Positions 1 to 64,000 of a stretch of DNA of 64,000 bases are shown here, in pieces. Both the position numbers and the translations under genes were made by a program. The notes under the pieces are model-generated. The model was not told where the DNA came from and made no database searches. It was given only the letters and a program-made list of their open reading frames with translations. Within the stretch, counting starts at the first letter, position 1, and every line of letters starts with the position of its first letter. Source of the stretch: Denitromonas ohlonensis (lineage in GTDB: Bacteria; Pseudomonadota; Gammaproteobacteria; Burkholderiales; Rhodocyclaceae); the NCBI RefSeq assembly GCF_007625205.1, contig NZ_VMNI01000022.1, forward strand, positions 1-64,000. The letters are read 5' to 3'.

Positions 1-1
1 A

Positions 2-112
2 CGGGATATCTTCAATTACATCGAGATGTTCTACAACCCGAAACGACGTCACGGATATGCAGGCGACGTTTCTCCGGTAAAGTTCGAAATGCAGTATTTC
101 AACAGGCTGTAG
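2..112 (+). mobile_element. IS3-family transposase (OrfB), 3' end only
   Basis: The last 36 codons of a DDE transposase enter from the left edge. The reading frame gives an RDIFNYIEMFYNPKRRHG-like segment, the classic C-terminal rve-domain signature of IS3-family OrfB (YIE.FYN..RRH), followed by a short tail and a TAG stop. The DDE catalytic residues lie outside the window, so completeness cannot be judged. The subgroup is not resolved. It marks the left edge of the accessory region. Confidence 0.85.
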
Positions 113-139
113 GGCGTCTACTGGAGCCGGGGCGATTCA
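113..139. repeat. Probable right terminal inverted repeat of the IS3 element
   Basis: Immediately after the transposase stop comes a stretch ending in CCGGGGCGATTCA. This resembles the outer end of IS3-family terminal repeats, which finish in CA. The partner repeat is outside the window, so the boundary at 139 is inferred from position and sequence only. Confidence 0.5.
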
Positions 140-182
140 GTCTAAGTGGATAGATAAATTCAACACGCACGCTCTGGTAGGC

Positions 183-1385
183 GTGTGGGCAAATTTGATG
201 GCGGTAGTTCAAGATGAAAGTCTTGATGAAGGCGCCACGGAGGACGCCATTGAAGACATTGCGAGACTGAGGAAGGTCATTCTGTATTTGCAAGGCATAT
301 ATGAAAACATCGATCCAGAAGTAACTCCTTTTAGTCATTTGCCGACGATTCAGAATAGCGCCCAAAATTTAATTAATGAAATCAATGCATACATAGGAAA
401 CAAAAACCCTGGGCATTTAACAAACGCGAATAATCACGCAGACTCGCTTCTTCTCCAGTTTCAACAAACCCCAGCATCAATATACGCCGCCAGCGCCGAA
501 AGCATCAAAGATACTGTAACCGCATATTCTGAAACCATCGGCACTTATATATCAAAATACAGAGTAGAAACCGAACAATCTGTCGCCGATCTTGCTAGTC
601 GCATTAAGAACTTAAACGATGTCATCAATGAATTTGAAACCAAACTTATAGAACTGAGGTCACAAATCGGGACCGTCGAACAAACAATCCAAAAACAAAC
701 CACAGAATTTAATACTCAGTACCAGGCAAGTGAAAAAACGCGGTCAGACAAGTTCGACAAAGAACTAGATGACTATTCCAAGCAGTCAGAAAATAACATA
801 GAAAAATATTCACACAAGGCAGATGAAGAGTTCAAAAACCTCTTCACAAAATCAGGAAAAATAATTGAGGTATTAACAAAACTCCAAGATGATGCCTCGA
901 AAGTCTACGGCGTTACAATCAATACGCTACAAGCTGGCGCCTACTCATCTTATGCAAACGACGAAGGGAAAGTCGCAAACAAATATCGATCGTACGCTTC
1001 GATTTTGATGTTAATTGGCGTTTCTTTCTTGGTTTTCCCTGAGCTACGGCTAATAATTGGAAATGGAGACTACACTTTTGACTGGTTAAAGGTAGTTGGT
1101 CGAATCCCACTTTCTCTAGTTGTTTTCGTTCCTGCATTCTATTTTGCCAAAGAGTCTGGAAAGCACCGCACGAACGAAACCAGTAATAGGCGGCGCCAAC
1201 ATATTCTCACAACTCTTGATCCATATATTGAATTAATGGATCCCGAAAACGCAGAGACCCTGAGAGTTCATGTAGCCAAAACAGTCTTTTCTGAGAGCCT
1301 TCCGTCTTCGGAGCATAAAGACAATGAAACAGGAAATATTCTGTCTCAGCTTGCAAACCTGGCAAAACAAATAAAGGGAAACTGA
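183..1385 (+). CDS. AT-rich coiled-coil membrane protein of unknown function
   Basis: I do not recognise a family. The 400-residue product has a long, charged, Q/E/K/N-rich N-terminal part that reads as helical coiled coil (roughly residues 100-240). Two hydrophobic segments follow near residues 273-290 and 303-322, with a short linker between them, and then a cytosolic-looking C-terminal tail. This suggests a membrane-anchored coiled-coil protein. The start shown is a GTG without a clear ribosome site; an ATG at 198 in the same frame is equally possible. Base composition is visibly AT-richer than everything to the right, with many AAA, AAT and ATA codons. It sits between an IS3 remnant and the end of the eCIS cluster, so recent acquisition is likely. 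No toxin, nuclease or defence motif is visible. Confidence 0.7.
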   Translation: MWANLMAVVQDESLDEGATEDAIEDIARLRKVILYLQGIYENIDPEVTPFSHLPTIQNSAQNLINEINAYIGNKNPGHLTNANNHADSLLLQFQQTPASIYAASAESIKDTVTAYSETIGTYISKYRVETEQSVADLASRIKNLNDVINEFETKLIELRSQIGTVEQTIQKQTTEFNTQYQASEKTRSDKFDKELDDYSKQSENNIEKYSHKADEEFKNLFTKSGKIIEVLTKLQDDASKVYGVTINTLQAGAYSSYANDEGKVANKYRSYASILMLIGVSFLVFPELRLIIGNGDYTFDWLKVVGRIPLSLVVFVPAFYFAKESGKHRTNETSNRRRQHILTTLDPYIELMDPENAETLRVHVAKTVFSESLPSSEHKDNETGNILSQLANLAKQIKGN

Positions 1386-1430
1386 ACTTAGAACTCGTAG
1401 ATTGGGCTGGCGAAATTGGGTTAAGCAAGC

Positions 1431-1520
1431 GTAGGTTGGGCTGACGAAGGAAGCCCAACACTCGGCGTTCCACAATTGCGCGGCTGAATGTTGGGCTTCG
1501 CTGCGCTCAACCCAAGCTAC
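1431..1520. repeat. GTAG...CTAC inverted repeat (TTGGGCT family)
   Basis: The unit begins GTAGGTTGGGCT and ends AGCCCAA...CAACCCAAGCTAC. Its arms pair with each other, and internal AGCCCAACA and TGTTGGGCTTCG boxes form secondary hairpins. The same family recurs near 13676 and 14250. A partial copy precedes it at about 1397. It lies between the AT-rich gene and the last eCIS gene. Confidence 0.75.
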
Positions 1521-1605
1521 ATGATGCCGTCGCGCACTTGCGGGAGACGGGGTCGGGTCGAAAGGCGTCAGCCACCCCATCCGCGCAAGCTCACTGCCAC
1601 CTGCC

Positions 1606-2106
1606 TTAACGCTTGCCCACATCCAGCGCTGCAACCGCCTGCTTGATCGCCGCATCAACCGCCTTCTGACGGTCACCCAGGCCGGCGGCGCGGGCGTCGA
1701 GCGCCTTGGCTGCCTCTTCGGCCACGGGCTTGAGCGCCGGGGCTTCGTCCATGGCCTTGCGCAGTTCGCCACTCTTGAGCACGGCCATCTGCGCCTTGGT
1801 GTCTTTCTGAACGGTCTTGAAGCGCTCGCCGAGCCGATTGCCGTAGCTCGACACCGCGTCGGCGATGTTGCGGGCGATCTGGGCGTCGGGGTTTTCGAGG
1901 CTGCGGTTGGTTTTGGCGCGCAGTTCGGGGAGGTCGGGCACGCGCAGGATGGCGCCTTCGCGCACCGCACTGAGTTCGCGTAGCTGCGGGTTCTCCTTGA
2001 TCAGCGCGGCTTCGGCCTTTTCGCGCTGTTTGGGTGTGAGTTTGACGAAGAGTTTGTCGGCAATGGCGGACACAGACTTTTCGCCACGGAAGGTTGCTAT
2101 AGCCAT
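1606..2106 (-). CDS. Small LysM-like protein at the end of the eCIS operon
   Basis: The 166-residue protein has an N-terminal segment (about 10-60) that reads like a LysM or tail-protein-X fold. It contains an 'L.P.QREKAEAALIKENPQL' helix and then 'VREGAILRVPDLPEL', which resembles the second strand of LysM. The rest is a helical, alanine- and lysine-rich region. It is the last gene of the cluster, 10 bases after the DUF6519 gene, with a GAGG ribosome site before the ATG. LysM-like modules are common at the tube-baseplate junction of contractile systems, so a structural or adaptor role is likely, but this is inferred. Transcription appears to end in the repeat-containing region downstream. 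Confidence 0.6.
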   Translation of the reverse strand: MAIATFRGEKSVSAIADKLFVKLTPKQREKAEAALIKENPQLRELSAVREGAILRVPDLPELRAKTNRSLENPDAQIARNIADAVSSYGNRLGERFKTVQKDTKAQMAVLKSGELRKAMDEAPALKPVAEEAAKALDARAAGLGDRQKAVDAAIKQAVAALDVGKR

Positions 2107-2116
2107 GATGGGGTCC

Positions 2117-5100
2117 TCACATTCCGATGATGTTGGTCAGACTGATGTCGGCGGGCACGGGCGCGCCGCTCTGCACGCGGATGTTGCCGGTGCTGGTGTT
2201 GCCCATGACGATGGCGAGCTTCTGCTGCGGGTGCAGGTGCAGGGTGTCGAGGTCGCCGAGTGCGATCAGCCGGTTGTTGCTGACGTTGAGGGTGCGCCCG
2301 CCGAACTCGCCGAGCAGGGGTTCCTTGCCGCCTTCACCCACCGTCTGGCAGTGATTGTTGGCAAACAGCAGGCTATCGACGCCGCCGCACTGGTTGAGGG
2401 GCGCCGCCGTGGCCTGCCCACGCAGCTGGTTGCCGCGGATCGACACCGCGGCCGGGCGCAGCAGCACGGCAAAGGCGCGGCTGGCGGTGAGCAGGTAGGC
2501 GGACTCTGCCGCGGCAAAATAGCCGGCGGCGACGAAGCCCGGCACCGCGCCGGCCGGGTCGGGCGCGATGTTGATGGCCCGCCATTCGATCACGATGGGG
2601 TTTTGCCCGGCCTCGCCGATGCGCTCGACGCTGTTGTCGTCGATGGCCGCGCGGTCGAAGGGCGGCAGCACGCGGATGGCGGCGACCGGCGCGCTGAGGC
2701 GATCCGGCCCGATGCCAAAGAAGCGGTTGCCGGCGATGCGCACCTGCCCCACGGCGGCGCAGCGCAGGGCGTCGATGCCGGGGCTGGTGAGTGCCGAGCG
2801 GGCGACCTGGGCGATGACGTTGTCGAGCACATCGCCGCGTTCGACGCGGATCAACTGCACGGCCACAAAGGCGGCATTGTCGTTGCCCAGCACCTGGCCG
2901 AGCCGCTGGCACTGGTTGCCGGCAAAGCGCAGCAGGCCGGCGCCGGCGCCTTCGCCCATGATCAGCGCGCCCAGGCCAATGCTGTCGAGCTGGTTGTCGG
3001 TGATGATCGCCTCGTCCACCTGCTGGGTGACGAGGATGGCGTTGCCGCGCAGGCCGAGCAGGCGGTTGGCGTGGATGCGCACGCGGTCGATGGCGACCGG
3101 GTCCAGCCCCTCTTCGAGCACGATGCCGTGGCCGCTGCGCTCGCCGAAGCCGAAGATCTCGTTGCGCTCGACGGCCAGCCCATCGACCCCGGCCCGCACG
3201 CCGTCGCTGGCGGTGTAGATCACGTTATCGGCCACCGCAAAGCTGGAGCCCGCCAGCACCGCGCCGGTCGCGGTCACCGCGGCCTGGGTGCCGACCAGCA
3301 TGAAGTTGCCGTCGATGCGGGTGTTGCCGTAATGCAGGCTGGTGCCGTCGAAGCTGACCGCGCGCTGGCTGCAGAAGAACAGGTTGCGCGCCATGCGCAG
3401 CTCGCCGGTCAGCACATAGTTATTGTCGCCGCCGGCCACCGCCGCCACGCCGCGCTCGGCGACGATGGCGCAGTCGCTGATGCTCACGCCGAGCATGTTG
3501 CCGCTCAGGCCAATGCCCACACTGGTGCCGTCGCCCACCGCCAGGCCGAGCACATTGATGTGTTCGGTGCGCAGGTCGGTCACGCCGCGCGCGGCGATCA
3601 TGGCGGTGCTGCCCGAGGTGGCGGCCGAGCCGATCACGGTGAGGTTTTCGAGCGCCACGCCGGCGCTGTTCTGAATCTCGAACACGCTGCCCGGCTCGGC
3701 GCCGACCAGCAGCGTCGCCCAGCCCTGCCCGCGAAAACGCAGCGAACGCGCGCCATCGACTACCAGCGGCGCGCCGATGCTGTAGTTGCCGATGCCGAGG
3801 CAGATGGTGCCGCCCTCATCCTTGATGCTGTCGATGGCCTGCTGAATGGTGGCCGTGCCGTTGTTGTGGTTGTCGGCGCTGACGCACACCGTGCAGTCGC
3901 AGCCCTCGCCCTCGGCAATCGGCGGCCACAGGGTGCGGCAGTCGGTTTCGCCGTCCGGAAAATTGACGATGGCCAGCCGCGCATAGTGGTGGTGGATGCC
4001 CAGCGGCGGCGCGTTGGTGAGGATCTCGACGCTGGCGTCGACCGTGCGCGCGGCGAACACCCAATAGTCGCCGGTCTTGAACTCGCCGCCGGCCGGGTCG
4101 AGGCTGAAGTCGACCAGAATGCCGTGCTCCAGAAACAGCCGCGTGGTGCCGCCGGGGATGGGGATCTCGCCGGTGGTGCTGGTGTCGAGGTTGGTGGCCA
4201 CCGTGCCGCTCTCGCGGCGCACCTGGCCGGACTGGTCCCAGCGGCGCACGCGGGTGTTGCGCGCCGGCAGCGTGGCCTGCTGCGCGTCGGTGGGGAAGAG
4301 GCCGGCCGACAGCGCGATATCAAAGCTCAGCGTGCGGGCGGTGTCGTCCACCCCGCCGGCCACGCGGATGCGGCGCAGCTCGCCGGGCAGGCCGTGCAGC
4401 TCGCGGTGGTCGTCGGTCACCTCCACCCAGTCGCCGTCATGAAAGCGCAGCACGTCGTCGCGCCCCACCGATTCGACCGTGATGCGGTCGCGCGCGGGGT
4501 TGATGTGGCTGACCCGCGAGGCCACCGTGGCGTTGTCGCGCGACCACTTGAAGGTGGCCGTGCCAATCGGCCCGCCGGTGTGCACCTCCACGCGGTAGGT
4601 CTGGTTCTCCAGCCCGCGATAGCCGGCGGCGGGCGGCACCTGGCAGGGGTTGGGGTCGAAGGCCGGGTCGCCGGTGTCGGTGCTCAGGCGGCCGGCCGAG
4701 GGGGCGATGACGGCCTGCCAGCCGGCGATGTCTTCATCGTCGGTGGCGCAGGTGGCGTTGCCGACGTTGGGCAGCACCTTGACCTGCCACACGGTCTGCA
4801 GGCGGCCGGTGGTGTCCACGCCCACGGCGGGTTCGATAAGGCCGGGGTCGTTGATGGCACTGATGTCGCGCTGCCACACGTCCACATACACCAGCGCCGC
4901 GCCGCTGGCCGGCAGGGCCGGCGGGTTGGGATAGTAGGGCTGGGCGGTGTAGGCCAGCGGCGTGGTGCCGGTGAGTTCGGCCAGGCGCGGGTCCCAGGCG
5001 TCGGGCGTGCCGCCGTGGTTCTCGGCCAGCAGGCCGTCGACATAGATGCGCCCCGGGCCGATGCTCAGCGCGCCGCCGGCCGCCTCAATGCGGAAGCCGT

Positions 5101-5284
5101 CCGGCGTGATGCGCGGCACCACGTTGCCATTGAAGGTATCCAGCGTGCCGGCCTGCAGGCGCCGGCCAAGCTGGGCGACCCACTCGTTCCATTCGGCGTC
5201 CAGCTGCACGCGGCCCTGCTGCACGACCAGTCCGAAAAAGTCCTTGCGGGCGTCGAAGCGGATACGGCTCAGATCGAAACTCAT
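2117..5284 (-). CDS. DUF6519 / right-handed beta-helix protein, probable eCIS fibre or baseplate appendage
   Basis: The 1055-residue protein opens with a DUF6519-type N-terminus (FDARKDFFGLVVQQGRVQLD, then an E-W-N-E motif). This is a domain that recurs in phage-tail-like and eCIS loci. From about residue 485 the sequence becomes a series of short beta-strand repeats with aliphatic, N, G and T turns. It starts with a pectate-lyase-like 'TIQQAIDSI' cap, so it forms a right-handed beta helix to near the end. Beta helices of this kind usually form tail spikes or fibres. No enzymatic residues can be assigned. It lies downstream of the gpI-like gene, separated by a GTAG repeat, so it may be expressed less tightly with the rest. 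The start codon is the first ATG, preceded by GAGGGAG. Confidence 0.75.
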   Translation of the reverse strand: MSFDLSRIRFDARKDFFGLVVQQGRVQLDAEWNEWVAQLGRRLQAGTLDTFNGNVVPRITPDGFRIEAAGGALSIGPGRIYVDGLLAENHGGTPDAWDPRLAELTGTTPLAYTAQPYYPNPPALPASGAALVYVDVWQRDISAINDPGLIEPAVGVDTTGRLQTVWQVKVLPNVGNATCATDDEDIAGWQAVIAPSAGRLSTDTGDPAFDPNPCQVPPAAGYRGLENQTYRVEVHTGGPIGTATFKWSRDNATVASRVSHINPARDRITVESVGRDDVLRFHDGDWVEVTDDHRELHGLPGELRRIRVAGGVDDTARTLSFDIALSAGLFPTDAQQATLPARNTRVRRWDQSGQVRRESGTVATNLDTSTTGEIPIPGGTTRLFLEHGILVDFSLDPAGGEFKTGDYWVFAARTVDASVEILTNAPPLGIHHHYARLAIVNFPDGETDCRTLWPPIAEGEGCDCTVCVSADNHNNGTATIQQAIDSIKDEGGTICLGIGNYSIGAPLVVDGARSLRFRGQGWATLLVGAEPGSVFEIQNSAGVALENLTVIGSAATSGSTAMIAARGVTDLRTEHINVLGLAVGDGTSVGIGLSGNMLGVSISDCAIVAERGVAAVAGGDNNYVLTGELRMARNLFFCSQRAVSFDGTSLHYGNTRIDGNFMLVGTQAAVTATGAVLAGSSFAVADNVIYTASDGVRAGVDGLAVERNEIFGFGERSGHGIVLEEGLDPVAIDRVRIHANRLLGLRGNAILVTQQVDEAIITDNQLDSIGLGALIMGEGAGAGLLRFAGNQCQRLGQVLGNDNAAFVAVQLIRVERGDVLDNVIAQVARSALTSPGIDALRCAAVGQVRIAGNRFFGIGPDRLSAPVAAIRVLPPFDRAAIDDNSVERIGEAGQNPIVIEWRAINIAPDPAGAVPGFVAAGYFAAAESAYLLTASRAFAVLLRPAAVSIRGNQLRGQATAAPLNQCGGVDSLLFANNHCQTVGEGGKEPLLGEFGGRTLNVSNNRLIALGDLDTLHLHPQQKLAIVMGNTSTGNIRVQSGAPVPADISLTNIIGM

Positions 5285-5326
5285 GATGTGGACTCCCTCG
5301 CGTGTTCGTTATGGACGGCGGCGGTC

Positions 5327-5385
5327 GTAGGGCGGGTTTCAAACCGCCTCGTGATTACGGTGTGGCGGGTTGAAACCCGCCCTAC
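5327..5385. repeat. GTAG...CTAC inverted repeat (GGGCGGGTTTC family)
   Basis: The arm GTAGGGCGGGTTTCAA is matched by TTGAAACCCGCCCTAC with a 27-base centre, giving a long REP-like hairpin. It lies in the 136-base gap between the gpI-like gene and the DUF6519 gene, where other junctions in the operon overlap. Confidence 0.85.
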
Positions 5386-5420
5386 GGGGTGCGTCCGTCT
5401 TTCGGTTGTCGGTTGGTATT

Positions 5421-7490
5421 TCATGATTCGTAAAAGATGCCGGCGCGCAGGCCGACCCGCAGGTATTCCGCAAGGCGGATCCGCAGGTTGGTTTCGCGCT
5501 GGGCACCGTAAAGGTGATGGAACACGCCCATTTCGCTTTCGTCGTCCGCGCCGCGCAGGATCTCGACCGGCGTGGCGGTGGTGAGCTGGCCGTAGGCCGG
5601 CGTGCCGTAGTGCAGGGACGTGAAGCGGGGCGCGATGTGGCGGGCAGCCTGGGCCGAATCGGGCTGGCAACGGTGGCGGGCCGGCACGATGGATTCAAAC
5701 GGCAGCCACGAGAAACGCACGCAGCCCACCTGCTTGCGCGCCGCGCGCACCGGCGCGACGCCAGCGGCCGCCGTGGCGAGCAGGATGCTGTTGGAGATCA
5801 GCCCCACCTCGGCGGTGTGAACGGTGCCGACCACGGTGCAGGCCACCAGCGACAGCGCGGCGCCGGGGGCGACACCGTCCATGGCGGCAAAGGCCACGCC
5901 CTCGCGCGCGGTGGCATCGATCAGGCTGTCGGTGGCGCGCAGCGTGCTGCGTTCATGACTGCGGATGCCGCCGAGGATGCAGCGGTCAATCTCGACCTCC
6001 AGCCCGGCGATGGCCATTTGCAGGCTGGGCACGGCCGGTTGGGTGGGGCTGCCGTCGGGGTTGAGGGCGATGCCGGGCACCAGGGTGCAGTGGATCAGGT
6101 TCAGCCGCGCCAGTGCGTTGCTCACTGCATCGGGCACGGCCAGCGGCGCGCCGGTGATGAGCAGGCCGTTGAGCGTGCAGGCGGCGTTGGCGGCGCCGGT
6201 GACGGTGAGCCCGCCCAGCTCGAGCACCGGCCGGCGGCCGTTGGCGGCGCGGATCTCGACCGCGCCATCGGCAATCACGTTGATGCTCAGGGTTTCACTG
6301 TAGCGGCTGCTGTCGGTGATCTCGACCACGCCGTCGCCGGCAATCGCGGTCAGCGCGGCGGCCAGCGTGGCGTGGTCGTCGGGCACCTGCACCACGGTGA
6401 CGCTGGCCGGCGGCACCGGCAGGGTGGCGCCGCGCTCGTATTCGCCGCCGCCGATATCGGCCGAGAAACCTTCGCGCCAGCTGAGGCGTACATCGGCCGG
6501 GTCGGGCGCGTCGGCGGGCAGCGCGATGCGGCCGAGCACCGGGTCAATCGCGTAGATGCCATTCGGCGGCGGGGTGTGCGCCCAGCTGCCGGCCTCGTCG
6601 CCGAGGTGGCAGATGTGGATCTGGTCGCGCTCGATGACGGTGCCGTCCACAGCCAGGATCAGCGCCGGGTCGGGGTTGTCCAACGGCGCGCCTACCGTGG
6701 CGCGTTCGCCATAGTGGCGGGCCAGGTGCGTGGCGAGGCGGCGGCGCGACAGCGGCCAGGGCACGTTGTCCGGCTCGGCCAGATGGATGATGTCGTCTTC
6801 GGCCAGTGGGCGGTTATAGAGCGGCAGGTCGTGGCCCAGCGGGCTGGCCCGGTAACGGCGCACGCCGGCGCGGGTGGTGGGCGATTCGCGGTGCGGATAG
6901 GCCTGGATGCGCCACAGGTGCAGGCCGATGTTGGGGATGTTGTGCCGCCCACGGCCGGACTCGATACGCCGCACGTCCACGGTGCGGTTGGCGGTCTCGA
7001 AGGCGGTACCGATCCATTCCAGCGGCTCGGCGCGGCGCAGATCGGGCGTGTGCAGGTTGGCCGGGCGCAGGTGGTTCATGTACTGCGTGGTGCACAGGCG
7101 CTGGAAGTATTCGACCGCGCGGGCGTCCCAGCCGGTCACGTCGCGCGCCAGCTGTTCGAGCACCAGCGCCGTGCCCTTGCGCCGGCGCAGGGCGATGGTG
7201 TGCGCCACCTCGGCGCGCGCGCTGGCGGCCTCGGGCGCGGCCTGGTGCAGGGCGCGATAGCCGATCAGGTCGCCGATATAGGGCACGGCCCACTCGGCGC
7301 AGGTCTCGATGAAGAGGTCGTCGTAGAGCTGTTCCAGGCTCTCGTCGGCCACGGCCAGCTGCTCGGCCAGCACACCGATGAGTTCTTCGAGCGGGCCGCG
7401 ATCCAGCCCGTCGGCGGCGGCCTGCTCGGCGTCGCGGATGCGGTGGATGGCCGGCAGCAGCTCGAACAGTTTCTGGGTATCGGCACTCAT
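5421..7490 (-). CDS. gpI-like phage tail / eCIS baseplate protein with beta-helix C-terminus
   Basis: The 689-residue protein is of the tail protein I class. The N-terminal 160 residues (LLPAIHRIRDAE near 11-22, a conserved 'LEELIGVLAEQ...LEQLYDDLFIETC', then 'VPYIGDLIGYR') match the usual start of these baseplate proteins, which connect wedge to fibres. A central part of about 200 residues is unassigned. From about residue 360 a 'VTVVQVPDDHATL' segment starts a region of beta-helical character, so a fibre-like or carbohydrate-binding part may be fused. Its ATG overlaps the stop of the upstream J-like gene (ATGA), so the two are translationally coupled. Confidence 0.75.
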   Translation of the reverse strand: MSADTQKLFELLPAIHRIRDAEQAAADGLDRGPLEELIGVLAEQLAVADESLEQLYDDLFIETCAEWAVPYIGDLIGYRALHQAAPEAASARAEVAHTIALRRRKGTALVLEQLARDVTGWDARAVEYFQRLCTTQYMNHLRPANLHTPDLRRAEPLEWIGTAFETANRTVDVRRIESGRGRHNIPNIGLHLWRIQAYPHRESPTTRAGVRRYRASPLGHDLPLYNRPLAEDDIIHLAEPDNVPWPLSRRRLATHLARHYGERATVGAPLDNPDPALILAVDGTVIERDQIHICHLGDEAGSWAHTPPPNGIYAIDPVLGRIALPADAPDPADVRLSWREGFSADIGGGEYERGATLPVPPASVTVVQVPDDHATLAAALTAIAGDGVVEITDSSRYSETLSINVIADGAVEIRAANGRRPVLELGGLTVTGAANAACTLNGLLITGAPLAVPDAVSNALARLNLIHCTLVPGIALNPDGSPTQPAVPSLQMAIAGLEVEIDRCILGGIRSHERSTLRATDSLIDATAREGVAFAAMDGVAPGAALSLVACTVVGTVHTAEVGLISNSILLATAAAGVAPVRAARKQVGCVRFSWLPFESIVPARHRCQPDSAQAARHIAPRFTSLHYGTPAYGQLTTATPVEILRGADDESEMGVFHHLYGAQRETNLRIRLAEYLRVGLRAGIFYES

Positions 7491-10294
7491 GGCAGCACCT
7501 CCAGTTCGATCGGGTCAGCGGCCAGCGTCAGCAGCTCGGCGGCCAGCGGCACGCCGGTGAGCGAGGCCACCGGCAGCGCCGCGAACAGGCGCGGCACCAC
7601 CACGGTCGGGCTCTGGCCGACGCGGTAGAGGCGGGTCACGTGCACCGCGATCACCCCCGGCACGCCTTGCGCCACGGCGGCTACTTCGTCGATGGACACG
7701 GTCTGGCCGAAGGCGCGGCGCGCAAAGCTGAAGGCCTCGCGCAGCGCCGCCTCGACCGCCGCCAGCACGGCATCGAGCTCGTAGGCCTTGTCGCGCTTGA
7801 TCGACAGCCGGCAGCGGAAGCGCGCGTCGCGGAAATTGAGCAGGCGCAGCGGCACCAGCGGGTCGCCGTAGGTGACCAGCGCGTCGCGCAGGTTCTTGTA
7901 GGTGTCGTCGCTCTCGGGCACCAGCGCGCCATCGATGCCGGCGATGCTCAGGAACACGCCGCGCGCCGGCCCGGCCGGAATCCACAGCGCATGCGCCTTG
8001 TCGATGCCGGCGAAGGCGCGGGCGAAGTTGGCGTAGTCGTCGATGGACACCGCGCGATCGAGCGTGAGCACGGTGAGCGGTGCGTTGTCGCGGGCGCGGG
8101 CCAGGGTTTCGGCGTCTTCGCCGCCGGTGGCCGGCGAGGGGTTGACCGCGCCAGTGACGCCGAGCGGCCGGCTGAGCAAGGTGGTGAGCTTGCCGGCGGC
8201 CAGATTACCCGCCGCGCCCAGGCCCTTGCGATAGCGCACCCGCAGGTTGGTGCTGCCGCTGGGCAGGCGCGCGCCTTCGGTGCCGTCGCCGAACAACACG
8301 GTGCTGCGACCCTCGTCGTCTTGGGTGGTCTCGTACACCCGCGCGTCGGGCGCGGCGGCGTGCAGGGTCGGCACCTCGGTCCACAACACGTCGTTGACCC
8401 GCAACTCCAGCGACGAGGCCCGACCGCTGGTGGTGTTGGCGCTCACAAAGGTGAGCGGCGCCTGGCCGAGCGCAAAGCGCTGGTTGGCCGTGCTGCCGTC
8501 GCCGCTGCCGAGGATGGCCTCGACCGTTTCGCCGTGCGTGGCCGGGGCGACGTTGGCGTTGATGCGCAGCGCGTCGCGCGCATACACCTGTTGCAGCGGC
8601 GCTTTGAGCTTGAGGTGGGTGTAATCGCGGTCGAGGATGATCGGGTCGTTGGCGGTGCCGATGAAGGCGATCTCGCTCACCGGCGCGTCGTCCTTGCGGC
8701 TGTCGGCCAGGCGCAGCTCGCTGCCCTTGGCGGTGAGCGTGCCGGTGCGCCCGTCGCGGTCTTCGAGCGCCAGACGCAGCATCACGCTGGCCTTGCCCAA
8801 CAGCGCGGCAAAGCTCTCGGCGCTGAGCGCCACCGGCGTACTGCCAAACAGGCGCACGGCTGGCGCACGCATAAAGAGTTCATCGCCCTCGGTCAGCGCC
8901 ACGCTGCCGCCGCCGTCCACACTCAGCGACAGCCCCGCCGCACGCGGCGCGATGGCGATGCGCTGACGCGGGCCGGACAGCGCAATCGGCTGACCGGGCT
9001 GCAAGTCGGCCACCCGCTGGCCGAGCGTGATCGCCTCGCCATACACCGGGTGAAAGACGGGCGTGTCGACCGTGTCCAGCTGCTCGCTTTGTGCCAGCAC
9101 CAGCGTGCGGCGCAGCGGAAAACGGCTGGCGGTGAGGTTTTCGGTGGTGTCGGGCGTGACCCGCGTGACCTTGCCAGCAATCGCGAAGGCGTTGCGGCTG
9201 CGGTGGATGACCTTGCTGGCGCGGTACAGCTCGGTGTAGCCGGGCAGCGCGGCGCTGCCCAGGCCGGGCTCGTTGGAGACCAGCGCGAACCAGCTGCCGG
9301 CGGTGATCTTGGCGTTGTCGGTGTCCAGATCGAGCGCCGAGGTGTCGAGCGCAAAGTTGTGCCACTGCCAGCTGCTGCCGGTCTTGTTGATCAGGGTGGC
9401 GACGTTGGAATCGTCATTGCCCATCAGGTTGGGGTCGGGCGCGTTGTGGCCGAACAGCGCGGTGCGTTGGCGCAGCGCATGCACCTGCACGCCGAGGCTG
9501 CTCGGGCTCATGGCCGGGAAGGCGCTGCCCAGCGGATGATCCCAGCGCACGCGGGTGCGGCCACGGGTGTTGTCGGGCGTGACGCTGGCGAGCACGCGCA
9601 CATCCCAGCGCTCGCTGCCGGGGTCGCTCATGCGCTCGCTGCCGACGATGAGGATCGCGTCGCCCGGCTGCAAGCCGGTGGCCAGGCCATCGAGCCACAG
9701 CTCGGTATCGCCGGACTTGGGCTGCCAGCGCACGCGGGTCTGCACCGGCAGGGCGTTCCACTCGGCGCGGGCGGGCGTCGGCGCCACGGTTTCGAAGCTC
9801 TGCGCCTGTTCGTCCTGCCCCGGCACGCTTTGCACGCGGGTGCCGACGGGGATGGTGATCGGCTCGGCCGGCGCGCCGGGAATGGTTTGCAGCGTGAAGG
9901 CCAGATGGGTGCCGGCGGCCACGCCGGGGGCCAGCTCGTAGCCGATCAGCCGCGCCATCTCGCGCACCGACAGGCGCTCGGTGGCGGTGCGCAGGTAGTG
10001 CTCGTTGGCGAAGCGCTCGGTGTAGAAGCTGAGCACGTCGAGCGAGGTGGCCAGCGCGTCGGTGATGGCGAGGGTGAAGTCGCTGGCCTCGCGGGTGGTG
10101 AGCGCGGCCAGCGCGGGGCGGTCGGCGCTGGACAGGCGGGCGCGCATGGATTCAACAAAGTCGCCATGCCGGCCGATGCGGTAGGCAATCTGCGACAGGC
10201 CGGGCGGGTTGCTGATGCGCGCCGGGGTGACGGCATCGATGCCGGCGCAGCAATCGCAGTCGGTACTCGGGGAGACGCGGGCGGTGCTCATCAT
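7487..10294 (-). CDS. Putative baseplate assembly protein, second gpJ-like copy
   Basis: The 935-residue protein belongs to the 'putative baseplate assembly protein' group of phage-tail-like loci (the gpJ-like wedge component of eCIS baseplates). The N-terminus carries 'GLSQIAYRIGRHGDF' and the family block 'LSFYTERFANEHYLRTATERLSVREMARLIGY' written here only in part (about residues 90-120). The C-terminal third has the J-type segment 'DAETLARARDNAPL..LDRAVSIDDYANFA', typical of baseplate J domains. It overlaps both neighbours by four bases. The ATG at 10294 is immediately followed by a second in-frame ATG. It differs strongly from the first J-like gene next to it, so the two are probably distinct wedge subunits rather than a recent duplication. 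Confidence 0.8.
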   Translation of the reverse strand: MMSTARVSPSTDCDCCAGIDAVTPARISNPPGLSQIAYRIGRHGDFVESMRARLSSADRPALAALTTREASDFTLAITDALATSLDVLSFYTERFANEHYLRTATERLSVREMARLIGYELAPGVAAGTHLAFTLQTIPGAPAEPITIPVGTRVQSVPGQDEQAQSFETVAPTPARAEWNALPVQTRVRWQPKSGDTELWLDGLATGLQPGDAILIVGSERMSDPGSERWDVRVLASVTPDNTRGRTRVRWDHPLGSAFPAMSPSSLGVQVHALRQRTALFGHNAPDPNLMGNDDSNVATLINKTGSSWQWHNFALDTSALDLDTDNAKITAGSWFALVSNEPGLGSAALPGYTELYRASKVIHRSRNAFAIAGKVTRVTPDTTENLTASRFPLRRTLVLAQSEQLDTVDTPVFHPVYGEAITLGQRVADLQPGQPIALSGPRQRIAIAPRAAGLSLSVDGGGSVALTEGDELFMRAPAVRLFGSTPVALSAESFAALLGKASVMLRLALEDRDGRTGTLTAKGSELRLADSRKDDAPVSEIAFIGTANDPIILDRDYTHLKLKAPLQQVYARDALRINANVAPATHGETVEAILGSGDGSTANQRFALGQAPLTFVSANTTSGRASSLELRVNDVLWTEVPTLHAAAPDARVYETTQDDEGRSTVLFGDGTEGARLPSGSTNLRVRYRKGLGAAGNLAAGKLTTLLSRPLGVTGAVNPSPATGGEDAETLARARDNAPLTVLTLDRAVSIDDYANFARAFAGIDKAHALWIPAGPARGVFLSIAGIDGALVPESDDTYKNLRDALVTYGDPLVPLRLLNFRDARFRCRLSIKRDKAYELDAVLAAVEAALREAFSFARRAFGQTVSIDEVAAVAQGVPGVIAVHVTRLYRVGQSPTVVVPRLFAALPVASLTGVPLAAELLTLAADPIELEVLP

Positions 10295-12867
10295 TTGCCT
10301 CCGTGCAGTTCAAGGCGCAGCACGCCGTGCTCGGGGAAGTTCGGGTCGTTGTCGAGCCGCGCGATCTCCAGCCGGCCCAGCGGCATGAAGCCGTCGGCCA
10401 GCGGCGTGGGGTCGGGCTGGCCCTGACGCTGGAAGCGGGTGACCTGCACCGAGGCGACGCCGGCCACGGTGCGCGCGGCGGCGTAGAGCGGGCTGAGGAA
10501 CACCGTTTGGCCGAAGCTGAAGTTGTCCGGGTGGAACAGGCCGCGCGTGCCATCGGCGCGCACCCGGCTGCCCAGCACGTCGAGCAAGGCGCGGCGCACA
10601 TTGCTGCGGAAGGCCTCGGGCTGGACGCACACCAGCAGGTCGATTTCGAGCGAGACATGGATCGGATCGGTGATGTGCAGGTCGTGCCCGGCCATGCGGT
10701 AGCGGTCGAGATGCTCGACGGCGGTGAGCGCAAAGTCGGCATCCACCGGGTCGCCGCCTTCGCGGTCGACGGTGACGAACACGGTGTGCCAGCTGCCGGT
10801 CCAGCGCAGGCCGGCGGCGGCGCGCTGCACGCCGGCGAGGCGCTCGGTGACTTCGGCGTAGTCGGCCGGGGTGACGGCGCGCTCCAGCGTGCGGAAGGCT
10901 TGCGGCGCATGGCGGCGAACATCAGCAGCCGTTTCGGGCGCCACGCCACCGCAGGCCGGCAGCGGATTGGTGACGGCCACGATGCGCCCTTCGGCCGTCA
11001 CCACATGCGCAATGGCGTTGGCGCCGACATTGCCCTCCGGGCCGTTGCCGATGCGGTAGCTCGCGGTGAAGCCGGTGCCGGTGTCGGGGCGGCGGCCGTG
11101 GCGGTCGTCGCCAAAACGCGGGTGGGCGCTGCCGTCGTTCTCGGTTTCGAGCACGAAATGGGTGTCGGTGGCGCGGCTGGCGAGCAGGTCGCGCCGGGCG
11201 GTCCAGGTCTCGACGCTGCTGCCGAAGCTGCTCTCCAGCGTGACCGCCGGGATGGCGTCGGCGGTGCGCCAGGCCAGCGCGGCGCTGGCCGAGGCGTCGG
11301 GGTCGAAGGCCAGCCGCTCGCTGCGGCGCAGGCCGTGTTCGACAGTGGTCTTGAGCACCATGCCCTGCCGGGTCACCGGCGCCTCGGCCAGCGTGGGCGA
11401 GAAGCGCGGCGGCAGCGGCTCCGGCGCGTCGCGGTCGCAGGCATTGCCGGCGGCGGGCGGGAACTGCAGGCGGGCGGCGGGCACGCTGCCGAGGGCTTCA
11501 TCGGCAATGCTGCGGCCGTGATCGACCAGAATGTTGTTGCCCAGCACGATGCTCACATCCTCGATCAGCACGCTGCCGTGGGCCTCGTCGGTCTCGGCCG
11601 ACAGGCATAGCGGGAAGGGCAGCGCGTCGTCGGCGTGCCAGCGGATCTCGGTGATCTGCGTGCCATCGAGCGGGTCGGCCAGCGGGCTGCCGCCGTCGAG
11701 CGCGCGCACCGCGGTGAGGCGCACGACGTGGCGACGCGCGGGGTCGGCGTCTTCGGCCACACCGCTGAGCGGGCCGAGCACTTCCTGGAAGATCAGCACA
11801 TCGCCGACCGCCAGCTCGGGCCAGTGGCCGCGCAGCGTGGCGGCGGTGGCGCCGACTGGCAGACAGCAGCGCGCGTCGCCCCAGGTGTAGAAGGCGAAGT
11901 CGTTGTGATCGATGCGCAGCGTGGCGGTGTGCATGGGCTCGAAGACCAGCGGCGCGGCCCGCAGCGCGGCACGCTCGTCGGGCGAGTCGGGCAGGATGCG
12001 CGCCGGCACGCCGGGCACGCGGGTGTAAAACCGCAGGCCAGCGGGCAGCGGGAAAGGCGCGCCGCTGACCTCGACATGCAGCCAGGTGCGGGCGTTGCAG
12101 CCCTCGTGCATGGCGTAGTCCACCAGCAGCGCGTGGCGGCGCAGGCTGCTGCGTTTGCGCGCGGTGTGCAGGTAGGCCTCGGTGGCGATGGCGTCGAGCT
12201 GGTAGTGCTGCAGGTCGCCCACGTAGGCGATCAGCTCGGCCAGCGTGGTGGCCATGTCGGCCGGGCTGCGGTCGCGCCAGCCGGGCATCTGGCGGGTGAG
12301 GCGGTCGATCACCAGCCGGCGCAGGCTGGCGTAGTCGCGGGCCAGGTAATTGATGTCGGGCGCGGGCGGCGGGTCTTGCGGGCAGTCGTGAGTCGGCGCG
12401 CAGTCGAAGTCGCTGGGGCATTCGACCTTGAAGGCGAAGTCCACCGCCGACAGGCGCGGGTCGAAGCCCGGAAGCGGCGCGTCGTTGCCCAGGCCTTGCA
12501 CCAGCTGCAGGCGGTAGGTGGAGAAGTCGCCGGCGGTGTCGGTACGTACCAGCAGCACATGGTCGGCCTCGGGCAGCGCGGTGAACAGCGCCTGCTCGGC
12601 GGCATTGGCCTCAGCCGGCGGCGCGCTGGCGATGCCGATCCACTCGATACCGACGCGGCGGATGCGCTCGCCGCCGGTGACGCGCACGTTCTCGATCATG
12701 AGCCCGGCCGGCACCGGCTTGAGCAGACGCAGCATCAGCGTGCGCTGGCGCGGGCTGCCGGCGGGGGCGTCGAGATCGAACACTTCGAGGTAGTCGATGC
12801 CGTTGAGCGTGGGATGCGCGTCCACCGCCGCGCGTCGGTTTTCTTCGCAGCAGGTGTAAGTACTCAT
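10291..12867 (-). CDS. Putative baseplate assembly protein, first gpJ-like copy
   Basis: The 858-residue baseplate wedge protein has its start set at an ATG preceded by AGGAGGG seven bases upstream; the open frame extends further but that part is repeat-derived. Domains: a poorly conserved first 190 residues; a family block around residues 195-290 with 'DINYLARDYASLRRLVIDRL' and 'ELIAYVGDLQHYQLDAIATE'; a long middle part; and a J-type C-terminal segment 'RRHAPQAFRTLERAVTPADY'. Together with the next gene it forms the J-like pair expected to make the wedges that grip the sheath base. The N-terminus has a Cys-Cys pair and the middle a 'DCAPTHDCPQD' stretch, of unknown meaning. Confidence 0.8.
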   Translation of the reverse strand: MSTYTCCEENRRAAVDAHPTLNGIDYLEVFDLDAPAGSPRQRTLMLRLLKPVPAGLMIENVRVTGGERIRRVGIEWIGIASAPPAEANAAEQALFTALPEADHVLLVRTDTAGDFSTYRLQLVQGLGNDAPLPGFDPRLSAVDFAFKVECPSDFDCAPTHDCPQDPPPAPDINYLARDYASLRRLVIDRLTRQMPGWRDRSPADMATTLAELIAYVGDLQHYQLDAIATEAYLHTARKRSSLRRHALLVDYAMHEGCNARTWLHVEVSGAPFPLPAGLRFYTRVPGVPARILPDSPDERAALRAAPLVFEPMHTATLRIDHNDFAFYTWGDARCCLPVGATAATLRGHWPELAVGDVLIFQEVLGPLSGVAEDADPARRHVVRLTAVRALDGGSPLADPLDGTQITEIRWHADDALPFPLCLSAETDEAHGSVLIEDVSIVLGNNILVDHGRSIADEALGSVPAARLQFPPAAGNACDRDAPEPLPPRFSPTLAEAPVTRQGMVLKTTVEHGLRRSERLAFDPDASASAALAWRTADAIPAVTLESSFGSSVETWTARRDLLASRATDTHFVLETENDGSAHPRFGDDRHGRRPDTGTGFTASYRIGNGPEGNVGANAIAHVVTAEGRIVAVTNPLPACGGVAPETAADVRRHAPQAFRTLERAVTPADYAEVTERLAGVQRAAAGLRWTGSWHTVFVTVDREGGDPVDADFALTAVEHLDRYRMAGHDLHITDPIHVSLEIDLLVCVQPEAFRSNVRRALLDVLGSRVRADGTRGLFHPDNFSFGQTVFLSPLYAAARTVAGVASVQVTRFQRQGQPDPTPLADGFMPLGRLEIARLDNDPNFPEHGVLRLELHGGK

Positions 12868-13015
12868 TGGACAACCCTCCTGTCGCAATCGCGACGGTGG
12901 ATCGGCTTTGCACAGCCGATCCGTTTCGCAAGCGCGGCGCAGTGCTCCGCGAAACCCTTGCTCCACCCTCCCCGAGGGAGGTTCGCGCGCCCTTCGGGCG
13001 GCCGGGCGAGCGCGC

Positions 13016-13384
13016 TCATATCGCCCCCCCTTGCACAAAGCTGTCGCGCTGGCGGGTTTCGGTGCGGCGGATGAGGTATTGCACGGTCACCGACAGGCGC
13101 GAATCGACGGCTTCGACCTCGACCGCCTCGACGGTAATCAGATCCACCAGCCATTGCTGCAAGGCGCCCTGCACAAGGAATTGCGTGGTCGCGGCCAGCT
13201 CAGGACTGTTGGGCGCGAACACCAGCTCACGCAGGCCGCTGCCGAAGTCCGGCCGCATCACCCGCTCGCCGGGCGCGGTGAACACCACCTGCTCGATCAG
13301 GCCGCGAATCCAGGTGGCTTCATCGTCGTCCCGCGTGCGGCCCCGGCCGTCGAACTGGTAGGGGAAGTGGAGTCGGGTGGTCAT
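13016..13384 (-). CDS. GPW/gp25-family baseplate wedge protein
   Basis: The 122-residue protein has the gp25 signature. It includes 'IRGLIEQVVFTAPGERVMRPDFG' (only described in part), where the E-R-x-x-x-P-x-F-G motif is the conserved core of gp25-like proteins that nucleate sheath polymerisation, followed by 'GLRELVF'. Length fits the family. A GAGGAG ribosome site precedes the ATG. It belongs to the same minus-strand operon as the baseplate genes but is separated from the J-like gene by 148 bases of GC-rich hairpins (CCCTCCCCGAGGGAGG type), and from the PAAR-like gene by a repeat array. Confidence 0.9.
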   Translation of the reverse strand: MTTRLHFPYQFDGRGRTRDDDEATWIRGLIEQVVFTAPGERVMRPDFGSGLRELVFAPNSPELAATTQFLVQGALQQWLVDLITVEAVEVEAVDSRLSVTVQYLIRRTETRQRDSFVQGGAI

Positions 13385-13403
13385 GGCGCGCGCTCCTCAA
13401 TGT

Positions 13404-13487
13404 GTAGGGCGGATAAGCCGCAGGCGCATCCGCCGACCGTGCCCCGGCCAACGATGGCGGCGGATGCGCTGCGCTTATCCGCCCTAC
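13404..13487. repeat. GTAG...CTAC inverted repeat (GGGCGGATAAG family)
   Basis: Arms GTAGGGCGGATAAGC and GCTTATCCGCCCTAC face each other, with inner GCGCATCCGCC and GGCGGATGCGC boxes. The same family recurs at 13719 and 14380. Confidence 0.85.
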
Positions 13488-13510
13488 GGGGTGTGGTCAT
13501 GCCAATGGCC

Positions 13511-13590
13511 GTAGGGTGGGCAGCTTGTCTGCCCACCAGCGACGCCCCGCGCGAGGGATGGATGGTGGGCAGGCGAGCTGCCCACCCTAC
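13511..13590. repeat. GTAG...CTAC inverted repeat (GGGTGGGCAG family)
   Basis: Arms GTAGGGTGGGCAGCTTG and CGAGCTGCCCACCCTAC face each other, with inner TGCCCACC and GGTGGGCA boxes. A different sequence family from the flanking units but built the same way. Confidence 0.85.
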
Positions 13591-13675
13591 GGTTGAGTCA
13601 TGTGATCGCCCCGTCGCTGGCGGAAACGAAGTAACGGGAAGCGCAACAGACGACATGCCAGACCGGAACGCCGCA

Positions 13676-13707
13676 TGTTGGGCTTCGCTACGCTCAACCC
13701 AACCTAC
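13676..13707. repeat. Half unit of the TTGGGCT repeat family
   Basis: A single right arm, TGTTGGGCTTCGCTACGCTC followed by AACCCAACCTAC, without its left partner. It matches the arms at 1431-1520 and 14250-14362. Confidence 0.75.
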
Positions 13708-13718
13708 GCGCGTTTCCC

Positions 13719-13805
13719 GTAGGGCGGATAAGCCGCTACGCGGCGTCATCCGCCACCCACGACCGCCGCATCCGGCGGATGGCGCCTGCGGCTTATCCGC
13801 CCTAC
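13719..13805. repeat. GTAG...CTAC inverted repeat (GGGCGGATAAG family), second copy
   Basis: Arms GTAGGGCGGATAAGCCG and CGGCTTATCCGCCCTAC pair perfectly; inner CATCCGCC and GGCGGATG boxes add a second hairpin. It ends 25 bases before the PAAR-like stop codon. Confidence 0.85.
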
Positions 13806-13829
13806 GGAAAATCGTCATGATGTTCATCA

Positions 13830-14150
13830 TCAGCTCCCGATCACCCGCGTCTGCGCCGCGACAGGCAGCAGCGGCGTGCCGTTGGGCGCGCACACGGCCT
13901 GGCTGTCCATCAACACCAGCGGCTGGCCGTTGGACATCACGCGCGTGGCGGCGACCACCCATTGCCCGGTCACGCAGGGCACCGGGCTGCCCGAGACATT
14001 GAAAGGGCAGCCGGCCACCACATAGGGCGCGGTCATCAGCACCGTCGGCTGGCCGCTGACCAGCACGCGTGGATTCGGCGCCGTCGGCGTGGCGCTGCCG
14101 CCGTGGGCACACAGCACCGTGGCACCGAGATGGAGGAGGGGGCCGGGCAT
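13830..14150 (-). CDS. PAAR-like spike-tip protein
   Basis: The 106-residue protein has a repetitive, glycine- and proline-rich pattern with repeated beta hairpins ('VLVSGQPTVL', 'VSGSPVPC', 'MSNGQPLVLMDS'). This is the cone-shaped fold of PAAR and PAAR-like tips that sharpen the spike of contractile systems. A Cys-His-Gly near the start (CAHGG) and later cysteines could provide the metal site at the apex. The start is taken as the ATG at 14150; a TTG two codons upstream is also open. It lies between gp25 and gpV genes, as expected for the tip in eCIS baseplate order, but both sides carry repeat-filled gaps. Confidence 0.75.
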   Translation of the reverse strand: MPGPLLHLGATVLCAHGGSATPTAPNPRVLVSGQPTVLMTAPYVVAGCPFNVSGSPVPCVTGQWVVAATRVMSNGQPLVLMDSQAVCAPNGTPLLPVAAQTRVIGS

Positions 14151-14249
14151 GGTCAAGGGCCCCCACGCTCACTTCGTTCGCTGCCCCCCGAGGGGGCGGC
14201 GCCCGCCCTTGGGGCGGCCCGACGGGCGGGCGGGGTGCCCCAATGAGGC

Positions 14250-14362
14250 GTAGGTTGGGCTGACGCAGCGGGCGTAGGTTGGGCTGACGAAGGAAGCCCA
14301 ACATGCAGCGTTCCTGTCTGGCACTTCGTCTGTTGGGCTTCGCTGCGCTCAACCCAACCTAC
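14250..14362. repeat. GTAG...CTAC inverted repeat (TTGGGCT family), expanded copy
   Basis: The left arm GTAGGTTGGGCTGACG is present twice in tandem (14250 and about 14274), followed by AAGCCCAACA, and answered by TGTTGGGCTTCG and CAACCCAACCTAC on the right. The doubled left arm suggests a local duplication. Confidence 0.8.
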
Positions 14363-14379
14363 GTGGTGCACCGCGATCC

Positions 14380-14409
14380 GTAGGGCGGATAAGCAAAGCG
14401 CATCCGCCG
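14380..14409. repeat. Half unit of the GGGCGGATAAG repeat family
   Basis: Left arm GTAGGGCGGATAAGC plus GCGCATCCGCC, with no CTAC partner arm nearby. Confidence 0.7.
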
Positions 14410-14502
14410 TCGCCCCGGCATCTCTGTGGCCCGCGCCCGCCGAATGGCACACGGGTCGGCGGAGCAAAGCCGACCCTTCGCGAACGTTTGCGTGGGGGCT
14501 GT

Positions 14503-15012
14503 TCATATGACCGTCAACGCGCCGTTGTTGATCGTCACGGTCGGGCCGACCAGCGTGATCATCGCGCCCTTGCCGTTCTGGATGTAGATGCCGGTGTCGT
14601 TCACGATCAGCGTGGCGCCAGTGGCGCTCTTGAGCATGATGCCGCCGGTCGGGCCGGGCATGTCGGAGATGGTCAGGCCGTTCTGCGCGAAGGTCTGGAA
14701 GGTGATGGCCTGGAAGGGCGGCGGCGTGGCGCGGGCGAGCACCGGCACTTCGGCGGCGCTGCCCCAGTAGCAGCCGACCCAGATCGGCTTTTCGGGGTTG
14801 CCCTGTTCGAACTCGATCCACACGCCGGAATTCATCTCGGGCAGCGCGAACATGCCGTTCTGGGTGCCAGCCACGGGCACGCAGGGCATGGCCCAAGCGG
14901 TGGGGATGAGGCCGCCCACATCGAGCACTTCGACGAAAAGCCGCCCCTCCTGCATGGGGTCGATATTGGTCACCACGCGGCCGCGATATTTTCCGTAGAA
15001 CTTCTGGCTCAT
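14503..15012 (-). CDS. gpV-like baseplate spike protein
   Basis: The 169-residue protein is a phage baseplate assembly V / VgrG-type spike. The N-terminal OB-fold carries 'YRGRVVTNIDPMQEGRLFVEV' as a typical opening, then 'PCVPVAG', 'GVWIEFEQGNPEKPIWVGCYW', a hallmark of the OB domain. After residue 115 the sequence turns into short beta repeats (LTISD, GGIMLKSATGATLIVNDTG), the trimeric beta-prism needle. The ATG at 15012 is preceded by AAGGAGGGA, which decides the start. It lacks the N-terminal gpD part; that role is played by the separate gene upstream. No effector extension is present at its C-terminus. Confidence 0.9.
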   Translation of the reverse strand: MSQKFYGKYRGRVVTNIDPMQEGRLFVEVLDVGGLIPTAWAMPCVPVAGTQNGMFALPEMNSGVWIEFEQGNPEKPIWVGCYWGSAAEVPVLARATPPPFQAITFQTFAQNGLTISDMPGPTGGIMLKSATGATLIVNDTGIYIQNGKGAMITLVGPTVTINNGALTVI

Positions 15013-15042
15013 CGTCCCTCCTTGATGCGTCGCCCGTTCTGG

Positions 15043-15292
15043 CGTAGCCCGGATGCAGCGCAGCGGAATCCGGGGACACCGGCCCGATCGGGCACACCGC
15101 CCCACATCGAAACATCGTCCCCGATCGCCACACCGATCCCGGATTCCGGCCTTTGGCCTGCATCCGGGCTACGCCAGAGCGGGTGGCGGTCGTGTCTCAA
15201 GCCGGCATGGTCGAGATCCGCACGTAGCCCCAAGGCAGCGCTGCCCGTTTGAACCGGGGTCCCCGGATTCCGCTGCGCTGCGTCCGGGCTAC
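15043..15292. repeat. Cluster of GTAGCCCGGAT-family palindromic units
   Basis: Three facing units fill the 298-base gap between gpD and gpV genes: a left arm GTAGCCCGGATGCAGCGCAG at 15043, a right arm CTGCATCCGGGCTAC ending at 15172, and a second pair from GTAGCCCC at 15223 to GTCCGGGCTAC ending at 15292. Inner GGAATCCGGG and CCCGGATTCC boxes are shared. Confidence 0.8.
15187..15226 (-). pseudogene. Relic of a second gpD-like 3' end
   Basis: On the minus strand this stretch reads ATCTCGACCATGCCGGCTTGA followed by GACACGACCGCC. It closely mirrors the true end of the neighbouring gpD gene (ATCTCGATTACACCGACG...CCGGCATGA then GACACGACCGC). In frame it gives a VRISTMPA-stop peptide against ISITPTVPA-stop. 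I read it as the last codons of a duplicated or recombined gpD copy, now trapped among repeats. Confidence 0.4.
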
Positions 15293-15310
15293 GCGGGAAG
15301 CGGTCGTGTC

Positions 15311-16453
15311 TCATGCCGGCACCGTCGGTGTAATCGAGATCAGTCCGTTGCGCGTCAGGTTGAAGCTCTGCTTGAACTCGCCGCGCTTGAGCGTGCTGGT
15401 GACGCTGCTCACGTAGTACAGGCCGTCGTAGGCGATGCCGGCGCCGCGCACGCCGACCAGCTTGCGGGCCTTGAGCATGCGGCCGTAGCGCAGCACGTCG
15501 AGCGAGCCCGAGCCGCTGACCGAGTCCTGCGATTTCTTGGCTTCAGCGAGGCCGCGCGAGATGGCCTGCATGGGGTTCATGCTGGCGGTGTCTTTCATCA
15601 TCTTGATATTGGCCAGTGGCGTGCTGAGCACGCCCAGCGGCGGTTGCAGCGGGTTGAGGTTGGGGATGGGAATCGGGATCGGAACCCGCGTCATCTGGTT
15701 CTGAATGAAGACGATCGGCAGCACGCCCTTGGTCGGGTCGAAGCTGAAGTTGAGCGACTCGACATTGGTGTGCGCGTCCATGTCGATGTTGAGCGCCGGC
15801 TGCGGCGGGCCGACTTTGATCTCGGGCCCGAAGTAGGCGATGTTGGTCATCGGCACCTCGCCGGGCTCGATGTAGAACACATGCCCGACCTCCTCGGCCA
15901 TCTGCTGGATGTAGGCCAGATCAGTGCCCTGCTGCGCCGGGATGCGCTGGATCGGGATCGGCACATCGGGGAAAAAGGCCGGAATCGGCAGCGGAATGAT
16001 GCCGAAGGCGGCATATTTGGCGCAGATGAGCGCAAATCGCGCCTCCAGCGGCATGGCCGGATAGGGCAGACCGGAGAAGTCGATCATGTCCATCACCTTG
16101 GACAGATCCTCACCCGTCACGGTGATGCTGCCCGGCTGGCCCTGACTGCCGGCCTGCACCTCCACATTGGTGACCACGCCGTCGAACAGCGGCTGCGGCC
16201 GCCCGCCGAGCGTGACGATCAGCACCACGCGCAGCGGCGGCGTGCCGGCCGAGGTGTTCTGCCCCACGGCGATCAGGAAAATGGTGTTCAGCTCGGACTT
16301 GCTGTTGATCTTGAAGCGCAGCTGAAAGCCGCTGGCCGCGCCCGCCGAGGTGGTGGCGGTGACCGATTCGAGCGCGTCGATCATCATCGCCGGCACCGGG
16401 ATCGGGATCACCGGGCCGATCAACAGCGAGAGGTGAATGGCGCTGCTACTCAC
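15311..16453 (-). CDS. gpD-like hub protein (phage late control D family)
   Basis: The 380-residue hub protein carries the tube-to-spike symmetry match. Signs: an N-terminal hydrophobic, proline-rich beta segment (LLIGPVIPIPVPAMM), 'DALESVTATTSAG..SGFQLRFKI', 'FDGVVTNVEVQ' and a C-terminal 'YYVSSVTSTLKRGEFKQSFNLTRNG', the usual end of gpD-like proteins. The start is set at a GTG preceded by GGGAGG. This GTG overlaps the stop of the LysM gene (GTGA), which supports coupling. A frame running six codons further upstream begins inside the LysM gene and lacks its own ribosome site. With the separate gpV gene it forms the split equivalent of VgrG. Confidence 0.85.
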   Translation of the reverse strand: MSSSAIHLSLLIGPVIPIPVPAMMIDALESVTATTSAGAASGFQLRFKINSKSELNTIFLIAVGQNTSAGTPPLRVVLIVTLGGRPQPLFDGVVTNVEVQAGSQGQPGSITVTGEDLSKVMDMIDFSGLPYPAMPLEARFALICAKYAAFGIIPLPIPAFFPDVPIPIQRIPAQQGTDLAYIQQMAEEVGHVFYIEPGEVPMTNIAYFGPEIKVGPPQPALNIDMDAHTNVESLNFSFDPTKGVLPIVFIQNQMTRVPIPIPIPNLNPLQPPLGVLSTPLANIKMMKDTASMNPMQAISRGLAEAKKSQDSVSGSGSLDVLRYGRMLKARKLVGVRGAGIAYDGLYYVSSVTSTLKRGEFKQSFNLTRNGLISITPTVPA

Positions 16454-16808
16454 CGCTGCCTCCCGGCACACCCTCGGGCAGCGTGATGCGCAGCCGCCGG
16501 CCGACGGTATCGGTCAGGTCGTCGGGGCGCACCGCGCCGTTGCCATCGCACAGGCGCCAGTACTGCTGTGGATCGCCAAGGTACTGGGCGGCGAGGTTGT
16601 CGAGCCGGTCGCCGCTCTCGACGCGGTGTTCCTGCAGCGTCGCGAAGTTATCGGGCGGCGGGATGAAGCGGCGGCGCACATAGGTCACCGCCTCGCCGTC
16701 GGGCCGGGTCCACTGCGCGGTGTCGAGGCCGTGATAGCGGCTGTCGGGCGCAAAGCTCGGCGCGGTCAGCGCATTGGCCTGCATGAAGGCCTTGAGCGGA
16801 TCGGTCAT
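16446..16808 (-). CDS. LysM-domain tube/baseplate junction protein
   Basis: The 120-residue protein has a C-terminal LysM module: 'EHRVESGDRLDNLAAQYLGDPQQYWRLCDGN' (family pattern v..GD.L..iA...lgd...w..l...N), then 'VGRRLRITLP'. The N-terminus has 'SRYHGLDTAQWTRPDGEAVTYVRRRFIP', a pattern seen in small LysM proteins next to gpD in eCIS and related phages. It likely helps dock the hub on the tube initiator, as inferred from family and place. Stop and start codons overlap both neighbours, so it sits in a tightly coupled trio with the tube-initiator and gpD genes. Confidence 0.85.
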   Translation of the reverse strand: MTDPLKAFMQANALTAPSFAPDSRYHGLDTAQWTRPDGEAVTYVRRRFIPPPDNFATLQEHRVESGDRLDNLAAQYLGDPQQYWRLCDGNGAVRPDDLTDTVGRRLRITLPEGVPGGSGE

Positions 16809-17461
16809 GGCAGTCCTCCAATACCCAGGGCGTCAAAGCCGAAAGTCGCGGCCTTGCTCGCCAGTTTTTCGCGCGATTGCAGATAGGCCATGAACAGCCC
16901 GCCGCCCTTGTGATCGAAGCCCAGGTCGTCGATGGACAGCACGCGCAGGCTCAGATTGACCTTGGCGTTGATCGGGTTGAGCGCGGGGTCGAAGGCCTCT
17001 TCGGAGATGGAAAAATCAGTCACCCGCACCGGCGCGATGCGTTGCGCGCCCCACACGAACAGCGCCAGCGCCGACTCCATGGCCGCGATCTCCAGCGTGC
17101 CGGCGGCGGCCAGCGCCTTGCCCGCGAGCAGGTCGGCGGCGGTCGGGTTGACCAGCGATTCGAGCACCGCCAGCTGTGGCGCAATACCGGCAGCGACCAC
17201 GTTGGCATGCTGGTCGGGGAATTCGAGCTGGTCGGCGGCGTCGATGTCGGCCTCCAGGCGGAAGGTCTCGATCGCCGGGCCCTTGAGCCGCAGCGCCTCC
17301 GAGCGTTCCGCCCCCTCGCCCGCGCCCTGCACCTGCAGGCTGCGCGAGAGTTTTTCGGGGTTGTACTGCAGCGCGATCACCCGCCTGACCTGCGCGGACT
17401 GCGGGTCGATCAGCACGATGCCGCCTTTGACGATACGGGGAGACTGGCTGTAGCCGCTCAT
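16805..17461 (-). CDS. CIS tube-initiator protein (contractile injection system tube protein)
   Basis: The 218-residue protein matches the N-terminal CIS tube-protein domain: 'GGIVLIDPQSAQVRRVIALQYNPEKLSRSLQVQ', only quoted in part here; the YNPE.L.R motif is characteristic. The central 'RLKGPAIETFRLEADIDAAD' and the C-terminal 'VNLSLRVLSIDDL' are also family features. In related systems this protein starts the inner tube on top of the baseplate hub, often with LysM fused; here LysM is a separate gene downstream. It begins nine bases after the subtilase stop and overlaps the LysM gene by four bases. Confidence 0.85.
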   Translation of the reverse strand: MSGYSQSPRIVKGGIVLIDPQSAQVRRVIALQYNPEKLSRSLQVQGAGEGAERSEALRLKGPAIETFRLEADIDAADQLEFPDQHANVVAAGIAPQLAVLESLVNPTAADLLAGKALAAAGTLEIAAMESALALFVWGAQRIAPVRVTDFSISEEAFDPALNPINAKVNLSLRVLSIDDLGFDHKGGGLFMAYLQSREKLASKAATFGFDALGIGGLP

Positions 17462-17470
17462 GATGGTTCC

Positions 17471-20092
17471 CTATTTGGCCTTCGCCTTGGCGCGCTTGGG
17501 CTTGGTGGCTTTGGCGCGGCTGGCCGATGCCTTGGCCGGCGCTTTCGCCTTGGTGGCCGCTTTCTTCTTGGGCCGCGCGGTCGCAGGCGCCGCCGCCTGC
17601 AAGGTGATGTCGAGCGACCAGCGGTTGAGCTTGCCAACATCGCGCGCCGCCAGGTCCTGCACCTGCAACTTCCAGGTGCCGGCGATGGGCTCGCCGGCCA
17701 GCGCCTGCAACACGGCCACGTCGGCCGAGGCATAGGTGGCGCGCAGGTTATCGGTGCCGCCGCCGCTGCGGCTGTGCAGTACCACGGCGGTGCCGCCCGG
17801 CGAGTGCAGGGTGACGCGCAGATCGCCGATATAGGTGTGGGTGATGTCGAGCGCCACCGCGATGGCGGCGATCGCGCCTGCCTCGCTCACCGCCAGCGTC
17901 CGTGTGATGCCGGCCGCGCGGTTGTCGGGAATCGCCATGCCCGGCGCGTCTTCGACGAACACCGTGCGCGGCGGTACGAGCACGCCCAGTTCCAGCGACC
18001 ATTCCTCCAGCCGGCCGGTGTCGACGGCCGCCTCGTCGCGCACCGACAACGTCCACGCCCCGGCCGCGTCCTCGCCTTCAAAGCCGCGCAAGGCTGGCAG
18101 CGTCGCCGCCTCCCAAGTGGCCGCCAGATCGTCGCGGCCGCCGCCGGCACGCTCATGCAACACCACCTCGTGACCCGAGGGCGCGCCCAGCGTCACCACC
18201 AGATCGCCGATGTAAGAGTGGCGGATATCCACCGACACGCGCACGAAGCTGACCTGGCCAACGGTGTCCACCTGCAGGGTGTCGGCGATGCCGCCGGGGC
18301 GGTTGTCGGGGATCGCGATGCCGGGGCGCGAGCTCCAGCGGTTGTCGGGCGCGGGCGCGGGGGTCTCGCCCCCGCCGCGCAGTTGCAGGGCCAGCGCCAC
18401 GGCCTGCTCGGCATCGACCCGGCCATGGCCAAACCACGGGCTCCAGCTGCCGTCGGCATGGCCGATGTCGACAAAGTCGCCGCTGTCGAAGGGGGCAATC
18501 GGCGACACATCCCAACTCGGATTGGGGTCGAAGTTGGCCGCAGGCGTGCGCGGATAGGGCGTGGTGTCGAGATCCTTGGCCGCCGTGCGGCGCAGCACCG
18601 AGCCCAGCTCCAGCGCGCTCAGTTCCGGGTGGGCCGACAGCACCAGCGCGGCGATGCCGGCCACCAGCGGGGTGGCGCTGGAGGTGCCGCCAAAGTCATG
18701 GGTGAGCAGTCCGCTCTCGCCGGTGGCGGTGGTGATGCCCCGGCCGGCCACCGGCATCCGGAAATAAGCGTGGCTGTTGCTCGACGGCGCGCAAATCTCG
18801 ATGCCGGTGCCGTAGTTGGAATAATGGCTGCGCTGCGCGGTGCTGGCCAAGGCCGCCACATGCAGCAGGCCCGGTACGTCGACCATGTTGTTAACAAAGC
18901 GGCGCGTCCTCGCCGGCCCGGCCCAGCGCCACGCGCCGTTGGCAAACTCCCAGCCGTGCGTATAGGGCACATCGACATCCGCCTCATGCTGGATCGGGCA
19001 GTTCTCGTTGCCCGCCGCCCACAGCAACAAAATACCCCGCCCGCGCCGCCCGCCGCTGACCGCCAGCTGCGACAGGCGGTTGATGACGGCGGTGGCAAAC
19101 AGGAAACGCGGCACGCTGCCCCAAGAGTTGGACAGCACATCCACCTTGTCGGCCACAAAGCTCAGCGCCGACAGCATCTTCGAATCATTGATGAGCAGCG
19201 ACGGGCCTTGCGACTCCCACTTGATCGGCAGCAACCGGCAGCCCGGCGCCGCGCCCACCGTGAGCACCGCGTCGGCCTCGCCGGCAATCACGCCCGCGCA
19301 GGAGGTGCCGTGGTTGGCGCCGGTCTGATACATGCCCGCGGGCTGGGCATCGACATCGCGACTGGTAACCAGCCGAGTGCCGGCGAAGTAGCCCCAGGCG
19401 GCGAACTTGCCGGGCGAGTCGAAATCGGGGTGGTCGAGCTTGCAGCCATCGTCCGTCACCCCGACCACCACCTCCGGGCTGCCGAAGCTGTCGAGCAGAT
19501 GCCATGCCGCCTCGCAGCGCGCATTGGCGCGTGGATCGACCTCGGGGTGGAAGAAGTGGCCATGCAGATGCCACTGGCTGGCGTAGTCCGGATCACTCGG
19601 CGGCGACAGCTCGTATTTGGTGACCAGATAGTTGAGGTCGTTCTCGGCCAACGCGACGCGCGCGTCGTTCTCGGTCAGCTCGACCACCAGCTTCACCGGG
19701 TTCATGCCGGTATGCTCGGTGAGCTGAAAAAGATAGTCGCGCTCGGTGTAACGCTCGCGCAGCAACAAGCCGTAGCGCCCGGCAAACTCGGCCACCTGAT
19801 CGTTCGTCAGCGCCGTCTTGAAAGTGACGAAAACGCGGTCGGTGATCAGGAAGTCCTCACCCGTGTCCGCCATCTGGTAGGCGTGGTGGGTCGGCCCCAG
19901 CGCCCGCGACCTGGCCATCATCGCATCGAGATCCTGCGCCCGGGCCCGCACCCGCGAAGACCCCGAAGACACCTGCTCGGCATCGTCAGCAATGCCCGCC
20001 CGCTGCAGCGCGTCGGGCAGCGCCCGCGCCACGAAGGCGTCGGGGCGCTTGGCCAGTTCGAGTTTCTGGCCGCCGCGATAGGTATAGGTCAT
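17471..20092 (-). CDS. Subtilisin-like (S8) protease with two P-domains and a histone-like basic tail
   Basis: 873 residues. Residues 1-165 form an N-terminal region that may include a propeptide. The S8 catalytic domain spans about 165-570: Asp214 in VTDDG, His261 in NHGTSCAGV, the oxyanion Asn362 in AAGNEN, and Ser471 in GGTSSATPLVAG, so it should be active. Two proprotein-convertase P-domains follow (about 587-704 and 715-832), each with IPDN..GI and HxYIGDL motifs. The last 40 residues are Lys/Ala repeats like histone H1 or AlgP. There is no signal peptide. It lies between the DUF4157 block and the tube-initiator gene, and its ATG overlaps the stop of a 39-codon ORF. A cargo effector loaded into the tube, or a maturation protease, are the two main readings. 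Both are inference. Confidence 0.85.
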   Translation of the reverse strand: MTYTYRGGQKLELAKRPDAFVARALPDALQRAGIADDAEQVSSGSSRVRARAQDLDAMMARSRALGPTHHAYQMADTGEDFLITDRVFVTFKTALTNDQVAEFAGRYGLLLRERYTERDYLFQLTEHTGMNPVKLVVELTENDARVALAENDLNYLVTKYELSPPSDPDYASQWHLHGHFFHPEVDPRANARCEAAWHLLDSFGSPEVVVGVTDDGCKLDHPDFDSPGKFAAWGYFAGTRLVTSRDVDAQPAGMYQTGANHGTSCAGVIAGEADAVLTVGAAPGCRLLPIKWESQGPSLLINDSKMLSALSFVADKVDVLSNSWGSVPRFLFATAVINRLSQLAVSGGRRGRGILLLWAAGNENCPIQHEADVDVPYTHGWEFANGAWRWAGPARTRRFVNNMVDVPGLLHVAALASTAQRSHYSNYGTGIEICAPSSNSHAYFRMPVAGRGITTATGESGLLTHDFGGTSSATPLVAGIAALVLSAHPELSALELGSVLRRTAAKDLDTTPYPRTPAANFDPNPSWDVSPIAPFDSGDFVDIGHADGSWSPWFGHGRVDAEQAVALALQLRGGGETPAPAPDNRWSSRPGIAIPDNRPGGIADTLQVDTVGQVSFVRVSVDIRHSYIGDLVVTLGAPSGHEVVLHERAGGGRDDLAATWEAATLPALRGFEGEDAAGAWTLSVRDEAAVDTGRLEEWSLELGVLVPPRTVFVEDAPGMAIPDNRAAGITRTLAVSEAGAIAAIAVALDITHTYIGDLRVTLHSPGGTAVVLHSRSGGGTDNLRATYASADVAVLQALAGEPIAGTWKLQVQDLAARDVGKLNRWSLDITLQAAAPATARPKKKAATKAKAPAKASASRAKATKPKRAKAKAK

Positions 20093-20208
20093 GACGTCCC
20101 TCCTTCAGGCCCGCAGTTGTTCAGCGCGGCACGTCCGCGCGCCATGACAGCGCCGGCCGACGCGATACCGCTTTCGACGAGTTGGGGAGATGGGCTGTGG
20201 TCGCGCAT
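20089..20208 (-). CDS. 39-residue ORF upstream of and coupled to the subtilase gene
   Basis: A short frame opens at an ATG preceded by TAGGAGA (ribosome site, six-base spacing), right after the stop of the third DUF4157 gene. It ends in TGA overlapping the subtilase ATG (ATGA). The peptide is MRDHSPSPQLVESGIASAGA followed by VMARGRAALNNCGPEGGTS. It has no hydrophobic core or known motif. Perfect spacing and coupling argue it is translated, either as a small structural peptide or a leader that sets subtilase expression. Confidence 0.55.
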   Translation of the reverse strand: MRDHSPSPQLVESGIASAGAVMARGRAALNNCGPEGGTS

Positions 20209-20216
20209 GGTGTCTC

Positions 20217-21581
20217 CTAGAAGCGAAACCGCAGTGAGCCGCCGATGAAGTTGGCCGGCGGCAAGCTGCCCGGCGTGGGTGGGGTATCGGGCGTGGTCAG
20301 TTGGCCCTGCGCGCCAAATTCGAATTCGGCCACCGGCACCTCGCGGCAGGGCGCGCCAACGCGCTCGATCTCGGAATGCACATTGGCCATGGCAGCGACC
20401 ACCTCGGCGTAGCGCGCCTGCGGGGCGAAGGTGCGCGACAGCTCGCTGGCCTCGGGGTCGGGTGGCGGTGGGGTCTGCACTGCCTGGATCGCGTCGCGCA
20501 GGCGGGTGCCGGCCGCCTGCAGCGCCGAGCGCGCGGCGGCCGGGTCCACGGCCCGGCACACGGTGCGCGTGGTCTGCACCGTCAGCCCGGCCGAACCCCG
20601 GCCCTCGGTGGTCATGCTGGCGCGGGCGATGATGCGCACATGCGGCACGGCATTGACGGTGACGCTGAAGGAAAACTCACTGGGGCTGGCGTTGAGCGAG
20701 AACACCACCCGCTCGGCCCCGCGGAACGGCACCGGCAGGCGCACCGCCAGCGACGCCGGCAGGTCGATGGTGACCGCCGCCGCGCCGAGGTTGAAGGCGA
20801 TGGTGGTCGAGGGCAGCGACAGCCCGCCGCCGGTCGCCGGGGCCGGCGCGCCACCGGCCGGCGGCGTGGTGCCCGGTGCGCGGCGCGGACCGGGCGCCAC
20901 CGGCCCCGGCCGTGAGCTGCGCGGCGGCAGGCCGAAATTGGGCGTCAGGCAGGGGTTGCCGGCCACCAGCGAGGCGAGGCTCACGCCCGGGTGACAGGCA
21001 CGGTAGATCTGCAGCAGGCGGGTGCGGCTCACCGCCTCGGGCGAACGCAGGCTGAGCCGGCACAGGGTGCCGATGTCGCAGGTGGCCTCGGCCATCGAGG
21101 CCTGGAAGGACGCGTCATCTTCCGTGCCCGGCACCGGATCGCGCGACACCGCCGGGCTGGCGGCGCTGATCGTCGGCATCGGCGCACCGGTGACCACGCT
21201 GTGCGCCGCGCGCCGGGCCTCGCCCTCGCGCTGGGCGGTGCTCAGATCGGCGCCACCGCCCTGGCGCTGCTGGATCGCGTGGGTCAGCTCATGCGCCAGC
21301 CGTTGCCGGCCGGCCGGGGCGTTTGGCGCATAGCCCTCCGGCCCGAACACGATGTGCCGCCCCACGGTGTAGGCCCGCGCCGACAGGGCCTCTGCGGACT
21401 GTGCCGCGGCGGCGTCGGTGTGCAGACGGATATCGCCCAGATCGGTGCCGAAGCGCTGCTCCATGGCCGCCCGGGTGAGCGCATCGAGCGGCCGCCCGGC
21501 GCGGCGCAGCACGTTGGCGGCGACAGCCGGTACGGCCGCGTGGCCGGTGCGTTGCACCCGGGTGTGGGCCGGCGCGCTCAT
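20217..21581 (-). CDS. eCIS-core (DUF4157) protein, third copy
   Basis: 454 residues. The DUF4157 module occupies about residues 30-110: 'GRPLDALTRAAMEQRFG', 'DIRLHTDAAAAQSAEALSARAYT', then the metallopeptidase-like HELTH at 97-101. Unlike the other two copies it has no N-terminal cysteine cluster; it starts almost directly with the core. After a proline/glycine linker (about 200-235) comes a beta-rich domain of unknown type (around 240-330), a helical stretch, and a C-terminus ending in SLRFRF. DUF4157 proteins co-occur with eCIS and often carry toxin domains, so the C-terminal half may be an uncharacterised effector or an outer coat component. Its ATG overlaps the stop of the second copy. 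Confidence 0.8.
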   Translation of the reverse strand: MSAPAHTRVQRTGHAAVPAVAANVLRRAGRPLDALTRAAMEQRFGTDLGDIRLHTDAAAAQSAEALSARAYTVGRHIVFGPEGYAPNAPAGRQRLAHELTHAIQQRQGGGADLSTAQREGEARRAAHSVVTGAPMPTISAASPAVSRDPVPGTEDDASFQASMAEATCDIGTLCRLSLRSPEAVSRTRLLQIYRACHPGVSLASLVAGNPCLTPNFGLPPRSSRPGPVAPGPRRAPGTTPPAGGAPAPATGGGLSLPSTTIAFNLGAAAVTIDLPASLAVRLPVPFRGAERVVFSLNASPSEFSFSVTVNAVPHVRIIARASMTTEGRGSAGLTVQTTRTVCRAVDPAAARSALQAAGTRLRDAIQAVQTPPPPDPEASELSRTFAPQARYAEVVAAMANVHSEIERVGAPCREVPVAEFEFGAQGQLTTPDTPPTPGSLPPANFIGGSLRFRF

Positions 21582-23164
21582 CGCCCCCTCCGTCGGCCAC
21601 GGCCACCCCGTGCGCGCGGCACGGTGATCGTCACCGCCGGCAGGCCGCCGGCGATGGCCGTCTCCCAGGTCGATTGCTGGCCAGCGTTGCAGCCGTGATT
21701 GGTCTGGCGGTCGTAGAGCCGCTGCTGGCGCGACAGCGTGGTGCGCGCGGCGCGCAGCAGGGCGTCGAAGTTGGGCGCGGTGGACAGCATGCCGTTGGCC
21801 TTGCGGGCCATGGCGCAGGTGAGGTTGAAGTGGCCCTGCTCATGGGCCAGCAGACGACCCGACTCGACGCCGGCGCGGTCACTGCAATCGCGCGCCACGA
21901 CGGTGGCGCACTCGGCGCGCGAGGTGGCCTGGTCACCCCGCGCCCGCGCGCTGGCCGGGCAGGTCCGGCTGGCCGCGCTGCTCATGCCGAAGGTGCCGCC
22001 GACCCGCCCCGCCCGCGCCTCGCGGTCGAAAAAGGTCTGGCAGCTGGCGACGGTGCGATTGCAGCCGTTGTGCGCCGGGTCCGACGCGTTGGCGAACTCC
22101 GGCTTGACCCAGGATCGGCCCGGTGTGAAGAAGGCCTGCACGCCGCGGGTGTTCGGCTGGGTATAGGGGGCGCAGCGGCTCAGCGCGGTGTTGATGGCGC
22201 GCTCGCGCAGCCCGGACGCTGTCATGGCCCCGAAGCGGCTGCGCCGTGGCGCCCGGCCGCTGAAATTGGCCCAGGTGAGGGCCGTTGCCGGATCGCATTC
22301 GGCCGGGTCGGGCGCTGCGGTGGCCAGGCAGGCGCGTTCGGCCTCGACAGCGTCGCGCTCGACGCCCATCGGCAAGGGCGCCCCCTCGAGCGAACTGTCG
22401 AAGGGTGCGGCGTAGCGTTCGCTGATCGGGCCACCGATGCCCCCGGCGGCATGCGCCTCGGCGGGCTCTTCGTCCATGGGCTCCGGGGCGCGCGGTTCTT
22501 CGTCCTCCGGGCGGTTGCTGCGTGTTTCCGGCTCGGGCGCGGCGGCGCTGCGCTGCAGGGTGCCGCTTTGCTGCACCACATGGGCCAACTCGTGCGCGAG
22601 CAAGCCCTGCCCGGCCGCCGTGTCCGGCGCGTAGCGGCCGGTGGCGAACACCAGATGATGGCCAACGGTGTAGGCGTGGGCCGACACCTCACGGGCCGAG
22701 GCGGCGGCCGCGCTGTCGCGATGTACGCGGACGCGACTGAAGTCGTGACCGAAGCGCGGCTCGAAGAAGGCGCGAGCACTCGGGGCCAGCGGCTCGCCGC
22801 TGCGGCCGAGGGTGCGATCCACACTGGCCGGGACAGCGCCGGCACGGGCGCTGGCCGTCTGGCCACGCCGGGTAAGCCGGGGCGTGCCGGTGCGCGAGAT
22901 GGCGCCCTCGACAGCGCCCATGCGCATCACCTGGTCGGCGGCGCGATCGGCCTCATGCTCCAGCGGGTCGTGGCTGGCGCCGATGCTGAGCCGCGCCTGC
23001 AAGCCGACGGCCTCGCGCTGCTTGCAGGCCTCGCATTCGCCGTCCGCGGCGCTGGTGCTGTTGCCGCAGGCGCACTTGCGCTGCAGGAAAGGCGCCGAAT
23101 GCGAAGCCGAAGTCGTCGTTGCCGCCGGCCGGGCCGTTTTGAGGGGGGCGAGTGATGTCGTCAT
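21578..23164 (-). CDS. eCIS-core (DUF4157) protein with C-terminal DUF922-like metallopeptidase domain, second copy
   Basis: 528 residues; the start is the ATG that overlaps the upstream stop (ATGA), though the frame is open much further. Residues 28-48 hold a zinc-ribbon-like cluster (CAC at 31-33 and C44..C47). The DUF4157 core lies at about 118-205 with HELAH at 191-195. An acidic Pro/Glu linker follows (210-240). The C-terminal part (about 295-510) opens with LTWANFSGRAP, contains HEQGHFNL with the HExxH at 441-445, and ends in a 'YDRQTNHGCNAGQQSTW' pattern. That combination resembles DUF922, a putative zinc peptidase family. Two separate HExxH sites in one protein are notable. The tail is Arg/Gly-rich. 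A delivered protease is a reasonable inference. Confidence 0.8.
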   Translation of the reverse strand: MTTSLAPLKTARPAATTTSASHSAPFLQRKCACGNSTSAADGECEACKQREAVGLQARLSIGASHDPLEHEADRAADQVMRMGAVEGAISRTGTPRLTRRGQTASARAGAVPASVDRTLGRSGEPLAPSARAFFEPRFGHDFSRVRVHRDSAAAASAREVSAHAYTVGHHLVFATGRYAPDTAAGQGLLAHELAHVVQQSGTLQRSAAAPEPETRSNRPEDEEPRAPEPMDEEPAEAHAAGGIGGPISERYAAPFDSSLEGAPLPMGVERDAVEAERACLATAAPDPAECDPATALTWANFSGRAPRRSRFGAMTASGLRERAINTALSRCAPYTQPNTRGVQAFFTPGRSWVKPEFANASDPAHNGCNRTVASCQTFFDREARAGRVGGTFGMSSAASRTCPASARARGDQATSRAECATVVARDCSDRAGVESGRLLAHEQGHFNLTCAMARKANGMLSTAPNFDALLRAARTTLSRQQRLYDRQTNHGCNAGQQSTWETAIAGGLPAVTITVPRARGGRGRRRGR

Positions 23165-25182
23165 AGCTGTCCCATGCCGCCCCGTGTTTTGGCCAGATCG
23201 AGCACGAAGGCGTCGAGTCCGGCGATGGCCGGCTCCTCGTCGAGCAGCGCGCCGAGCACCACGGGCAGCTGCGCGCCGACCGGCTGCTTGCGGAAGCTGC
23301 GCCAGTCGGGGATGGCCACCTCGATACGCTTGTCCGGCTTGTCGAGCACGAAGCGCCGCCCGAGCACCACTTTCTTGTCGTGGATGCCCGTGCTCAGGCG
23401 CGTGAAGGCATCGACGAGCACTTGCAGCCGCGCCAGCGCGACGGCATCGGGCTGGCCGAAATCGGTCTCCTTGCCCAGCGTGGTCAGCGCGGTGACCACC
23501 TGCTGCGACAACGCAGGGAAGAGCGACCAGCCGCTCGACCCGCCCTGCACTGACTGGACTTCCGTCAGCAGCACGCCGAGCCGCTCGCCGGCCTGGGCGA
23601 TCGCCTCTTCGGCCAGCGCCACGCTGAGGCGCGCCCGGCGGCGGCCGAGCACCGGTCGCACGGTGAGCTTGCCGGAGAGCTGTTCGGAGTCCTCCAGCGC
23701 CGCCTCGGCGCCCGGCAGCGCATTGCCGCCGTCTTCGGCCACCACGCCGCGAAACGCGAACTGCACCAGGCTGTCGGGGTTCTGTAGCGCCAGCGGCGAG
23801 AGGTCCACATCGAGCTTCTTCGACCCCGCGCCGAGGAACTGGAACAGGCGCTCGTTGGTGTAAATATCGACAATGCCAGGCTGCACCACGTGATGGATGG
23901 CCTCGTGCGCCATCACCGCCGTAAGCCGGGTGGCAAAGCCCGCGTCGGAGGCGGCCTGGGCGGCCTCGGTGGCTGATGCATCGGGCACCTGGCGGACGCC
24001 TTCGGTGCTGCCCACTTCGCCCTCGGTGCGATAGACCGTGGACACCTCGGGCGGATTGAGCATCTGCTTCGGCGACGGATTCTCGCTGCACACCACGATA
24101 TGGCCCTGGCCGTAGTGGGCAGAGGCACCGGTGGCGCACAGGTCGGTGCTGTTGGTCGGGTCGCAATGCACCGTGCCCGAGCCGGGCGGATCGGACACCG
24201 TGCTCTGCCCCAGAAAGCTGGCCGCGGCGCGGTAACGGTCGGCGGTATCGGTGCGGGTTTTTGCGCTGTTGCTGCCCGACCCGAAGCTGTTCTCGAACTG
24301 CCGCTCGATGACCGGCGAGGGATTGGCCAGCAGGTCGGCGGCGCGTTCGAACACGCCCTGGGCCTTGCGGCGCGCGGCATCGATGCGCGTTACCTGATCG
24401 GCGGTGCAGGCGCAGGCCGGGCACACGGCGCTGGCCGGCACCGGCGGCGGTGCGCTCGGCGTGGCGGTGGGCGGCATGCCGGGGATGCGACCGGGTGGCA
24501 GCGCCGGCGTGCCGCCGGGGACCCCCGGCACACCACTGGGCACCGGCGAGGGGGCCGGCGCGCGGCGCAGCACGGCGGCCCCGCCGCGCTGCTGGACGAC
24601 ATGGGTCAGCTCATGGGCGAGCAACTGCCGCCCGGCGAGGGTGCCGGGCGCGTACTGGCCGCCGGCAAAGGCGACATGGCGGCCCACCGTGTAGGCCCGC
24701 GCCCCCACGGCCTGCGCCGAGGCGTGGGCCTGCGCGTCGGTGTGGATGCGGACATCGCCGAAGTCGCGGCCAAAACGCGGTTCGAAGACGCGCCGCAGCG
24801 ACGGGTCCAGCGGGCGGCCGGGCGCCGCGAGGGTGCGGTGCACCGCCGGCGGCGCAGCGCCTGTGCCTGCCGGCGCACTCGCCCGGCGCTGGATGCGCGG
24901 TGTGGTCAGGCCACGGGTGGCCGGCTGGTCATGCCCGGGGTGACGGGGCGCGGGCGGGCGCATCACTTCGGCGGCCACGCGGTCGGCCTCGGCTTCGAGC
25001 GGGTCGTCGCTGCGGCCGATGGTCAGCTTGCGCTGCAGGCCGAGCGCCTGCTGGCGGGTGCAGTCTTCGCACGCGCCGCTCAGCGGCCCCGCCGCCGCGC
25101 CGCAGGCGCACTGGCGCTGCAGCACGCCGGTGTTGTCCGGCGTCGCCGAGGGCGTTGCCTGCAGGGCGGTGGTGTGGTTCAT
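23161..25182 (-). CDS. eCIS-core (DUF4157) protein with second HExxH domain, first copy
   Basis: 673 residues. A zinc-ribbon-like N-terminus (CAC at 25-27, C38..C41) precedes a conserved 'QRKLTIG..DDPLEAEADRVA' helix. The DUF4157 core is at about 118-205 with HELTH at 190-194. Next comes a Pro/Gly-rich linker of about 45 residues, a CPACAC cluster at 254-259, and a long domain (about 260-450) with a second zinc-peptidase motif, HEAIH at 426-430, in 'VMAHEAIHHVV'. The last 220 residues are helical and unassigned. Organisation parallels the next gene but with a different C-terminal domain, suggesting modular exchange behind a shared core. It overlaps the next gene by four bases and the 84-residue gene upstream likewise. 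Confidence 0.8.
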   Translation of the reverse strand: MNHTTALQATPSATPDNTGVLQRQCACGAAAGPLSGACEDCTRQQALGLQRKLTIGRSDDPLEAEADRVAAEVMRPPAPRHPGHDQPATRGLTTPRIQRRASAPAGTGAAPPAVHRTLAAPGRPLDPSLRRVFEPRFGRDFGDVRIHTDAQAHASAQAVGARAYTVGRHVAFAGGQYAPGTLAGRQLLAHELTHVVQQRGGAAVLRRAPAPSPVPSGVPGVPGGTPALPPGRIPGMPPTATPSAPPPVPASAVCPACACTADQVTRIDAARRKAQGVFERAADLLANPSPVIERQFENSFGSGSNSAKTRTDTADRYRAAASFLGQSTVSDPPGSGTVHCDPTNSTDLCATGASAHYGQGHIVVCSENPSPKQMLNPPEVSTVYRTEGEVGSTEGVRQVPDASATEAAQAASDAGFATRLTAVMAHEAIHHVVQPGIVDIYTNERLFQFLGAGSKKLDVDLSPLALQNPDSLVQFAFRGVVAEDGGNALPGAEAALEDSEQLSGKLTVRPVLGRRRARLSVALAEEAIAQAGERLGVLLTEVQSVQGGSSGWSLFPALSQQVVTALTTLGKETDFGQPDAVALARLQVLVDAFTRLSTGIHDKKVVLGRRFVLDKPDKRIEVAIPDWRSFRKQPVGAQLPVVLGALLDEEPAIAGLDAFVLDLAKTRGGMGQL

Positions 25183-25433
25183 GGCTTGACCCCCCGCGCG
25201 ATGCCGCCGGCAATCGCCTGCCCCGTGGCGTAACCGTTGCCGCCATGGGCCACGGCCACGCGACCGGCGCCGATGCGCGCTCGATCACCTCCGCCCGTCA
25301 GCGTGCCGAGCGCACCGGGCTGGGCGAGCAGGCGCTGCAGCTCGGCCTGCACACCGGCGGCGACGGCGTCGGCGTCATGCCGGTCGATACCGGTGAGTAC
25401 CAGGCGGTCGATGTGGAGGACGAGGCGGGTCAT
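25179..25433 (-). CDS. Small conserved-looking eCIS operon protein, unknown function
   Basis: 84 residues. The start is the ATG overlapping the stop of the ATPase gene (ATGA); a GTG two codons earlier is in frame but less likely. The sequence begins 'MTRLVLHIDRLVLTGIDRHDADAVAAGVQAEL', giving a beta strand with L-V-L-x-I-D-R-L and then a helix, and ends in a glycine- and alanine-rich stretch. The strand pattern 'hIdrlvl.g' is shared with short proteins that follow the ATPase in many eCIS loci, as far as I can recall; I cannot confirm. It lies between the ATPase and the DUF4157 block and might act in assembly or loading. Confidence 0.6.
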   Translation of the reverse strand: MTRLVLHIDRLVLTGIDRHDADAVAAGVQAELQRLLAQPGALGTLTGGGDRARIGAGRVAVAHGGNGYATGQAIAGGIARGVKP

Positions 25434-27346
25434 ACCCACCCCCGTGTTTCGGCGTCGGTGGGGGACTTCTCACGCTTGGCCGCTTCGAGGTGGGCGGCGC
25501 GCAGCAAGTGGGCCATGCTCACCGGGGTGCCGGCCTCGGCGGCAAGGAAGGCCGCCGACAGCGCGATGTTGCGGATGTTGCCGCCGGTAGCGTTGAGGCG
25601 CGCCAGTTTCACGAAATCGAGATCGCCCAGCGGCGTGGCGGCGGGGAAGATGCTGCGCCAGATGGCTTCGCGCTGGACGGCGTCGGGGTAGGGGAAGTGC
25701 ACCACGAAGCGCAGCCGGCGCTGGAAGGCGGTGTCGAGCGCGGTCTTGTGGTTGGTGGTGAGAATCGCCAGCCCGCGGTAGGCCTCCATGCGCTGGAGCA
25801 GGTAGCTGACTTCGATGTTGGCGTAGCGGTCGTGGCTGTCCTTGACCTCGCTGCGCTTGCCGAACAGCGCGTCGGCTTCATCGAAGAGCAGCAGCGCGCC
25901 GATGTCTTCGGCGGCGTCAAACACCTTGCGCAGGTTCTTTTCGGTCTCGCCGATGTATTTACTGATCACCGCCGACAGGTCGATGCGGTACAGCGCGAGA
26001 CCAAGTTCGCCGGCCAGCACTTCGGCGGCCAGGGTTTTGCCGGTGCCGCTCTCGCCGCTGAACAAGGTGGCAATACCGAGGCCGCGCGCACCCTTGCCGG
26101 CAAAGCCCCAGTCGTGATGCACGGTGATGCGGTGGCGCGCATGCACGGCGAGCTGTTGCAGGGTGCGGCGCTGGGCGTCGGGCAGGATCAGGTCGTCCCA
26201 GGTGGCGCAGGGCACGATGTGCTGCGCCATGTCGCTCAGCGCCGTGCCGTCGCCGCGGCTGAGGCGGTGCAGCGTGGCGGCAGCATCGGCCGGATCGCTG
26301 CGGTCGACCTGACGCGCGCAGGCGGCGATGCGCCGGGCGCCGAGGCGGTACTGGCTGGCGAGGCTGTCGAGTGTGTCGGCGAGCGTGTCGGCGGCATCAC
26401 CGAGGGCGGCTTGCCAGAGCTGACGCTGGCCGGGGGCGTCGAGTTTGCTGACCGAGTAGTGCAGGCTGTCGCCATCGATGCGCGGGGCGTGGGCACCGCT
26501 GACGACGAGCAGCCCGTCGATCTGCGGGATGAAGCGGCTGAGCGCGGCCGAGGGGGCATCGTCGCCCTGCACGATCAGCAAGCCCGCGCCGAGCAGGGCC
26601 GCTTCGCGCTGCCACAGACTGACCAAGGAGGCCTGTTCGTGCGGCGCGGCAGGGATGTCGGCGGCGCGCAGCGCGAACAGCGCCACGCCGAGCGTCTGGG
26701 CCAGCGTGGCAGCGACATCGCGCTGGCCGTCGGTATCGTCGCCGGAGAGCATCACGGTCGGCAGGCGGCCGGCCTGATCGGCGAGTTGGTCGGCCGCGCG
26801 TTCGGCGATGTCGCGGTGGGCCTCGGCCATCAGGCTGGCCGGCGGCACGGCGTCTAGCAGGGCGGCCAGACGGTGGTCGAGGTAGTTGAGGCCGGCGATG
26901 AAGTGCAGCACCCGCTCGTCGAGCCGCAGGCGGCCGGCGGTGAGGCCGGCGCTCTCGTCGACCTCGATCAAGCGCCAGCGCCGCAGCGGTGCGACCGGGG
27001 TGAGCGCGCTCCAGTGCGGGTCGGGCAGCACTGCCAGCGCGAGGCCGAAGCTGGCCCAGGGCCGCATCGGCTGGCCCGCCGCCTCGCCGCACAGCGCCGC
27101 CACGCGGGCATCCATCTCGGCGCCGGCCACCAGCAGGAGCAGGTCTCGCTCGAAGTCACTGAGCTCGAACAGCGTCACCAGGGTGTCGATGGCCGACGGG
27201 CTGGGCAGGCAGTTCGCCGCGCTTTCGACTTGTTGCTCGGCCTCGGCCACATCGCCCTCGCCCAGCCGCGCCCTGAGCCGGGCGAACTCAGCCACCAGCA
27301 GGTGCTGGTTGGCGGTGGTCCAGTCGAGGTCGAGTGGGGCGTTCAT
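25430..27346 (-). CDS. eCIS AAA+ ATPase
   Basis: 638 residues; start at ATG 27346 (the frame is open upstream but overlaps the DUF4255 gene). The C-terminal AAA+ module is complete: Walker A GESGTGKT at 431-438, pore loop SKYIGE at 462-467, Walker B LLLFDEAD at 485-492, and arginine-finger region FQRRLRF near 541-547. A preceding region (about 195-345) has AAA-like spacing but a degenerate Walker A (SGDDTDGQRD at 201-210), so it looks like an inactive first module. Homologous ATPases (Afp15/Pvc15) are required for cargo loading or assembly of eCIS particles. It follows the DUF4255 gene after seven bases and is coupled to the small gene downstream. Confidence 0.9.
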   Translation of the reverse strand: MNAPLDLDWTTANQHLLVAEFARLRARLGEGDVAEAEQQVESAANCLPSPSAIDTLVTLFELSDFERDLLLLVAGAEMDARVAALCGEAAGQPMRPWASFGLALAVLPDPHWSALTPVAPLRRWRLIEVDESAGLTAGRLRLDERVLHFIAGLNYLDHRLAALLDAVPPASLMAEAHRDIAERAADQLADQAGRLPTVMLSGDDTDGQRDVAATLAQTLGVALFALRAADIPAAPHEQASLVSLWQREAALLGAGLLIVQGDDAPSAALSRFIPQIDGLLVVSGAHAPRIDGDSLHYSVSKLDAPGQRQLWQAALGDAADTLADTLDSLASQYRLGARRIAACARQVDRSDPADAAATLHRLSRGDGTALSDMAQHIVPCATWDDLILPDAQRRTLQQLAVHARHRITVHHDWGFAGKGARGLGIATLFSGESGTGKTLAAEVLAGELGLALYRIDLSAVISKYIGETEKNLRKVFDAAEDIGALLLFDEADALFGKRSEVKDSHDRYANIEVSYLLQRMEAYRGLAILTTNHKTALDTAFQRRLRFVVHFPYPDAVQREAIWRSIFPAATPLGDLDFVKLARLNATGGNIRNIALSAAFLAAEAGTPVSMAHLLRAAHLEAAKREKSPTDAETRGWV

Positions 27347-27353
27347 GGCCGGA

Positions 27354-28664
27354 TCAGGTGATGGTGATGCGGTGGTTGAAGAAGGTCGGCGGCGTGGTGC
27401 TGCGGTCGGCCACGGGGCTTTCGATGCCGTCGATGCGCAGGCGCGCCAGCGGGGCGCCGGGGTCGGCGTCTTCGACGATGAAGTCGAGCGTGGTGGTGGG
27501 CGCGACGAAGCTCTCGGGGCCGACTTCGACCTGGCCGATGAGCAGCGACACGGTCTGCCCGGGGCGCAGCGCGGGGGTGAAGTTGAGCGTGATGTGCGCG
27601 TCGCCGGCGCCGTCGCGCGCCACCGCCTGCGGCAGATTGGTGATGTTGGGCGCGACGATGGCGGCGAGGCGGTTGGTTTCGCGGGCGATGGTGTCGCCCG
27701 GGCGGATGACATGGCCGGTGACGTCATACACGCCCACCGGGAAGTCCGCCGCGCGCGACACCGGAATGACCAGCACCATGCGATCCGAGGCGTTGGGGCC
27801 GCTGGCGGCGATCAGTTCATCCACACCGAAGCGCTCGTTGCGCAGATGCACCTCGCGCGCCGTGCCGTCGAGGTGATGGCCTTCGAGGCTGGTCGATTCG
27901 CCAAGGCGCACCACCGGCTGGTGGCCGGCCGGCACCACGGCTTCGAGCATGGGCAGCGGCGGAATCAGGCTGGGGGTGACGACCACGCCGCGCTCACGGC
28001 CGGAGACCGGATCGACCTCGCCGCGGCTGAGCACCGGCAAACCCGGGCGGGTCGGCCGGGTGGCCTCGATCAGCACCACGGAAACCTGGTAGGCGGCTGT
28101 GGGCCGGTAGTTGGCCTGGGTGGCGGTCCACAGCTTGGACATCTCTTCGGTGTTGAGGAACTGCGGGGTGATCTTGAGCTGCTCGACCTGGTCGGCCAGC
28201 CCGCACTCGGCCAGCGCACGCAGCGCCGGCGGCAGATCGACGCCGACATCGGGCGAGGGGTTGAGCGCGGTCTGGATCATCTCGCGCGTCAGCACCGGGA
28301 ACTCGTGCATGAGCTGCATGGCGTAGCCGAGCAGGATTTCGGCGTGCAGGTCGCCGCCGCTGTAGGCCGAGATGAGGTAGTGCAGATCGAGCGCGAGCGG
28401 GGCGTTGCTGAGGCGGTGGCGACCGGAGGGGTCGCGCGAGGGCAGGCCCTCGTTGCGCCAGCCGATGTTGGGCGTGACCTGGTAGAGGAACAGGTTGAGC
28501 CCGCTGGCCTCGGTGCCGCCGGTGGCAACCACGCGGTCGGGCGGCAAGACGGTGACCGACACGGTGCTGCCGGTCATGCCGGCCACATTGTGATTGACCA
28601 GCCCATCATTGAGCCGGTCGCGCAGCACGGCGGTGACGCCGGCAATGGCCAAGGCGGTACTCAT
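27354..28664 (-). CDS. DUF4255 / Pvc16-type tail terminator (cap) protein
   Basis: 436 residues. The N-terminal domain has the Pvc16_N (DUF4255) pattern: 'IAGVTAVLRDRLNDGL' followed by 'VSVTVLPPDRV', 'LNLFLYQVTPNIGWRNEGLP' and 'LALDLHYLISAY' over about 1-190. The second half contains immunoglobulin-like beta segments ('PVVRLGESTSLEGHHLDG', 'HITLNFTPALRPGQTVSLLIG'), an extension present in some cap proteins. In Afp and PVC particles this protein caps tube and sheath and sets the end of polymerisation; that role is by homology. It overlaps the upstream proline-rich gene by four bases. Confidence 0.85.
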   Translation of the reverse strand: MSTALAIAGVTAVLRDRLNDGLVNHNVAGMTGSTVSVTVLPPDRVVATGGTEASGLNLFLYQVTPNIGWRNEGLPSRDPSGRHRLSNAPLALDLHYLISAYSGGDLHAEILLGYAMQLMHEFPVLTREMIQTALNPSPDVGVDLPPALRALAECGLADQVEQLKITPQFLNTEEMSKLWTATQANYRPTAAYQVSVVLIEATRPTRPGLPVLSRGEVDPVSGRERGVVVTPSLIPPLPMLEAVVPAGHQPVVRLGESTSLEGHHLDGTAREVHLRNERFGVDELIAASGPNASDRMVLVIPVSRAADFPVGVYDVTGHVIRPGDTIARETNRLAAIVAPNITNLPQAVARDGAGDAHITLNFTPALRPGQTVSLLIGQVEVGPESFVAPTTTLDFIVEDADPGAPLARLRIDGIESPVADRSTTPPTFFNHRITIT

Positions 28665-29455
28665 GAGGGGCTCCGCTGGCGCTTGGCCAGATAGGCGTCC
28701 AGCGACATCGGTGTCTGGCCGCTGCGCACCGGGCGCTTGGCGGGCGCGGGGGCCTGCACGGCGGTGACTTCGATGCGACCGATGTGGACGTGGACTTCGG
28801 TGGGTTCGGCGGCGACGGGCGTGGGCCGCACGGGCTCGGTGGTGCGCGGGGCGACGGTGGCCGCATGCGCCGGCAGCAGCGGCTCGGGCAGCGCGTCAGG
28901 CGTCGGGCTGCCGGCCGGCGTACTGCCTTCGGCACGATGCGGACTAGCGCCCCGCGGGGCCGATGTAGCCAATGTGGCCGGCGCGGCGCGGTCGAGCAGG
29001 CGCTCGGGCGTTGCCGACGGGGCGGACCATGCGTCGTCGCCCGCATCGGCCGGGTGCGGATACTGACGAACCGGCTTCGGCTGGGCCGCCGGGGGCGGAT
29101 CGGACAGGCGCCCTGCGGTTTGTGGGGCATTCGTTGGCGCCGGCACCAGACGCTGCGCTTCCGTGGGCTCAGACGAGTCGGCCACCGTCCGCACATCGGC
29201 CGGGGTGCGCGTTTGCACGGCCGGGCGCCTGGGCGCGTCATGTCGCGGCGGGGCGACGCGGTCACGGCTGGCGACGGCCGATACCCTGCTGGCAGGCGAG
29301 TCGGTCGTATCGCCCGTCGCCAGCAGCGCCCCCGCGCCATCGTCCGTGGGCAACACGGGGGGCGGCGCCTGGAACGGCAGCCGGGCCATGGCATGCACCG
29401 TGGCCACCGGCTGGCCGGTGGCGTGGCGGGCGAGACGTCGGAACAGGCCGCTCAT
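28661..29455 (-). CDS. Proline/alanine-rich protein of unknown function in eCIS operon
   Basis: 264 residues from an ATG that overlaps the stop of the zinc-ribbon gene. The first 15 residues (MSGLFRRLARHATG) look like an amphipathic helix. Residues 30-215 are low-complexity, rich in P, A, T and R, and probably disordered. The C-terminus has a short ordered stretch, 'VHVHIGRIEVTAVQAP', then 'PMSLDAYLAKRQR'. The HIGRIEV strand recurs in small proteins of phage-tail-like loci in my experience of the families, but I cannot name the domain. It could be a length-determining or scaffold protein given that no conventional tape measure is visible; this is only a suggestion. Confidence 0.65.
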   Translation of the reverse strand: MSGLFRRLARHATGQPVATVHAMARLPFQAPPPVLPTDDGAGALLATGDTTDSPASRVSAVASRDRVAPPRHDAPRRPAVQTRTPADVRTVADSSEPTEAQRLVPAPTNAPQTAGRLSDPPPAAQPKPVRQYPHPADAGDDAWSAPSATPERLLDRAAPATLATSAPRGASPHRAEGSTPAGSPTPDALPEPLLPAHAATVAPRTTEPVRPTPVAAEPTEVHVHIGRIEVTAVQAPAPAKRPVRSGQTPMSLDAYLAKRQRSPS

Positions 29456-30162
29456 GGCCGCACCCGGGCAAGGTAGGCGGCGCGGCGGGTGTCGCTGAGC
29501 GCGAGGACCTCGGGCTCGGTCCAGCCATAGGCAGCGGCCAGCGCGTGGATGTCGTCGAGCAGGCGCCGGGCGTGGCTGTCGAGCTCTTCCCATAGATAGC
29601 TGGCGATGTCGAAGCTGGCCTCGGTCTGGTGCGCGCAGGCGGGGCAGACGACGGCCAGCGAGAGCTCGGCCCAGGGGTCGGCGGCTTCGATGGCAGCTTC
29701 GGCGGCGTCGAGCAGCTCGGCCAGCGCGGCCTCATCGTCCGGCAAGGCTTCGGCCGATTCGGCGCACTCGCGCAGCAACTGGCGCGCGGCCAACTCGGGA
29801 TCATCGGCATTCACCAAAGCGGCCAGATGGCGGCTGCTCGGGCGACGGAAGCGGTGGCCGCCAACCACGATGGGCTCGGTGCTGAAGGGCGGGGCGGGCG
29901 GCAGATCGGCCGCGTCGAGCGCAAATTCCATGCGCTCGCCGCAGGCCGGGCAATCCACCCAGGACGCCAGATGCCCGCCGAAACTGGCCCGGCGCAGCGC
30001 CATCAGCGCGGCGTTACGCGCGCCGATGGGCATATCGGCCAGACGGTCGGCCGGCTGCTCGGGCGCGGCCAGGGCGTAGAGCAGCAAGGCGCGATCGATC
30101 GGATGGCGTCGTGCGCCCTGCTCCCAGACCGACAGGAGGCGTTCCGGGCGGATGGCGAGCAT
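29452..30162 (-). CDS. Zinc-ribbon protein of eCIS / phage baseplate type
   Basis: 236 residues with two CPxC knuckles: CPAC near residue 71 ('WVDCPACGERMEFALD') and CPAC near residue 175 ('VVCPACAHQTEASFD'). They could together bind one zinc ion. The remainder is helical and acidic, with 'PSSRHLAALV' and 'LRRLLDDIHALAAAYGWTEPEVLALSDTRR' at the end, quoted in part. The closing motif 'YGW.E.EIL.L...RR..YL' is a known feature of T4 gp26-like baseplate or chaperone proteins in contractile loci. It lies five bases downstream of the tube gene, matching conserved order. A chaperone or assembly role is inferred. Confidence 0.7.
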   Translation of the reverse strand: MLAIRPERLLSVWEQGARRHPIDRALLLYALAAPEQPADRLADMPIGARNAALMALRRASFGGHLASWVDCPACGERMEFALDAADLPPAPPFSTEPIVVGGHRFRRPSSRHLAALVNADDPELAARQLLRECAESAEALPDDEAALAELLDAAEAAIEAADPWAELSLAVVCPACAHQTEASFDIASYLWEELDSHARRLLDDIHALAAAYGWTEPEVLALSDTRRAAYLARVRP

Positions 30163-30166
30163 GGTC

Positions 30167-30691
30167 TCAGGCCGGTTCGGTGAAGCTCGGCTCGGTCGGC
30201 TCGGTCACGTCGTAGTCGCGTTCCCAGCCCTCGTTCTCCAGCTTGAGCGTCTGGATGGCGACGGCGTTGGCGTTGGCGTCCAGATCGGGCAGGGCCTGAT
30301 ATTCAGACACCCAGCAGCGATACACCTTGTAGGCCAGCACGAGCTGCCCGGCCTCGTTGTAGACCTCGATGATGAGGTCCTTGCGGAAGTCCTTGAGCGA
30401 GACCTCGGCGCCCAGGCCGGAGCCGAAGTTCCACACCTTGTTGGCCCACTGCTCGAACTCGACATCGTGGGTCACGCCGCGCTCGAGCGTGATGGCCTCG
30501 AACTTGGTGCGCCCCGGCGACTTGCGCGAAGTGCTCGGGTCGCCGCCCTCGCGATGCTCGACCAGCTCGGTGCTGCGCTTGAGCGCCCCGACCTTGCTGA
30601 CGCCGGCCACGTAGCGGCCGTCCCACTTGACCCGGAATTTGAAGTTCTTGTACGGGTCGAAGCGCTGTGTGTTGACGCTGAACTGTGCCAT
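30167..30691 (-). CDS. Inner tube protein (T4 gp19-like)
   Basis: The 174-residue tube subunit has the family features 'DPYKNFKFRVKWDGRYVAGVSKVGALKRSTELVEHREGG', here described in part: the R-F-x-V-x-x-D-G strand, the V-S-x-V-x-x-L-x-R-x-T-E-x-x-x-x-R-x-G-G motif, then 'ITLERGVTHDVEFEQWANKVW'. The C-terminal 'LIIEVYNEAGQLVLAYKVYRCWVSEYQALPDLD' completes the fold. The start is well supported by an AAGGAG site. This is the only tube gene I can find in the window, whereas Afp-type loci carry two or three, so one protein would line the whole channel. Confidence 0.92.
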   Translation of the reverse strand: MAQFSVNTQRFDPYKNFKFRVKWDGRYVAGVSKVGALKRSTELVEHREGGDPSTSRKSPGRTKFEAITLERGVTHDVEFEQWANKVWNFGSGLGAEVSLKDFRKDLIIEVYNEAGQLVLAYKVYRCWVSEYQALPDLDANANAVAIQTLKLENEGWERDYDVTEPTEPSFTEPA

Positions 30692-30706
30692 CTGCGTTCT
30701 CCTTGA

Positions 30707-32296
30707 TCAGGTCTCGATCTGACCGGCCATCTGCTGAATCTTCAGAACCACGAACTCCGCCGGCTTGAGCGGGGCGAAGCCGACGAGGATGTTCACCACC
30801 CCGCGGTCGATATCATTCTGCGTCGTGGTCTCGCGGTCGCACTTGACGAAGTAAGCCTCGCGCGGGCTGCTGCCCTGGAAGGCGCCCTGGCGGAACAGGG
30901 TCTGCATGAAGGCGCCGATGTTGAGGCGGATCTGCGCCCACAGCGGTTCGTCGTTGGGTTCGAAGACCACCCACTGCGTGCCGCGATACAGGCTCTCTTC
31001 CAGGAACAGCGCGAAGCGCCGCACCGGCAGGTATTTCCACTCCGAGGCCAGCAGATCGGCGCCGGCCAAGGTGCGTGCGCCCCACACCAGATGGCCGGTG
31101 ACCGGGAAGCTGCGCAGGCAGTTGAGGCCGATGGGGTTGAGCTGACCGTTCTGCGGGTCGGTCATGGTGTAGGTCAGGCCTTGCGCGCCGGAGAAGCTCG
31201 CCGCCAGCCCGGCGGGCGCTTTCCACACCCCGCGCTGCACATCGGTGCGCGAGATGATGCCAGCCACCGCGCCGCAGGGGGCGAAGTCGGCGAGCCGGTT
31301 TTCGGACAGCGGATCGGGCATGCGCAGGCGCGGGAAGTAGGCCGCGGCGTTGATCGCCGCGTCGTTGCCAATCGCCCCGCGCAGCGTGTTGACGCCGGTC
31401 ACGGCGGTGGCGATGGCGGTGGCCGGGTTGGATGTCCAGGCCGCCGGCGGATCGACGATCAGCATCGCGCGGCGGGTCTGGCAATAGGTGGCGGCCGCGG
31501 CCCAGGTGGCGTTCGCCAGATCATTGGTCGGCGTGCGCGGCGGAATACACAGCAGGTTGAACAAGTCGGCCGACTCCAGCGCGAAGATGCCGGTGCGGGC
31601 GTTCTGGTCGCCGGTGATCTGGGCGTCGGCAATCGGGTTGCCGTCGCTACCCAGCGTGCCGGCGGCGGTGGCGGTGCCGTCCGGGTTGGCCACCGACACC
31701 GTAGCGTCGGTCGGGCTCTCGGTGGCCGGCGCCGAGGTTCGCACATTGACCAGCGCGGACTGCTCGTTCAGCACGGTATTCACGAAACGCGGGCTGGTCG
31801 GGTCGACCGACACATTGCGGAACTGCTCCGAGGCAATCGCCCGCGTGCCGCCGGGCCGGTCGAGCTCTTCGACAAGCAGGTTGAACAGCAGGGTGTCGGC
31901 GGTGTCGCGGGTGAGGTGATCCACCGTGGCGCGCAGCGCGCTGCCCCAGGTGCCGGGGCTGGCCGCTTCGAGCACCAGCGAACCCCCGGTGGTGGCGAGG
32001 GTGATGGTCGCGGTGCTGGTCGACACCGTGCCGTTGAACACCCGCACGATCAGCGCATCACTGCCGCCGTGCTGGAAAAACTGATTCACTGCATAACTCA
32101 GGGTGCTCGGTTGCCAGAGCCCGCCGAACAGGCGCGAGTACTCGGCAAAGCTCTGCACCCGCACCGGTGCGTTGACCGGCCCGCGCAGGGCGCGACCGAT
32201 GAAGGCGGTAATGGAGGTGGCAACCCCGGTGATGGTGCGCACCCCGCTGGGCACTTCTTCCACATAGACGCCGGGATAGGTCAAGGCAGACGGCAT
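30707..32296 (-). CDS. Contractile sheath protein
   Basis: 529 residues; the ATG at 32296 follows GAGGAGT and begins the sheath signature 'YPGVYVEEVPSGVRTITGVATS' (in part), then 'AFIGRALRGP' and 'VQSFAEYSRLFGG'. The C-terminus has 'RRFALFLEESLYRGTQWVVFEPNDEPLWAQIR', then 'REAYFVKCDRETTTQNDIDRG' and a final strand 'AEFVVLKIQQMAGQ', all typical of phage tail sheath proteins with a complete handshake domain. The middle insertion domain (about 150-260) is variable. It is the first gene of the operon, 15 bases before the tube gene. Only one sheath gene is present, unlike Afp or PVC with several. Confidence 0.93.
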   Translation of the reverse strand: MPSALTYPGVYVEEVPSGVRTITGVATSITAFIGRALRGPVNAPVRVQSFAEYSRLFGGLWQPSTLSYAVNQFFQHGGSDALIVRVFNGTVSTSTATITLATTGGSLVLEAASPGTWGSALRATVDHLTRDTADTLLFNLLVEELDRPGGTRAIASEQFRNVSVDPTSPRFVNTVLNEQSALVNVRTSAPATESPTDATVSVANPDGTATAAGTLGSDGNPIADAQITGDQNARTGIFALESADLFNLLCIPPRTPTNDLANATWAAAATYCQTRRAMLIVDPPAAWTSNPATAIATAVTGVNTLRGAIGNDAAINAAAYFPRLRMPDPLSENRLADFAPCGAVAGIISRTDVQRGVWKAPAGLAASFSGAQGLTYTMTDPQNGQLNPIGLNCLRSFPVTGHLVWGARTLAGADLLASEWKYLPVRRFALFLEESLYRGTQWVVFEPNDEPLWAQIRLNIGAFMQTLFRQGAFQGSSPREAYFVKCDRETTTQNDIDRGVVNILVGFAPLKPAEFVVLKIQQMAGQIET

Positions 32297-32556
32297 GGTC
32301 GTGACTCCTCTGTGCTGAGAAGCCGGCAAGCGCCATGGCGACAACTTGCCGGCCCGGTTCTCTATCAGCCCGGCGGGCTCGCGGAGGCCACGGCCACGCG
32401 ATGCCACTCGGACGGTTTCCCAATCGACGCAGACGACAACGGTTGCCGCGACGGCACGTGGATTAACGCAGCCGGGTCGCGGTGACGTCCTGCCCCGAAA
32501 CGTCGCTGCCTTGTGTGGCGTCGACGTGGGCCGAACGGGTGATTCAATGCCTTTTC

Positions 32557-32585
32557 AATCTAGAAACGATGCCATTCGAATGCAA
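32557..32585 (-). promoter_or_regulatory. Possible sigma-70 promoter of the eCIS operon
   Basis: On the minus strand TTGCAT and TAGATT are separated by exactly 17 bases. Each hexamer has only a partial match to consensus. It sits in the AT-rich part upstream of the sheath gene, giving a leader of about 255 bases. Weak evidence; no operator is recognised. Confidence 0.3.
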
Positions 32586-32833
32586 CCTGCAAGACTGAAA
32601 AACAGTCGCCGGCGCCCGACACGCGACTCAGCGGCACTTCAACAAAATGCTGTTGGCGTAACAAATGCCGCCATTGACCACGTTAAAGAATGTGTCGACA
32701 AATCCGGCAGATAGCGAGGGGCATCGGAACCCGCAGGCTGCATGGACATGCAATACGGATGCACGACCGAGCCGGGCATCCGCTTCACAATTTCGTTTGC
32801 AACAAGATGTTTTCTTCCGGCCTGGGCGGCGAT

Positions 32834-32867
32834 AAAAAAACGGGCGTGCCTTTAAAAGGCACGCCCG
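32834..32867 (-). terminator. Rho-independent terminator after the DUF3306 gene
   Basis: A near-perfect palindrome CGGGCGTGCCTTT/AAAGGCACGCCCG is followed on the minus strand by seven T residues. It ends the DUF3305-DUF3306 transcript and insulates the eCIS promoter region from read-through. Confidence 0.85.
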
Positions 32868-32963
32868 TGAGCGATTTTCAGGCCGCTCGCCCTTGGCGAA
32901 ACGGCGTGCGACCGGCGTTACTTTGCGGCTGCGGCAGCCACCCGCCGGTCCGCCTGCGCTGGC

Positions 32964-33557
32964 TTACCCATCGTCCGTGGTCGGCCGCTCGGCCGGCGCG
33001 TCGGAGTCCGCAAGGGGTGTGTCATCCGTCGGCGCCACTTCGGGGGCGACCTCCGCGTCTGGCCCGGACGGGTCTGCCGCGGCCTCACGCGCTGCTTGCG
33101 CAACGGCAAGCGCCTCGTCTTCCATCTCGGTGAGCGTTTTGGCGGGCGTGGGGTCAAGCACGGCCCGAGCATGGCGAAGCAGGCTGCGGTCGGCGTCGTC
33201 CATGTCGGGGATGAGATTGTAGTCATCCATGTAGACGTCCAGGCCATCGACCTGATTGAAATGCGCATGCGAGAAGAGCTGTGCCATGGCCTGGCGCTTG
33301 AGCGCGGCGGGCACTTTGGGGCGCAGGAAGGCGCTGAAGTCATCGGCCAGGGTGAGCGACGCGGGGTCGGGCAGGGGCCGTTCGTCCCGCGGGTCGGGCG
33401 CCGGCACGGATGCGCCGACGGGTGCCGGCGCAACAACCGGCTCGGGCGGCGCCTCACCACGCGCGATGGCTTGCTTGCGCTGCGACCAGCGACGCAGAAA
33501 GCCGCTCTCCTCGGCGGTGGGCGCGGGCGCGGGCAGTTTAGTGTCCCGGTCGGTCAC
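32964..33557 (-). CDS. DUF3306 protein, formate dehydrogenase accessory
   Basis: 197 residues from a GTG preceded by AGGAGA; the frame is open further upstream but lies inside the previous gene. The core 'EESGFLRRWSQRKQ' at about 16-29 and 'PKVPAALKRQAMAQLFSHAHFNQVDGLDVYMDDYN' in the middle are the DUF3306 pattern (L.R.WS.RK and LR.LF..P.FN..DGLD.Y..DY). Proline- and alanine-rich linkers surround it. DUF3305 and DUF3306 genes are commonly paired next to formate dehydrogenase loci; their biochemical role is unknown. It overlaps the DUF3305 gene by 20 bases and is followed by a strong terminator. Confidence 0.85.
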   Translation of the reverse strand: MTDRDTKLPAPAPTAEESGFLRRWSQRKQAIARGEAPPEPVVAPAPVGASVPAPDPRDERPLPDPASLTLADDFSAFLRPKVPAALKRQAMAQLFSHAHFNQVDGLDVYMDDYNLIPDMDDADRSLLRHARAVLDPTPAKTLTEMEDEALAVAQAAREAAADPSGPDAEVAPEVAPTDDTPLADSDAPAERPTTDDG

Positions 33558-34038
33558 GGTGGTCTCCTGTGGCCGCGTAGCGCTTGCCACGCTTTTTCTC
33601 GGGCTCGCGCCAGTGGGCCCGCGCAAAGGCGGCGATGATCTCGCACCAGCCATCGGGCAGCGGCAGGCGCTCGACGCTCTCACCGGCGTCCATCCAGCGC
33701 GCCGCCTCGTAGAAATTGGCGCTCACCGCCACCACCGTCGGCGGTCCGTCGGGCTGGTCTTCGTTGGCGGGCCGCAGCATGAAAAACAAGGAAGGCTCAT
33801 CGGCACAGGTGTTCATGTGATAACCCTCGGCTTCATCCCCATGCAGCTCGAGCTTGAGCCCCGAGACCACCACCTGGTCCGGCCCGTCGGGCTGCGGCAC
33901 CTCGCCGAAGGCCAGACCAACCAGCGCCCAGCGGTGGTCGATCCACGGGTTGCCGTCCACCGTTTGGCGCGCGAAACACACGGCCAGCTGGTCGGCGCCG
34001 TTGAGGGCTTCAACACCTGGATTCGGTACGTCTGACAC
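33538..34038 (-). CDS. DUF3305 protein, formate dehydrogenase accessory
   Basis: 166 residues from a GTG that follows GGGAGAAG; a second GTG nine codons upstream is also open. Features include 'NPWIDHRWALVGLAF' and 'LELHGDEAEGYHMNTCADEPSLFFMLRP', followed by 'VVAVSANFYEAARWMDAGESVERLPLP' (patterns described in part), all typical of DUF3305. The central strand-rich part may bind another FDH assembly protein, but function is not known. First gene of a two-gene unit with DUF3306, divergent from fdhD, with an inverted repeat in between. Confidence 0.85.
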   Translation of the reverse strand: MSDVPNPGVEALNGADQLAVCFARQTVDGNPWIDHRWALVGLAFGEVPQPDGPDQVVVSGLKLELHGDEAEGYHMNTCADEPSLFFMLRPANEDQPDGPPTVVAVSANFYEAARWMDAGESVERLPLPDGWCEIIAAFARAHWREPEKKRGKRYAATGDHRDRPGH

Positions 34039-34055
34039 GATCGCTTCTCCCGACA

Positions 34056-34076
34056 GCCTGTTCACGGCGAACAGGC
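34056..34076. promoter_or_regulatory. Inverted repeat between DUF3305 and fdhD
   Basis: GCCTGTTC-ACGGC-GAACAGGC is a perfect 8-base inverted repeat with a five-base centre. It lies 18 bases upstream of the DUF3305 GTG and about 60 bases upstream of fdhD, in the shared divergent control region. It could be an operator for a dimeric regulator or a hairpin in the DUF3305 leader. Confidence 0.45.
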
Positions 34077-34136
34077 CCTAAAATACGCCTTCAAACATAA
34101 ACCGAGACGGCCCGGTTCCGCCAGGGCGCCCCCGAC

Positions 34137-35015
34137 ATGACGGAGACACCACCCATCGACACCGATGCCCCCATCGACATTCCGCTTGGCAGCGGACCCG
34201 ATGCGCCGCGCCTGTCGACTACCCGCGCGCGGCGTCCAGCCACGGCCACGGCGCAGGTGCTTGACCATGAAGGCCTGCCGCGCGAGGTCGAGGTGCCGGG
34301 CGAGCACGCGCTCACGGTGTATCTCGACAAGCACGAGGTGGTCACCCTGATGACGCTCGGCCAGGCGCCCGAAGCCTTGATCATGGGCTATTTGCGCAAC
34401 CAGGGTCTGGTCGAATCGCTGACCGACCTGTGTTCGGTGCATGTGGACTGGAGCACCGGCGCCTGCGCGGTCACCACCCGAAGCCAGCGCCCGCCCACCG
34501 AGCGCATGGCCAAACGCACGGTCACCACCGGCTGCGGCCAGGGCACCATGTTCGGCAACTGGCTGGAGGAATTGCGCCCACTGGACACCGACGCGAGCTT
34601 GCCCGTCGCCACGCTTGACGCGGCACTGGCCCGCATCCTCGCGCTCGACACCATCTACAAGCGCTCCGGCTCGGTGCACGGCTGCGCGCTGCTGCACAAC
34701 ACGCCCGAGGCGCCGCTGCTCTATCACGTCGAGGACGTGGGCCGGCACAACGCGGTCGATGCCATTACCGGCTTCATGTGGCTGGACGAAGAAACCGGGC
34801 AGGGAAAAATCTTTTACACCACCGGCCGACTGACCTCCGAAATGGTCATGAAGGCCGTCCAGATGCGCGTTCCCTTCCTGGTGTCGCGCTCCGGGCTGAC
34901 CCAGATGGCGCTCGCACTGGCCCAGGAAATGGGCGTGACCTTGATCTGTCGGGCGCGCGTGGGTCGTCATCTGGTCTACACTCATCCGCACCGCATCACG
35001 AGAACCCCTGAATGA
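34137..35015 (+). CDS. fdhD: Formate dehydrogenase sulfurtransferase FdhD
   Basis: 292 residues. FdhD takes sulfur from IscS and passes it to the molybdenum cofactor of formate dehydrogenase. Sequence signs: 'VPGEHALTVYLDKHEVVTLMTLG' then 'ALIMGYLRNQGLV' (about 53-92), 'KRTVTTGCGQGTMFG' (127-140), and the C-terminal 'SGSVHGCALL', 'VEDVGRHNAVDAITG', 'TGRLTSEMVMKAVQM' and 'FLVSRSGLT' segments. The loop that in E. coli carries CxxC here has a single Cys (C133). The first 40 residues are a proline-rich extension. Its ATG lies within GACATGACGG without a strong ribosome site. It overlaps mobA by four bases (ATGA). Confidence 0.93.
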   Translation: MTETPPIDTDAPIDIPLGSGPDAPRLSTTRARRPATATAQVLDHEGLPREVEVPGEHALTVYLDKHEVVTLMTLGQAPEALIMGYLRNQGLVESLTDLCSVHVDWSTGACAVTTRSQRPPTERMAKRTVTTGCGQGTMFGNWLEELRPLDTDASLPVATLDAALARILALDTIYKRSGSVHGCALLHNTPEAPLLYHVEDVGRHNAVDAITGFMWLDEETGQGKIFYTTGRLTSEMVMKAVQMRVPFLVSRSGLTQMALALAQEMGVTLICRARVGRHLVYTHPHRITRTPE

Positions 35016-35608
35016 GTCACCCACGTATTTCCGGCCTGGTCCTGGCCGGCGGACTCGGCCGCCGCATGGGCGGGGCCGACAAGGGGCTGGTCATGCTCGA
35101 TGGCCGCCCGATGGTCGACCATGTGCTGGCCCGCCTGCACCCGCAAGTCGACGCGCTGCTGATCAACGCCAACCGCAACACCGAGGTCTATTCGCGCTTC
35201 CGCATTCCGGTGCTGACCGACCGCCACAGCGGTTTCGTCGGCCCGCTGGCCGGGCTGGATGCCGGCTTCGCGCATCTTGGCCAGGCCGACGGCTGGGTGG
35301 TCACCTGCCCCTGCGACTCGCCCTTTGTGCCGCGCGATCTGGTCGCCCGGCTGCTCGATGCCGCCGACGCGGCCGATGCCGACGTGGCGATTGTCCGCTC
35401 GGACGATCAGCTGCAGCCGGTGTTTTTGCTTGCGCACACCCGCACCGCCGCTGCCCTGCACGCCTATCTGGCGGCGGGCGAACGCAAGATCGACCGCTGG
35501 GTGTTTACCCAGAAGCATGTAGTCGTCGACTTCGACGACTGCCCGGAAGCCTTCGCCAATATCAATACGGCCGACGAACTGGCACAGCACGGCCGGACCA
35601 CCCCCTGA
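35012..35608 (+). CDS. mobA: Molybdenum cofactor guanylyltransferase MobA
   Basis: 198 residues. MobA joins GMP from GTP to molybdopterin to make the bis-MGD cofactor used by formate dehydrogenase. The N-terminal nucleotide-binding loop 'GLVLAGGLGRRMGGADKGL' (about 8-26), 'INANRN' at about 52-57, 'GPLAGLDAGF' and 'VVTCPCDSPFVP' (metal-binding Asp) are diagnostic, as is the C-terminal 'FANINTADEL'. Length fits the family. It is coupled to fdhD by an ATGA overlap, forming a cofactor-maturation pair that converges with the FDH structural operon. Confidence 0.95.
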   Translation: MSHPRISGLVLAGGLGRRMGGADKGLVMLDGRPMVDHVLARLHPQVDALLINANRNTEVYSRFRIPVLTDRHSGFVGPLAGLDAGFAHLGQADGWVVTCPCDSPFVPRDLVARLLDAADAADADVAIVRSDDQLQPVFLLAHTRTAAALHAYLAAGERKIDRWVFTQKHVVVDFDDCPEAFANINTADELAQHGRTTP

Positions 35609-35613
35609 TCAAT

Positions 35614-35642
35614 CAACCGTGGCGCAACACGCACCACGGTTG
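35614..35642. terminator. Hairpin between converging mobA and formate dehydrogenase operons
   Basis: CAACCGTGG and CCACGGTTG pair around an 11-base loop, six bases after the mobA stop and 12 bases past the stop of the cytochrome b gene. There is no long T run on either strand, but placement suggests a shared terminator for the two converging units. Confidence 0.6.
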
Positions 35643-35653
35643 GTTTCCATCGC

Positions 35654-36649
35654 TCAGTGCGCGGTCGATGGCCGCCCCGCGCCGGACGCGACCGGTGCCG
35701 CACCGCTGCCGCCCTTGGCTTCGCGATACCAGTACTCGTGGTGCTCCCTGGCCCAGGTTTCGTCCACATAGCCGGTCTTCATCGACTCCAGCGCACCTTC
35801 CATGCCGACGCTGCCGATGTAGATATGGCCCAGCGACAAGGCGATGAAGATGATGGCGCCGCTGGTGTGGATGATGTGCGCCAGCTGCATGTCCTGACGG
35901 ATCTGGCCGTAGCCCGGGAAGTCGAGCACCAGCCCGGTGATGCCGACCGTCAGGCCAAGAATGACCACGCCAATCCAGAACCAGGTCTTCTCGCCGAAGT
36001 TGAAGCGCCACGAAGGCACATGCTCACCCGAGAGCAAGCCGCCGGCCTTGCGAATCCACAACGCATCGATGGCCTGCCACACGTTGTCGCGCGCAAACAA
36101 GGCCATCATCACCAGGGTCGAAGCGAAGAACAGCGGGCCAACAAAGTTGTGCACGTTCTTGCCCAGCGCCGCGATCCACGAGAAGGCGCTGTAACCGATC
36201 ACCGGGATGACCACATGCTTGCCGAACAGCAGCGTCAAGCCAGTAATCGCCAGCAGCACAAAGGTCAGCGCCACCGTCCAGTGGGTCATGCGCTCGACGG
36301 TTGAAAAGCGCTGGATCAATCGCCCGGTGGGCGGCCCTTCCAGCACGATCTTGCCGCGAACCAGGCGAAACAGCACCAGCGCAATGAACACGCCGGCCAG
36401 CAACCAGCCGCCGATCTGGGTGATCGGGCCGTTGCGCCACTGTCGCCAGGTCTGGCCTTCGGACTGGATCAGCGTGCGATCGGCCGGGGCGGTGAAGGTG
36501 ATGGACTGGGCCGTGCCGTCGCGCACGGCGCGGTACACGTCGGCGTTGTTATCCGGCGGCGCGGCCACCGCGGGTGCGGCGATCCAGCCCAGACCGAGGA
36601 CGGCCGCCAGCAGCACGGCCCGCAATGTCACGATGAGGTGTGCGCACAT
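35654..36649 (-). CDS. fdhC: Formate dehydrogenase gamma subunit, cytochrome b556
   Basis: 331 residues; start at an ATG preceded by GAGGAGG (the open frame runs further into the lipoprotein gene). The protein begins with a hydrophobic segment that may be a signal or first helix, then a periplasmic stretch, and four main membrane helices ('IGGWLLAGVFIALVLF', 'WTVALTFVLLAITGLTLLFG', 'VGPLFFASTLVMMALFA', 'FWIGVVILGLTVGITGLVL', 'AIIFIALSLGHIYIG'). Histidines in 'RMTHWTVA', 'KNVHNFVG', 'LAHIIHTSG' and 'LGHIYIG' are candidate haem b ligands. It anchors the alpha-beta pair and passes formate electrons to quinone. The N-terminal extension before the first FdnI-like helix is longer than in E. coli, as in Rhodocyclales-type enzymes. 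Confidence 0.9.
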   Translation of the reverse strand: MCAHLIVTLRAVLLAAVLGLGWIAAPAVAAPPDNNADVYRAVRDGTAQSITFTAPADRTLIQSEGQTWRQWRNGPITQIGGWLLAGVFIALVLFRLVRGKIVLEGPPTGRLIQRFSTVERMTHWTVALTFVLLAITGLTLLFGKHVVIPVIGYSAFSWIAALGKNVHNFVGPLFFASTLVMMALFARDNVWQAIDALWIRKAGGLLSGEHVPSWRFNFGEKTWFWIGVVILGLTVGITGLVLDFPGYGQIRQDMQLAHIIHTSGAIIFIALSLGHIYIGSVGMEGALESMKTGYVDETWAREHHEYWYREAKGGSGAAPVASGAGRPSTAH

Positions 36650-36659
36650 GGTGTCCTCC

Positions 36660-36884
36660 TCAGCCCGGGGGCATGCGGCCGATTTCGGTCTGCTTGCGGG
36701 CGCGAGCGCGCATGTCACTCTCCCACTTTGCCTTGTCGCCACCGTAGGCGGCCGACTCCCAGGGTCGGGTGTCGGGCTTGCCCGAGTAGGTGCCGGCCTC
36801 GTAGTGGGTCACCTGCGGCACTTCGCTGCAGGCGGCCAGGGCCATCGCGGCACCGATCAGGAGCACGGCTTTCATGGTGTTCAT
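36660..36884 (-). CDS. Small lipoprotein of the formate dehydrogenase operon
   Basis: 74 residues. A signal of 18 residues ends in a lipobox, LAAC, with Cys19 as the lipidation site. The mature part is short, charged and contains 'YSGKPDTRPWES' and 'KWESDMRARARKQTEIGRM'. Its ATG overlaps the stop of the beta subunit gene and follows GGAGGTG, so translation is coupled. Such small lipoproteins are seen between beta and gamma FDH genes in related betaproteobacteria; a role in assembly on the periplasmic side is inferred only. Confidence 0.8.
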   Translation of the reverse strand: MNTMKAVLLIGAAMALAACSEVPQVTHYEAGTYSGKPDTRPWESAAYGGDKAKWESDMRARARKQTEIGRMPPG

Positions 36885-37510
36885 TTGTCACCTCCGCGAT
36901 TCTGCTCACGCTTTTGCTCACCAGCGCCGTAAGCGGTGTTCCAGCCGATCATCTCGGCGCCGCTGCCACCACGGCGGACCACCCGCTCGCGGAAGATGTC
37001 GGCCAGCGCCGTGCCGTCGCCGCCGAGCAGCGCCTTGGTCGAACACATCTCGGCGCACATCGGCAGCTTGCCTTCGGCGAGACGGTTCTTGCCGTACTTC
37101 TCGAACTCGGCGTCCGAGCCGTCGGCTTCCGGGCCACCGGCGCAGAAGGTGCATTTGTCCATCTTGCCGCGCTGGCCGAAGGTGCCGGTCTGCGGGAACT
37201 GCGGCGCCCCAAACGGGCAGGCGTAGAAGCAGTAGCCGCAGCCGATACAGGCGTCCTTGTCGTGCAGCACCACACCGTCTTCGGTGCGGTAGAACACGTC
37301 GACCGGGCACACCGCCATGCAGGGCGCGTCGGAGCAGTGCATGCAGGCGACCGACATGGATTTCTCCTGCCCGACCACACCGTCGTTGATGGTCACCACG
37401 CGGCGCCGCTGGATGCCCCAGGGCACTTCGTGCTCGTTTTTACAGGCGGTCACGCAACCGTTGCATTCGATGCAGCGCTCGGTGTCGCACAGGAATTTCA
37501 TTCTCGCCAT
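36881..37510 (-). CDS. fdhB: Formate dehydrogenase beta subunit (four [4Fe-4S] clusters)
   Basis: 209 residues, shorter than E. coli FdnH and without the C-terminal membrane anchor helix. Cysteine motifs: CIECNGCVTAC at about 13-23, CMHCSDAPCMAVCP near 56-69, CIGCGYCFYACPFG near 88-101, and a CTFC...CAEMC arrangement toward the C-terminus. This is the arrangement of 16 ligands found in FDH and related electron-transfer subunits. It carries electrons from the molybdenum subunit to cytochrome b. No signal peptide: it is presumably exported with the alpha subunit through its Tat signal. It lies 12 bases after fdhA. Confidence 0.93.
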   Translation of the reverse strand: MARMKFLCDTERCIECNGCVTACKNEHEVPWGIQRRRVVTINDGVVGQEKSMSVACMHCSDAPCMAVCPVDVFYRTEDGVVLHDKDACIGCGYCFYACPFGAPQFPQTGTFGQRGKMDKCTFCAGGPEADGSDAEFEKYGKNRLAEGKLPMCAEMCSTKALLGGDGTALADIFRERVVRRGGSGAEMIGWNTAYGAGEQKREQNRGGDK

Positions 37511-37522
37511 GTTCGTCTCCCC

Positions 37523-40423
37523 TTAGGCCTTCATCACCTGGCACACCGTGCTCTTGGTCTCTTGCATCATCGTCACCACGTCGTAGCCGTAGGTGGTGGC
37601 GGTGTTGACCGCCTCGCCACGGACGATTGGCGCCGCACCTTCCGGGTAATACTTGAGCATGTCCTCGCCCATCCAGCGACCGGAGAAGTGGAAGGGCAGG
37701 AAGACCGTGTCCGGCCCCACCCGCGGCGTGACCAGTGCGCGCACCTTGAGCTGTGCGCCGGTCGGCGATTTGACCCACACCCAGTCCTGATCGACGATGC
37801 CGCGATCAGCCGCGGCGCGCGGGTTGAGCTCGACAAACATGTCTTGCTGCAACTCGGCCAGCCAGGGGTTGGAACGGGTCTCCTCGCCGCCGCCCTCGTA
37901 CTCGACCAGGCGGCCGGAGGTCATGATCAGCGGGAAGTCCTTGCCCACGTCGTGGTACTTGTCCTGCACTGACTTGAACAGCGTCGGCAGGCGCCAGTGG
38001 GTTTTCTTGTCCTCGTGGGTCGGGTATTTGTCGACCAGATCCGGCCGCGTCGAATACAGCGGCTCGCGGTGCTTGGGCACCGCGTCGGGGAAGTTCCACA
38101 CCACCGCACGCGCCTTGGCGTTGCCGTAAGGCATGCAGCCGTGGTTTTTCATGATCACGCGGATCATGCCGCCGGACAGATCGGTCTTCCAGTTCTTGCC
38201 CTCGGCGGCGGTCTTCTCGGCGTCGGTGAGTTCTTCCCACCAGCCGAGCTTCTTCATCAGCACATGATCGAACTCGGGGTAGCCCATCTTCAGATCGGCA
38301 TCGAGCGAGGAGGAGCCGTCACCGGCAAGCAGGGACACGCCATCCTTTTCCACGCCGAAACGCGCGCGGAAGTTGCCACCGCCGTTCATCACATGGCGGG
38401 TGGTGTCATACAGGTTGGGCGAGCCCGGGTGCTTGAGCTCGGGGTTGCCCCAGCACGGCCACGGCAGGCCGAAGTAATCACCATCGCAGGGGCCGCCTTC
38501 GGCCTTGAGCGTGCGCGGGTTGAAGGTGCTCATGTTTGCCATGTGCAGCTTGAGCCGCTCGGGCGACTGGCCGCTGTAGCCGATGGTCCAGGTGCCGAGG
38601 TTGATCTCGCGCAGGGTGTCTTCGACATCCGGCTCGTCCCAGCCCTTGGCATCCTTGGCGATCTTGATGTTCTTGCAGAACTCGTTCGCAAAACCGAACT
38701 TCTTGGCGAAGGCGTACATGATGGTGTGGTCGGGCTTGGACTCGAACAGCGGCTCGATGACCTTCTCGCGCCACTGCAGCGAGCGGTTGGAGGCGGTCAC
38801 CGAACCGACCGTCTCAAACTGCGTGGCCGCCGGCAGCAGATACACGCCGTCGGTGCGCACCGACGCGGCCATCGCCGCCGTCGCCGACGGGTAGGGATCG
38901 ACCACCAGCAGCAGCTCAAGCGCCTTCATGGCTTCGAGCATGTCCTTGCCGCGGCTTTGCGAGTTGGGCGCCATGCCCCAGAACACCTGAGCCTTGATGT
39001 TGGTGGCCTGATCGATCAGCTCGGGGTTTTCGGTCACGCCGTCGATCCAGCGCGACACGGTGATGCCCGGTTTTTCCATCATCGCCTGGCTGACAAAGCG
39101 GCCCTTGAGCCACTCGTAATCGACACCCCACACTGCGGCCCAGTGCTTCCAGGAGCCGGTAGCGATGCCGTAGTAGCCGGGCAGCGAATCGGGGTTGGGG
39201 CCGACGTCGGTGGCGCCTTGCACGTTGTCATGGCCGCGGAAGATGTTGGTGCCGCCACCGGCGACGCCGACGTTGCCCAGAATCAGTTGCAGCACACACA
39301 TCATGCGGGTGATCGCGTTGCCGACCGTGTGCTGGGTCTGGCCCATGCACCAGACCACCGTCGAGGGGCGGTTCATGGCCATGGTCTCGGCGATCTGACG
39401 CACCTCGGCGTCAGGCACGCCCGTCGCCTCAAACACCTTGTCGGCGCTCCATTCCATGGCCTCGGCGCGAATCTGCTCCATGCCGTACACCCGGTCTTCG
39501 ATGTACTTGGCGTCTTCCCAGCCGTTCTCGAAGATGTGGCGCATGATGCCGTAGATCAGCGGAATATCCGAGCCCGAGCGCAGCCGCACATACTGATCCG
39601 ACTTGGCGGCCGTACGCGTGTAACGCGGGTCGGCCACGATCACCTTGGCGCCGCCTTCCTTGGCATGCAGGATGTGCAGCATCGACACCGGGTGCGCTTC
39701 GGCGGCGTTGGAGCCGATGAAGAAGATCGCCTTCGAGTGCTGCATGTCGTTATAGGAGTTGGTCATCGCACCATAGCCCCAGGTGTTCGCCACCCCCGCC
39801 ACCGTGGTGGAGTGGCAGACCCGCGCCTGGTGATCCATGTTGTTGGTGCCGAACATGCTGACAAACTTGCGGAACAGATAACTCTGCTCGTTGGAGTGCT
39901 TTGACGAGCCGATCCAGTGCGTCGCATCGGCGCCGTGCTTCTCGCGGATCGCCATCAGCGTGTCGCCGACCTCGGTGATCGCGTCTTCCCAGCTCATGCG
40001 CACCCACTTGCCGCCCGACAGCTTCATCGGCGTACGCAGGCGATGCTCACCGTGACCATGCTCGCGCACCGAGGCGCCCTTGGCGCAGTGCGCGCCGAGG
40101 TTGATCGGGCTGTCGAAGACCGGCTCCTGGCCGACCCACACGCCGTTCTTCACTTCGGCGTCGATGGCACAGCCGACCGAACAGTGGGTACAGATGGTGC
40201 GTTTGATTTCGATCTCGCCCGCGCCGGCGGCCTTGGCCGCCTCGGCCGGCTTGACCATGGCAAAGGGCAGGCTGGCGCCGATGGCGCCCGCGCCGGCGGT
40301 CAGGCCGGAGCGCTTGAGAAAGCTGCGTCGATCGAGTCGCTTCGGCGTGGCACGACCACTGAGCGCTTCATTCAGTCCGCTGCCTGCGGGCGTCGCGGCC
40401 CGGTTGGATTTTTTTACCAGCAT
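37523..40423 (-). CDS. fdhA: Formate dehydrogenase catalytic (alpha) subunit, Tat-exported, Cys-type
   Basis: 966 residues. It oxidises formate to CO2 on a bis-MGD molybdenum (or tungsten) centre, on the periplasmic side. A Tat signal is visible: DRRSFLKRSG at 31-40 followed by a hydrophobic stretch to about 63. The first [4Fe-4S] cluster uses C78, C81, C85 and C113. The active-site residue is an ordinary cysteine, C203 in 'ARVCHSTT' with the conserved following His, so selenocysteine is not needed. Later segments 'WCMGQTQHTVGNA' and the C-terminal 'LPFHFSGRWMGEDMLKYYPEG' match membrane-bound FDH-type enzymes. The gene belongs to a seven-gene operon that also holds a Tat peptide, chaperone and polyferredoxin. 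Confidence 0.95.
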   Translation of the reverse strand: MLVKKSNRAATPAGSGLNEALSGRATPKRLDRRSFLKRSGLTAGAGAIGASLPFAMVKPAEAAKAAGAGEIEIKRTICTHCSVGCAIDAEVKNGVWVGQEPVFDSPINLGAHCAKGASVREHGHGEHRLRTPMKLSGGKWVRMSWEDAITEVGDTLMAIREKHGADATHWIGSSKHSNEQSYLFRKFVSMFGTNNMDHQARVCHSTTVAGVANTWGYGAMTNSYNDMQHSKAIFFIGSNAAEAHPVSMLHILHAKEGGAKVIVADPRYTRTAAKSDQYVRLRSGSDIPLIYGIMRHIFENGWEDAKYIEDRVYGMEQIRAEAMEWSADKVFEATGVPDAEVRQIAETMAMNRPSTVVWCMGQTQHTVGNAITRMMCVLQLILGNVGVAGGGTNIFRGHDNVQGATDVGPNPDSLPGYYGIATGSWKHWAAVWGVDYEWLKGRFVSQAMMEKPGITVSRWIDGVTENPELIDQATNIKAQVFWGMAPNSQSRGKDMLEAMKALELLLVVDPYPSATAAMAASVRTDGVYLLPAATQFETVGSVTASNRSLQWREKVIEPLFESKPDHTIMYAFAKKFGFANEFCKNIKIAKDAKGWDEPDVEDTLREINLGTWTIGYSGQSPERLKLHMANMSTFNPRTLKAEGGPCDGDYFGLPWPCWGNPELKHPGSPNLYDTTRHVMNGGGNFRARFGVEKDGVSLLAGDGSSSLDADLKMGYPEFDHVLMKKLGWWEELTDAEKTAAEGKNWKTDLSGGMIRVIMKNHGCMPYGNAKARAVVWNFPDAVPKHREPLYSTRPDLVDKYPTHEDKKTHWRLPTLFKSVQDKYHDVGKDFPLIMTSGRLVEYEGGGEETRSNPWLAELQQDMFVELNPRAAADRGIVDQDWVWVKSPTGAQLKVRALVTPRVGPDTVFLPFHFSGRWMGEDMLKYYPEGAAPIVRGEAVNTATTYGYDVVTMMQETKSTVCQVMKA

Positions 40424-40434
40424 GGTCGTCTCCC

Positions 40435-40671
40435 TTACAGACGGGTGGAGCGGTAGTAACGGGTCACGTGCGCCGTTTCGCGGTAGCCCGAGGCGCTGCC
40501 ATCGGGTTCGCTGAGCGCGTCAGCCACGGCGGGCGTGCTCGTGCCCATGCCGGTGACTGCCGCCACGCCGGCGGCGCCGGTGCCGGCCGCGGCAAACAGA
40601 AAACTGCGGCGGCCAAAGCTCGATGGCGCGCTCTCCGGTTCGCGGGTGGGCGTTTCGCGTGTCTCACTCAT
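40435..40671 (-). CDS. Small twin-arginine protein of formate dehydrogenase region
   Basis: 78 residues; ATG at 40671. A Tat signal 'FGRRSFLFAAAGTGAAGVAAVTG' starts near residue 19, and the mature part is only about 35 residues, ending in 'HVTRYYRSTRL'. This matches the family known as the 'formate dehydrogenase region TAT target', always found just upstream of the catalytic subunit gene. Its job is unknown. One guess is an assembly partner that travels with the enzyme. It sits 11 bases before fdhA. Confidence 0.88.
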   Translation of the reverse strand: MSETRETPTREPESAPSSFGRRSFLFAAAGTGAAGVAAVTGMGTSTPAVADALSEPDGSASGYRETAHVTRYYRSTRL

Positions 40672-40717
40672 TTTTATTTCTCCCCGATTGGCGCTGTGTG
40701 CGCGCATGGCTCTTGGT

Positions 40718-41350
40718 TCAGGTCTCGAAACTCAGCGCCCGCGCCTCGACGGCGAAGAACGCTGCGGCAAATGCGCCGACCGCGCGGTAAAACTGCGCAT
40801 CGGCCGCCACCATCAGGTCGGCACAGCAACGGCCGATCCAGCGCTGAAGATGGCGTTGAAAAAACGGGTACTGCACCTCAATGCCGTGCTGGCCGTCGCT
40901 GATCAGCGCGCGCATGGCGTCGCACAGCGCGGCCAGATGGTCTTCCGGCTCGCCGCATCCGGTCTCGCGCGCCAGGCCAAGCGCGGCCAGATCGTCGCGC
41001 ACGCGGGCCAGCGGCTTTTCCATCAGGAAACCGGTTTCGTAAAAGGACGCATACGGCAGCACCGGCGGACGGCCGGTACCACAGAACAAGGCATTCCATT
41101 CGGCGCGCACACGCTCGCCGTCGCATTGGCCGGCGAGATCGCACAATTGCTCCCAGGCCGTGGCCAGTGTTTTGCCTTCGGGCACATCGGCGTCAGCCTG
41201 CAGGCGGTCGGCCCCGGCCAGCGCCGCCAGCAAGGCATCGCTGGGCGGCGCGGCCATCAGATTGGCCAGCACACCGTAGAAGCCGGCGCGGTCGGCGTCT
41301 TCAGGCAACAACTCAAACACGTCGGCGAGAGGGGCGGTGGCAGCGCTCAT
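40718..41350 (-). CDS. TorD-family chaperone for formate dehydrogenase
   Basis: 210 residues from the ATG that overlaps the polyferredoxin stop (ATGA). It is all helical, with the TorD/DmsD family pattern: 'AGFYGVLANLMAAPPSDALLAAL' near the start, 'RAEWNALFCGTGRPPVLPYASFYETGFLMEKPLA', where Y-A-S-x-Y is the conserved core, then 'EPEDHLAALCDAM' (E-P-x-D-H motif) in the second half. Such proteins bind the Tat signal of a molybdoenzyme and hold it back until the cofactor is inserted. Its place two genes before fdhA makes FdhA the obvious client. Confidence 0.9.
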   Translation of the reverse strand: MSAATAPLADVFELLPEDADRAGFYGVLANLMAAPPSDALLAALAGADRLQADADVPEGKTLATAWEQLCDLAGQCDGERVRAEWNALFCGTGRPPVLPYASFYETGFLMEKPLARVRDDLAALGLARETGCGEPEDHLAALCDAMRALISDGQHGIEVQYPFFQRHLQRWIGRCCADLMVAADAQFYRAVGAFAAAFFAVEARALSFET

Positions 41351-43437
41351 GACAGATCCTGGATGGTGGTTTCGCGCTGACCGTCGGCCGGCGACATCAT
41401 GTCGATGACCCGGCAGTCGCCGCACATCTGCAAACGGCGACGCTGCTCGGGCGCGGCGAAATGCGGGTTGCCGATGAGGCGGTCCATCAGCGTGCGCACC
41501 GTGGCGCTGGAGCCAAAGGCCTTGCCGCAGCGCAGGCAGGTGCAGGGCGTGTCTTCGTGCAGCACGGCGGGTTGCTTGGCGGCCGCGGCGAGATTGAGGC
41601 GCGGCACCAGTGTGATCGCGTCTTCCGGGCAGGTGGCCACGCACAGGCCGCACTGCACACAGCTCGCTTCGCGGATGCGCAGGCGCGGCGCCTCGGTGTC
41701 GTCCATCAGGGCCTGCGCCGGACAGGCGCTGGCACAGGACAGGCACAGCGTGCATTTGTCGCCGGCGACCGCAACGGTGCCGTAGGCGCTGCCAGCCGGC
41801 ACCGGCAAGGGCTCGGCCAGCGCCTCGGGCGCGGCCAGCGTGGCCAGATGGGCAAAACACAAATCGAGCGTGGCGCGCTTGTCGAGCTGTGGATGGAAAC
41901 GCGCCGGGGCACCAATGGCCGGCGCGGTGGCGCTCAGGTGGGCCATCAGGTCGTCGGCATCGGCGGTGACCGACGCAAAACGTTGGCCGGTTGTCGTCAG
42001 GCCCAGGCCGGCGACCACGGCATCGGCAAAACGCACCGCCCGCCCAGCCGAGGCCTGATAGGTGGCTGGCGCGTCGGCGCTTTGCCAGATCACCACCCGA
42101 CCGGCACCCGCGCACAGCGCGTAGAGCAGCAGGTCGGGGCCAACGCTGGCCGCGTCATGCACCGCCAGCGGTAACACCGACGCAGCGAGCGACTCGGTTT
42201 CGGTCCAGATCTTGAGCGCGCTGGCCTGATCGCGACCATGCAGGAGCAGGGTCGGCGCAGCGCCACCGGCCTGCGACCAGGCCGTCAGTGCGGTGCGAAT
42301 CTGCAGGCCGATCTCGACCACCGAGGGGTAGTTGTAGCGCATCGCGCCGCTCGGGCAGACGCTGGCGCAGGCGCCACAGCCCATGCACAGGTGCGGCTCG
42401 ACGAACACGCCATTGCCGTCGGCGCGGATGGCTGAGGTGGAACAGGTGTCGATGCAGCGCGAACAGGCGTCGATGCGGTTGCGCGAGTGGGCGCACTTGG
42501 CGCGGTCGTAATCGAAGAAACGCGGCTTGTCGAACTCGCCAACGAGCTCGGTCAACGCGAGCGCGGCCTCGGCCTGGGCCAGCGCATCGCTGCCGGGCGC
42601 GAAATAGCCCTGCGGCAGATGCGGCATGGCCAGACGCGGGAGGTCGGAGAGGTCGAGCACCAAATCGAAGCGCGCGCTGCGGGGGGTGAAGCTGAAATCG
42701 ATGGCGCCAACCTCGCACACCTCGATGCAGCGGCGCTTGTCGTTGCAGCGCGCGGCGTCGACATAAGCGGCCACGCCATCGCGCACGATGGCGTCGGAGC
42801 TACAGGCGGTGAGACAGGCGCCGCAGCCGGTACAGGCCGAGGCATCGACGGCATTGCCGGGCGTCCAGGCAATATCAAACGCGCCCAGCCAGCCCTCGAC
42901 GCTGATCTGCCGCGCGCGATGCACCGGCACCCGGCGCGGGCTGGCGGCGGGCAGGGGCTGCTCGTCGTCGGCAAACACGGTGACTTGCAGCTGCCCGTCG
43001 GCCTTGCCGTGCAGGCGTTGCGCCCAAGCCATGGCCAGCGGTCCATTGCCAACAATGGCGAGGCGGCCGGCGCTGGTGTAGCTGACGGAATCAACCGGCG
43101 GCGGCTCGGGCAGGCGGGCCATGGCGATCAGCGCGGCCAGACGCGGTGCGTCGGCCATGCCGCCACTGGCGTATTCACGGGCGGGGAAGAAGCGCAGGGC
43201 GCGGTCGGTGGGCGCGGCGGCTTCGATCATCGGTGCCTCGCGGGTACAGCCGATCTGGCGCACCGCCTCGGGCAGGCTGGCCGACCCGCCATTTCGGCAC
43301 AGGCCGTCGGTGATCGCGATCCGCGCATCCGCCGCGACGCCGTCGATGGCTGCGTCGGCTACCCGGCCCTGGCAGCGGCACAACACGGTATCGCAGTCGG
43401 TCGCCGCAGGCGCGCCCTTGCTTGTCTTGAAACTCAC
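41347..43437 (-). CDS. Polyferredoxin (4Fe-4S protein) of the formate dehydrogenase operon
   Basis: 696 residues, GTG start. Many cysteine motifs are spread along it: CRC near residue 20; CTGCGACLTAC and CNDKRRCIEVC in the region 200-250; CSRCIDTC and CMGCGACASVCP around 330-365; CTLCLSCASACP and CVQCGLCVATCP around 565-610; and a C-terminal CTCLRCG and CGDC. That suggests several [4Fe-4S] clusters. A segment near 125-160 ('RLAIVGNGPLAMAWAQRL') resembles a dinucleotide-binding strand. It is soluble with no signal. First gene of the FDH operon behind a sigma-54 promoter. It could feed or drain electrons for FDH maturation; the precise role is not known. Confidence 0.85.
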   Translation of the reverse strand: MSFKTSKGAPAATDCDTVLCRCQGRVADAAIDGVAADARIAITDGLCRNGGSASLPEAVRQIGCTREAPMIEAAAPTDRALRFFPAREYASGGMADAPRLAALIAMARLPEPPPVDSVSYTSAGRLAIVGNGPLAMAWAQRLHGKADGQLQVTVFADDEQPLPAASPRRVPVHRARQISVEGWLGAFDIAWTPGNAVDASACTGCGACLTACSSDAIVRDGVAAYVDAARCNDKRRCIEVCEVGAIDFSFTPRSARFDLVLDLSDLPRLAMPHLPQGYFAPGSDALAQAEAALALTELVGEFDKPRFFDYDRAKCAHSRNRIDACSRCIDTCSTSAIRADGNGVFVEPHLCMGCGACASVCPSGAMRYNYPSVVEIGLQIRTALTAWSQAGGAAPTLLLHGRDQASALKIWTETESLAASVLPLAVHDAASVGPDLLLYALCAGAGRVVIWQSADAPATYQASAGRAVRFADAVVAGLGLTTTGQRFASVTADADDLMAHLSATAPAIGAPARFHPQLDKRATLDLCFAHLATLAAPEALAEPLPVPAGSAYGTVAVAGDKCTLCLSCASACPAQALMDDTEAPRLRIREASCVQCGLCVATCPEDAITLVPRLNLAAAAKQPAVLHEDTPCTCLRCGKAFGSSATVRTLMDRLIGNPHFAAPEQRRRLQMCGDCRVIDMMSPADGQRETTIQDLS

Positions 43438-43526
43438 CTTGTCCCCTTTTGGCGTTATGCAGTCCGGCGGATAACGCTTGTCGCGCGTCAGGCCGGCTGT
43501 GATGCCGTCATTTGAGAAGATTTAAG

Positions 43527-43541
43527 GCAGTTTTCGTGCCA
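43527..43541 (-). promoter_or_regulatory. Sigma-54 promoter of the formate dehydrogenase operon
   Basis: On the minus strand TGGCACGAAAACTGC matches the -24/-12 consensus TGGCACG-N4-TTGC at all but one fixed position, with the exact GG-to-GC spacing. It lies about 90 bases upstream of the polyferredoxin GTG. The neighbouring response regulator is of the sigma-54-activating type. Confidence 0.85.
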
Positions 43542-43595
43542 AACAGGAAAACCCTTTCCAGCGAAGGGTTTAGCGATTTAGCGCGGCGCAGCAAA

Positions 43596-43612
43596 TGAGA
43601 CATTTTGTCTCA
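43596..43612. promoter_or_regulatory. Upstream activator site 1 (perfect palindrome)
   Basis: TGAGACATTTTGTCTCA is a perfect 17-base palindrome centred about 70 bases upstream of the -24 element, the normal position for an NtrC-type enhancer site. Confidence 0.75.
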
Positions 43613-43626
43613 TGCCGGCGGCCACC

Positions 43627-43643
43627 ACGGACAAAATGTCTCA
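43627..43643. promoter_or_regulatory. Upstream activator site 2 (imperfect copy)
   Basis: ACGGACAAAATGTCTCA shares the right half TGTCTCA and most of the left half with site 1. The centres are 31 bases apart, about three helical turns. Its end overlaps the stop codon of the kinase gene. Confidence 0.65.
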
Positions 43644-45731
43644 CTCGGTCGGACCAAACCAACGGGCCCGGAAGCCCGGCGCGTTGGGGCTCTCGTCGTA
43701 TTCGGGCGTGCTGCGCAGCCAGATGCAGAAGGTCGTGCCATGGCCGGGACGACTATCGACGGTGATGCGTCCGCCGTAGCGCTGAACCAGGGTCTGGCTG
43801 ATCGACAGGCCCAGACCGGTGCCGTGCCCCTTCTTGGTGGTGAAGAAGGGGTCAAAGATGTGCTGCAGGTCGGCTTCGCGGATGCCGGCGCCGGTGTCGG
43901 CCACGCGCAGGCAAACGCCGACGCACTCGCCGCCCTCGACCCAGTCCTCGCTGCTCAGCGTCAGCTGGCCGCCCTCGCCCATGGCCTGCACGGCGTTGAC
44001 GATCAGGTTGATCAGCACCTGCTGCAGCTCGCTGCGGTTGATCTCGACATCCAGCGTGGCCGCATCGTGCCGCTGCACCTCGATGCCGCGCTTGTCGAAG
44101 GTGTGGCGCGCCAGCACCAGGGAGTCGGCGATCAGCGTGGCCACGTTCACCCGCTCGGTGTAGCCCGCAAACTCGCCCGGCCGCGCGAACTGCAGCAACT
44201 TGGTGACGATCTGGCGGATGCGGTCGGTCTGCTGGTGAATGAGGCGAATCTCTTCACGCACCGGCACGGCCGACTCACCGAGGATGTCGGTGAGCACATC
44301 GAGGTTGCCCTGGATGACGGCCACCGGATTATTGATTTCGTGCGCCACGCCGGCGGTCAGCTCGCCCACGGCGGCCAGCTTCTCGCTCATCACCAGATGC
44401 TCTTGCGCCTTGCGCAAAATGGCATTGGCCTCGGCCAGTTCGGCGGTGCGCGCCGCCACCTTGCGATCGAGTTCGTCAGCCCAGCGCTGCAGCTCTTCGC
44501 GCTTGCTGGCCAACGTATCGAGCAGGTGGTTGAACTCCAGCGCCAGTCGACCGAGCTCATCCCGGCTGGCGAGCGGCCCGACGCGCGCCGCGGCATCGCC
44601 CTGCTCGACGCGCTGGATCACCGCGTTGATCCGCTCGATGGGACGAAAAATACTGCGTGCCCAGCGCAGCGACAACAGGCTGCCAAGGACCGAGATCGCC
44701 ACGAAAATAGCGAACAGCACGCCCATCACCGCCTCTTTGGCTTCGCGGAAGGGCGTCTCGAGAAAACCGACATAGAGCATGCCGACCCGGTTACGGTTGC
44801 CGTCCAGAAAGGGCTCGTAACCGGAAACATAGAAGTCATTGACCACGAAGGCGGTGTCCAGCCACACCTGGCCGGTGTCGAGCACCTGGGTGCGCACCGC
44901 GTCAGACACCCGCGTGCCGAGCGCGCGCACGCCTTCGAACAAGTGCACATTGGTCGTCACGCGGGTGTCGTTGAGAAACAGCGTGGCCGTGCCCTGGCTG
45001 CCCAGTGGCAGTGAGCCCTCACGATAGACGATGGCGTTGATGCGGTCGACCATGCCGAGGTTGCGATTGAGCAAGATGCCGCCTTCGAGCACACCGATGA
45101 AGCTGCCCGTGCGGTCATAGATCGGCGCGGCCGCGTGGATCATCAGCCCGCGCTCTTCGCTGGCGCGGTCGTCCGGCCGCGCCGCCGGGGTGGGCACCAG
45201 CGTGATGTGCGCACGCCGCCGCAGCGCCGGGTCAATCGCCTCGAGCTCTTCCGGGTTGAACACCTCGATGCTGGTGTGTGCCGCCCCCGACACCGCCGCC
45301 GCGACCGCCGACCAGCGCGTTCGATCGGGCAACGGGCCGAGCGGTGCGCGCGCCGACGCCATCGGCCGCCCCCGCGTGTCCAGCAGATGCAGGAAATCCA
45401 GCCCGTAGCGTACGCCCATGCTGGCGAGCAGTTCCGTCATGGCCTGCGGCGTGCCGTCGGGAAAATCGGCGGCAAGGCGGCTCGAACCGGCCAAGGCCTG
45501 CAGATCACGGCCGACGCCTTGCTGCACCCGATCGAAATACTCGTGGGCGATCACCAGATCGGCCTGAACCTTGGCCTTGAGCAGGCGCTCGTAAGTGTCG
45601 TTGCCCCAGGTCCACACCAGCGCCAGCAGCACCGGCACGCCAATCAGCAAGGGCGCCAGCACCAGCGCCAGCAATTTGGCTCTGACCGATGCTGAAAAGC
45701 GCGCACGCAGTGCGCTGAGCGGATTCGTCAC
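43641..45731 (-). CDS. Membrane sensor histidine kinase, partner of the sigma-54 regulator
   Basis: 696 residues if begun at the GTG that overlaps the regulator stop (GTGA); earlier in-frame starts (ATG 45749, GTG 45758) are possible. Layout: membrane helix at about 18-42; a large periplasmic sensor region (about 43-330) of Cache type; second helix near 335-355; HAMP ('RWARSIFRPIERINAVIQRVEQGD'); a coiled-coil linker; HisKA with phosphoacceptor His464 in 'AGVAHEINNPVAV'; and a HATPase domain with N box 'LINLIVNAVQAM', G1 'VADTGAGI', F box 'FDPFFTTK' and G2 'GTGLGLS'. The ligand is unknown. Coupled to the response regulator gene and followed by the FDH promoter, so formate or redox state are natural candidates. 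Confidence 0.9.
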   Translation of the reverse strand: MTNPLSALRARFSASVRAKLLALVLAPLLIGVPVLLALVWTWGNDTYERLLKAKVQADLVIAHEYFDRVQQGVGRDLQALAGSSRLAADFPDGTPQAMTELLASMGVRYGLDFLHLLDTRGRPMASARAPLGPLPDRTRWSAVAAAVSGAAHTSIEVFNPEELEAIDPALRRRAHITLVPTPAARPDDRASEERGLMIHAAAPIYDRTGSFIGVLEGGILLNRNLGMVDRINAIVYREGSLPLGSQGTATLFLNDTRVTTNVHLFEGVRALGTRVSDAVRTQVLDTGQVWLDTAFVVNDFYVSGYEPFLDGNRNRVGMLYVGFLETPFREAKEAVMGVLFAIFVAISVLGSLLSLRWARSIFRPIERINAVIQRVEQGDAAARVGPLASRDELGRLALEFNHLLDTLASKREELQRWADELDRKVAARTAELAEANAILRKAQEHLVMSEKLAAVGELTAGVAHEINNPVAVIQGNLDVLTDILGESAVPVREEIRLIHQQTDRIRQIVTKLLQFARPGEFAGYTERVNVATLIADSLVLARHTFDKRGIEVQRHDAATLDVEINRSELQQVLINLIVNAVQAMGEGGQLTLSSEDWVEGGECVGVCLRVADTGAGIREADLQHIFDPFFTTKKGHGTGLGLSISQTLVQRYGGRITVDSRPGHGTTFCIWLRSTPEYDESPNAPGFRARWFGPTE

Positions 45732-47098
45732 GCGGCGTCGGTCGCCCATTCGGCGCACTTGCGCTCCAGCGTCTTGCGCGAGACGCCCAGCAGCTCGGCC
45801 GCGCGGGTCTTGTTGCCGTCACACTGACGCAGCACCGCTTCCATGTGCCGGCGCTCGACCTCGGCCAAGGTCAGCGGCAGCACCTCGCCGCCCAGTGCCG
45901 CCGGCGCCTCGACCGGGAAATGCCCCAGAATCAGCGCCCGCTCGATGAAGTTGCGCAGCTCCCGGGCATTGCCCGGCCACGCGTAGCCGACCAGCCGGGC
46001 CGCCACTTCGGGCGTGATGGGCAGCGGCGGCAGGCCCAGGCGGGCCGCCAGCTGGCCGTTGAAGTGCTCGGCCAGCGGCACGATGTCGTCCGTGCGCTGA
46101 CGCAGCGGCGGGATGGTGACGGTGAGCACTTCGAGACGATAGAACAGGTCCTGCCGAAAGCGCCCGGCGGCGACTTCGATGCGCAGATCGCGGTTGGTAG
46201 CCGCAACCACGCGCACATCCACCGGGATCTCCTTGGTCGAGCCGACCGGCCGCACGCGCTGCTCTTCGAGCGCACGCAACAGCTTCGTCTGCAGGGCCAG
46301 CGGCAGTTCGCCGATCTCGTCAAGAAACAGGGTGCCGCCGTTGGCGTAGGTGAACAGGCCGCTGCGGCTCTCGCTGGCGCCGGTAAACGCCCCTTTCACA
46401 TGCCCGAAAAGCTCGCTCTCGATCAGCTCGGCCGACACCGCGGCGCAGTTGACCGGCACAAAGGGGCGCTCGGCACGGGCGCTCATCTGGTGCAGCGCGC
46501 GGGCGGCGAGCTCCTTGCCAACGCCCGATTCCCCCTGGATCAGCACCGTGGTCGGCGTGGGCGCCACCCGTTTGATCAGGCTCCACACCTGGCGCAAGGC
46601 CTGCGACTGGCTGACCAGGCCTTCGGTGCCGCCCGCCAGGCCGGCCACCTCGCGGCGCAGCACGTAGTTCTCGCGCGTCAACCGGCCGCGCTCGAAACAG
46701 CGGGCCAGCGAATTGATGATCTGATCGACCCGGAAGGGCTTGAGGATGAAGTCCGCCGCGCCGGCACGCAGCGCGTCGATGGCGGTCTCCATGTCGGCAA
46801 AGGCGGTGATCAACACCACGTCGCCCGAAAACGCGCCGGCGCGCAGCTCGCGCAGCCAGGCAATGCCGGCCTTTCCGGGCAAGGCGATGTCGAGCACGAT
46901 GACGTCGAAATGGGCGTCGGCCAGCAGCATGGCCGCCGCCTCGGCGCTCTCGACCACCTCCACAGCGCAGCCGCGCGCGCTGAACGCCCGCTGCAAGAAG
47001 CTGCGCATGCCGGCTTCGTCATCGACCACCAGTACCGCGTAGTCCGACCATTCCGAGCGCGCCTCGGCCGATTTGTCACTGCGCTGCCCTGCGCCCAT
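45728..47098 (-). CDS. NtrC-family sigma-54-dependent response regulator
   Basis: 456 residues from ATG 47098 (preceded by GGGGGGAA; a GTG two codons earlier is also open). Receiver domain about 20-130 with phosphoacceptor Asp70 in 'IVLDIALPG' and the switch Lys in 'ILKPF'. AAA+ activator domain about 155-390: Walker A GESGVGKE at 189-196, the sigma-54 contact loop GAFTGA at 236-241, and '[13 protein letters not shown]'. The C-terminal Fis-type helix-turn-helix ends in '[23 protein letters not shown]'. It probably binds the two palindromes upstream of the FDH operon. It forms an operon with the kinase gene. Confidence 0.93.
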
Positions 47099-47148
47099 GC
47101 CCACATTCCCCCCGATCGAAGAGCCTGATTAGAGCATGCGGAGCGATC

Positions 47149-47178
47149 AAAAAAAATGCGCGGCCCGAAGGCCGCGCA
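47149..47178 (-). terminator. Rho-independent terminator of htpX
   Basis: TGCGCGGCC-TTCG-GGCCGCGCA on the minus strand is followed by eight T residues. It lies 29 bases past the htpX stop. Confidence 0.9.
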
Positions 47179-47206
47179 CACGGTAATGATTCGATCGAGA
47201 CGAAAA

Positions 47207-48043
47207 TCAGCGCATGGCGCGCAAGCGGGCAATGCGCTCTTCGGTCGCCGGGTGGGTGGAAAACAGGCCTTTCAAGCCGCCACCCGAGAGCGGGTTCATG
47301 ATCATCATCTGCGCGGTTTCGGGGTGTTCATCGGCCGTATGCATGGGAATGCCCCGCGCGTAGGCGTCGATCTTGGCCAGCGCATCGGCCAGCGCGGCCG
47401 GATCGCCGGAGATCTCGGCGCCCCCCCGGTCGGCCCCGAACTCGCGGGTCCGCGAGATGGCCATCTGGATGAGCATGCCGGCAATCGGCGCGAGGATCAT
47501 GATGATGATCGACACCACCGGATTGGGGCGATCCTCGCCGCGCCCGCCAAAGAACATGCCGAACTGCGCCAGCGCTGAAATCGCGCCGGCCACGGTGGCC
47601 GAAATGGTGGAGATCAGGATGTCGCGGTTCTTCACATGCGCCAGCTCGTGCGCCATCACGCCGCGCAGTTCGCGTTCGGAGAGCATGCGGATGATGCCGG
47701 TGGTAGCAGCCACGGCAGCGTGCTCGGGGTTGCGGCCCGTCGCAAACGCATTGGGCTGCGCCTCGTCGATGATGTACACCTTGGGCATCGGCAACTCGGC
47801 CCGGCCGGCCAGCTCGCGCACCATGTTGTAGAGGTAGGGCGAGGTGGCGGCGTCGACTTCGCGCGCCTTGTACATCTTGAGCACCACCTTGTCCGAGAAC
47901 CAGTAGGCCCAGACGTTCATGCCGCCGCCGAACAACAGCGCCAGCAACATGCCCTGCTGACCGCCGATCATGCCGCCAATCACGCCGAACAGCGCGACGA
48001 TGCCGGCCATCAGCAGAGAGGTTTTAATCCAGTTACCGAACAT
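47207..48043 (-). CDS. htpX: Membrane zinc metalloprotease HtpX
   Basis: 278 residues. HtpX is an inner-membrane M48 protease that removes misfolded membrane proteins. Two N-terminal membrane helices (about 8-27 and 31-48) precede the catalytic HELAH at 132-136 ('[13 protein letters not shown]'). The third zinc ligand is the Glu in '[11 protein letters not shown]' near 203. Further hydrophobic segments lie at about 145-165 and 175-195. Length agrees with the family. It is the last gene after def and fmt, separated from fmt by about 70 bases, and ends in a strong terminator. Confidence 0.95.
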
Positions 48044-48112
48044 TGAGCGTCCTCGTCATCAAGCGCGGAGCACACCTCCGCGCACACTTAGATGGGGGTC
48101 AGTCAGAAAGAT

Positions 48113-49051
48113 TCAATGCGCCGATGCGAGCGCCAGCTGCGTCCCCGCCACGACGGGGCTGGCCTGCAAGAACGCCGCGGCGGACACGCGCCGGCCACCC
48201 GGCTGCTGCAACACCGTCACCCGCAAGGCGCCCTCGCCGCAGGCAATGAGCACACCGTCGGCATCCGCCTTGAGCACCGTGCCGGGCGCACCCGCAGCAT
48301 CCGTGACGGTGGCTTGCCAGAGCTTGATCAGCCGTCCATCAAATTCAGCTACCGCCCCGGGAAACGGATCAAAAGCCCGCACCTGACGCGCCAGTTCGAC
48401 GGCCGGACGACGCCAGTCGAGGCGGGCTTCGGACTTGGCAATCTTGTGCGCATAGGTCACGCCTTCGTCCGGCTGGCGCTCGCCTTCGAGCGACTTGATG
48501 GCGAGCCGGCAGATGGCGTCGACGATCATCTCGCCGCCGAGCGTGGCCAACGTGTCATGCAGGCTGGCGGTGGTGGCGTCGGGCGGAATCGGCACGGCCT
48601 GGCGCAGCAACATGTCGCCGGTGTCGAGGCCGGCGTCCATCTTCATGATGGTGATGCCGGTTTCGGTATCGCCCGCCTCAATCGCACGATGAATCGGCGC
48701 CGCCCCCCGCCAGCGCGGCAGCAAGGAGGCGTGAATATTGAGGCAGCCGATGCGCGGAATATCGAGCACCGCCTGCGGCAGGATCAGGCCGTAGGCCGCC
48801 ACCACCAGCACATCGGGTTCGGCAGCACACAGCGCGGCCTGTTGCTCGGGCGTGCGCAGCTTCTCGGGCTGATCGACCGGGATGCCGTGCGCCAGCGCCA
48901 CCTGCTTGACCGCACTGGGCTGCAGTTTCATACCGCGCCCGGCGGGGCGGTCCGGCTGGGTGAGCACCAGCACGACCTCAAAGCCACCGTCGATCAGGGC
49001 AGTGAGCGCCGTCGCGGCGAACGCCGGCGTACCGGCAAAGGCAATTCTCAT
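48113..49051 (-). CDS. fmt: Methionyl-tRNA formyltransferase
   Basis: 312 residues; ATG at 49051 begins '[16 protein letters not shown]', the standard start. Fmt formylates initiator Met-tRNA with 10-formyl-THF. The catalytic signature '[20 protein letters not shown]' lies near 107-126, and '[17 protein letters not shown]' follows. The C-terminal tRNA-binding beta barrel is present ('[18 protein letters not shown]'). The frame is open further upstream, but that part overlaps def. It lies 19 bases after def, an arrangement conserved in most bacteria. Confidence 0.96.
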
Positions 49052-49070
49052 GAAGGGGTCCGCCTCGCCG

Positions 49071-49574
49071 TCAGGCGGTGATGCGCGCGCGCTTGGCCAG
49101 TTTGTTCTTGATGCGGCCTTGCTTGAGCAGCGACAGGTATTCGACGAACACCTTGCCATCGAGATGGTCGAGCTCGTGCTGGATACACACCGCCAGCAGA
49201 CCGTCGGCCTCAAGCTCGAAGGATTCGCCCTTTTCGTTCAGCGCCCGGACCTTCACGCGCTCGGCGCGCACCACCTTGTCGTAGACGCCGGGCACCGACA
49301 GGCAGCCTTCTTCGCCCACCTGCTCGCCGGAACGCTCAAGGATCTCGGGGTTGATGAAGGCCTGAAGGCTGGACTGGTCTTCGCTCACGTCGATGACCAC
49401 CACCCGCTCATGGACGTTGACCTGCGTGGCGGCCAGGCCGATGCCGGGCGCCTCGTACATGGTTTCGGCCATATCGCGGATCAGTGTGCGAATGCGATCA
49501 TCCACCTTGGCAACCGGGACCGCCTTGGTGTGAAGTCGTGGATCAGGAAAATGTAGTATTGGGAGTAGTGCCAT
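49071..49574 (-). CDS. def: Peptide deformylase
   Basis: 167 residues, the normal length. Removes the formyl group from new N-terminal methionines. All three motifs are seen: 'GIGLAATQV' (about 46-54), 'EEGCLSVPG' (about 88-96) with the metal-binding Cys, and 'QHELDHLDG' (about 132-140) with the two metal-binding His and the catalytic Glu. Divergent from the LysM gene, with a 171-base intergenic control region. I see no convincing promoter hexamers in it. Confidence 0.97.
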
Positions 49575-49745
49575 AAAAGCTTGCCGCGTTATGGGATTAC
49601 GTGCAGAATTTCAAGTAATTTGCCATCCCCGATGATGCACGTTTGTCATCGGAACGCTCAACTTCCGGGATATATGACCGTCATTGATGGTACGAATTCC
49701 CGGCAGGGCGTCAGAATGCCGCCTGCATCGAAACGGAAGCGAGTG

Positions 49746-50774
49746 ATGATCCGCATTATATTCTCTCTAGTCATTGGCGTCGCCGCCCTCGTCCAACCGG
49801 CCCTGGCCGCCTCGCCAGTCGAGCTGGCGCAGAACGCGCCAGACAGCCATACGGTGCGCAAAGGCGACACCTTGTGGGACATCTCCGGCAAGTTCCTGCG
49901 CGAGCCCTGGCGCTGGCCGGAAGTGTGGCAGCTCAACAAGGACCAGATCCGCAACCCGCATCTGATCTATCCGGGCCAGATCATCGTCCTCGACCGCAGC
50001 GGCCCCTATCTGCGCCTGGGTCGCCGGGTCGGTGACGGCAAGCTGCAACCGCAGATCTACTCGGAAGCGACCGACCAGGCGATTCCCAGCATTCCGCAAA
50101 ACGAGATTGCCCCCTTCCTGACCCACCCGCTGGTGGTGGACGAGAAGCGCATCCTGAATTCGGCCACCATCGTCGCCACGCAAGAAAACCGGCTCTACAC
50201 CGGCCAGGGCGACACGGTGTTTGCCAAAAACGTGGCGGCTGGCGTCAATACCTGGCACATCTACCGCCCGGCCAAGCCGCTGACCGATCCGCTGACCAAG
50301 AAGATTCTCGGCTACGAAGCCGTGCATCTGGGCACCGCCGACGTCACCCAGCCGGGCGAGCCGGCCGCGCTCGAGATCGCCATGGCGCGCCAGGAAATCG
50401 GCACCGGCGAACTGATGCTGCCGGCCGACCGCCCCGAACTGCTGTCCTACGTGCCGCACGCCCCAACCGCCAGCATCGAAGGCCGCGTCATCGCCATCTA
50501 CGGCGGCGTCAGCGAAACCGGCCGTCAGGGTGTCATCACCCTCGGCGTTGGCCAGCAAGATGGTGCCGAAGTCGGTCACGTGCTGGCGCTCTACCGCCAT
50601 CGCGGCTCGGTGGTCTACAAGGACGAAGACACCAACAAGAAGGAAACCTTCGAACTGCCGGAGCACCGCTACGGCCTGGTCTTCCTGTTCCGGGTGTTCG
50701 ACCGGGTGTCCTACGGCCTGGTGGTCGATGCCACGGCGCCAATTAAAGTCAGCGATACGGTACGCACGCCCTGA
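49746..50774 (+). CDS. Exported LysM-domain protein upstream of dprA
   Basis: 342 residues from ATG 49746, chosen because it starts a clean signal peptide (MIRIIFSLVIGVAALVQPALA, predicted cut after residue 21); an upstream ATG at 49716 would add charged residues. A single LysM follows ('HTVRKGDTLWDISGKFLREPWRWPEVWQLNKDQIRNPHLIYPGQIIVL', described in part) at about 35-85. The remaining 250 residues form a beta-rich region, with 'GHVLALYRHRG' and 'YGLVFLFRVFDRVSYGLVVDA' near the end. This family is regularly found upstream of dprA in betaproteobacteria. It most likely binds peptidoglycan in the periplasm; its precise function is unknown. Confidence 0.88.
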   Translation: MIRIIFSLVIGVAALVQPALAASPVELAQNAPDSHTVRKGDTLWDISGKFLREPWRWPEVWQLNKDQIRNPHLIYPGQIIVLDRSGPYLRLGRRVGDGKLQPQIYSEATDQAIPSIPQNEIAPFLTHPLVVDEKRILNSATIVATQENRLYTGQGDTVFAKNVAAGVNTWHIYRPAKPLTDPLTKKILGYEAVHLGTADVTQPGEPAALEIAMARQEIGTGELMLPADRPELLSYVPHAPTASIEGRVIAIYGGVSETGRQGVITLGVGQQDGAEVGHVLALYRHRGSVVYKDEDTNKKETFELPEHRYGLVFLFRVFDRVSYGLVVDATAPIKVSDTVRTP

Positions 50775-50782
50775 CCAACCGG

Positions 50783-51886
50783 TTGTCCCCCTCCGAACTG
50801 GCCGACTGGCTACGCCTGACGCTCATCCCCGGACTCGGTGGTGGGCGTCAGCGCCGTTTACTCAAGGCCTTCGGCTTGCCCGCGGCGGTGTTTGCGGCCC
50901 GCCAAAGCGCGATCGCCGAACTCATCGGCGACAAACTCGCGCGAGCGCTGCACGATCACGACGCCAGCGAGGCCATTGCCGCCACGCAGGCCTGGGCTGA
51001 CCAGCCCGGCAACACCCTGCTGACCCTGGCCGATGCCGGCTACCCGCAGCGCCTGCTGGAGCTGCCCGACCCGCCCACGCTGCTCTATGTCAAAGGCGAT
51101 GCCAGCCTGCTGAACCGGCCGGGGCTGGCCATCGTCGGTGCCCGCAGTGCCACCCCCCAGGGCGAATCCAATGCCGCCGCCTTTGCCGGCGCGCTGGCGC
51201 GCGCTGGCCTGGCCATCATCAGCGGCCTGGCGCTGGGGATCGATGCCGCCGCCCATGCAGGCGCGCTCGACGCCGACGGCGCCACCATCGCCGTAATCGG
51301 CACCGGCGCCGATCGCATGTATCCGGCGCGCAACCAGGCCCTGGCCCGGCGCATTCTCGAGCGCGGCGCCATCGTCACCGAGTTCCCGCTGGGCACCCAG
51401 GTCGCCGCACACAATTTCCCGCGTCGCAACCGCATCATTTCGGGCCTGGCCCAAGGGGTGCTGGTGGTCGAGGCCGCACTGAACAGCGGCTCACTGATCA
51501 CCGCGCGACTGGCCAGCGAGCAAGGTCGCGAGGTCTTCGCCATCCCCGGCTCGATCCATTCGCCGCAATCCAAGGGCTGCCACCGGCTGATCCGCGACGG
51601 CGCAAAACTGGTCGAAACGGCCGAGGACATCCTCGAAGAAGGCGTCTTTTCGGGTTACGCCAGCGCGCCGCCCATGCCCCTCGACACCCCGGCCGAACCG
51701 GCGGCCGAGACCGACGAAACCACCGACCACCTGCTGGCGGCGCTCGGCCATGATCCCGTGAGCCTTGATACACTCGCGGCCCGTACCGGCTTGACGGCCG
51801 ATGCGCTGTACGCCATTCTGCTTTCACTGGAACTGGACGGTCATCTGGCGCGATTGCCCGGCGGCCGCTTCCAGCGACTCACATAG
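50783..51886 (+). CDS. dprA: DNA-processing protein DprA
   Basis: 367 residues with TTG as start, eight bases after the LysM stop. DprA loads RecA on incoming single-stranded DNA during natural transformation. The N-terminal SAM-like part (about 1-60) begins 'LADWLRLTLIPGLG'. The Rossmann-like core carries 'LAIVGARSATPQGE', 'IISGLALGIDAAAHAGAL', 'IAVIGTGADRMYPARN', 'TEFPLGTQVAAHNFPRRNRIISGLAQGVLVVEA' (in part) and 'GREVFAIPGSIHSPQSKGCHRLIRDGA' (in part). A winged-helix C-terminal domain ends at 'LARLPGGRFQRL'. Upstream of smg and topB, a typical Rhodocyclales order. Confidence 0.95.
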   Translation: MSPSELADWLRLTLIPGLGGGRQRRLLKAFGLPAAVFAARQSAIAELIGDKLARALHDHDASEAIAATQAWADQPGNTLLTLADAGYPQRLLELPDPPTLLYVKGDASLLNRPGLAIVGARSATPQGESNAAAFAGALARAGLAIISGLALGIDAAAHAGALDADGATIAVIGTGADRMYPARNQALARRILERGAIVTEFPLGTQVAAHNFPRRNRIISGLAQGVLVVEAALNSGSLITARLASEQGREVFAIPGSIHSPQSKGCHRLIRDGAKLVETAEDILEEGVFSGYASAPPMPLDTPAEPAAETDETTDHLLAALGHDPVSLDTLAARTGLTADALYAILLSLELDGHLARLPGGRFQRLT

Positions 51887-51901
51887 AGCCCCCACTTATT
51901 C

Positions 51902-52366
51902 ATGTTTGATGTTCTCGTTTATCTCTTCGAAACCTATATCCACGCTGAAGCCTGCCCGGCGCCGGAGCAATTGGCACGCCGACTGACGGCCGCAGGCTTC
52001 GAAGAAGACGAGATCAGCGACGCCCTGGAGTGGCTGTCGGATCTGAACCAGACCGCCAGTGAGTACACCGCCTTCAGCGCGCCAAGCGCCGGAGCGATGC
52101 GCTTGTATTCGTCCGAAGAAACGGCCAAGCTGGGGCGCGAAGGCATTGGTTTCCTGCTGTTTCTGGAAGACTCGGGCGTGCTCGATGGCGCCAACCGCGA
52201 ACTGATTCTTGATCGCCTGATGGCACTGCCCGACAGCCATGTCTCGGTGTCGCGGCTGAAAGTCATCGTGCTGATCGTGCTCTGGAAACAGGCATATCCA
52301 ATGGATTCGCTGGTCCTCGACGAATTGCTGAGCGAGGACGACGACATCTCGCCGGCGCTTCACTGA
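51902..52366 (+). CDS. smg: Smg protein (DUF494)
   Basis: 154 residues, close to family length. Starts 'MFDVLVYLFETYIHAEACP' and contains 'LARRLTAAGFEEDEISDALEWL' and 'EGIGFLLFLEDSGVLDGANRELILDRLMALP' (described in part), all hallmarks of Smg. It lies directly after dprA, as in E. coli and many proteobacteria. The function is not established; the position links it with DprA and topoisomerase. Confidence 0.95.
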   Translation: MFDVLVYLFETYIHAEACPAPEQLARRLTAAGFEEDEISDALEWLSDLNQTASEYTAFSAPSAGAMRLYSSEETAKLGREGIGFLLFLEDSGVLDGANRELILDRLMALPDSHVSVSRLKVIVLIVLWKQAYPMDSLVLDELLSEDDDISPALH

Positions 52367-52401
52367 CGCGTGCAAGGGCCTCGGCCACTTGCACCTGCCG
52401 C

Positions 52402-52424
52402 CGCGACATCCTTAAGATGTCGCG
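52402..52424. terminator. Hairpin between smg and topB
   Basis: CGCGACATC-CTTAA-GATGTCGCG gives a nine-pair stem with a five-base loop 36 bases after smg. A run of T is missing, so it may be a weak terminator or an attenuator ahead of topB. Confidence 0.5.
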
Positions 52425-52481
52425 CTTAACCACTTGATTTTCCGGGAACCCTGACCGGCACCGCCGGTTCTTCCGCATGCC

Positions 52482-54980
52482 ATGAGCAAACAACTGATCA
52501 TCGCCGAGAAACCGTCCGTCGCGCAGGACATCGCCCGTTCACTGGGCGGATTCACTCGCCAGAAAGACTATTTCGAGTCCGACGACTACGTGCTGGCATC
52601 GGCCGTGGGCCACCTGCTCGAGCTGACCGTGCCACCCGACGAAGAGGTCAAGCGCGGCAAATGGTCTTTCGCCAACCTGCCGGTGGTGCCCTCGCGTTTC
52701 GCGCTGCAGCCCATCGCCAAGAGCGAAGACCGCCTCAAGCTGCTGACCCGGCTGATCAAACGCAAGGATGTCGACGGCCTGATCAACGCCTGCGACGCGG
52801 GGCGTGAGGGCGAGCTGATCTTCAATTTCATCGCCGAACACGCCAAAACCAAAAAGCCCGTGCAGCGCCTGTGGCTGCAGTCGATGACCACCGGCGCGAT
52901 TCGCGACGGTTTCTCCCACCTGCGCTCGGCCGACGAAGTCGACGGTTTGCGTCAGGCCGCGGTGTCGCGTGCCGAAAGCGACTGGCTGATCGGCATCAAC
53001 GGCACGCGGGCGATGACTGCCTTCAACTCCAAAACCGGCGGTTTCCACCTGACCACGGTCGGCCGGGTACAGACCCCGACCCTGGCGCTGGTGGTCGAAC
53101 GCGAACAACGCATCCGCGAGTTCAAGTCCCGCGACTACTGGGAACTGCACGCCAGCTTCGGCTGCGCCGAAGGCAGCTACGCCGGCCGCTGGTTTGACGA
53201 GAGCTTCAAGAAGAACGACGACGAGCACGCCCGCGCCGAGCGGCTGTGGGACGTCGCCCGCGCCGAGGCGATCCGCGCCAAGTGCGACGGCAAGCCCGGC
53301 ACGGTGGAAGAAGAATCCAAGCCCTCCACCCAGCTCTCGCCGCTGCTCTTCGACCTGACCAGCCTGCAGCGCGAGGCCAATGGCCGCTTCGGCTTCTCGG
53401 CCCGCGCCACGCTTCAGGTCGCGCAGGCGCTGTACGAACGCCACAAGGTACTGACCTACCCGCGTACCGACGCCCGCGCGCTGCCTGAAGATTATGTCGA
53501 TACGGTCAAGGAGGTGCTCGGCAACCTGCCCGCCGAATACGCCAAGTTTGCCAACGAGATCAAACGCGAAGGCTGGGCTGGCCCGAACAAGCGCATCTAC
53601 AACAACAGCAAGATTTCCGATCACTTCGCGATCATTCCCACCGGCACCGCGCCCAAGACGCTGTCCGAGCCGGAACAGAAGATCTACGACCTGGTCACCC
53701 GCCGCTTCCTGTCGGTGTTCTACCCGGCGGCCGAGTTCCGTGTCACCACCCGCATCACCCGTGTCGAAGGCGAAGCCTTCAAGACCGAGGGCAAGGTGAT
53801 GGTCAAGCCGGGCTGGCTGGTGGTGGTCGGCCGCGACAAGCCCAGCGATGACGCCGAAACCCTGGCGAGCGTCGCGCAGGACGAAAAGGTCAGCACCGAC
53901 GACATCGAGGTCAAGGCCCAGCAGACCCGGCCACCCGCACGCTACAACGAAGCGACGCTGCTCTCGGCCATGGAAGGCGCCGGCAAGATGGTGGACGACG
54001 AAGAACTGCGCGCCGCCATGGCCGGTCGCGGCCTCGGCACGCCAGCGACGCGCGCGCAGATCATCGAGAACCTGATCGGTGAGCAATACATGCACCGCGA
54101 TGGCAAGGAGTTGATCCCCACCGCCAAGGCCTTCTCGCTGATCACCTTGCTCAAGGGCCTGGGCGTGTCGGCGCTGACTTCGCCCGAGCTGACCGGCGAA
54201 TGGGAACACAAGCTGTCGCAGATGGAGCGCGGCGGGCTGACCCGCGACGCCTTCATGGAAGAGATCGCCAGCATGGCGCGCGACATGGTCGAGCGCGCCA
54301 AGCAGTATGAATCCGACACCGTGCCGGGCGACTTCGCCACGCTCGAAACGCCGTGCCCGAAGTGCGGCGGCGTGGTCAAAGAAAACTACAAGAAATTCGC
54401 CTGCCAGGCCTGCGACTGGAGCACCTGGAAGATCGTGGCCGGTCGTCAGTTCGAGATCCCCGAGATCGAAGCCTTGCTGCGCGACGGCCACATCGGTCCG
54501 CTGATGGGCTTCCGCAACAAGATGGGCCGGCTGTTCAATGCCGACATCAAGCTCAATGACGAGTTGAGTCCGACCTTCGACTTCGGCCAGCCGCGTGACG
54601 ACGAAAATGCCGAGCCGGTGGATTTCTCCGAGCAGACGCCGCTGGGCGCCTGCCCGAAGTGCCAGGCCAAGGTGTACGAGCATGGCATGGTCTATGTCTG
54701 CGAGAAGTCGGTCGGACCCGACAAGACCTGCGACTTCCGCTCGGGCAAGATCATCCTGCAGCAGCCCATCGAACGCGAGCAGATGAGCAAGCTGCTCACC
54801 GATGGCAAGACCGACCTGCTCAAGGGCTTTGTGTCGAACAAGACCAAGCGCAAGTTCTCGGCCTTCCTGGTGCGCAAACCGGATGGCGGCGTGGGCTTCG
54901 AGTTCGAGCCGCGCGCACCGAAGAAACCCGCCGCCGCGAAGAAGCCCACCAAAAAAGCTGCCGCCAAGGGCGACGAGTAA
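52482..54980 (+). CDS. topB: DNA topoisomerase III
   Basis: 832 residues, longer than E. coli TopB (653). Type IA topoisomerase that relaxes and decatenates DNA. Toprim motifs: E9 in 'IIAEKPSVAQDIA' and 'DAGREGELI' at 105-113. The catalytic tyrosine is Tyr326 in 'LTYPRTDAR'. The 'GRVQTPTLALVV' strand is at 194-205. After residue 610 there are two or three zinc-ribbon-like topoisomerase repeats (CPKC...CQAC near 621-645; CPKC...C near 724-745), and a lysine/alanine-rich tail. This build is common to betaproteobacterial TopB located after smg. Confidence 0.95.
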   Translation: MSKQLIIAEKPSVAQDIARSLGGFTRQKDYFESDDYVLASAVGHLLELTVPPDEEVKRGKWSFANLPVVPSRFALQPIAKSEDRLKLLTRLIKRKDVDGLINACDAGREGELIFNFIAEHAKTKKPVQRLWLQSMTTGAIRDGFSHLRSADEVDGLRQAAVSRAESDWLIGINGTRAMTAFNSKTGGFHLTTVGRVQTPTLALVVEREQRIREFKSRDYWELHASFGCAEGSYAGRWFDESFKKNDDEHARAERLWDVARAEAIRAKCDGKPGTVEEESKPSTQLSPLLFDLTSLQREANGRFGFSARATLQVAQALYERHKVLTYPRTDARALPEDYVDTVKEVLGNLPAEYAKFANEIKREGWAGPNKRIYNNSKISDHFAIIPTGTAPKTLSEPEQKIYDLVTRRFLSVFYPAAEFRVTTRITRVEGEAFKTEGKVMVKPGWLVVVGRDKPSDDAETLASVAQDEKVSTDDIEVKAQQTRPPARYNEATLLSAMEGAGKMVDDEELRAAMAGRGLGTPATRAQIIENLIGEQYMHRDGKELIPTAKAFSLITLLKGLGVSALTSPELTGEWEHKLSQMERGGLTRDAFMEEIASMARDMVERAKQYESDTVPGDFATLETPCPKCGGVVKENYKKFACQACDWSTWKIVAGRQFEIPEIEALLRDGHIGPLMGFRNKMGRLFNADIKLNDELSPTFDFGQPRDDENAEPVDFSEQTPLGACPKCQAKVYEHGMVYVCEKSVGPDKTCDFRSGKIILQQPIEREQMSKLLTDGKTDLLKGFVSNKTKRKFSAFLVRKPDGGVGFEFEPRAPKKPAAAKKPTKKAAAKGDE

Positions 54981-54987
54981 GCCACCC

Positions 54988-55578
54988 ATGCCGACGCTAC
55001 CCGACGCCGCTCGCCAGGTCCTTGATTTCTGGTTCGGCGCGCCGGACAGCGCCGACTACGGCACCCACCGGCCCCTGTGGTTTGAAAAGCGCGACGACAC
55101 CGACACGGCCATTGCCGGGCGCTTCGGCGCGCTGGTCGATCAAGCACTGGCTGGCGGATTGACTGACTGGGATACCACCGAGCGCGGCGCCCTCGCGCGC
55201 ATCCTGCTGCTCGACCAATTCACCCGCAATGTCTTCCGCAACACCCCGCGCGCCTTTGCCGGCGACGCCTTGGCCCTGCGTGCCGCGCAGGCCCTGGTCG
55301 ACCCTGGCCATGACGCACAGCTCAGGCCGGTCGAGCGGGTGTTTGCCTACCTGCCCTTCGAACACGCCGAAGATCTCGCCAAGCAGGCCCGCGCGGTCGC
55401 CCTGTTCAAGGCGCTTCACGACACCCACCCCGGCTTCGACAGCACCTACGACTACGCCTTGCGCCACCAGGCGGTAATTGCGCAGTTCGGCCGATTTCCG
55501 CATCGCAATGCGATTCTCGGCCGCGCCAGCACACCGGCCGAACAGGCGTTCCTGGCCACACCCGGATCCGGCTTCTGA
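54988..55578 (+). CDS. DUF924 family protein
   Basis: 196 residues from ATG 54988, seven bases after topB. Begins 'LPDAARQVLDFWFGAPDSADYG', followed by 'LWFEKRDDTDTAIAGRFGALVDQALAG', 'GALARILLLDQFTRNVFRNTPRAFAGD' and 'YLPFEHAEDLAKQARAVALF' (each described in part). These are the usual blocks of DUF924, an alpha-helical family with a TPR-like fold and unknown function. The C-terminus 'FGRFPHRNAILGR' is conserved in it. Likely cotranscribed with topB. Confidence 0.92.
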   Translation: MPTLPDAARQVLDFWFGAPDSADYGTHRPLWFEKRDDTDTAIAGRFGALVDQALAGGLTDWDTTERGALARILLLDQFTRNVFRNTPRAFAGDALALRAAQALVDPGHDAQLRPVERVFAYLPFEHAEDLAKQARAVALFKALHDTHPGFDSTYDYALRHQAVIAQFGRFPHRNAILGRASTPAEQAFLATPGSGF

Positions 55579-55605
55579 AAAAAACGGCCGGGAAGCCCCG
55601 GCCGT
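55578..55605 (-). terminator. Rho-independent terminator of dps
   Basis: ACGGCCGGG-GCTT-CCCGGCCGT on the minus strand is followed by a run of T. It lies in the 50-base gap between converging DUF924 and dps genes. Confidence 0.85.
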
Positions 55606-55628
55606 CAATGACGTGATGCGTGCTGCGA

Positions 55629-56099
55629 TCAGTTCGCCAGCATGCTGCGCAGCATCCACGCGGTCTTCTCGTGCACCTGCATGCGCTGGGTCAGCAGATC
55701 GGCGGTCGGCTCATCGTCCGCCTCATCCACCACCGGCATGATCTCGCGGGCGGTACGAATCACCGCTTCCTGCCCCTTCACGAGTTGACGGATCATCTCT
55801 TCCGCACTGGGCACGCCTTGCGGCTCTTCCAATCGGGACAGCTCGGCAAAGGCGCTATAGGTGCCCGGGGCCGGCTCGCCCAAGGCGCGAATCCGCTCGG
55901 CAATGGCATCCACCGCCAGCGCCAGCTCGGTGTATTGCACCTCGAACATCTGGTGCAGGGTGTTGAACATCGGGCCGGTCACATTCCAGTGGAAGTTGTG
56001 CGTCGTGAGGTACAGCGTGTAGCTGTCCGCCAGCAGGCGCGACAGCCCGTGCGCAATCGCAGTGCGGTCTTTCTTGCTGATGCCGATATCGATATCCAT
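55629..56099 (-). CDS. dps: Dps-type ferritin-like DNA-protection protein
   Basis: 156 residues; ATG 56099 follows AAGGAGC. Dps dodecamers store iron and shield DNA during oxidative stress. The inter-subunit ferroxidase motif '[22 protein letters not shown]' (described in part, with His and Asp/Glu ligands; second half '[23 protein letters not shown]') is clear at about 31-75. There is no lysine-rich N-terminal extension, so DNA binding may be weak. A probable OxyR site is present upstream; oxyR is the next gene on the same strand. Confidence 0.95.
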
Positions 56100-56159
56100 G
56101 GTGGCGCTCCTTGTTCTGTGGTGATCAATTCCTGATGCCTCAAGCCTACGTGCCGGGCA

Positions 56160-56165
56160 TGACAA
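56160..56165 (-). promoter_or_regulatory. Possible -35 element of dps
   Basis: TTGTCA on the minus strand lies directly downstream of the OxyR-like site, the usual place for an OxyR-activated -35 box. A good -10 is not visible at 17 bases, which would be normal for an activator-dependent promoter. Confidence 0.35.
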
Positions 56166-56171
56166 AATCCA

Positions 56172-56208
56172 ATCGATTCTCCATATCCGGTCGATTGATC
56201 GGGTCTAT
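56172..56208. promoter_or_regulatory. Probable OxyR binding site upstream of dps
   Basis: Two 15-base elements, ATCGATTCTCCATAT and ATTGATCGGGTCTAT, are spaced by seven bases. Against the tandem OxyR motif ATAGNTNNNANCTAT they match at 7 and 8 of the 10 fixed positions, with the exact 22-base phasing. The site sits 73 bases upstream of the dps ATG and reaches into the last codons of oxyR. Confidence 0.6.
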
Positions 56209-57143
56209 GCGGTCACGTCCTGGCAGGCGGCGTTGAGCGGCAGCACGCCGGGCAGGGTGCAGGCGAGAATGGCTTTGCGAATCACGTCGATCGCACCGCT
56301 GCGCGGGTAGGTCACCCGCCAGGCCAGCGCGATCGTGCGCGAGGGCTCGGGCGCCTCGAAGGGGCGGGTGGCGAGCAGGCTGTTGCGCTCGGGGAGGTCA
56401 TCGGCCGCCGTTGCCGGCAACACCGTCACACCAATGCCGCTGGCCACCATCAGCCGAATCGTTTCGAGCGAGCTGCCCTGCAAGGTGCGTTGCAGACCGC
56501 CGACGCCACTGCACTCGGGGCACACCTCCAGCACCTGGTCGCGGAAGCAGTTGCCCGCACCCAACAGCAGCAACTGGTCTTCGGCCAACTGGTGGGCGCC
56601 GACCGCCGTCTGCTGCGCCCAAGGGTGGGTGCTCGGCATCAGCACACGAAACGGCTCTTCGTAGATCGGCTGCACCACCAGCCCCGGCTGCTCGAAGGGC
56701 AGCGCCAGAATGGCGACATCCAGATCGCCGCGCTTGAGCGACTCGGCCAGACTGGCGGTGTAGTTTTCCTCGAGAATCAATGGCATGCGCGGCGCCAGCG
56801 CCTTGACCTGGGGAATCAGCCGCGGCAGCAGGTAGGGCCCGATGGTGTAGATCGCGCCGACCCGCAGCGGCCCGCCCAGCGGGTCTTTGCCGGCCTGGGC
56901 GATCTCCTTGATCTGACCCGCCTCAACCAGCACCCGCTGCGCCTGCTCGACAATGCGCAGCCCCAGCTGCGTCACCTTGACATCGCTGGTGCCACGCTCG
57001 AAGAGCATCACGCCGAGTTCTTCCTCGACTTTCTTGATCGCCACCGACAGCGTCGGCTGGCTGACATGGCAGCGTTCGGCCGCCCGACCGAAGTGGCACT
57101 CCCGCGCCAGCGCCACGATGTATTTCAGGTCGGTCAGCGTCAT
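56205..57143 (-). CDS. oxyR: Hydrogen peroxide sensor OxyR (LysR family)
   Basis: 312 residues; ATG 57143 begins 'MTLTDLKYIVALARECHFGRAA', the winged-helix N-terminus, with 'CHVSQPTLSVAIKKVEEELG' as recognition part. The regulatory domain contains Cys199 and Cys208 in 'GAGNCFRDQVLEVC', the same numbers as the redox pair of E. coli OxyR, plus a third Cys at 211. This is therefore a true peroxide sensor and not just any LysR regulator. The frame is open upstream to 57602, but that part is antisense to the htrA gene. Next to dps, a classical member of its regulon. Confidence 0.95.
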   Translation of the reverse strand: MTLTDLKYIVALARECHFGRAAERCHVSQPTLSVAIKKVEEELGVMLFERGTSDVKVTQLGLRIVEQAQRVLVEAGQIKEIAQAGKDPLGGPLRVGAIYTIGPYLLPRLIPQVKALAPRMPLILEENYTASLAESLKRGDLDVAILALPFEQPGLVVQPIYEEPFRVLMPSTHPWAQQTAVGAHQLAEDQLLLLGAGNCFRDQVLEVCPECSGVGGLQRTLQGSSLETIRLMVASGIGVTVLPATAADDLPERNSLLATRPFEAPEPSRTIALAWRVTYPRSGAIDVIRKAILACTLPGVLPLNAACQDVTA

Positions 57144-57366
57144 GTTTTTTCCCTTCCGGAACAGTTTGGCGATTCCATGGTCTGCTTCATCATGATTATC
57201 ACAGGCTATGACGTAGCCGGCCAGTCCAGGTTCCTTGCGACGCCCGAGCACCGCTGGCCCGGCAGTTGAACCAGACCCCGACATTCCCAGATATGGCAGG
57301 ATGCCGGGGTTCGCGATCCGCCCGCTTGCCCGGCGAGGTCGACACCCCGATGACACAGGAGGACGC

Positions 57367-58842
57367 ATGAACCGACTCACCCCCCGCCTCACCGCGCTGG
57401 CCGGCGCCACCGGACTCGCCCTGGTCGCCTGGCTGAATCTCTCGCCCGGCCTCACCGAGGCCCACGCCACCGCCGCGACCCCGGTCGCCGCGATGCCCGC
57501 CACCCGCCAGACCCTGCCGGACTTTGCCGATCTGGTCTCGCGTGTCGGGCCGGCCGTGGTCAACATCAGCGTGGTGCAGCAAGTGGCCAGCCCGCTGGCC
57601 AACAGCGACGACCCCTTCTACGACTTCCTGCGCCGCTTCGGCGTCCCGGTGCCCGGCATGCCCGGCGGGCCCAATATTCCAGGCATCCCCGGTCAAGGCC
57701 AGGGGGGTCGGCAGATCGCCCGCGGCGTGGGCTCGGGTTTCATCGTCAGCGCCGACGGCTATGTGCTGACCAATGCGCATGTGGTCGACGATGCCACCGA
57801 GGTGACCGTGCGCCTGACCGACAAGCGCGAGTTCAAGGCCAAAGTCGAAGGCGTGGACAAGCGCACCGATGTGGCCCTGCTCAAGATCGACGCCAAAGAC
57901 CTGCCCACCGTCCGCATTGGCGACCCGGAAGCGACCCGCGTCGGTGAATGGGTGGTGGCGGTCGGTTCGCCCTTCGGCTTCGACAACACCGTCACCGCCG
58001 GCATCATCTCGGCCAAGGCGCGCCGCTTACCGGATGAAACCTATGTGCCTTTCATCCAGACCGACGTGGCGATCAACCCGGGCAACTCGGGCGGGCCGCT
58101 ATTCAACCTGGACGGCGAGGTGGTCGGCATCAACTCGCAGATCTACTCGCGCTCGGGCGGCTTCATGGGCATCTCCTTCGCCATCCCCATCGATGTGGCG
58201 ATGAAGGTCAAGGACCAGTTGCAGACCTTCGGCGTGGTGCGTCGCGGCCGCCTCGGCGTCATCATTCAGGGGCTGGACAAGGAACTGGCCGACTCCTTCG
58301 GGCTGGACGATCCTAAGGGCGCGCTGGTCTCCAGCGTCGAGCCCGGCTCGGCCGCCGCCAAGGCCAAGCTGCAACCCGGTGACGTGATCCTCGGCGTCAA
58401 TGGCGACCGCGTCGCCGATTCGGCCGATCTGCCGCGCATCATCGGCGAGATGCCCCCGGGCACCACGATTCGGCTGGAGATCTGGCGCGACCGCAAAGCG
58501 CGCAGCATTGAAGCCACGCTGGGCGGCCAGGACAATGAGCGTCTCCAGGCGCGTGGCGGTGGTCAGCAAAATGCCGGCGGCAAACTGGGCCTGTCGGCTC
58601 GCCCCCTGAGCGCCGCCGAAGCCGAACAGCTCAAGGTGCCCGGCGGTCTGGTGGTTGAAGACGTTGATGGCCCCGCTGCACGCGCCGGTATCCAGAAGGG
58701 CGACGTGGTGCTGGCGCTGAACAACACGCCCGTCAAGGACGTGGCGGGCTTTCGCAAGCTGCTGGAACAGGCCGGCGACCGCTTCGCACTGCTGGTGCAA
58801 CGCGGCGAGGGTCGGCTCTACCTCGGCGTTCGACTGAAGTAA
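57367..58842 (+). CDS. htrA: Periplasmic Do-type serine protease (HtrA/DegP)
   Basis: 491 residues; ATG 57367 has an AGGAGG five bases upstream. An N-terminal signal or anchor (about 8-35) is followed by a Gly/Pro-rich loop (85-115) and a chymotrypsin-like domain with His138 ('LTNAHVV'), Asp168 ('KRTDVALLKI') and Ser241 ('NPGNSGGPLF'). Two PDZ domains follow (about 285-375, with 'RGRLGVIIQGL', and 400-490). It degrades or refolds misfolded envelope proteins. It is divergent from oxyR across a 223-base gap in which I find no clear promoter. Confidence 0.95.
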   Translation: MNRLTPRLTALAGATGLALVAWLNLSPGLTEAHATAATPVAAMPATRQTLPDFADLVSRVGPAVVNISVVQQVASPLANSDDPFYDFLRRFGVPVPGMPGGPNIPGIPGQGQGGRQIARGVGSGFIVSADGYVLTNAHVVDDATEVTVRLTDKREFKAKVEGVDKRTDVALLKIDAKDLPTVRIGDPEATRVGEWVVAVGSPFGFDNTVTAGIISAKARRLPDETYVPFIQTDVAINPGNSGGPLFNLDGEVVGINSQIYSRSGGFMGISFAIPIDVAMKVKDQLQTFGVVRRGRLGVIIQGLDKELADSFGLDDPKGALVSSVEPGSAAAKAKLQPGDVILGVNGDRVADSADLPRIIGEMPPGTTIRLEIWRDRKARSIEATLGGQDNERLQARGGGQQNAGGKLGLSARPLSAAEAEQLKVPGGLVVEDVDGPAARAGIQKGDVVLALNNTPVKDVAGFRKLLEQAGDRFALLVQRGEGRLYLGVRLK

Positions 58843-58851
58843 TCGCTTGAT

Positions 58852-58889
58852 CCCGACAGCACGCCGCCCGTCGGCGGCGTGCTGTCGGG
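58852..58889. terminator. Long hairpin after htrA
   Basis: CCCGACAGCACGCCGCC pairs perfectly with GGCGGCGTGCTGTCGGG around the loop CGTC. No T run follows. It is well placed to end the htrA transcript or to protect its 3' end. Confidence 0.7.
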
Positions 58890-58986
58890 GTATGCCAAAT
58901 CGCTATCACACGGCACTGCGGTCATTTCGCACAAACTTTTTGCGCCCTTGCGGTATAGTCTGCGGGTTTGTCCGATCGCCGCGTAG

Positions 58987-61032
58987 ATGATGATGAATGC
59001 GATGACTGCTGCCGTCGGAGAGCGCATCCGGCGTGGGTCAGCGGTCTCCCTGTTGCTGAGCCTGCCTGCGCTCGCATCGGCGTCGCCGATTCTGGACGAA
59101 CGCGAAAGCGCGTACTTCGAACACCTGCCGGTCGTGCTCACCGCCTCCCGACTGCCCCAGGCGCTGCAAGACGCCCCCGGCGCCATGACCGTCATCGACC
59201 GCGGCGTCATCGAGCGCAGCGGCTATCGCGATCTGGCACGCCTGCTGCGGCTGGTGCCCGGCATGCTGGTGGGGCAGGAGCGAGGCAACGCCAGCTGGGT
59301 CAGCTATCACGGCCTCGGACAATCCATCCCGGGTGAGCTTCAGGTGCTGATCGACGGTGCGCCCACCTACGTGCCGGTGAGCTTTGGCACCTCTGCCTGG
59401 AGCGGTCTGCCCGTCTTTCTCAGCGAAATCGAACGTATCGAGGTGGTGCGCGGTGCCAGTGGCAACAGCTATGGCGCCAGTGCGCTGCAAGGCGCGGTCA
59501 ACCTGATCACCCGTCCGGCGGCGGAAGACCCCGGCAGCCATGTGCAGATCGCCATCGGCGACCCATCGATACGCGATGTCGAAATGGGCTGGGCCGGCGG
59601 CACCGCCCCACTGGCCTTGCGCATCACCGCCGGCGAACACACCGACGGCGGCTTTCGCGGCCTGCATGATCACCGCCGCACCCAGCGCGTCAGCCTGCGC
59701 GGCGACGCGCAGATCAACCCGGAAAACACCTTCAGCTTCCGACTCGGCAGCACACACGAAACCACCGGTCGCGGCTACCCGGACTCGCCCTTCGGCAACA
59801 ACGCCCTGCGTGACGGCGAAGACACCGCTCATCTACTCCACCTGCGCTGGCAGCATGTCGACAGCATCGATAGCGAATGGTCGCTAAGTGCCTATCATCA
59901 TCAGCTCGACTACCGCGACCGCTGGATCGGTGGCATCCCCAGCATCCCGGACGTTCCCCTTTCACGCGACCGCCGGGATCTGCGCAGCAGCATCGAATTC
60001 CAGCAGCGCGATCGCTGGTCAGAGCGCGTTCGCGGGGTCTGGGGGGCCGAGGCCACCCAAACACAAACGCGCTCGCCCTTCAGCTTCTCCAGCAACGCCT
60101 CGGTCCGTGTCCCGATCTATCGCTTGTTCAGCAATATCGAATGGCAAGCCACCGATGCAACCCAGCTCAATCTGGGCCTCGCCCTGGAACGCAGCAACGA
60201 TGACGGCTGGCGTTTCAGCCCGCGCCTGTATGCCAACCATCGCCTAACGCCGGCCGACACACTGCGAATCGGCGTCGCGCGGGCCTGGCGAAGCACCAGC
60301 CCGTTCGAGCGCCACAGCGACACGCGTATCTATCACCCCGCGAATCCTGCCTTGCTGCTGGCGCGGCCCTTCCTCCCCAATCCCGATCTTCGCCAGACGC
60401 GTGCCGACACCTTTGAACTCGGCTACATCCGGCAACTGCACTGGGCGCGCAGCACCGCCGAAATCCGCATCTTCCAGGAGCGTCTGCGCGATCTGGTGAT
60501 CCGTCAGCAGGTCACGCCGCCACCGCCCACACCCTTGCTTGCGGCGCAGATCCCCACCACGCGCGAAGAGAACTTCGGCAACGATCTCTACGTCCGGGGG
60601 GTTGAGTTGCAGTGGGAAGCGCACCCGTGGCGAAACGGCGATATCCGCCTGGCCTGGAGTGTCTTGCAACGCGACGCCGGCGACGCTCAGGTGGAAGCGG
60701 GAATCGCCCCCTACACGGCCAGCCTGATGTGGATGCAGCGCTGGCCGCAACGCTGGAGCAGCATGGTGCATCTCAACCGGGTCGGTCCGGTGGCCAGTGG
60801 CGACAGCTACATCGCCGGCCAAACCTATGTGGTGCGCGCTTACACTTCACTGGATATCGCCCTTTCCCGGCCGATCCGGCTAGCGGGGCAATCCGCCCGA
60901 CTGACTTTGGCGGCGCTCAATCTCGGCCCGCGCCACCAGGAAGTGGCCAACCCGGCGCAGCAACTGAACAGCACTCAGCCCGTCAACCGTGTGTCACGCC
61001 AAGTCTATCTTGGCCTCGACATGCGCTTCTGA
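58987..61032 (+). CDS. TonB-dependent outer membrane receptor
   Basis: 681 residues with a signal peptide (cut near residue 33). The plug domain is at about 45-165: 'VVLTASRLPQALQDAPGAMTVIDRGVIERSG', 'LLRLVPGMLVG' and 'EIERIEVVRGASGNSYGASALQGAVNLITR' (described in part), very close to the BtuB/colicin-receptor class. The rest is a beta barrel with alternating aromatic strands and ends in '...VYLGLDMRF' with the terminal Phe typical of outer membrane proteins. The cargo cannot be told from sequence: vitamin B12, a siderophore or a metal chelate are all possible. A TATAGT -10-like box lies about 33 bases upstream; the -35 is weak. Confidence 0.92.
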   Translation: MMMNAMTAAVGERIRRGSAVSLLLSLPALASASPILDERESAYFEHLPVVLTASRLPQALQDAPGAMTVIDRGVIERSGYRDLARLLRLVPGMLVGQERGNASWVSYHGLGQSIPGELQVLIDGAPTYVPVSFGTSAWSGLPVFLSEIERIEVVRGASGNSYGASALQGAVNLITRPAAEDPGSHVQIAIGDPSIRDVEMGWAGGTAPLALRITAGEHTDGGFRGLHDHRRTQRVSLRGDAQINPENTFSFRLGSTHETTGRGYPDSPFGNNALRDGEDTAHLLHLRWQHVDSIDSEWSLSAYHHQLDYRDRWIGGIPSIPDVPLSRDRRDLRSSIEFQQRDRWSERVRGVWGAEATQTQTRSPFSFSSNASVRVPIYRLFSNIEWQATDATQLNLGLALERSNDDGWRFSPRLYANHRLTPADTLRIGVARAWRSTSPFERHSDTRIYHPANPALLLARPFLPNPDLRQTRADTFELGYIRQLHWARSTAEIRIFQERLRDLVIRQQVTPPPPTPLLAAQIPTTREENFGNDLYVRGVELQWEAHPWRNGDIRLAWSVLQRDAGDAQVEAGIAPYTASLMWMQRWPQRWSSMVHLNRVGPVASGDSYIAGQTYVVRAYTSLDIALSRPIRLAGQSARLTLAALNLGPRHQEVANPAQQLNSTQPVNRVSRQVYLGLDMRF

Positions 61033-61038
61033 GCGCGC

Positions 61039-61392
61039 TCAGGCCGACGGCCGGGTCAGCACCCAGGCGCCCACCACAGCGCAAAACCCCGCCGGCACCA
61101 TGTGCCAACCGGGCGGCAACAAGAACCAGCCCCCCAACGCGCTGACCAGCATCATCAGCACCGCCAGGCGCTTACCCTGCGCGGGAATCGCGCCGCGCTC
61201 GCGCCAGGCACGGATCGACGGTCCGAAGCGCGGATCAGCCAGCAGCCGCGCCTCCCAGGCCGGGTTGCCGCGCGCAAAGCAGAAGGCCGCCAGCAGCACG
61301 AAAGGCGTGGTCGGCAGCAGCGGCAGGAAGATGCCAGCAAAGCCGAGCACCAGCGACAGCGCCCCGGCGGTCAGGTAGATCGGTTTTCGCAT
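61039..61392 (-). CDS. DUF454 (YbaN-type) inner membrane protein
   Basis: 117 residues. Starts 'MRKPIYLTAGALSLVLGFAGIFLPLLPTTPFVLLAAFCFARG', a hairpin of two membrane segments typical of the YbaN family, then 'LLADPRFGPSIRAWRERGAIP' and a second hydrophobic hairpin 'RLAVLMMLVSALGGWFLLP...GAWVLTRP'. The P-L-L-P-T-T-P-F motif is diagnostic. Function is unknown. It follows uvrA on the same strand after 13 bases. Confidence 0.92.
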   Translation of the reverse strand: MRKPIYLTAGALSLVLGFAGIFLPLLPTTPFVLLAAFCFARGNPAWEARLLADPRFGPSIRAWRERGAIPAQGKRLAVLMMLVSALGGWFLLPPGWHMVPAGFCAVVGAWVLTRPSA

Positions 61393-61405
61393 CCGCTCAT
61401 CCCGC

Positions 61406-64000
61406 TCATGTCATCGCCTCGGCCCGCGTGCGGCGCGCCTGCAGAAACTCGCCCAGCAGCCGCGCGGTGTGCCCCGCACCCGCCTTCAGCACCGTATCGA
61501 CCGCACCGCAGCCAACCACGCTGCCGCCGCCGTCGCCGCCTTCCGGCCCCAGGTCGACCAGCCAGTCGGCCTCGGCCATCACGTCCAGATCGTGTTCGAT
61601 CACCACCACCGTGTTGCCGGCCTCGACCAGCCGGTGCAACACATGGATGAGCTTTTCCACGTCGGCCATGTGCAGGCCGACGGTCGGTTCATCCAGCACA
61701 TACAGCGTGTTCGCGCCGCCGCCGCCGCGGCCTGGCCGAGTCGGCGTGCGCGCCTTGGCCAGTTCGGTGACCAGCTTGATGCGCTGCGCCTCGCCGCCGG
61801 ACAGCGTCGGGCTGGCCTGGCCGAGCGTGAGGTAGCCGAGGCCGACATCCTGCAGCAACGCCAGGGTGTGATGAATGCGCGGATGGGCGGCGAAGAAGTC
61901 CACCGCGGTATCCACGTCCATCGCCAGCACCTCGCCGATGTTCTTCTCGCGCCAGCGCACCGACAGCGTCTCGCGGTTGAAGCGCTTGCCGGCGCAGGTC
62001 TCGCAAGGCACTTTCACGTCCGGCAGAAAGCTCATCTCGATGCGTTGCTGGCCCTGGCCCTCGCAGGTCGGGCAGCGCCCGGCGCCGGTGTTGAAGGAGA
62101 AGCGCGCCGCCGTCCAGCCGCGCATGCGCGACTCGTTGGTGTCGGCGAAGCACTTGCGGATGAGATCCCAGAAGCCGACATAGGTCGCCGGGCAGGAACG
62201 CGGCGTCTTGCCGATGGGGGTCTGATCGACCTCCAGCACCCGGCCGATCTGCTCCCAGCCCTCGACGCTCGCACAGCCCACCGGCGCCCCGCCGGCCACC
62301 AGCTGCTTGAGGCTGTCGAGCAATACGTCGCGCGCCAGCGTGGACTTGCCGGAACCGGAGACGCCGGTCACCACGCTCAGGCGCGCCAGCGGCACGCGCA
62401 CATCCACGGTTTTCAGGTTGTGCAGGCTGGCGCCACGCAGCCACAGACTATCGGTGTCTTTCTTGACCGGGCGCGGCGGGGCCAGCGGGTGCTGCAGCGG
62501 CGACCGCAGATGCCGGCCAGTCACCGAGTCCGGCGAGGCCATCAGCGCCGCGGCATTGCCCTCGGCCACGATATGCCCGCCCCGGCTGCCGGCGCCCGGC
62601 CCGAGGTCGATCACATGGTCGGCGCGGCGGATGGTGTCCTCGTCATGCTCGACCACCACCAGCGTGTTGCCCTTGGCTTCCAGCCGCGCCAAGGTGTCGA
62701 GCAGCACCTGGTTGTCGCGCGGATGCAGGCCGATGGTCGGCTCGTCGAGGATATAGCACACACCGGTCAGGCTGGAGCCGAGCTGCGCCGCCAGCCGGAT
62801 GCGCTGCGCCTCGCCACCGGAGAGCGTAGGCGCGGCGCGATCCAGCGCCAGATAGCCGAGGCCGACCTGCTGCAAAAAACTCAATCGACTGCCCAGTTCG
62901 CTGACGATGTCGCGCGCGATCTCGGCCTCGCGGCCAGCCAGCGGCAGGTCGGTGAAGAAGCCGGCCACCGCATCCACCGAGCCGGCGGTCAGCGCCGAAA
63001 TCGGCTGCTCGCGATAACGCACATTGCGCGCGATCGGGTTCAGGCGCGTGCCCTCGCAGCTCGGGCAGGGCGTGCTCGGTTCTTCGTCAAAGCTGGCGAA
63101 GTCGAGCTCGTGCACGTCCTCGGCCTTCACCTTGCCGACGACCAAGCCGGTGCCAAAACACGCGCCGCACCAGCCATGCTTGCTGTTGAAGGAGAACAGG
63201 CGCGGGTCCAGCTCGGGGAAACTCTTGCCGCAGCAAGAACACGCGCGGTGGATGGAAAAGGTCTCCGGCGTCGCGCCCAGCGTGCCCAGCCGCAAGACTC
63301 GCAACACGCCCTTGCCGATGTCGAGTGCCTCGCGCACCTGCTCGCGCAGCAGCGCCTCGTTCTCGGGCACCACCTTGACCATGCCGACCGGCAACTCCAG
63401 CGTGTGTTCCTTGTAGCGGTCGAGGCGCGGCCATTTGCGCGTGGGCAGATATTCGCCATCGACACGCAACTGCTCATAGCCCTTGCCGCGCGCCCACTTG
63501 GCCAGATCGGTGTACAAGCCCTTGCGGTTATTCACCAGCGGCGCCAGCAACTCCACCGACTCGCCGCGATGCTCGGCGCTGATCCGCGCAATGATCGCCT
63601 CGAAGCTCTGCGGTGCCACCGGCACCTGACAGTCCGGGCAGTACTGCGTGCCCAGCTTCACATAGAGCAGACGCAGAAAGTGGTACAGCTCGGTCAGCGT
63701 CGCCACCGTGCTCTTGCGCCCGCCGCGGCTGGTGCGCTGCTCGATGGCGACGGTGGGCGGAATGCCGTAGATGGCATCCACGTCCGGCCGCGCCGCCGGC
63801 TGCACAAACTGTCGCGCGTAGGCATTGAGCGATTCGAGATAACGCCGCTGGCCCTCGCCGAACAGGATGTCGAAAGCCAGCGTGGATTTGCCCGAGCCGG
63901 ACACCCCGGTGATCACCGTGAAGCCGCTGCGCGGGATCTTCACGTCCACGTTCTTGAGGTTGTGTTCGCGCGCATGGTGAATGCTGATGTGGCCGGCGCC
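61406..64000 (-). CDS. uvrA: UvrA-type excinuclease ATPase, N-terminus beyond the right edge
   Basis: At least 864 residues, no start in the window. UvrA recognises damaged DNA with UvrB. Two ABC modules: first Walker A 'GVSGSGKSTLAFD' near the right edge, signature 'LSGGEAQRIRLAAQLGS', 'YILDEPTIGLHPRDN'; second Walker A 'GVSGSGKSTLARD', signature 'LSGGEAQRIKLVTEL' and 'YVLDEPTVGLHMADVEKL'. Zinc cysteines 'CSCCGK' and 'CPTCEGQGQQRIEM' are present. Several segments deviate from housekeeping UvrA, for example 'SRGGRKSTVATLTELYHF' where standard UvrA has a NPRSTVGT-type motif, and 'YARQFVQPA'. The frame at the edge reads on as GAGHISIHHAREHNLKN, in the manner of an internal linker. It may be the second half of the very long, duplicated UvrA found in some proteobacteria. 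Confidence 0.9.
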   Translation of the reverse strand, partial: GAGHISIHHAREHNLKNVDVKIPRSGFTVITGVSGSGKSTLAFDILFGEGQRRYLESLNAYARQFVQPAARPDVDAIYGIPPTVAIEQRTSRGGRKSTVATLTELYHFLRLLYVKLGTQYCPDCQVPVAPQSFEAIIARISAEHRGESVELLAPLVNNRKGLYTDLAKWARGKGYEQLRVDGEYLPTRKWPRLDRYKEHTLELPVGMVKVVPENEALLREQVREALDIGKGVLRVLRLGTLGATPETFSIHRACSCCGKSFPELDPRLFSFNSKHGWCGACFGTGLVVGKVKAEDVHELDFASFDEEPSTPCPSCEGTRLNPIARNVRYREQPISALTAGSVDAVAGFFTDLPLAGREAEIARDIVSELGSRLSFLQQVGLGYLALDRAAPTLSGGEAQRIRLAAQLGSSLTGVCYILDEPTIGLHPRDNQVLLDTLARLEAKGNTLVVVEHDEDTIRRADHVIDLGPGAGSRGGHIVAEGNAAALMASPDSVTGRHLRSPLQHPLAPPRPVKKDTDSLWLRGASLHNLKTVDVRVPLARLSVVTGVSGSGKSTLARDVLLDSLKQLVAGGAPVGCASVEGWEQIGRVLEVDQTPIGKTPRSCPATYVGFWDLIRKCFADTNESRMRGWTAARFSFNTGAGRCPTCEGQGQQRIEMSFLPDVKVPCETCAGKRFNRETLSVRWREKNIGEVLAMDVDTAVDFFAAHPRIHHTLALLQDVGLGYLTLGQASPTLSGGEAQRIKLVTELAKARTPTRPGRGGGGANTLYVLDEPTVGLHMADVEKLIHVLHRLVEAGNTVVVIEHDLDVMAEADWLVDLGPEGGDGGGSVVGCGAVDTVLKAGAGHTARLLGEFLQARRTRAEAMT

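Follow-up and report, generated by a model that had tools for sequence, protein, structure and literature searches.

The closest described counterparts of the genes analysed here are Cgo1 and Cgo2 of AlgoCIS from Algoriphagus machipongonensis, tandem DUF4157 proteins with a similar N-terminal region and different C-termini that fill the tube, their luminal location having been shown (PMC8894135; this and the reports below are taken from excerpts of the published texts). Cgo1 has a second HExxH motif in its C-terminal domain, and in the same excerpts its toxicity is independent of its HExxH motifs, that of DUF4157 included. EATs with an N-terminal DUF4157 (Geller 2021, Danov 2024) carry a C-terminal effector and are encoded in or beside an eCIS operon, EAT14 having a transglutaminase-like C-terminus, and Danov et al. 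speculate on a chaperone role for DUF4157 in cis or in trans (PMC11297309). One DUF4157 protein of Streptomyces was found to co-elute with the spike and tube-initiator proteins. Another, Sle2 of Streptomyces lividans, binds the cargo Sle1, was tested against spike-complex proteins and may link DUF4157-free cargo to the baseplate (PMC13277306). The DUF4157-type domain of VgrG2b is toxic in the periplasm via HExxH (PMC6899460). The excerpted literature calls the role of DUF4157 in contractile injection systems open.

A three-gene DUF4157 array in a contractile-injection operon

We analysed a window (the whole stretch of DNA considered, 64,000 nucleotides) from a Denitromonas-like genome. At 20217-25182 on the minus strand it contains three DUF4157 genes, p1, p2 and p3, within a contractile-injection operon whose sheath, tube, Pvc16, AAA, CIS_tube-like, gp25 and Baseplate_J genes surround the trio:

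30707-32407, minus: sheath (Pfam)
30167-30691, minus: tube gp19 (Pfam)
29452-30162, minus: T4_baseplate (Pfam)
28661-29455, minus: gene with no Pfam match (scanned as 28661-29593) and no PHROG match
27354-28664, minus: Pvc16 (Pfam)
25430-27310, minus: AAA ATPase with winged-helix part, Pvc15-like position (Pfam AAA 1.9e-24, WHD 1.6e-15; start codon chosen by us)
25179-25433, minus: small gene sml, 84 aa, first in the slot (frames compared over 11 loci; profile matches)
23161-25182, minus: p1, 673 aa (PF13699 1e-32; relatives aligned)
24814-25182, minus: p1 N-terminal Cys4/EAD region
24580-24813, minus: p1 eCIS_core
23164-24579, minus: p1 C-part
23893-23907, minus: HEAIH motif of the p1 C-part, residues 426-430, with D439 nine residues on (alignments; M35 profile match)
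21578-23164, minus: p2, 528 aa (PF13699 5.2e-32; DUF922 5.6e-6)
22793-23164, minus: p2 N-terminal Cys4/EAD region
22562-22792, minus: p2 eCIS_core
21581-22561, minus: p2 C-part with putative DUF922-like zincin
21830-21844, minus: HEQGH motif of the p2 C-part, residues 441-445 (alignment)
20217-21581, minus: p3, 454 aa (PF13699 6.2e-31; 11-row alignment; cysteine count)
21258-21491, minus: p3 eCIS_core, after a short N-terminus
20220-21257, minus: p3 C-part with six invariant cysteines, ending GGSLRFRF (11-row alignment; cysteine count)
17471-20092, minus: subtilase with two P-domains, between p3 and the CIS_tube gene (Peptidase_S8 2.4e-35, P_proprotein 1.3e-42)
16805-17461, minus: CIS_tube-like gene tube2 (CIS_tube 3.8e-4, 20.7 bits, below the cut-off of 27; conserved position)
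2117-16808, minus: remaining baseplate block (Pfam, NCBIfam, PHROGs), with two Baseplate_J genes, a P2_I-like gene (below cut-off) and DUF6519 (Pfam/NCBIfam)
16446-16808, minus: gene with a PHROG baseplate wedge match (1.7e-4), presumably LysM-like
15311-16471, minus: gene at the VgrG position, no family match in Pfam, NCBIfam or PHROGs
13016-13384, minus: gp25 (Pfam/NCBIfam)

The trio lies in a proposed payload slot bounded upstream by the AAA ATPase and downstream by tube2. ATGA overlaps couple all four junctions from the ATPase gene to p3 (AAA/small gene, small gene/p1, p1/p2, p2/p3), and no dedicated immunity gene is present in this chained array. The start of p2 at the ATG at 23164 is taken as plausible, the listed open reading frame beginning upstream at 24424. 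The genome has three PF13699 domains in all, those of p1, p2 and p3, so their clustering is not due to chance. The small gene sml is the fourth coupled gene and had been overlooked in the earlier reading. It is present at all 19 slots of this type in which the junction can be seen, with profile matches at the same place in other genomes, and has no Pfam family at E<=1; it is a candidate cargo adaptor.

Core and C-terminal parts of the trio

The eCIS_core domains score 112.6 (p1), 110.3 (p2) and 106.8 bits (p3) against a curated cut-off of 22. Their HExxH motif reads HELTH in p1 and p3 and HELAH in p2, and nearly all aligned relatives retain one or the other, with HEVTH in the p3 of G009. The first-pass annotation had described three adjacent coupled genes sharing this block, with HEAIH in p1, HEQGH in p2, an SLRFRF end in p3 and CAC...CxxC N-termini in p1 and p2. 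All of these were found at exact coordinates, with PF13699 E-values of 6e-31 to 1e-32. It had also called the C-terminal parts unrelated, and no pair matches by BLASTP at E<=1e-3, while profile-profile comparison gives a probability of 0.2-0.3% each; a single homologous structural family of C-parts is not supported.

The p1 C-part looks like an Asp-zincin (M35-like) protease. Its HExxH, Asp at +9 (which we take to be the third ligand of the site) and N-A/P-D-S motif are in register with M35 and invariant in 6 rows. An hhalign comparison with an M35 profile (columns 171-227) scores 35.1 at a probability of 41% (41.2%), whereas 100 column shuffles reach at most 18.7, and 60 shuffles leaving the HExxH block intact at most 29.4; other settings give a score of 31.2 and a probability of 66.5%. 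The M35 profile represents 9 of 14 loci and includes one (L101) below the family cut-off, the other five not having been picked up by the motif filter. A true M35 domain stands in the same slot in G105. The p1 C-part differs from Aspzincin_M35 (PF14521) in falling short of the Pfam model and in having about 190 extra C-terminal residues. It matches no Pfam family even at E<=10, a search in which the HMMER filters drop most weak matches, and does not reach the Aspzincin_M35 cut-off.

The p2 C-part looks like a DUF922 zincin, a likeness noted in the first pass that holds at threshold only: the HEQGH region matches PF06037 at 5.6e-6 and 27.0 bits, at the cut-off of 27, whereas the whole protein scores 24.7 bits, and the match covers only model positions 89-153 of 153. 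For p3, the Phe-ended C-terminal strand might conceivably be an outer-membrane insertion signal.

Tandem DUF4157 cargoes are of an already known kind, to which the present analysis adds a comparison of slots between loci, the exchange of modules and the linked gene sml. As in AlgoCIS, neighbouring genes have a common DUF4157 and different C-termini, and p1 and p2, like Cgo1, have a second HExxH. AlgoCIS differs in having two cargoes, located in the tube lumen, where this locus has three predicted ones. The Cgo N-termini are predicted to be disordered in the excerpted report (PMC8894135), whereas an N-terminal region with CxCG...CxxC is common to p1 and p2 only; the comparison with Cgo1 and Cgo2 is one of descriptions. 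From the EATs, as excerpted, the trio differs in that Pfam matches neither the p1 nor the p3 C-part and in that its toxicity is putative. The excerpted Sle2/Sle1 pair resembles the trio in that a DUF4157 protein is genetically and physically coupled to cargo, but Sle2 is described as a small partner protein, whereas the cores of the trio continue into large C-parts. VgrG2b-type T6SS effectors share the DUF4157-class HExxH domain, which in the excerpted account forms the warhead at the C-terminus of a spike protein and here precedes other C-parts.

Exchange of C-terminal parts between loci

The order AAA, sml, DUF4157 gene(s), tube2 recurs in 7 of 20 class regions examined. Besides the genome of the window, 34 class genomes have an eCIS_core match (35 of 369 in all), and the 20 regions come from 20 of these. 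AAA, DUF4157 gene(s) and tube2 also follow one another in the window, in the seven congeners with a DUF4157 gene (in G006 seen only in two contig pieces) and in L050, L054, L055, L058 and L059. Among 25 DUF4157 proteins at the slot in 15 loci, all 300 core pairs match at E<=1e-3 (median identity 55%), against 16 of 300 C-part pairs, giving 15 C-part clusters by our count. The p1 and p3 C-parts are each found in 1 of the 369 class genomes, their own, and the p2 C-part in 2. Effector-type families carried by C-parts at the slot include Aspzincin_M35 (3.6e-16) and Tse3_N (2.3e-8) in L125, Tse3_N in G008 (5.1e-8), OmpA in L109 (9.7e-8) and, like the excerpted EAT14, transglutaminase in L119 (3.1e-6, over the cut-off) and L050 (below it).

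The whole C-part is replaced between congeners in G002. At least two core lineages carry the p3 C-part, a single clade being rejected on the core tree (p-AU 0.0175). The first-pass annotation had proposed comparing core with C-terminal divergence, and generally faster C-parts were not seen: in 15 congener comparisons conservation of the C-part exceeds that of the core in nine, is within 2 points of it in three and falls below it in three (G003 p1, 79 vs 87%; G003 p2, 85 vs 91%; G006 p2, 64 vs 79%). C-part identity to the window is 79-98% in 13 of the 15, so these parts are conserved within the genus. The striking change at the slot is replacement of whole domains, not generally faster C-part divergence. 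Such exchange supports payloads over structural parts.

Roles of the trio

We consider p1, p2 and p3 to be probable cargoes of the contractile injection system whose genes flank them, for which AlgoCIS Cgo1/Cgo2 would be the experimental precedent by analogy. A common module joined to different payloads, as first proposed, is supported by comparison because the cores are homologous, the C-parts are mostly unrelated and one is replaced outright in G002, and cores and C-parts re-assort; nothing was found for the 'coat' role proposed alongside it. The DUF4157 core, in p1 and p2 together with the Cys4/EAD region before it, would be the part recognised by a loading apparatus of the AAA ATPase and perhaps the 84-residue sml product, docking at the spike or tube-initiator end. 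The C-terminal effector would then be fed into the tube and leave it upon contraction. The effectors delivered would be an Asp-zincin (M35-like) protease from p1, a DUF922-type zincin from p2 and a Cys-paired, probably beta-rich domain from p3, and the AAA-to-tube2 stretch would serve as a payload slot at which one core-plus-effector gene can be exchanged for another. As the effect of Cgo1 is HExxH-independent in the excerpted report, the zincin motifs of the trio need not be the killing activity.

It seems unlikely that some or all of the trio are loading factors or chaperones in trans (adaptor, plug or tube-lumen spacer) rather than payloads. p3 would be the best candidate, as a constant last member beside the tube-initiator gene that could load p1, p2 or the subtilase. 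In all 11 loci with a p3 gene it closes the array, with tube2 or the subtilase gene coming next, the p3 content of L052-L059 not being independent because these loci were retrieved with the p3 C-part as query. Its C-part is retained in Denitromonas and four other lineages and occurs once without a core (L059). The case for a payload is less clear for p3 than for p1 and p2 because its C-part is kept in these five lineages, always last and once core-less. The speculation on a DUF4157 chaperone in cis or trans (excerpts of PMC11297309) and the suggestion that Sle2 connects DUF4157-free cargo with the baseplate (excerpts of PMC13277306) point the same way. However, none of the 7 class loci with the slot has p3, and neither does G008 or G032, so the machine can do without p3 and the trio itself is a lineage feature, and in L055 p3 is the only DUF4157 protein seen from AAA to tube2, with nothing else there to load.

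We regard as very unlikely a reading in which the core HExxH is itself the active metallopeptidase and the C-parts serve targeting or processing, or in which the proteases mature the particle rather than being injected. Retention of HELTH or HELAH in the trio and nearly all relatives fits an active core, as does the HExxH-dependent toxicity of VgrG2b (excerpts of PMC6899460), but the cores are joined to many kinds of C-part, including the non-protease transglutaminase and OmpA, and the second HExxH of p1 and p2, in unrelated context, would be redundant if the core were the warhead. The effect of Cgo1 is also independent of its DUF4157 motif (excerpts of PMC8894135). A subtilase in the same slot at some loci also counts for this reading, but this optional gene is present at 4 of the 11 p3 loci and absent from 7.

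Extending the cargo reading, it is conceivable, if rather doubtful, that AAA-sml-[DUF4157-X]n-tube2 is a dedicated effector-exchange slot. The core would then be a loading tag that is universal and can re-assort, new warheads being attached by recombination directly after it, and sml would be the common adaptor passing tagged cargo to the ATPase; a cargo could lose the tag when it is provided in trans, as with the p3 of an Azoarcus MAG, which has no core. The locus and its relatives form a natural experiment on the role of DUF4157, in which one kind of machine has one, two or three cargoes, a C-part occurs on different cores and one C-part is core-less. With the small linked gene, they open the 'loading tag' idea to direct tests in environmental bacteria, and several C-terminal families without a Pfam match are offered as effector candidates.

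One congener C-part is weakly L,D-transpeptidase-like, and the C-parts of the trio have 6, 10 and 6 invariant cysteines. Together these hint slightly at action in the envelope of the target. The cysteine hint is weak because two structural genes, P2_I-like (1.31%) and T4_baseplate (2.12%), have shares no lower than that of the p1 C-part (1.27%); the structural proteins of the operon have 45 cysteines in 5953 residues (0.76%), the Baseplate_J row at 10294-12869 left out.

Other identities were also considered. p2 and p3 have no PHROG match at E<=1, the best for p1 are a minor tail family (0.037) and a function-unknown family (0.045), and none of the three has a structural Pfam family. Phage or plasmid carriage is unsupported, p1 having no match in 50,697 phage records and the p1 and p3 C-parts none in viral contigs (pattern search) or 72,556 plasmid records. 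Full-length p1 matches no solved-structure chain at E<=1, and the C-part profiles give weak matches only (best, p3 to chorismate mutase, 0.0041 over 92 positions), which we do not believe. An anti-phage defence reading was dropped, as p1-p3 have no PADLOC match. The neighbouring subtilase matches the PADLOC subtilase model at 2e-10.

An array of three DUF4157 genes

Three eCIS_core (DUF4157) genes, p1, p2 and p3, lie in tandem behind a small gene, sml, on the minus strand of the window:

25179–25433, minus strand: sml, unannotated, 84 amino acids, between the AAA gene and p1
23161–25182, minus strand: p1, one eCIS_core domain (PF13699)
21578–23164, minus strand: p2, one eCIS_core domain (PF13699)
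20217–21581, minus strand: p3, one eCIS_core domain (PF13699)

The first-pass annotation rightly described p1–p3 as adjacent, coupled genes with a common DUF4157 core: PF13699 scores 107–113 bits in each (cut-off 22), and ATGA overlaps join p1 to p2 and p2 to p3, of the same type as those by which sml overlaps both the AAA gene and p1. These are the only three eCIS_core domains in the genome. The portions behind the core (C-parts) show, as also proposed, no detectable similarity to one another, with profile comparison of the three returning nothing. Upstream of the array are sheath, tube, T4_baseplate, Pvc16 and AAA ATPase genes, and downstream are a subtilase with P-domains, a CIS_tube-like gene (tube2, Pfam score below the cut-off), gp25, two Baseplate_J genes and DUF6519. 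The subtilase (17471–20092, minus strand; two P-domains) sits between p3 and tube2 and may itself be cargo, the fourth of the array, or a protease that acts in processing.

The DUF4157 cargoes Cgo1 and Cgo2 are reported to fill the AlgoCIS tube (PMC8894135). DUF4157 marks eCIS toxins and has been proposed to serve in loading, release, maturation or trafficking (PMC8213781); a chaperone function in cis or trans has been offered as speculation (PMC11297309). Further reports describe a Streptomyces DUF4157 effector that co-elutes with spike and tube initiator (PMC11126660), Sle2, a binder of the cargo Sle1 that was also assayed with the spike complex (PMC13277306), the loading of signal-peptide cargo by Pvc15 (PMC11495950), a Parabacteroides DUF4157 cargo with a weak effect, seen only with a periplasmic tag (PMC12210884), and use of DUF4157 as an eCIS marker in a 2026 catalogue (PMC12923769). 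In the literature collection searched, no paper mentions 'Denitromonas' together with 'contractile injection'. That p1–p3 are payloads is the best supported reading and is probably correct, with least certainty for p3. Systems of this kind are already known, and what this analysis adds is the slot comparison, the re-assortment of cores and C-parts, and the linked gene sml.

Several features were noted elsewhere in the window. Positions 1–2000, where the injection operon has its downstream end, have a G+C content of 0.49 vs 0.63–0.74 in the remainder. Between the VgrG-position gene and gp25 (13381–15163) the listed minus-strand ORFs resemble frame artefacts, and the stretch may conceal a PAAR-type gene. 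Of ten ORFs scanned, the nine past the upstream end of the operon (32964–63949) match ordinary chromosomal families (DUF3306, molybdopterin oxidoreductase, 4Fe–4S protein, histidine kinase, sigma-54 regulator, LysM protein, topoisomerase, TonB-dependent receptor and UvrA-like ATPase).

Identity of the C-parts and N-terminal regions

The p1 C-part has no match in Pfam. Its profile matches an M35 profile (9 sequences) over HExxH, an Asp at +9 and an N-P-D-S motif, with a score of 35.1 (probability 41%); the controls reach at most 18.7 in 100 column shuffles and 29.4 in 60 shuffles that keep the HExxH block, and the p2 and p3 profiles score 22.1 and 21.9 against the same M35 profile. A clear M35 domain (3.6e-16) is present at the same slot in another genome, G105. 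The p2 C-part matches DUF922 at the cut-off. Relatives of p3 have six invariant Cys in 11 aligned rows, and 11/11 end in G-G-S-L-x-F/L-x-F with a terminal Phe (window 20220–20243), an ending that we take to resemble the C-terminal signal of outer-membrane β-barrels.

Every Cys in the C-parts of p1, p2 and p3 (6, 10 and 6, respectively) is invariant in the corresponding alignment; Cys makes up 1.27%, 3.06% and 1.73% of residues vs 0.76% in the structural proteins together, among which single genes reach 1.31 and 2.12%. The C-parts may carry disulfides and act in the envelope. At the N terminus, p1 and p2 share CxCG...CxxC followed by E-x-E-A-D. Among 67 DUF4157 proteins (a non-redundant set with at least 60 upstream residues, drawn from the loci examined here and not a census), the Cys motif occurs in 25, the EAD motif in 43 and the two together in 23. 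The window p3 has neither, and p3 of the congener G002 and of Pseudomonas alcaligenes has the Cys motif.

Contents of the slot and the small gene sml

DUF4157 genes occur in 7/9 congeners searched. The stretch from the AAA gene to tube2 (the slot) holds p1, p2 and p3 in G001 and G009, and the same genes plus the subtilase in G003 and G005; G006 has p1–p3 without the subtilase, across two contigs. G002 has an L,D-transpeptidase-like payload (Tlde1 0.0036, YkuD 0.089; weak, both below cut-off) with p2 and p3; its p2 seems frame-disrupted in that assembly (L033), with a core ORF extending only 115 amino acids past the core and the C-part in another frame. The G008 slot holds one different DUF4157 protein (L038:5893–7848), which matches T6SS Tse3_N (5.1e-8) and, below threshold, zincins.

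Outside the genus, the slot contains a payload with an HEVLH motif and p3 in a Comamonadaceae genome (L054), p3 alone in a gammaproteobacterial MAG (L055), a protein that matches OmpA below threshold, a short protein and p3 in P. alcaligenes (L058), and p2, an HEVLH protein and a core-less p3 in an Azoarcus MAG (L059). This last gene (L059:7884–8912) keeps a linker remnant and the full C-part. The locus L050, in genome G032, lacks p3 and has a single DUF4157 protein, which matches a transglutaminase family below threshold. Directly behind the HEVLH payload lies a gene of ~175 amino acids (L054:7030–7557 and L059:7346–7867); the two proteins are similar by eye, have no Pfam match over cut-off and are candidate immunity or partner proteins that would travel with the payload. 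p3 is the last payload in 11/11 loci, and in 4/11 the subtilase follows it, although counts in L052–L059 are not independent because the p3 C-part was the query that found them; apart from that query p3 is present in 6/7 congeners and 0/7 class slots.

Besides the genome studied here, 34 class genomes have an eCIS_core match; the class survey covered regions of 20 of these, mostly better-scoring ones. Seven of the 20 show the order AAA, sml, one or two DUF4157 genes, tube2 (in L111 a subtilase-type match also lies between AAA and tube2), five have an AAA gene but neither sml nor tube2, and in eight no AAA gene was seen, with a contig end near in some.

The sml protein has the pattern M-T-R-hydrophobic-H-I-D-x-L-V-L and matches no Pfam family at E≤1. 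It is present at 19/19 loci of this slot subtype with the AAA–payload junction in view, 8 of which match by construction because they supplied HMM seed sequences. These are the window, G001, G002, G003, G005, G008, G009, G032, L054, L055, L058 and L059, together with L109, L111, L113, L115, L119, L120 and L125 from the class genomes (E 2e-4 to 1e-9); G006, where the junction lies out of view, is outside the count. No sml was detected at L051, L106, L107, L108, L114 and L122, where an AAA gene is near a DUF4157 gene and the stretch contains no recognisable tube2 of the subtype.

Rarity and re-assortment of the C-parts

eCIS_core is found in 35/369 class genomes. The p1 and p3 C-parts are each found in 1/369, the genome studied here, and the p2 C-part in 2/369. 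Distant relatives may have escaped any of these counts, because a limited number of first-look candidates was scored per genome. The second p2 C-part is a ~212-amino-acid ORF with HEQGHFD and no core seen in the ORF.

The core–C-part comparison used 25 DUF4157 proteins encoded at 15 slot loci; of the window's close congeners, only G002 and G008 were included. Among these proteins 300/300 core pairs match at E≤1e-3, with a median identity of 55%, vs 16/300 C-part pairs, of which 10 are inside the p3 family and two are short (26 and 76 residues covered); the pair list gives 15 C-part clusters. A tree built from 32 core rows does not unite the seven proteins carrying a p3 C-part in one clade. The p3 cores of G002 and P. 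alcaligenes fall among p2-type cores (support 99/98), those of Denitromonas and the MAG are separate (98/94), and the Comamonadaceae p3 core is separate again. Forcing them together is rejected (p-AU 0.0175; the core has only 77 columns), the tested group being set by C-part after identities and an earlier tree had been looked at.

The comparison of core with C-terminal divergence suggested by the first-pass annotation did not show generally faster C-parts: in 15 congener comparisons, conservation of the C-part exceeds that of the core in 9, lies within 2 points of it in 3 and is lower in 3. The striking change is therefore domain replacement, as in G002 and G008, and not fast drift.
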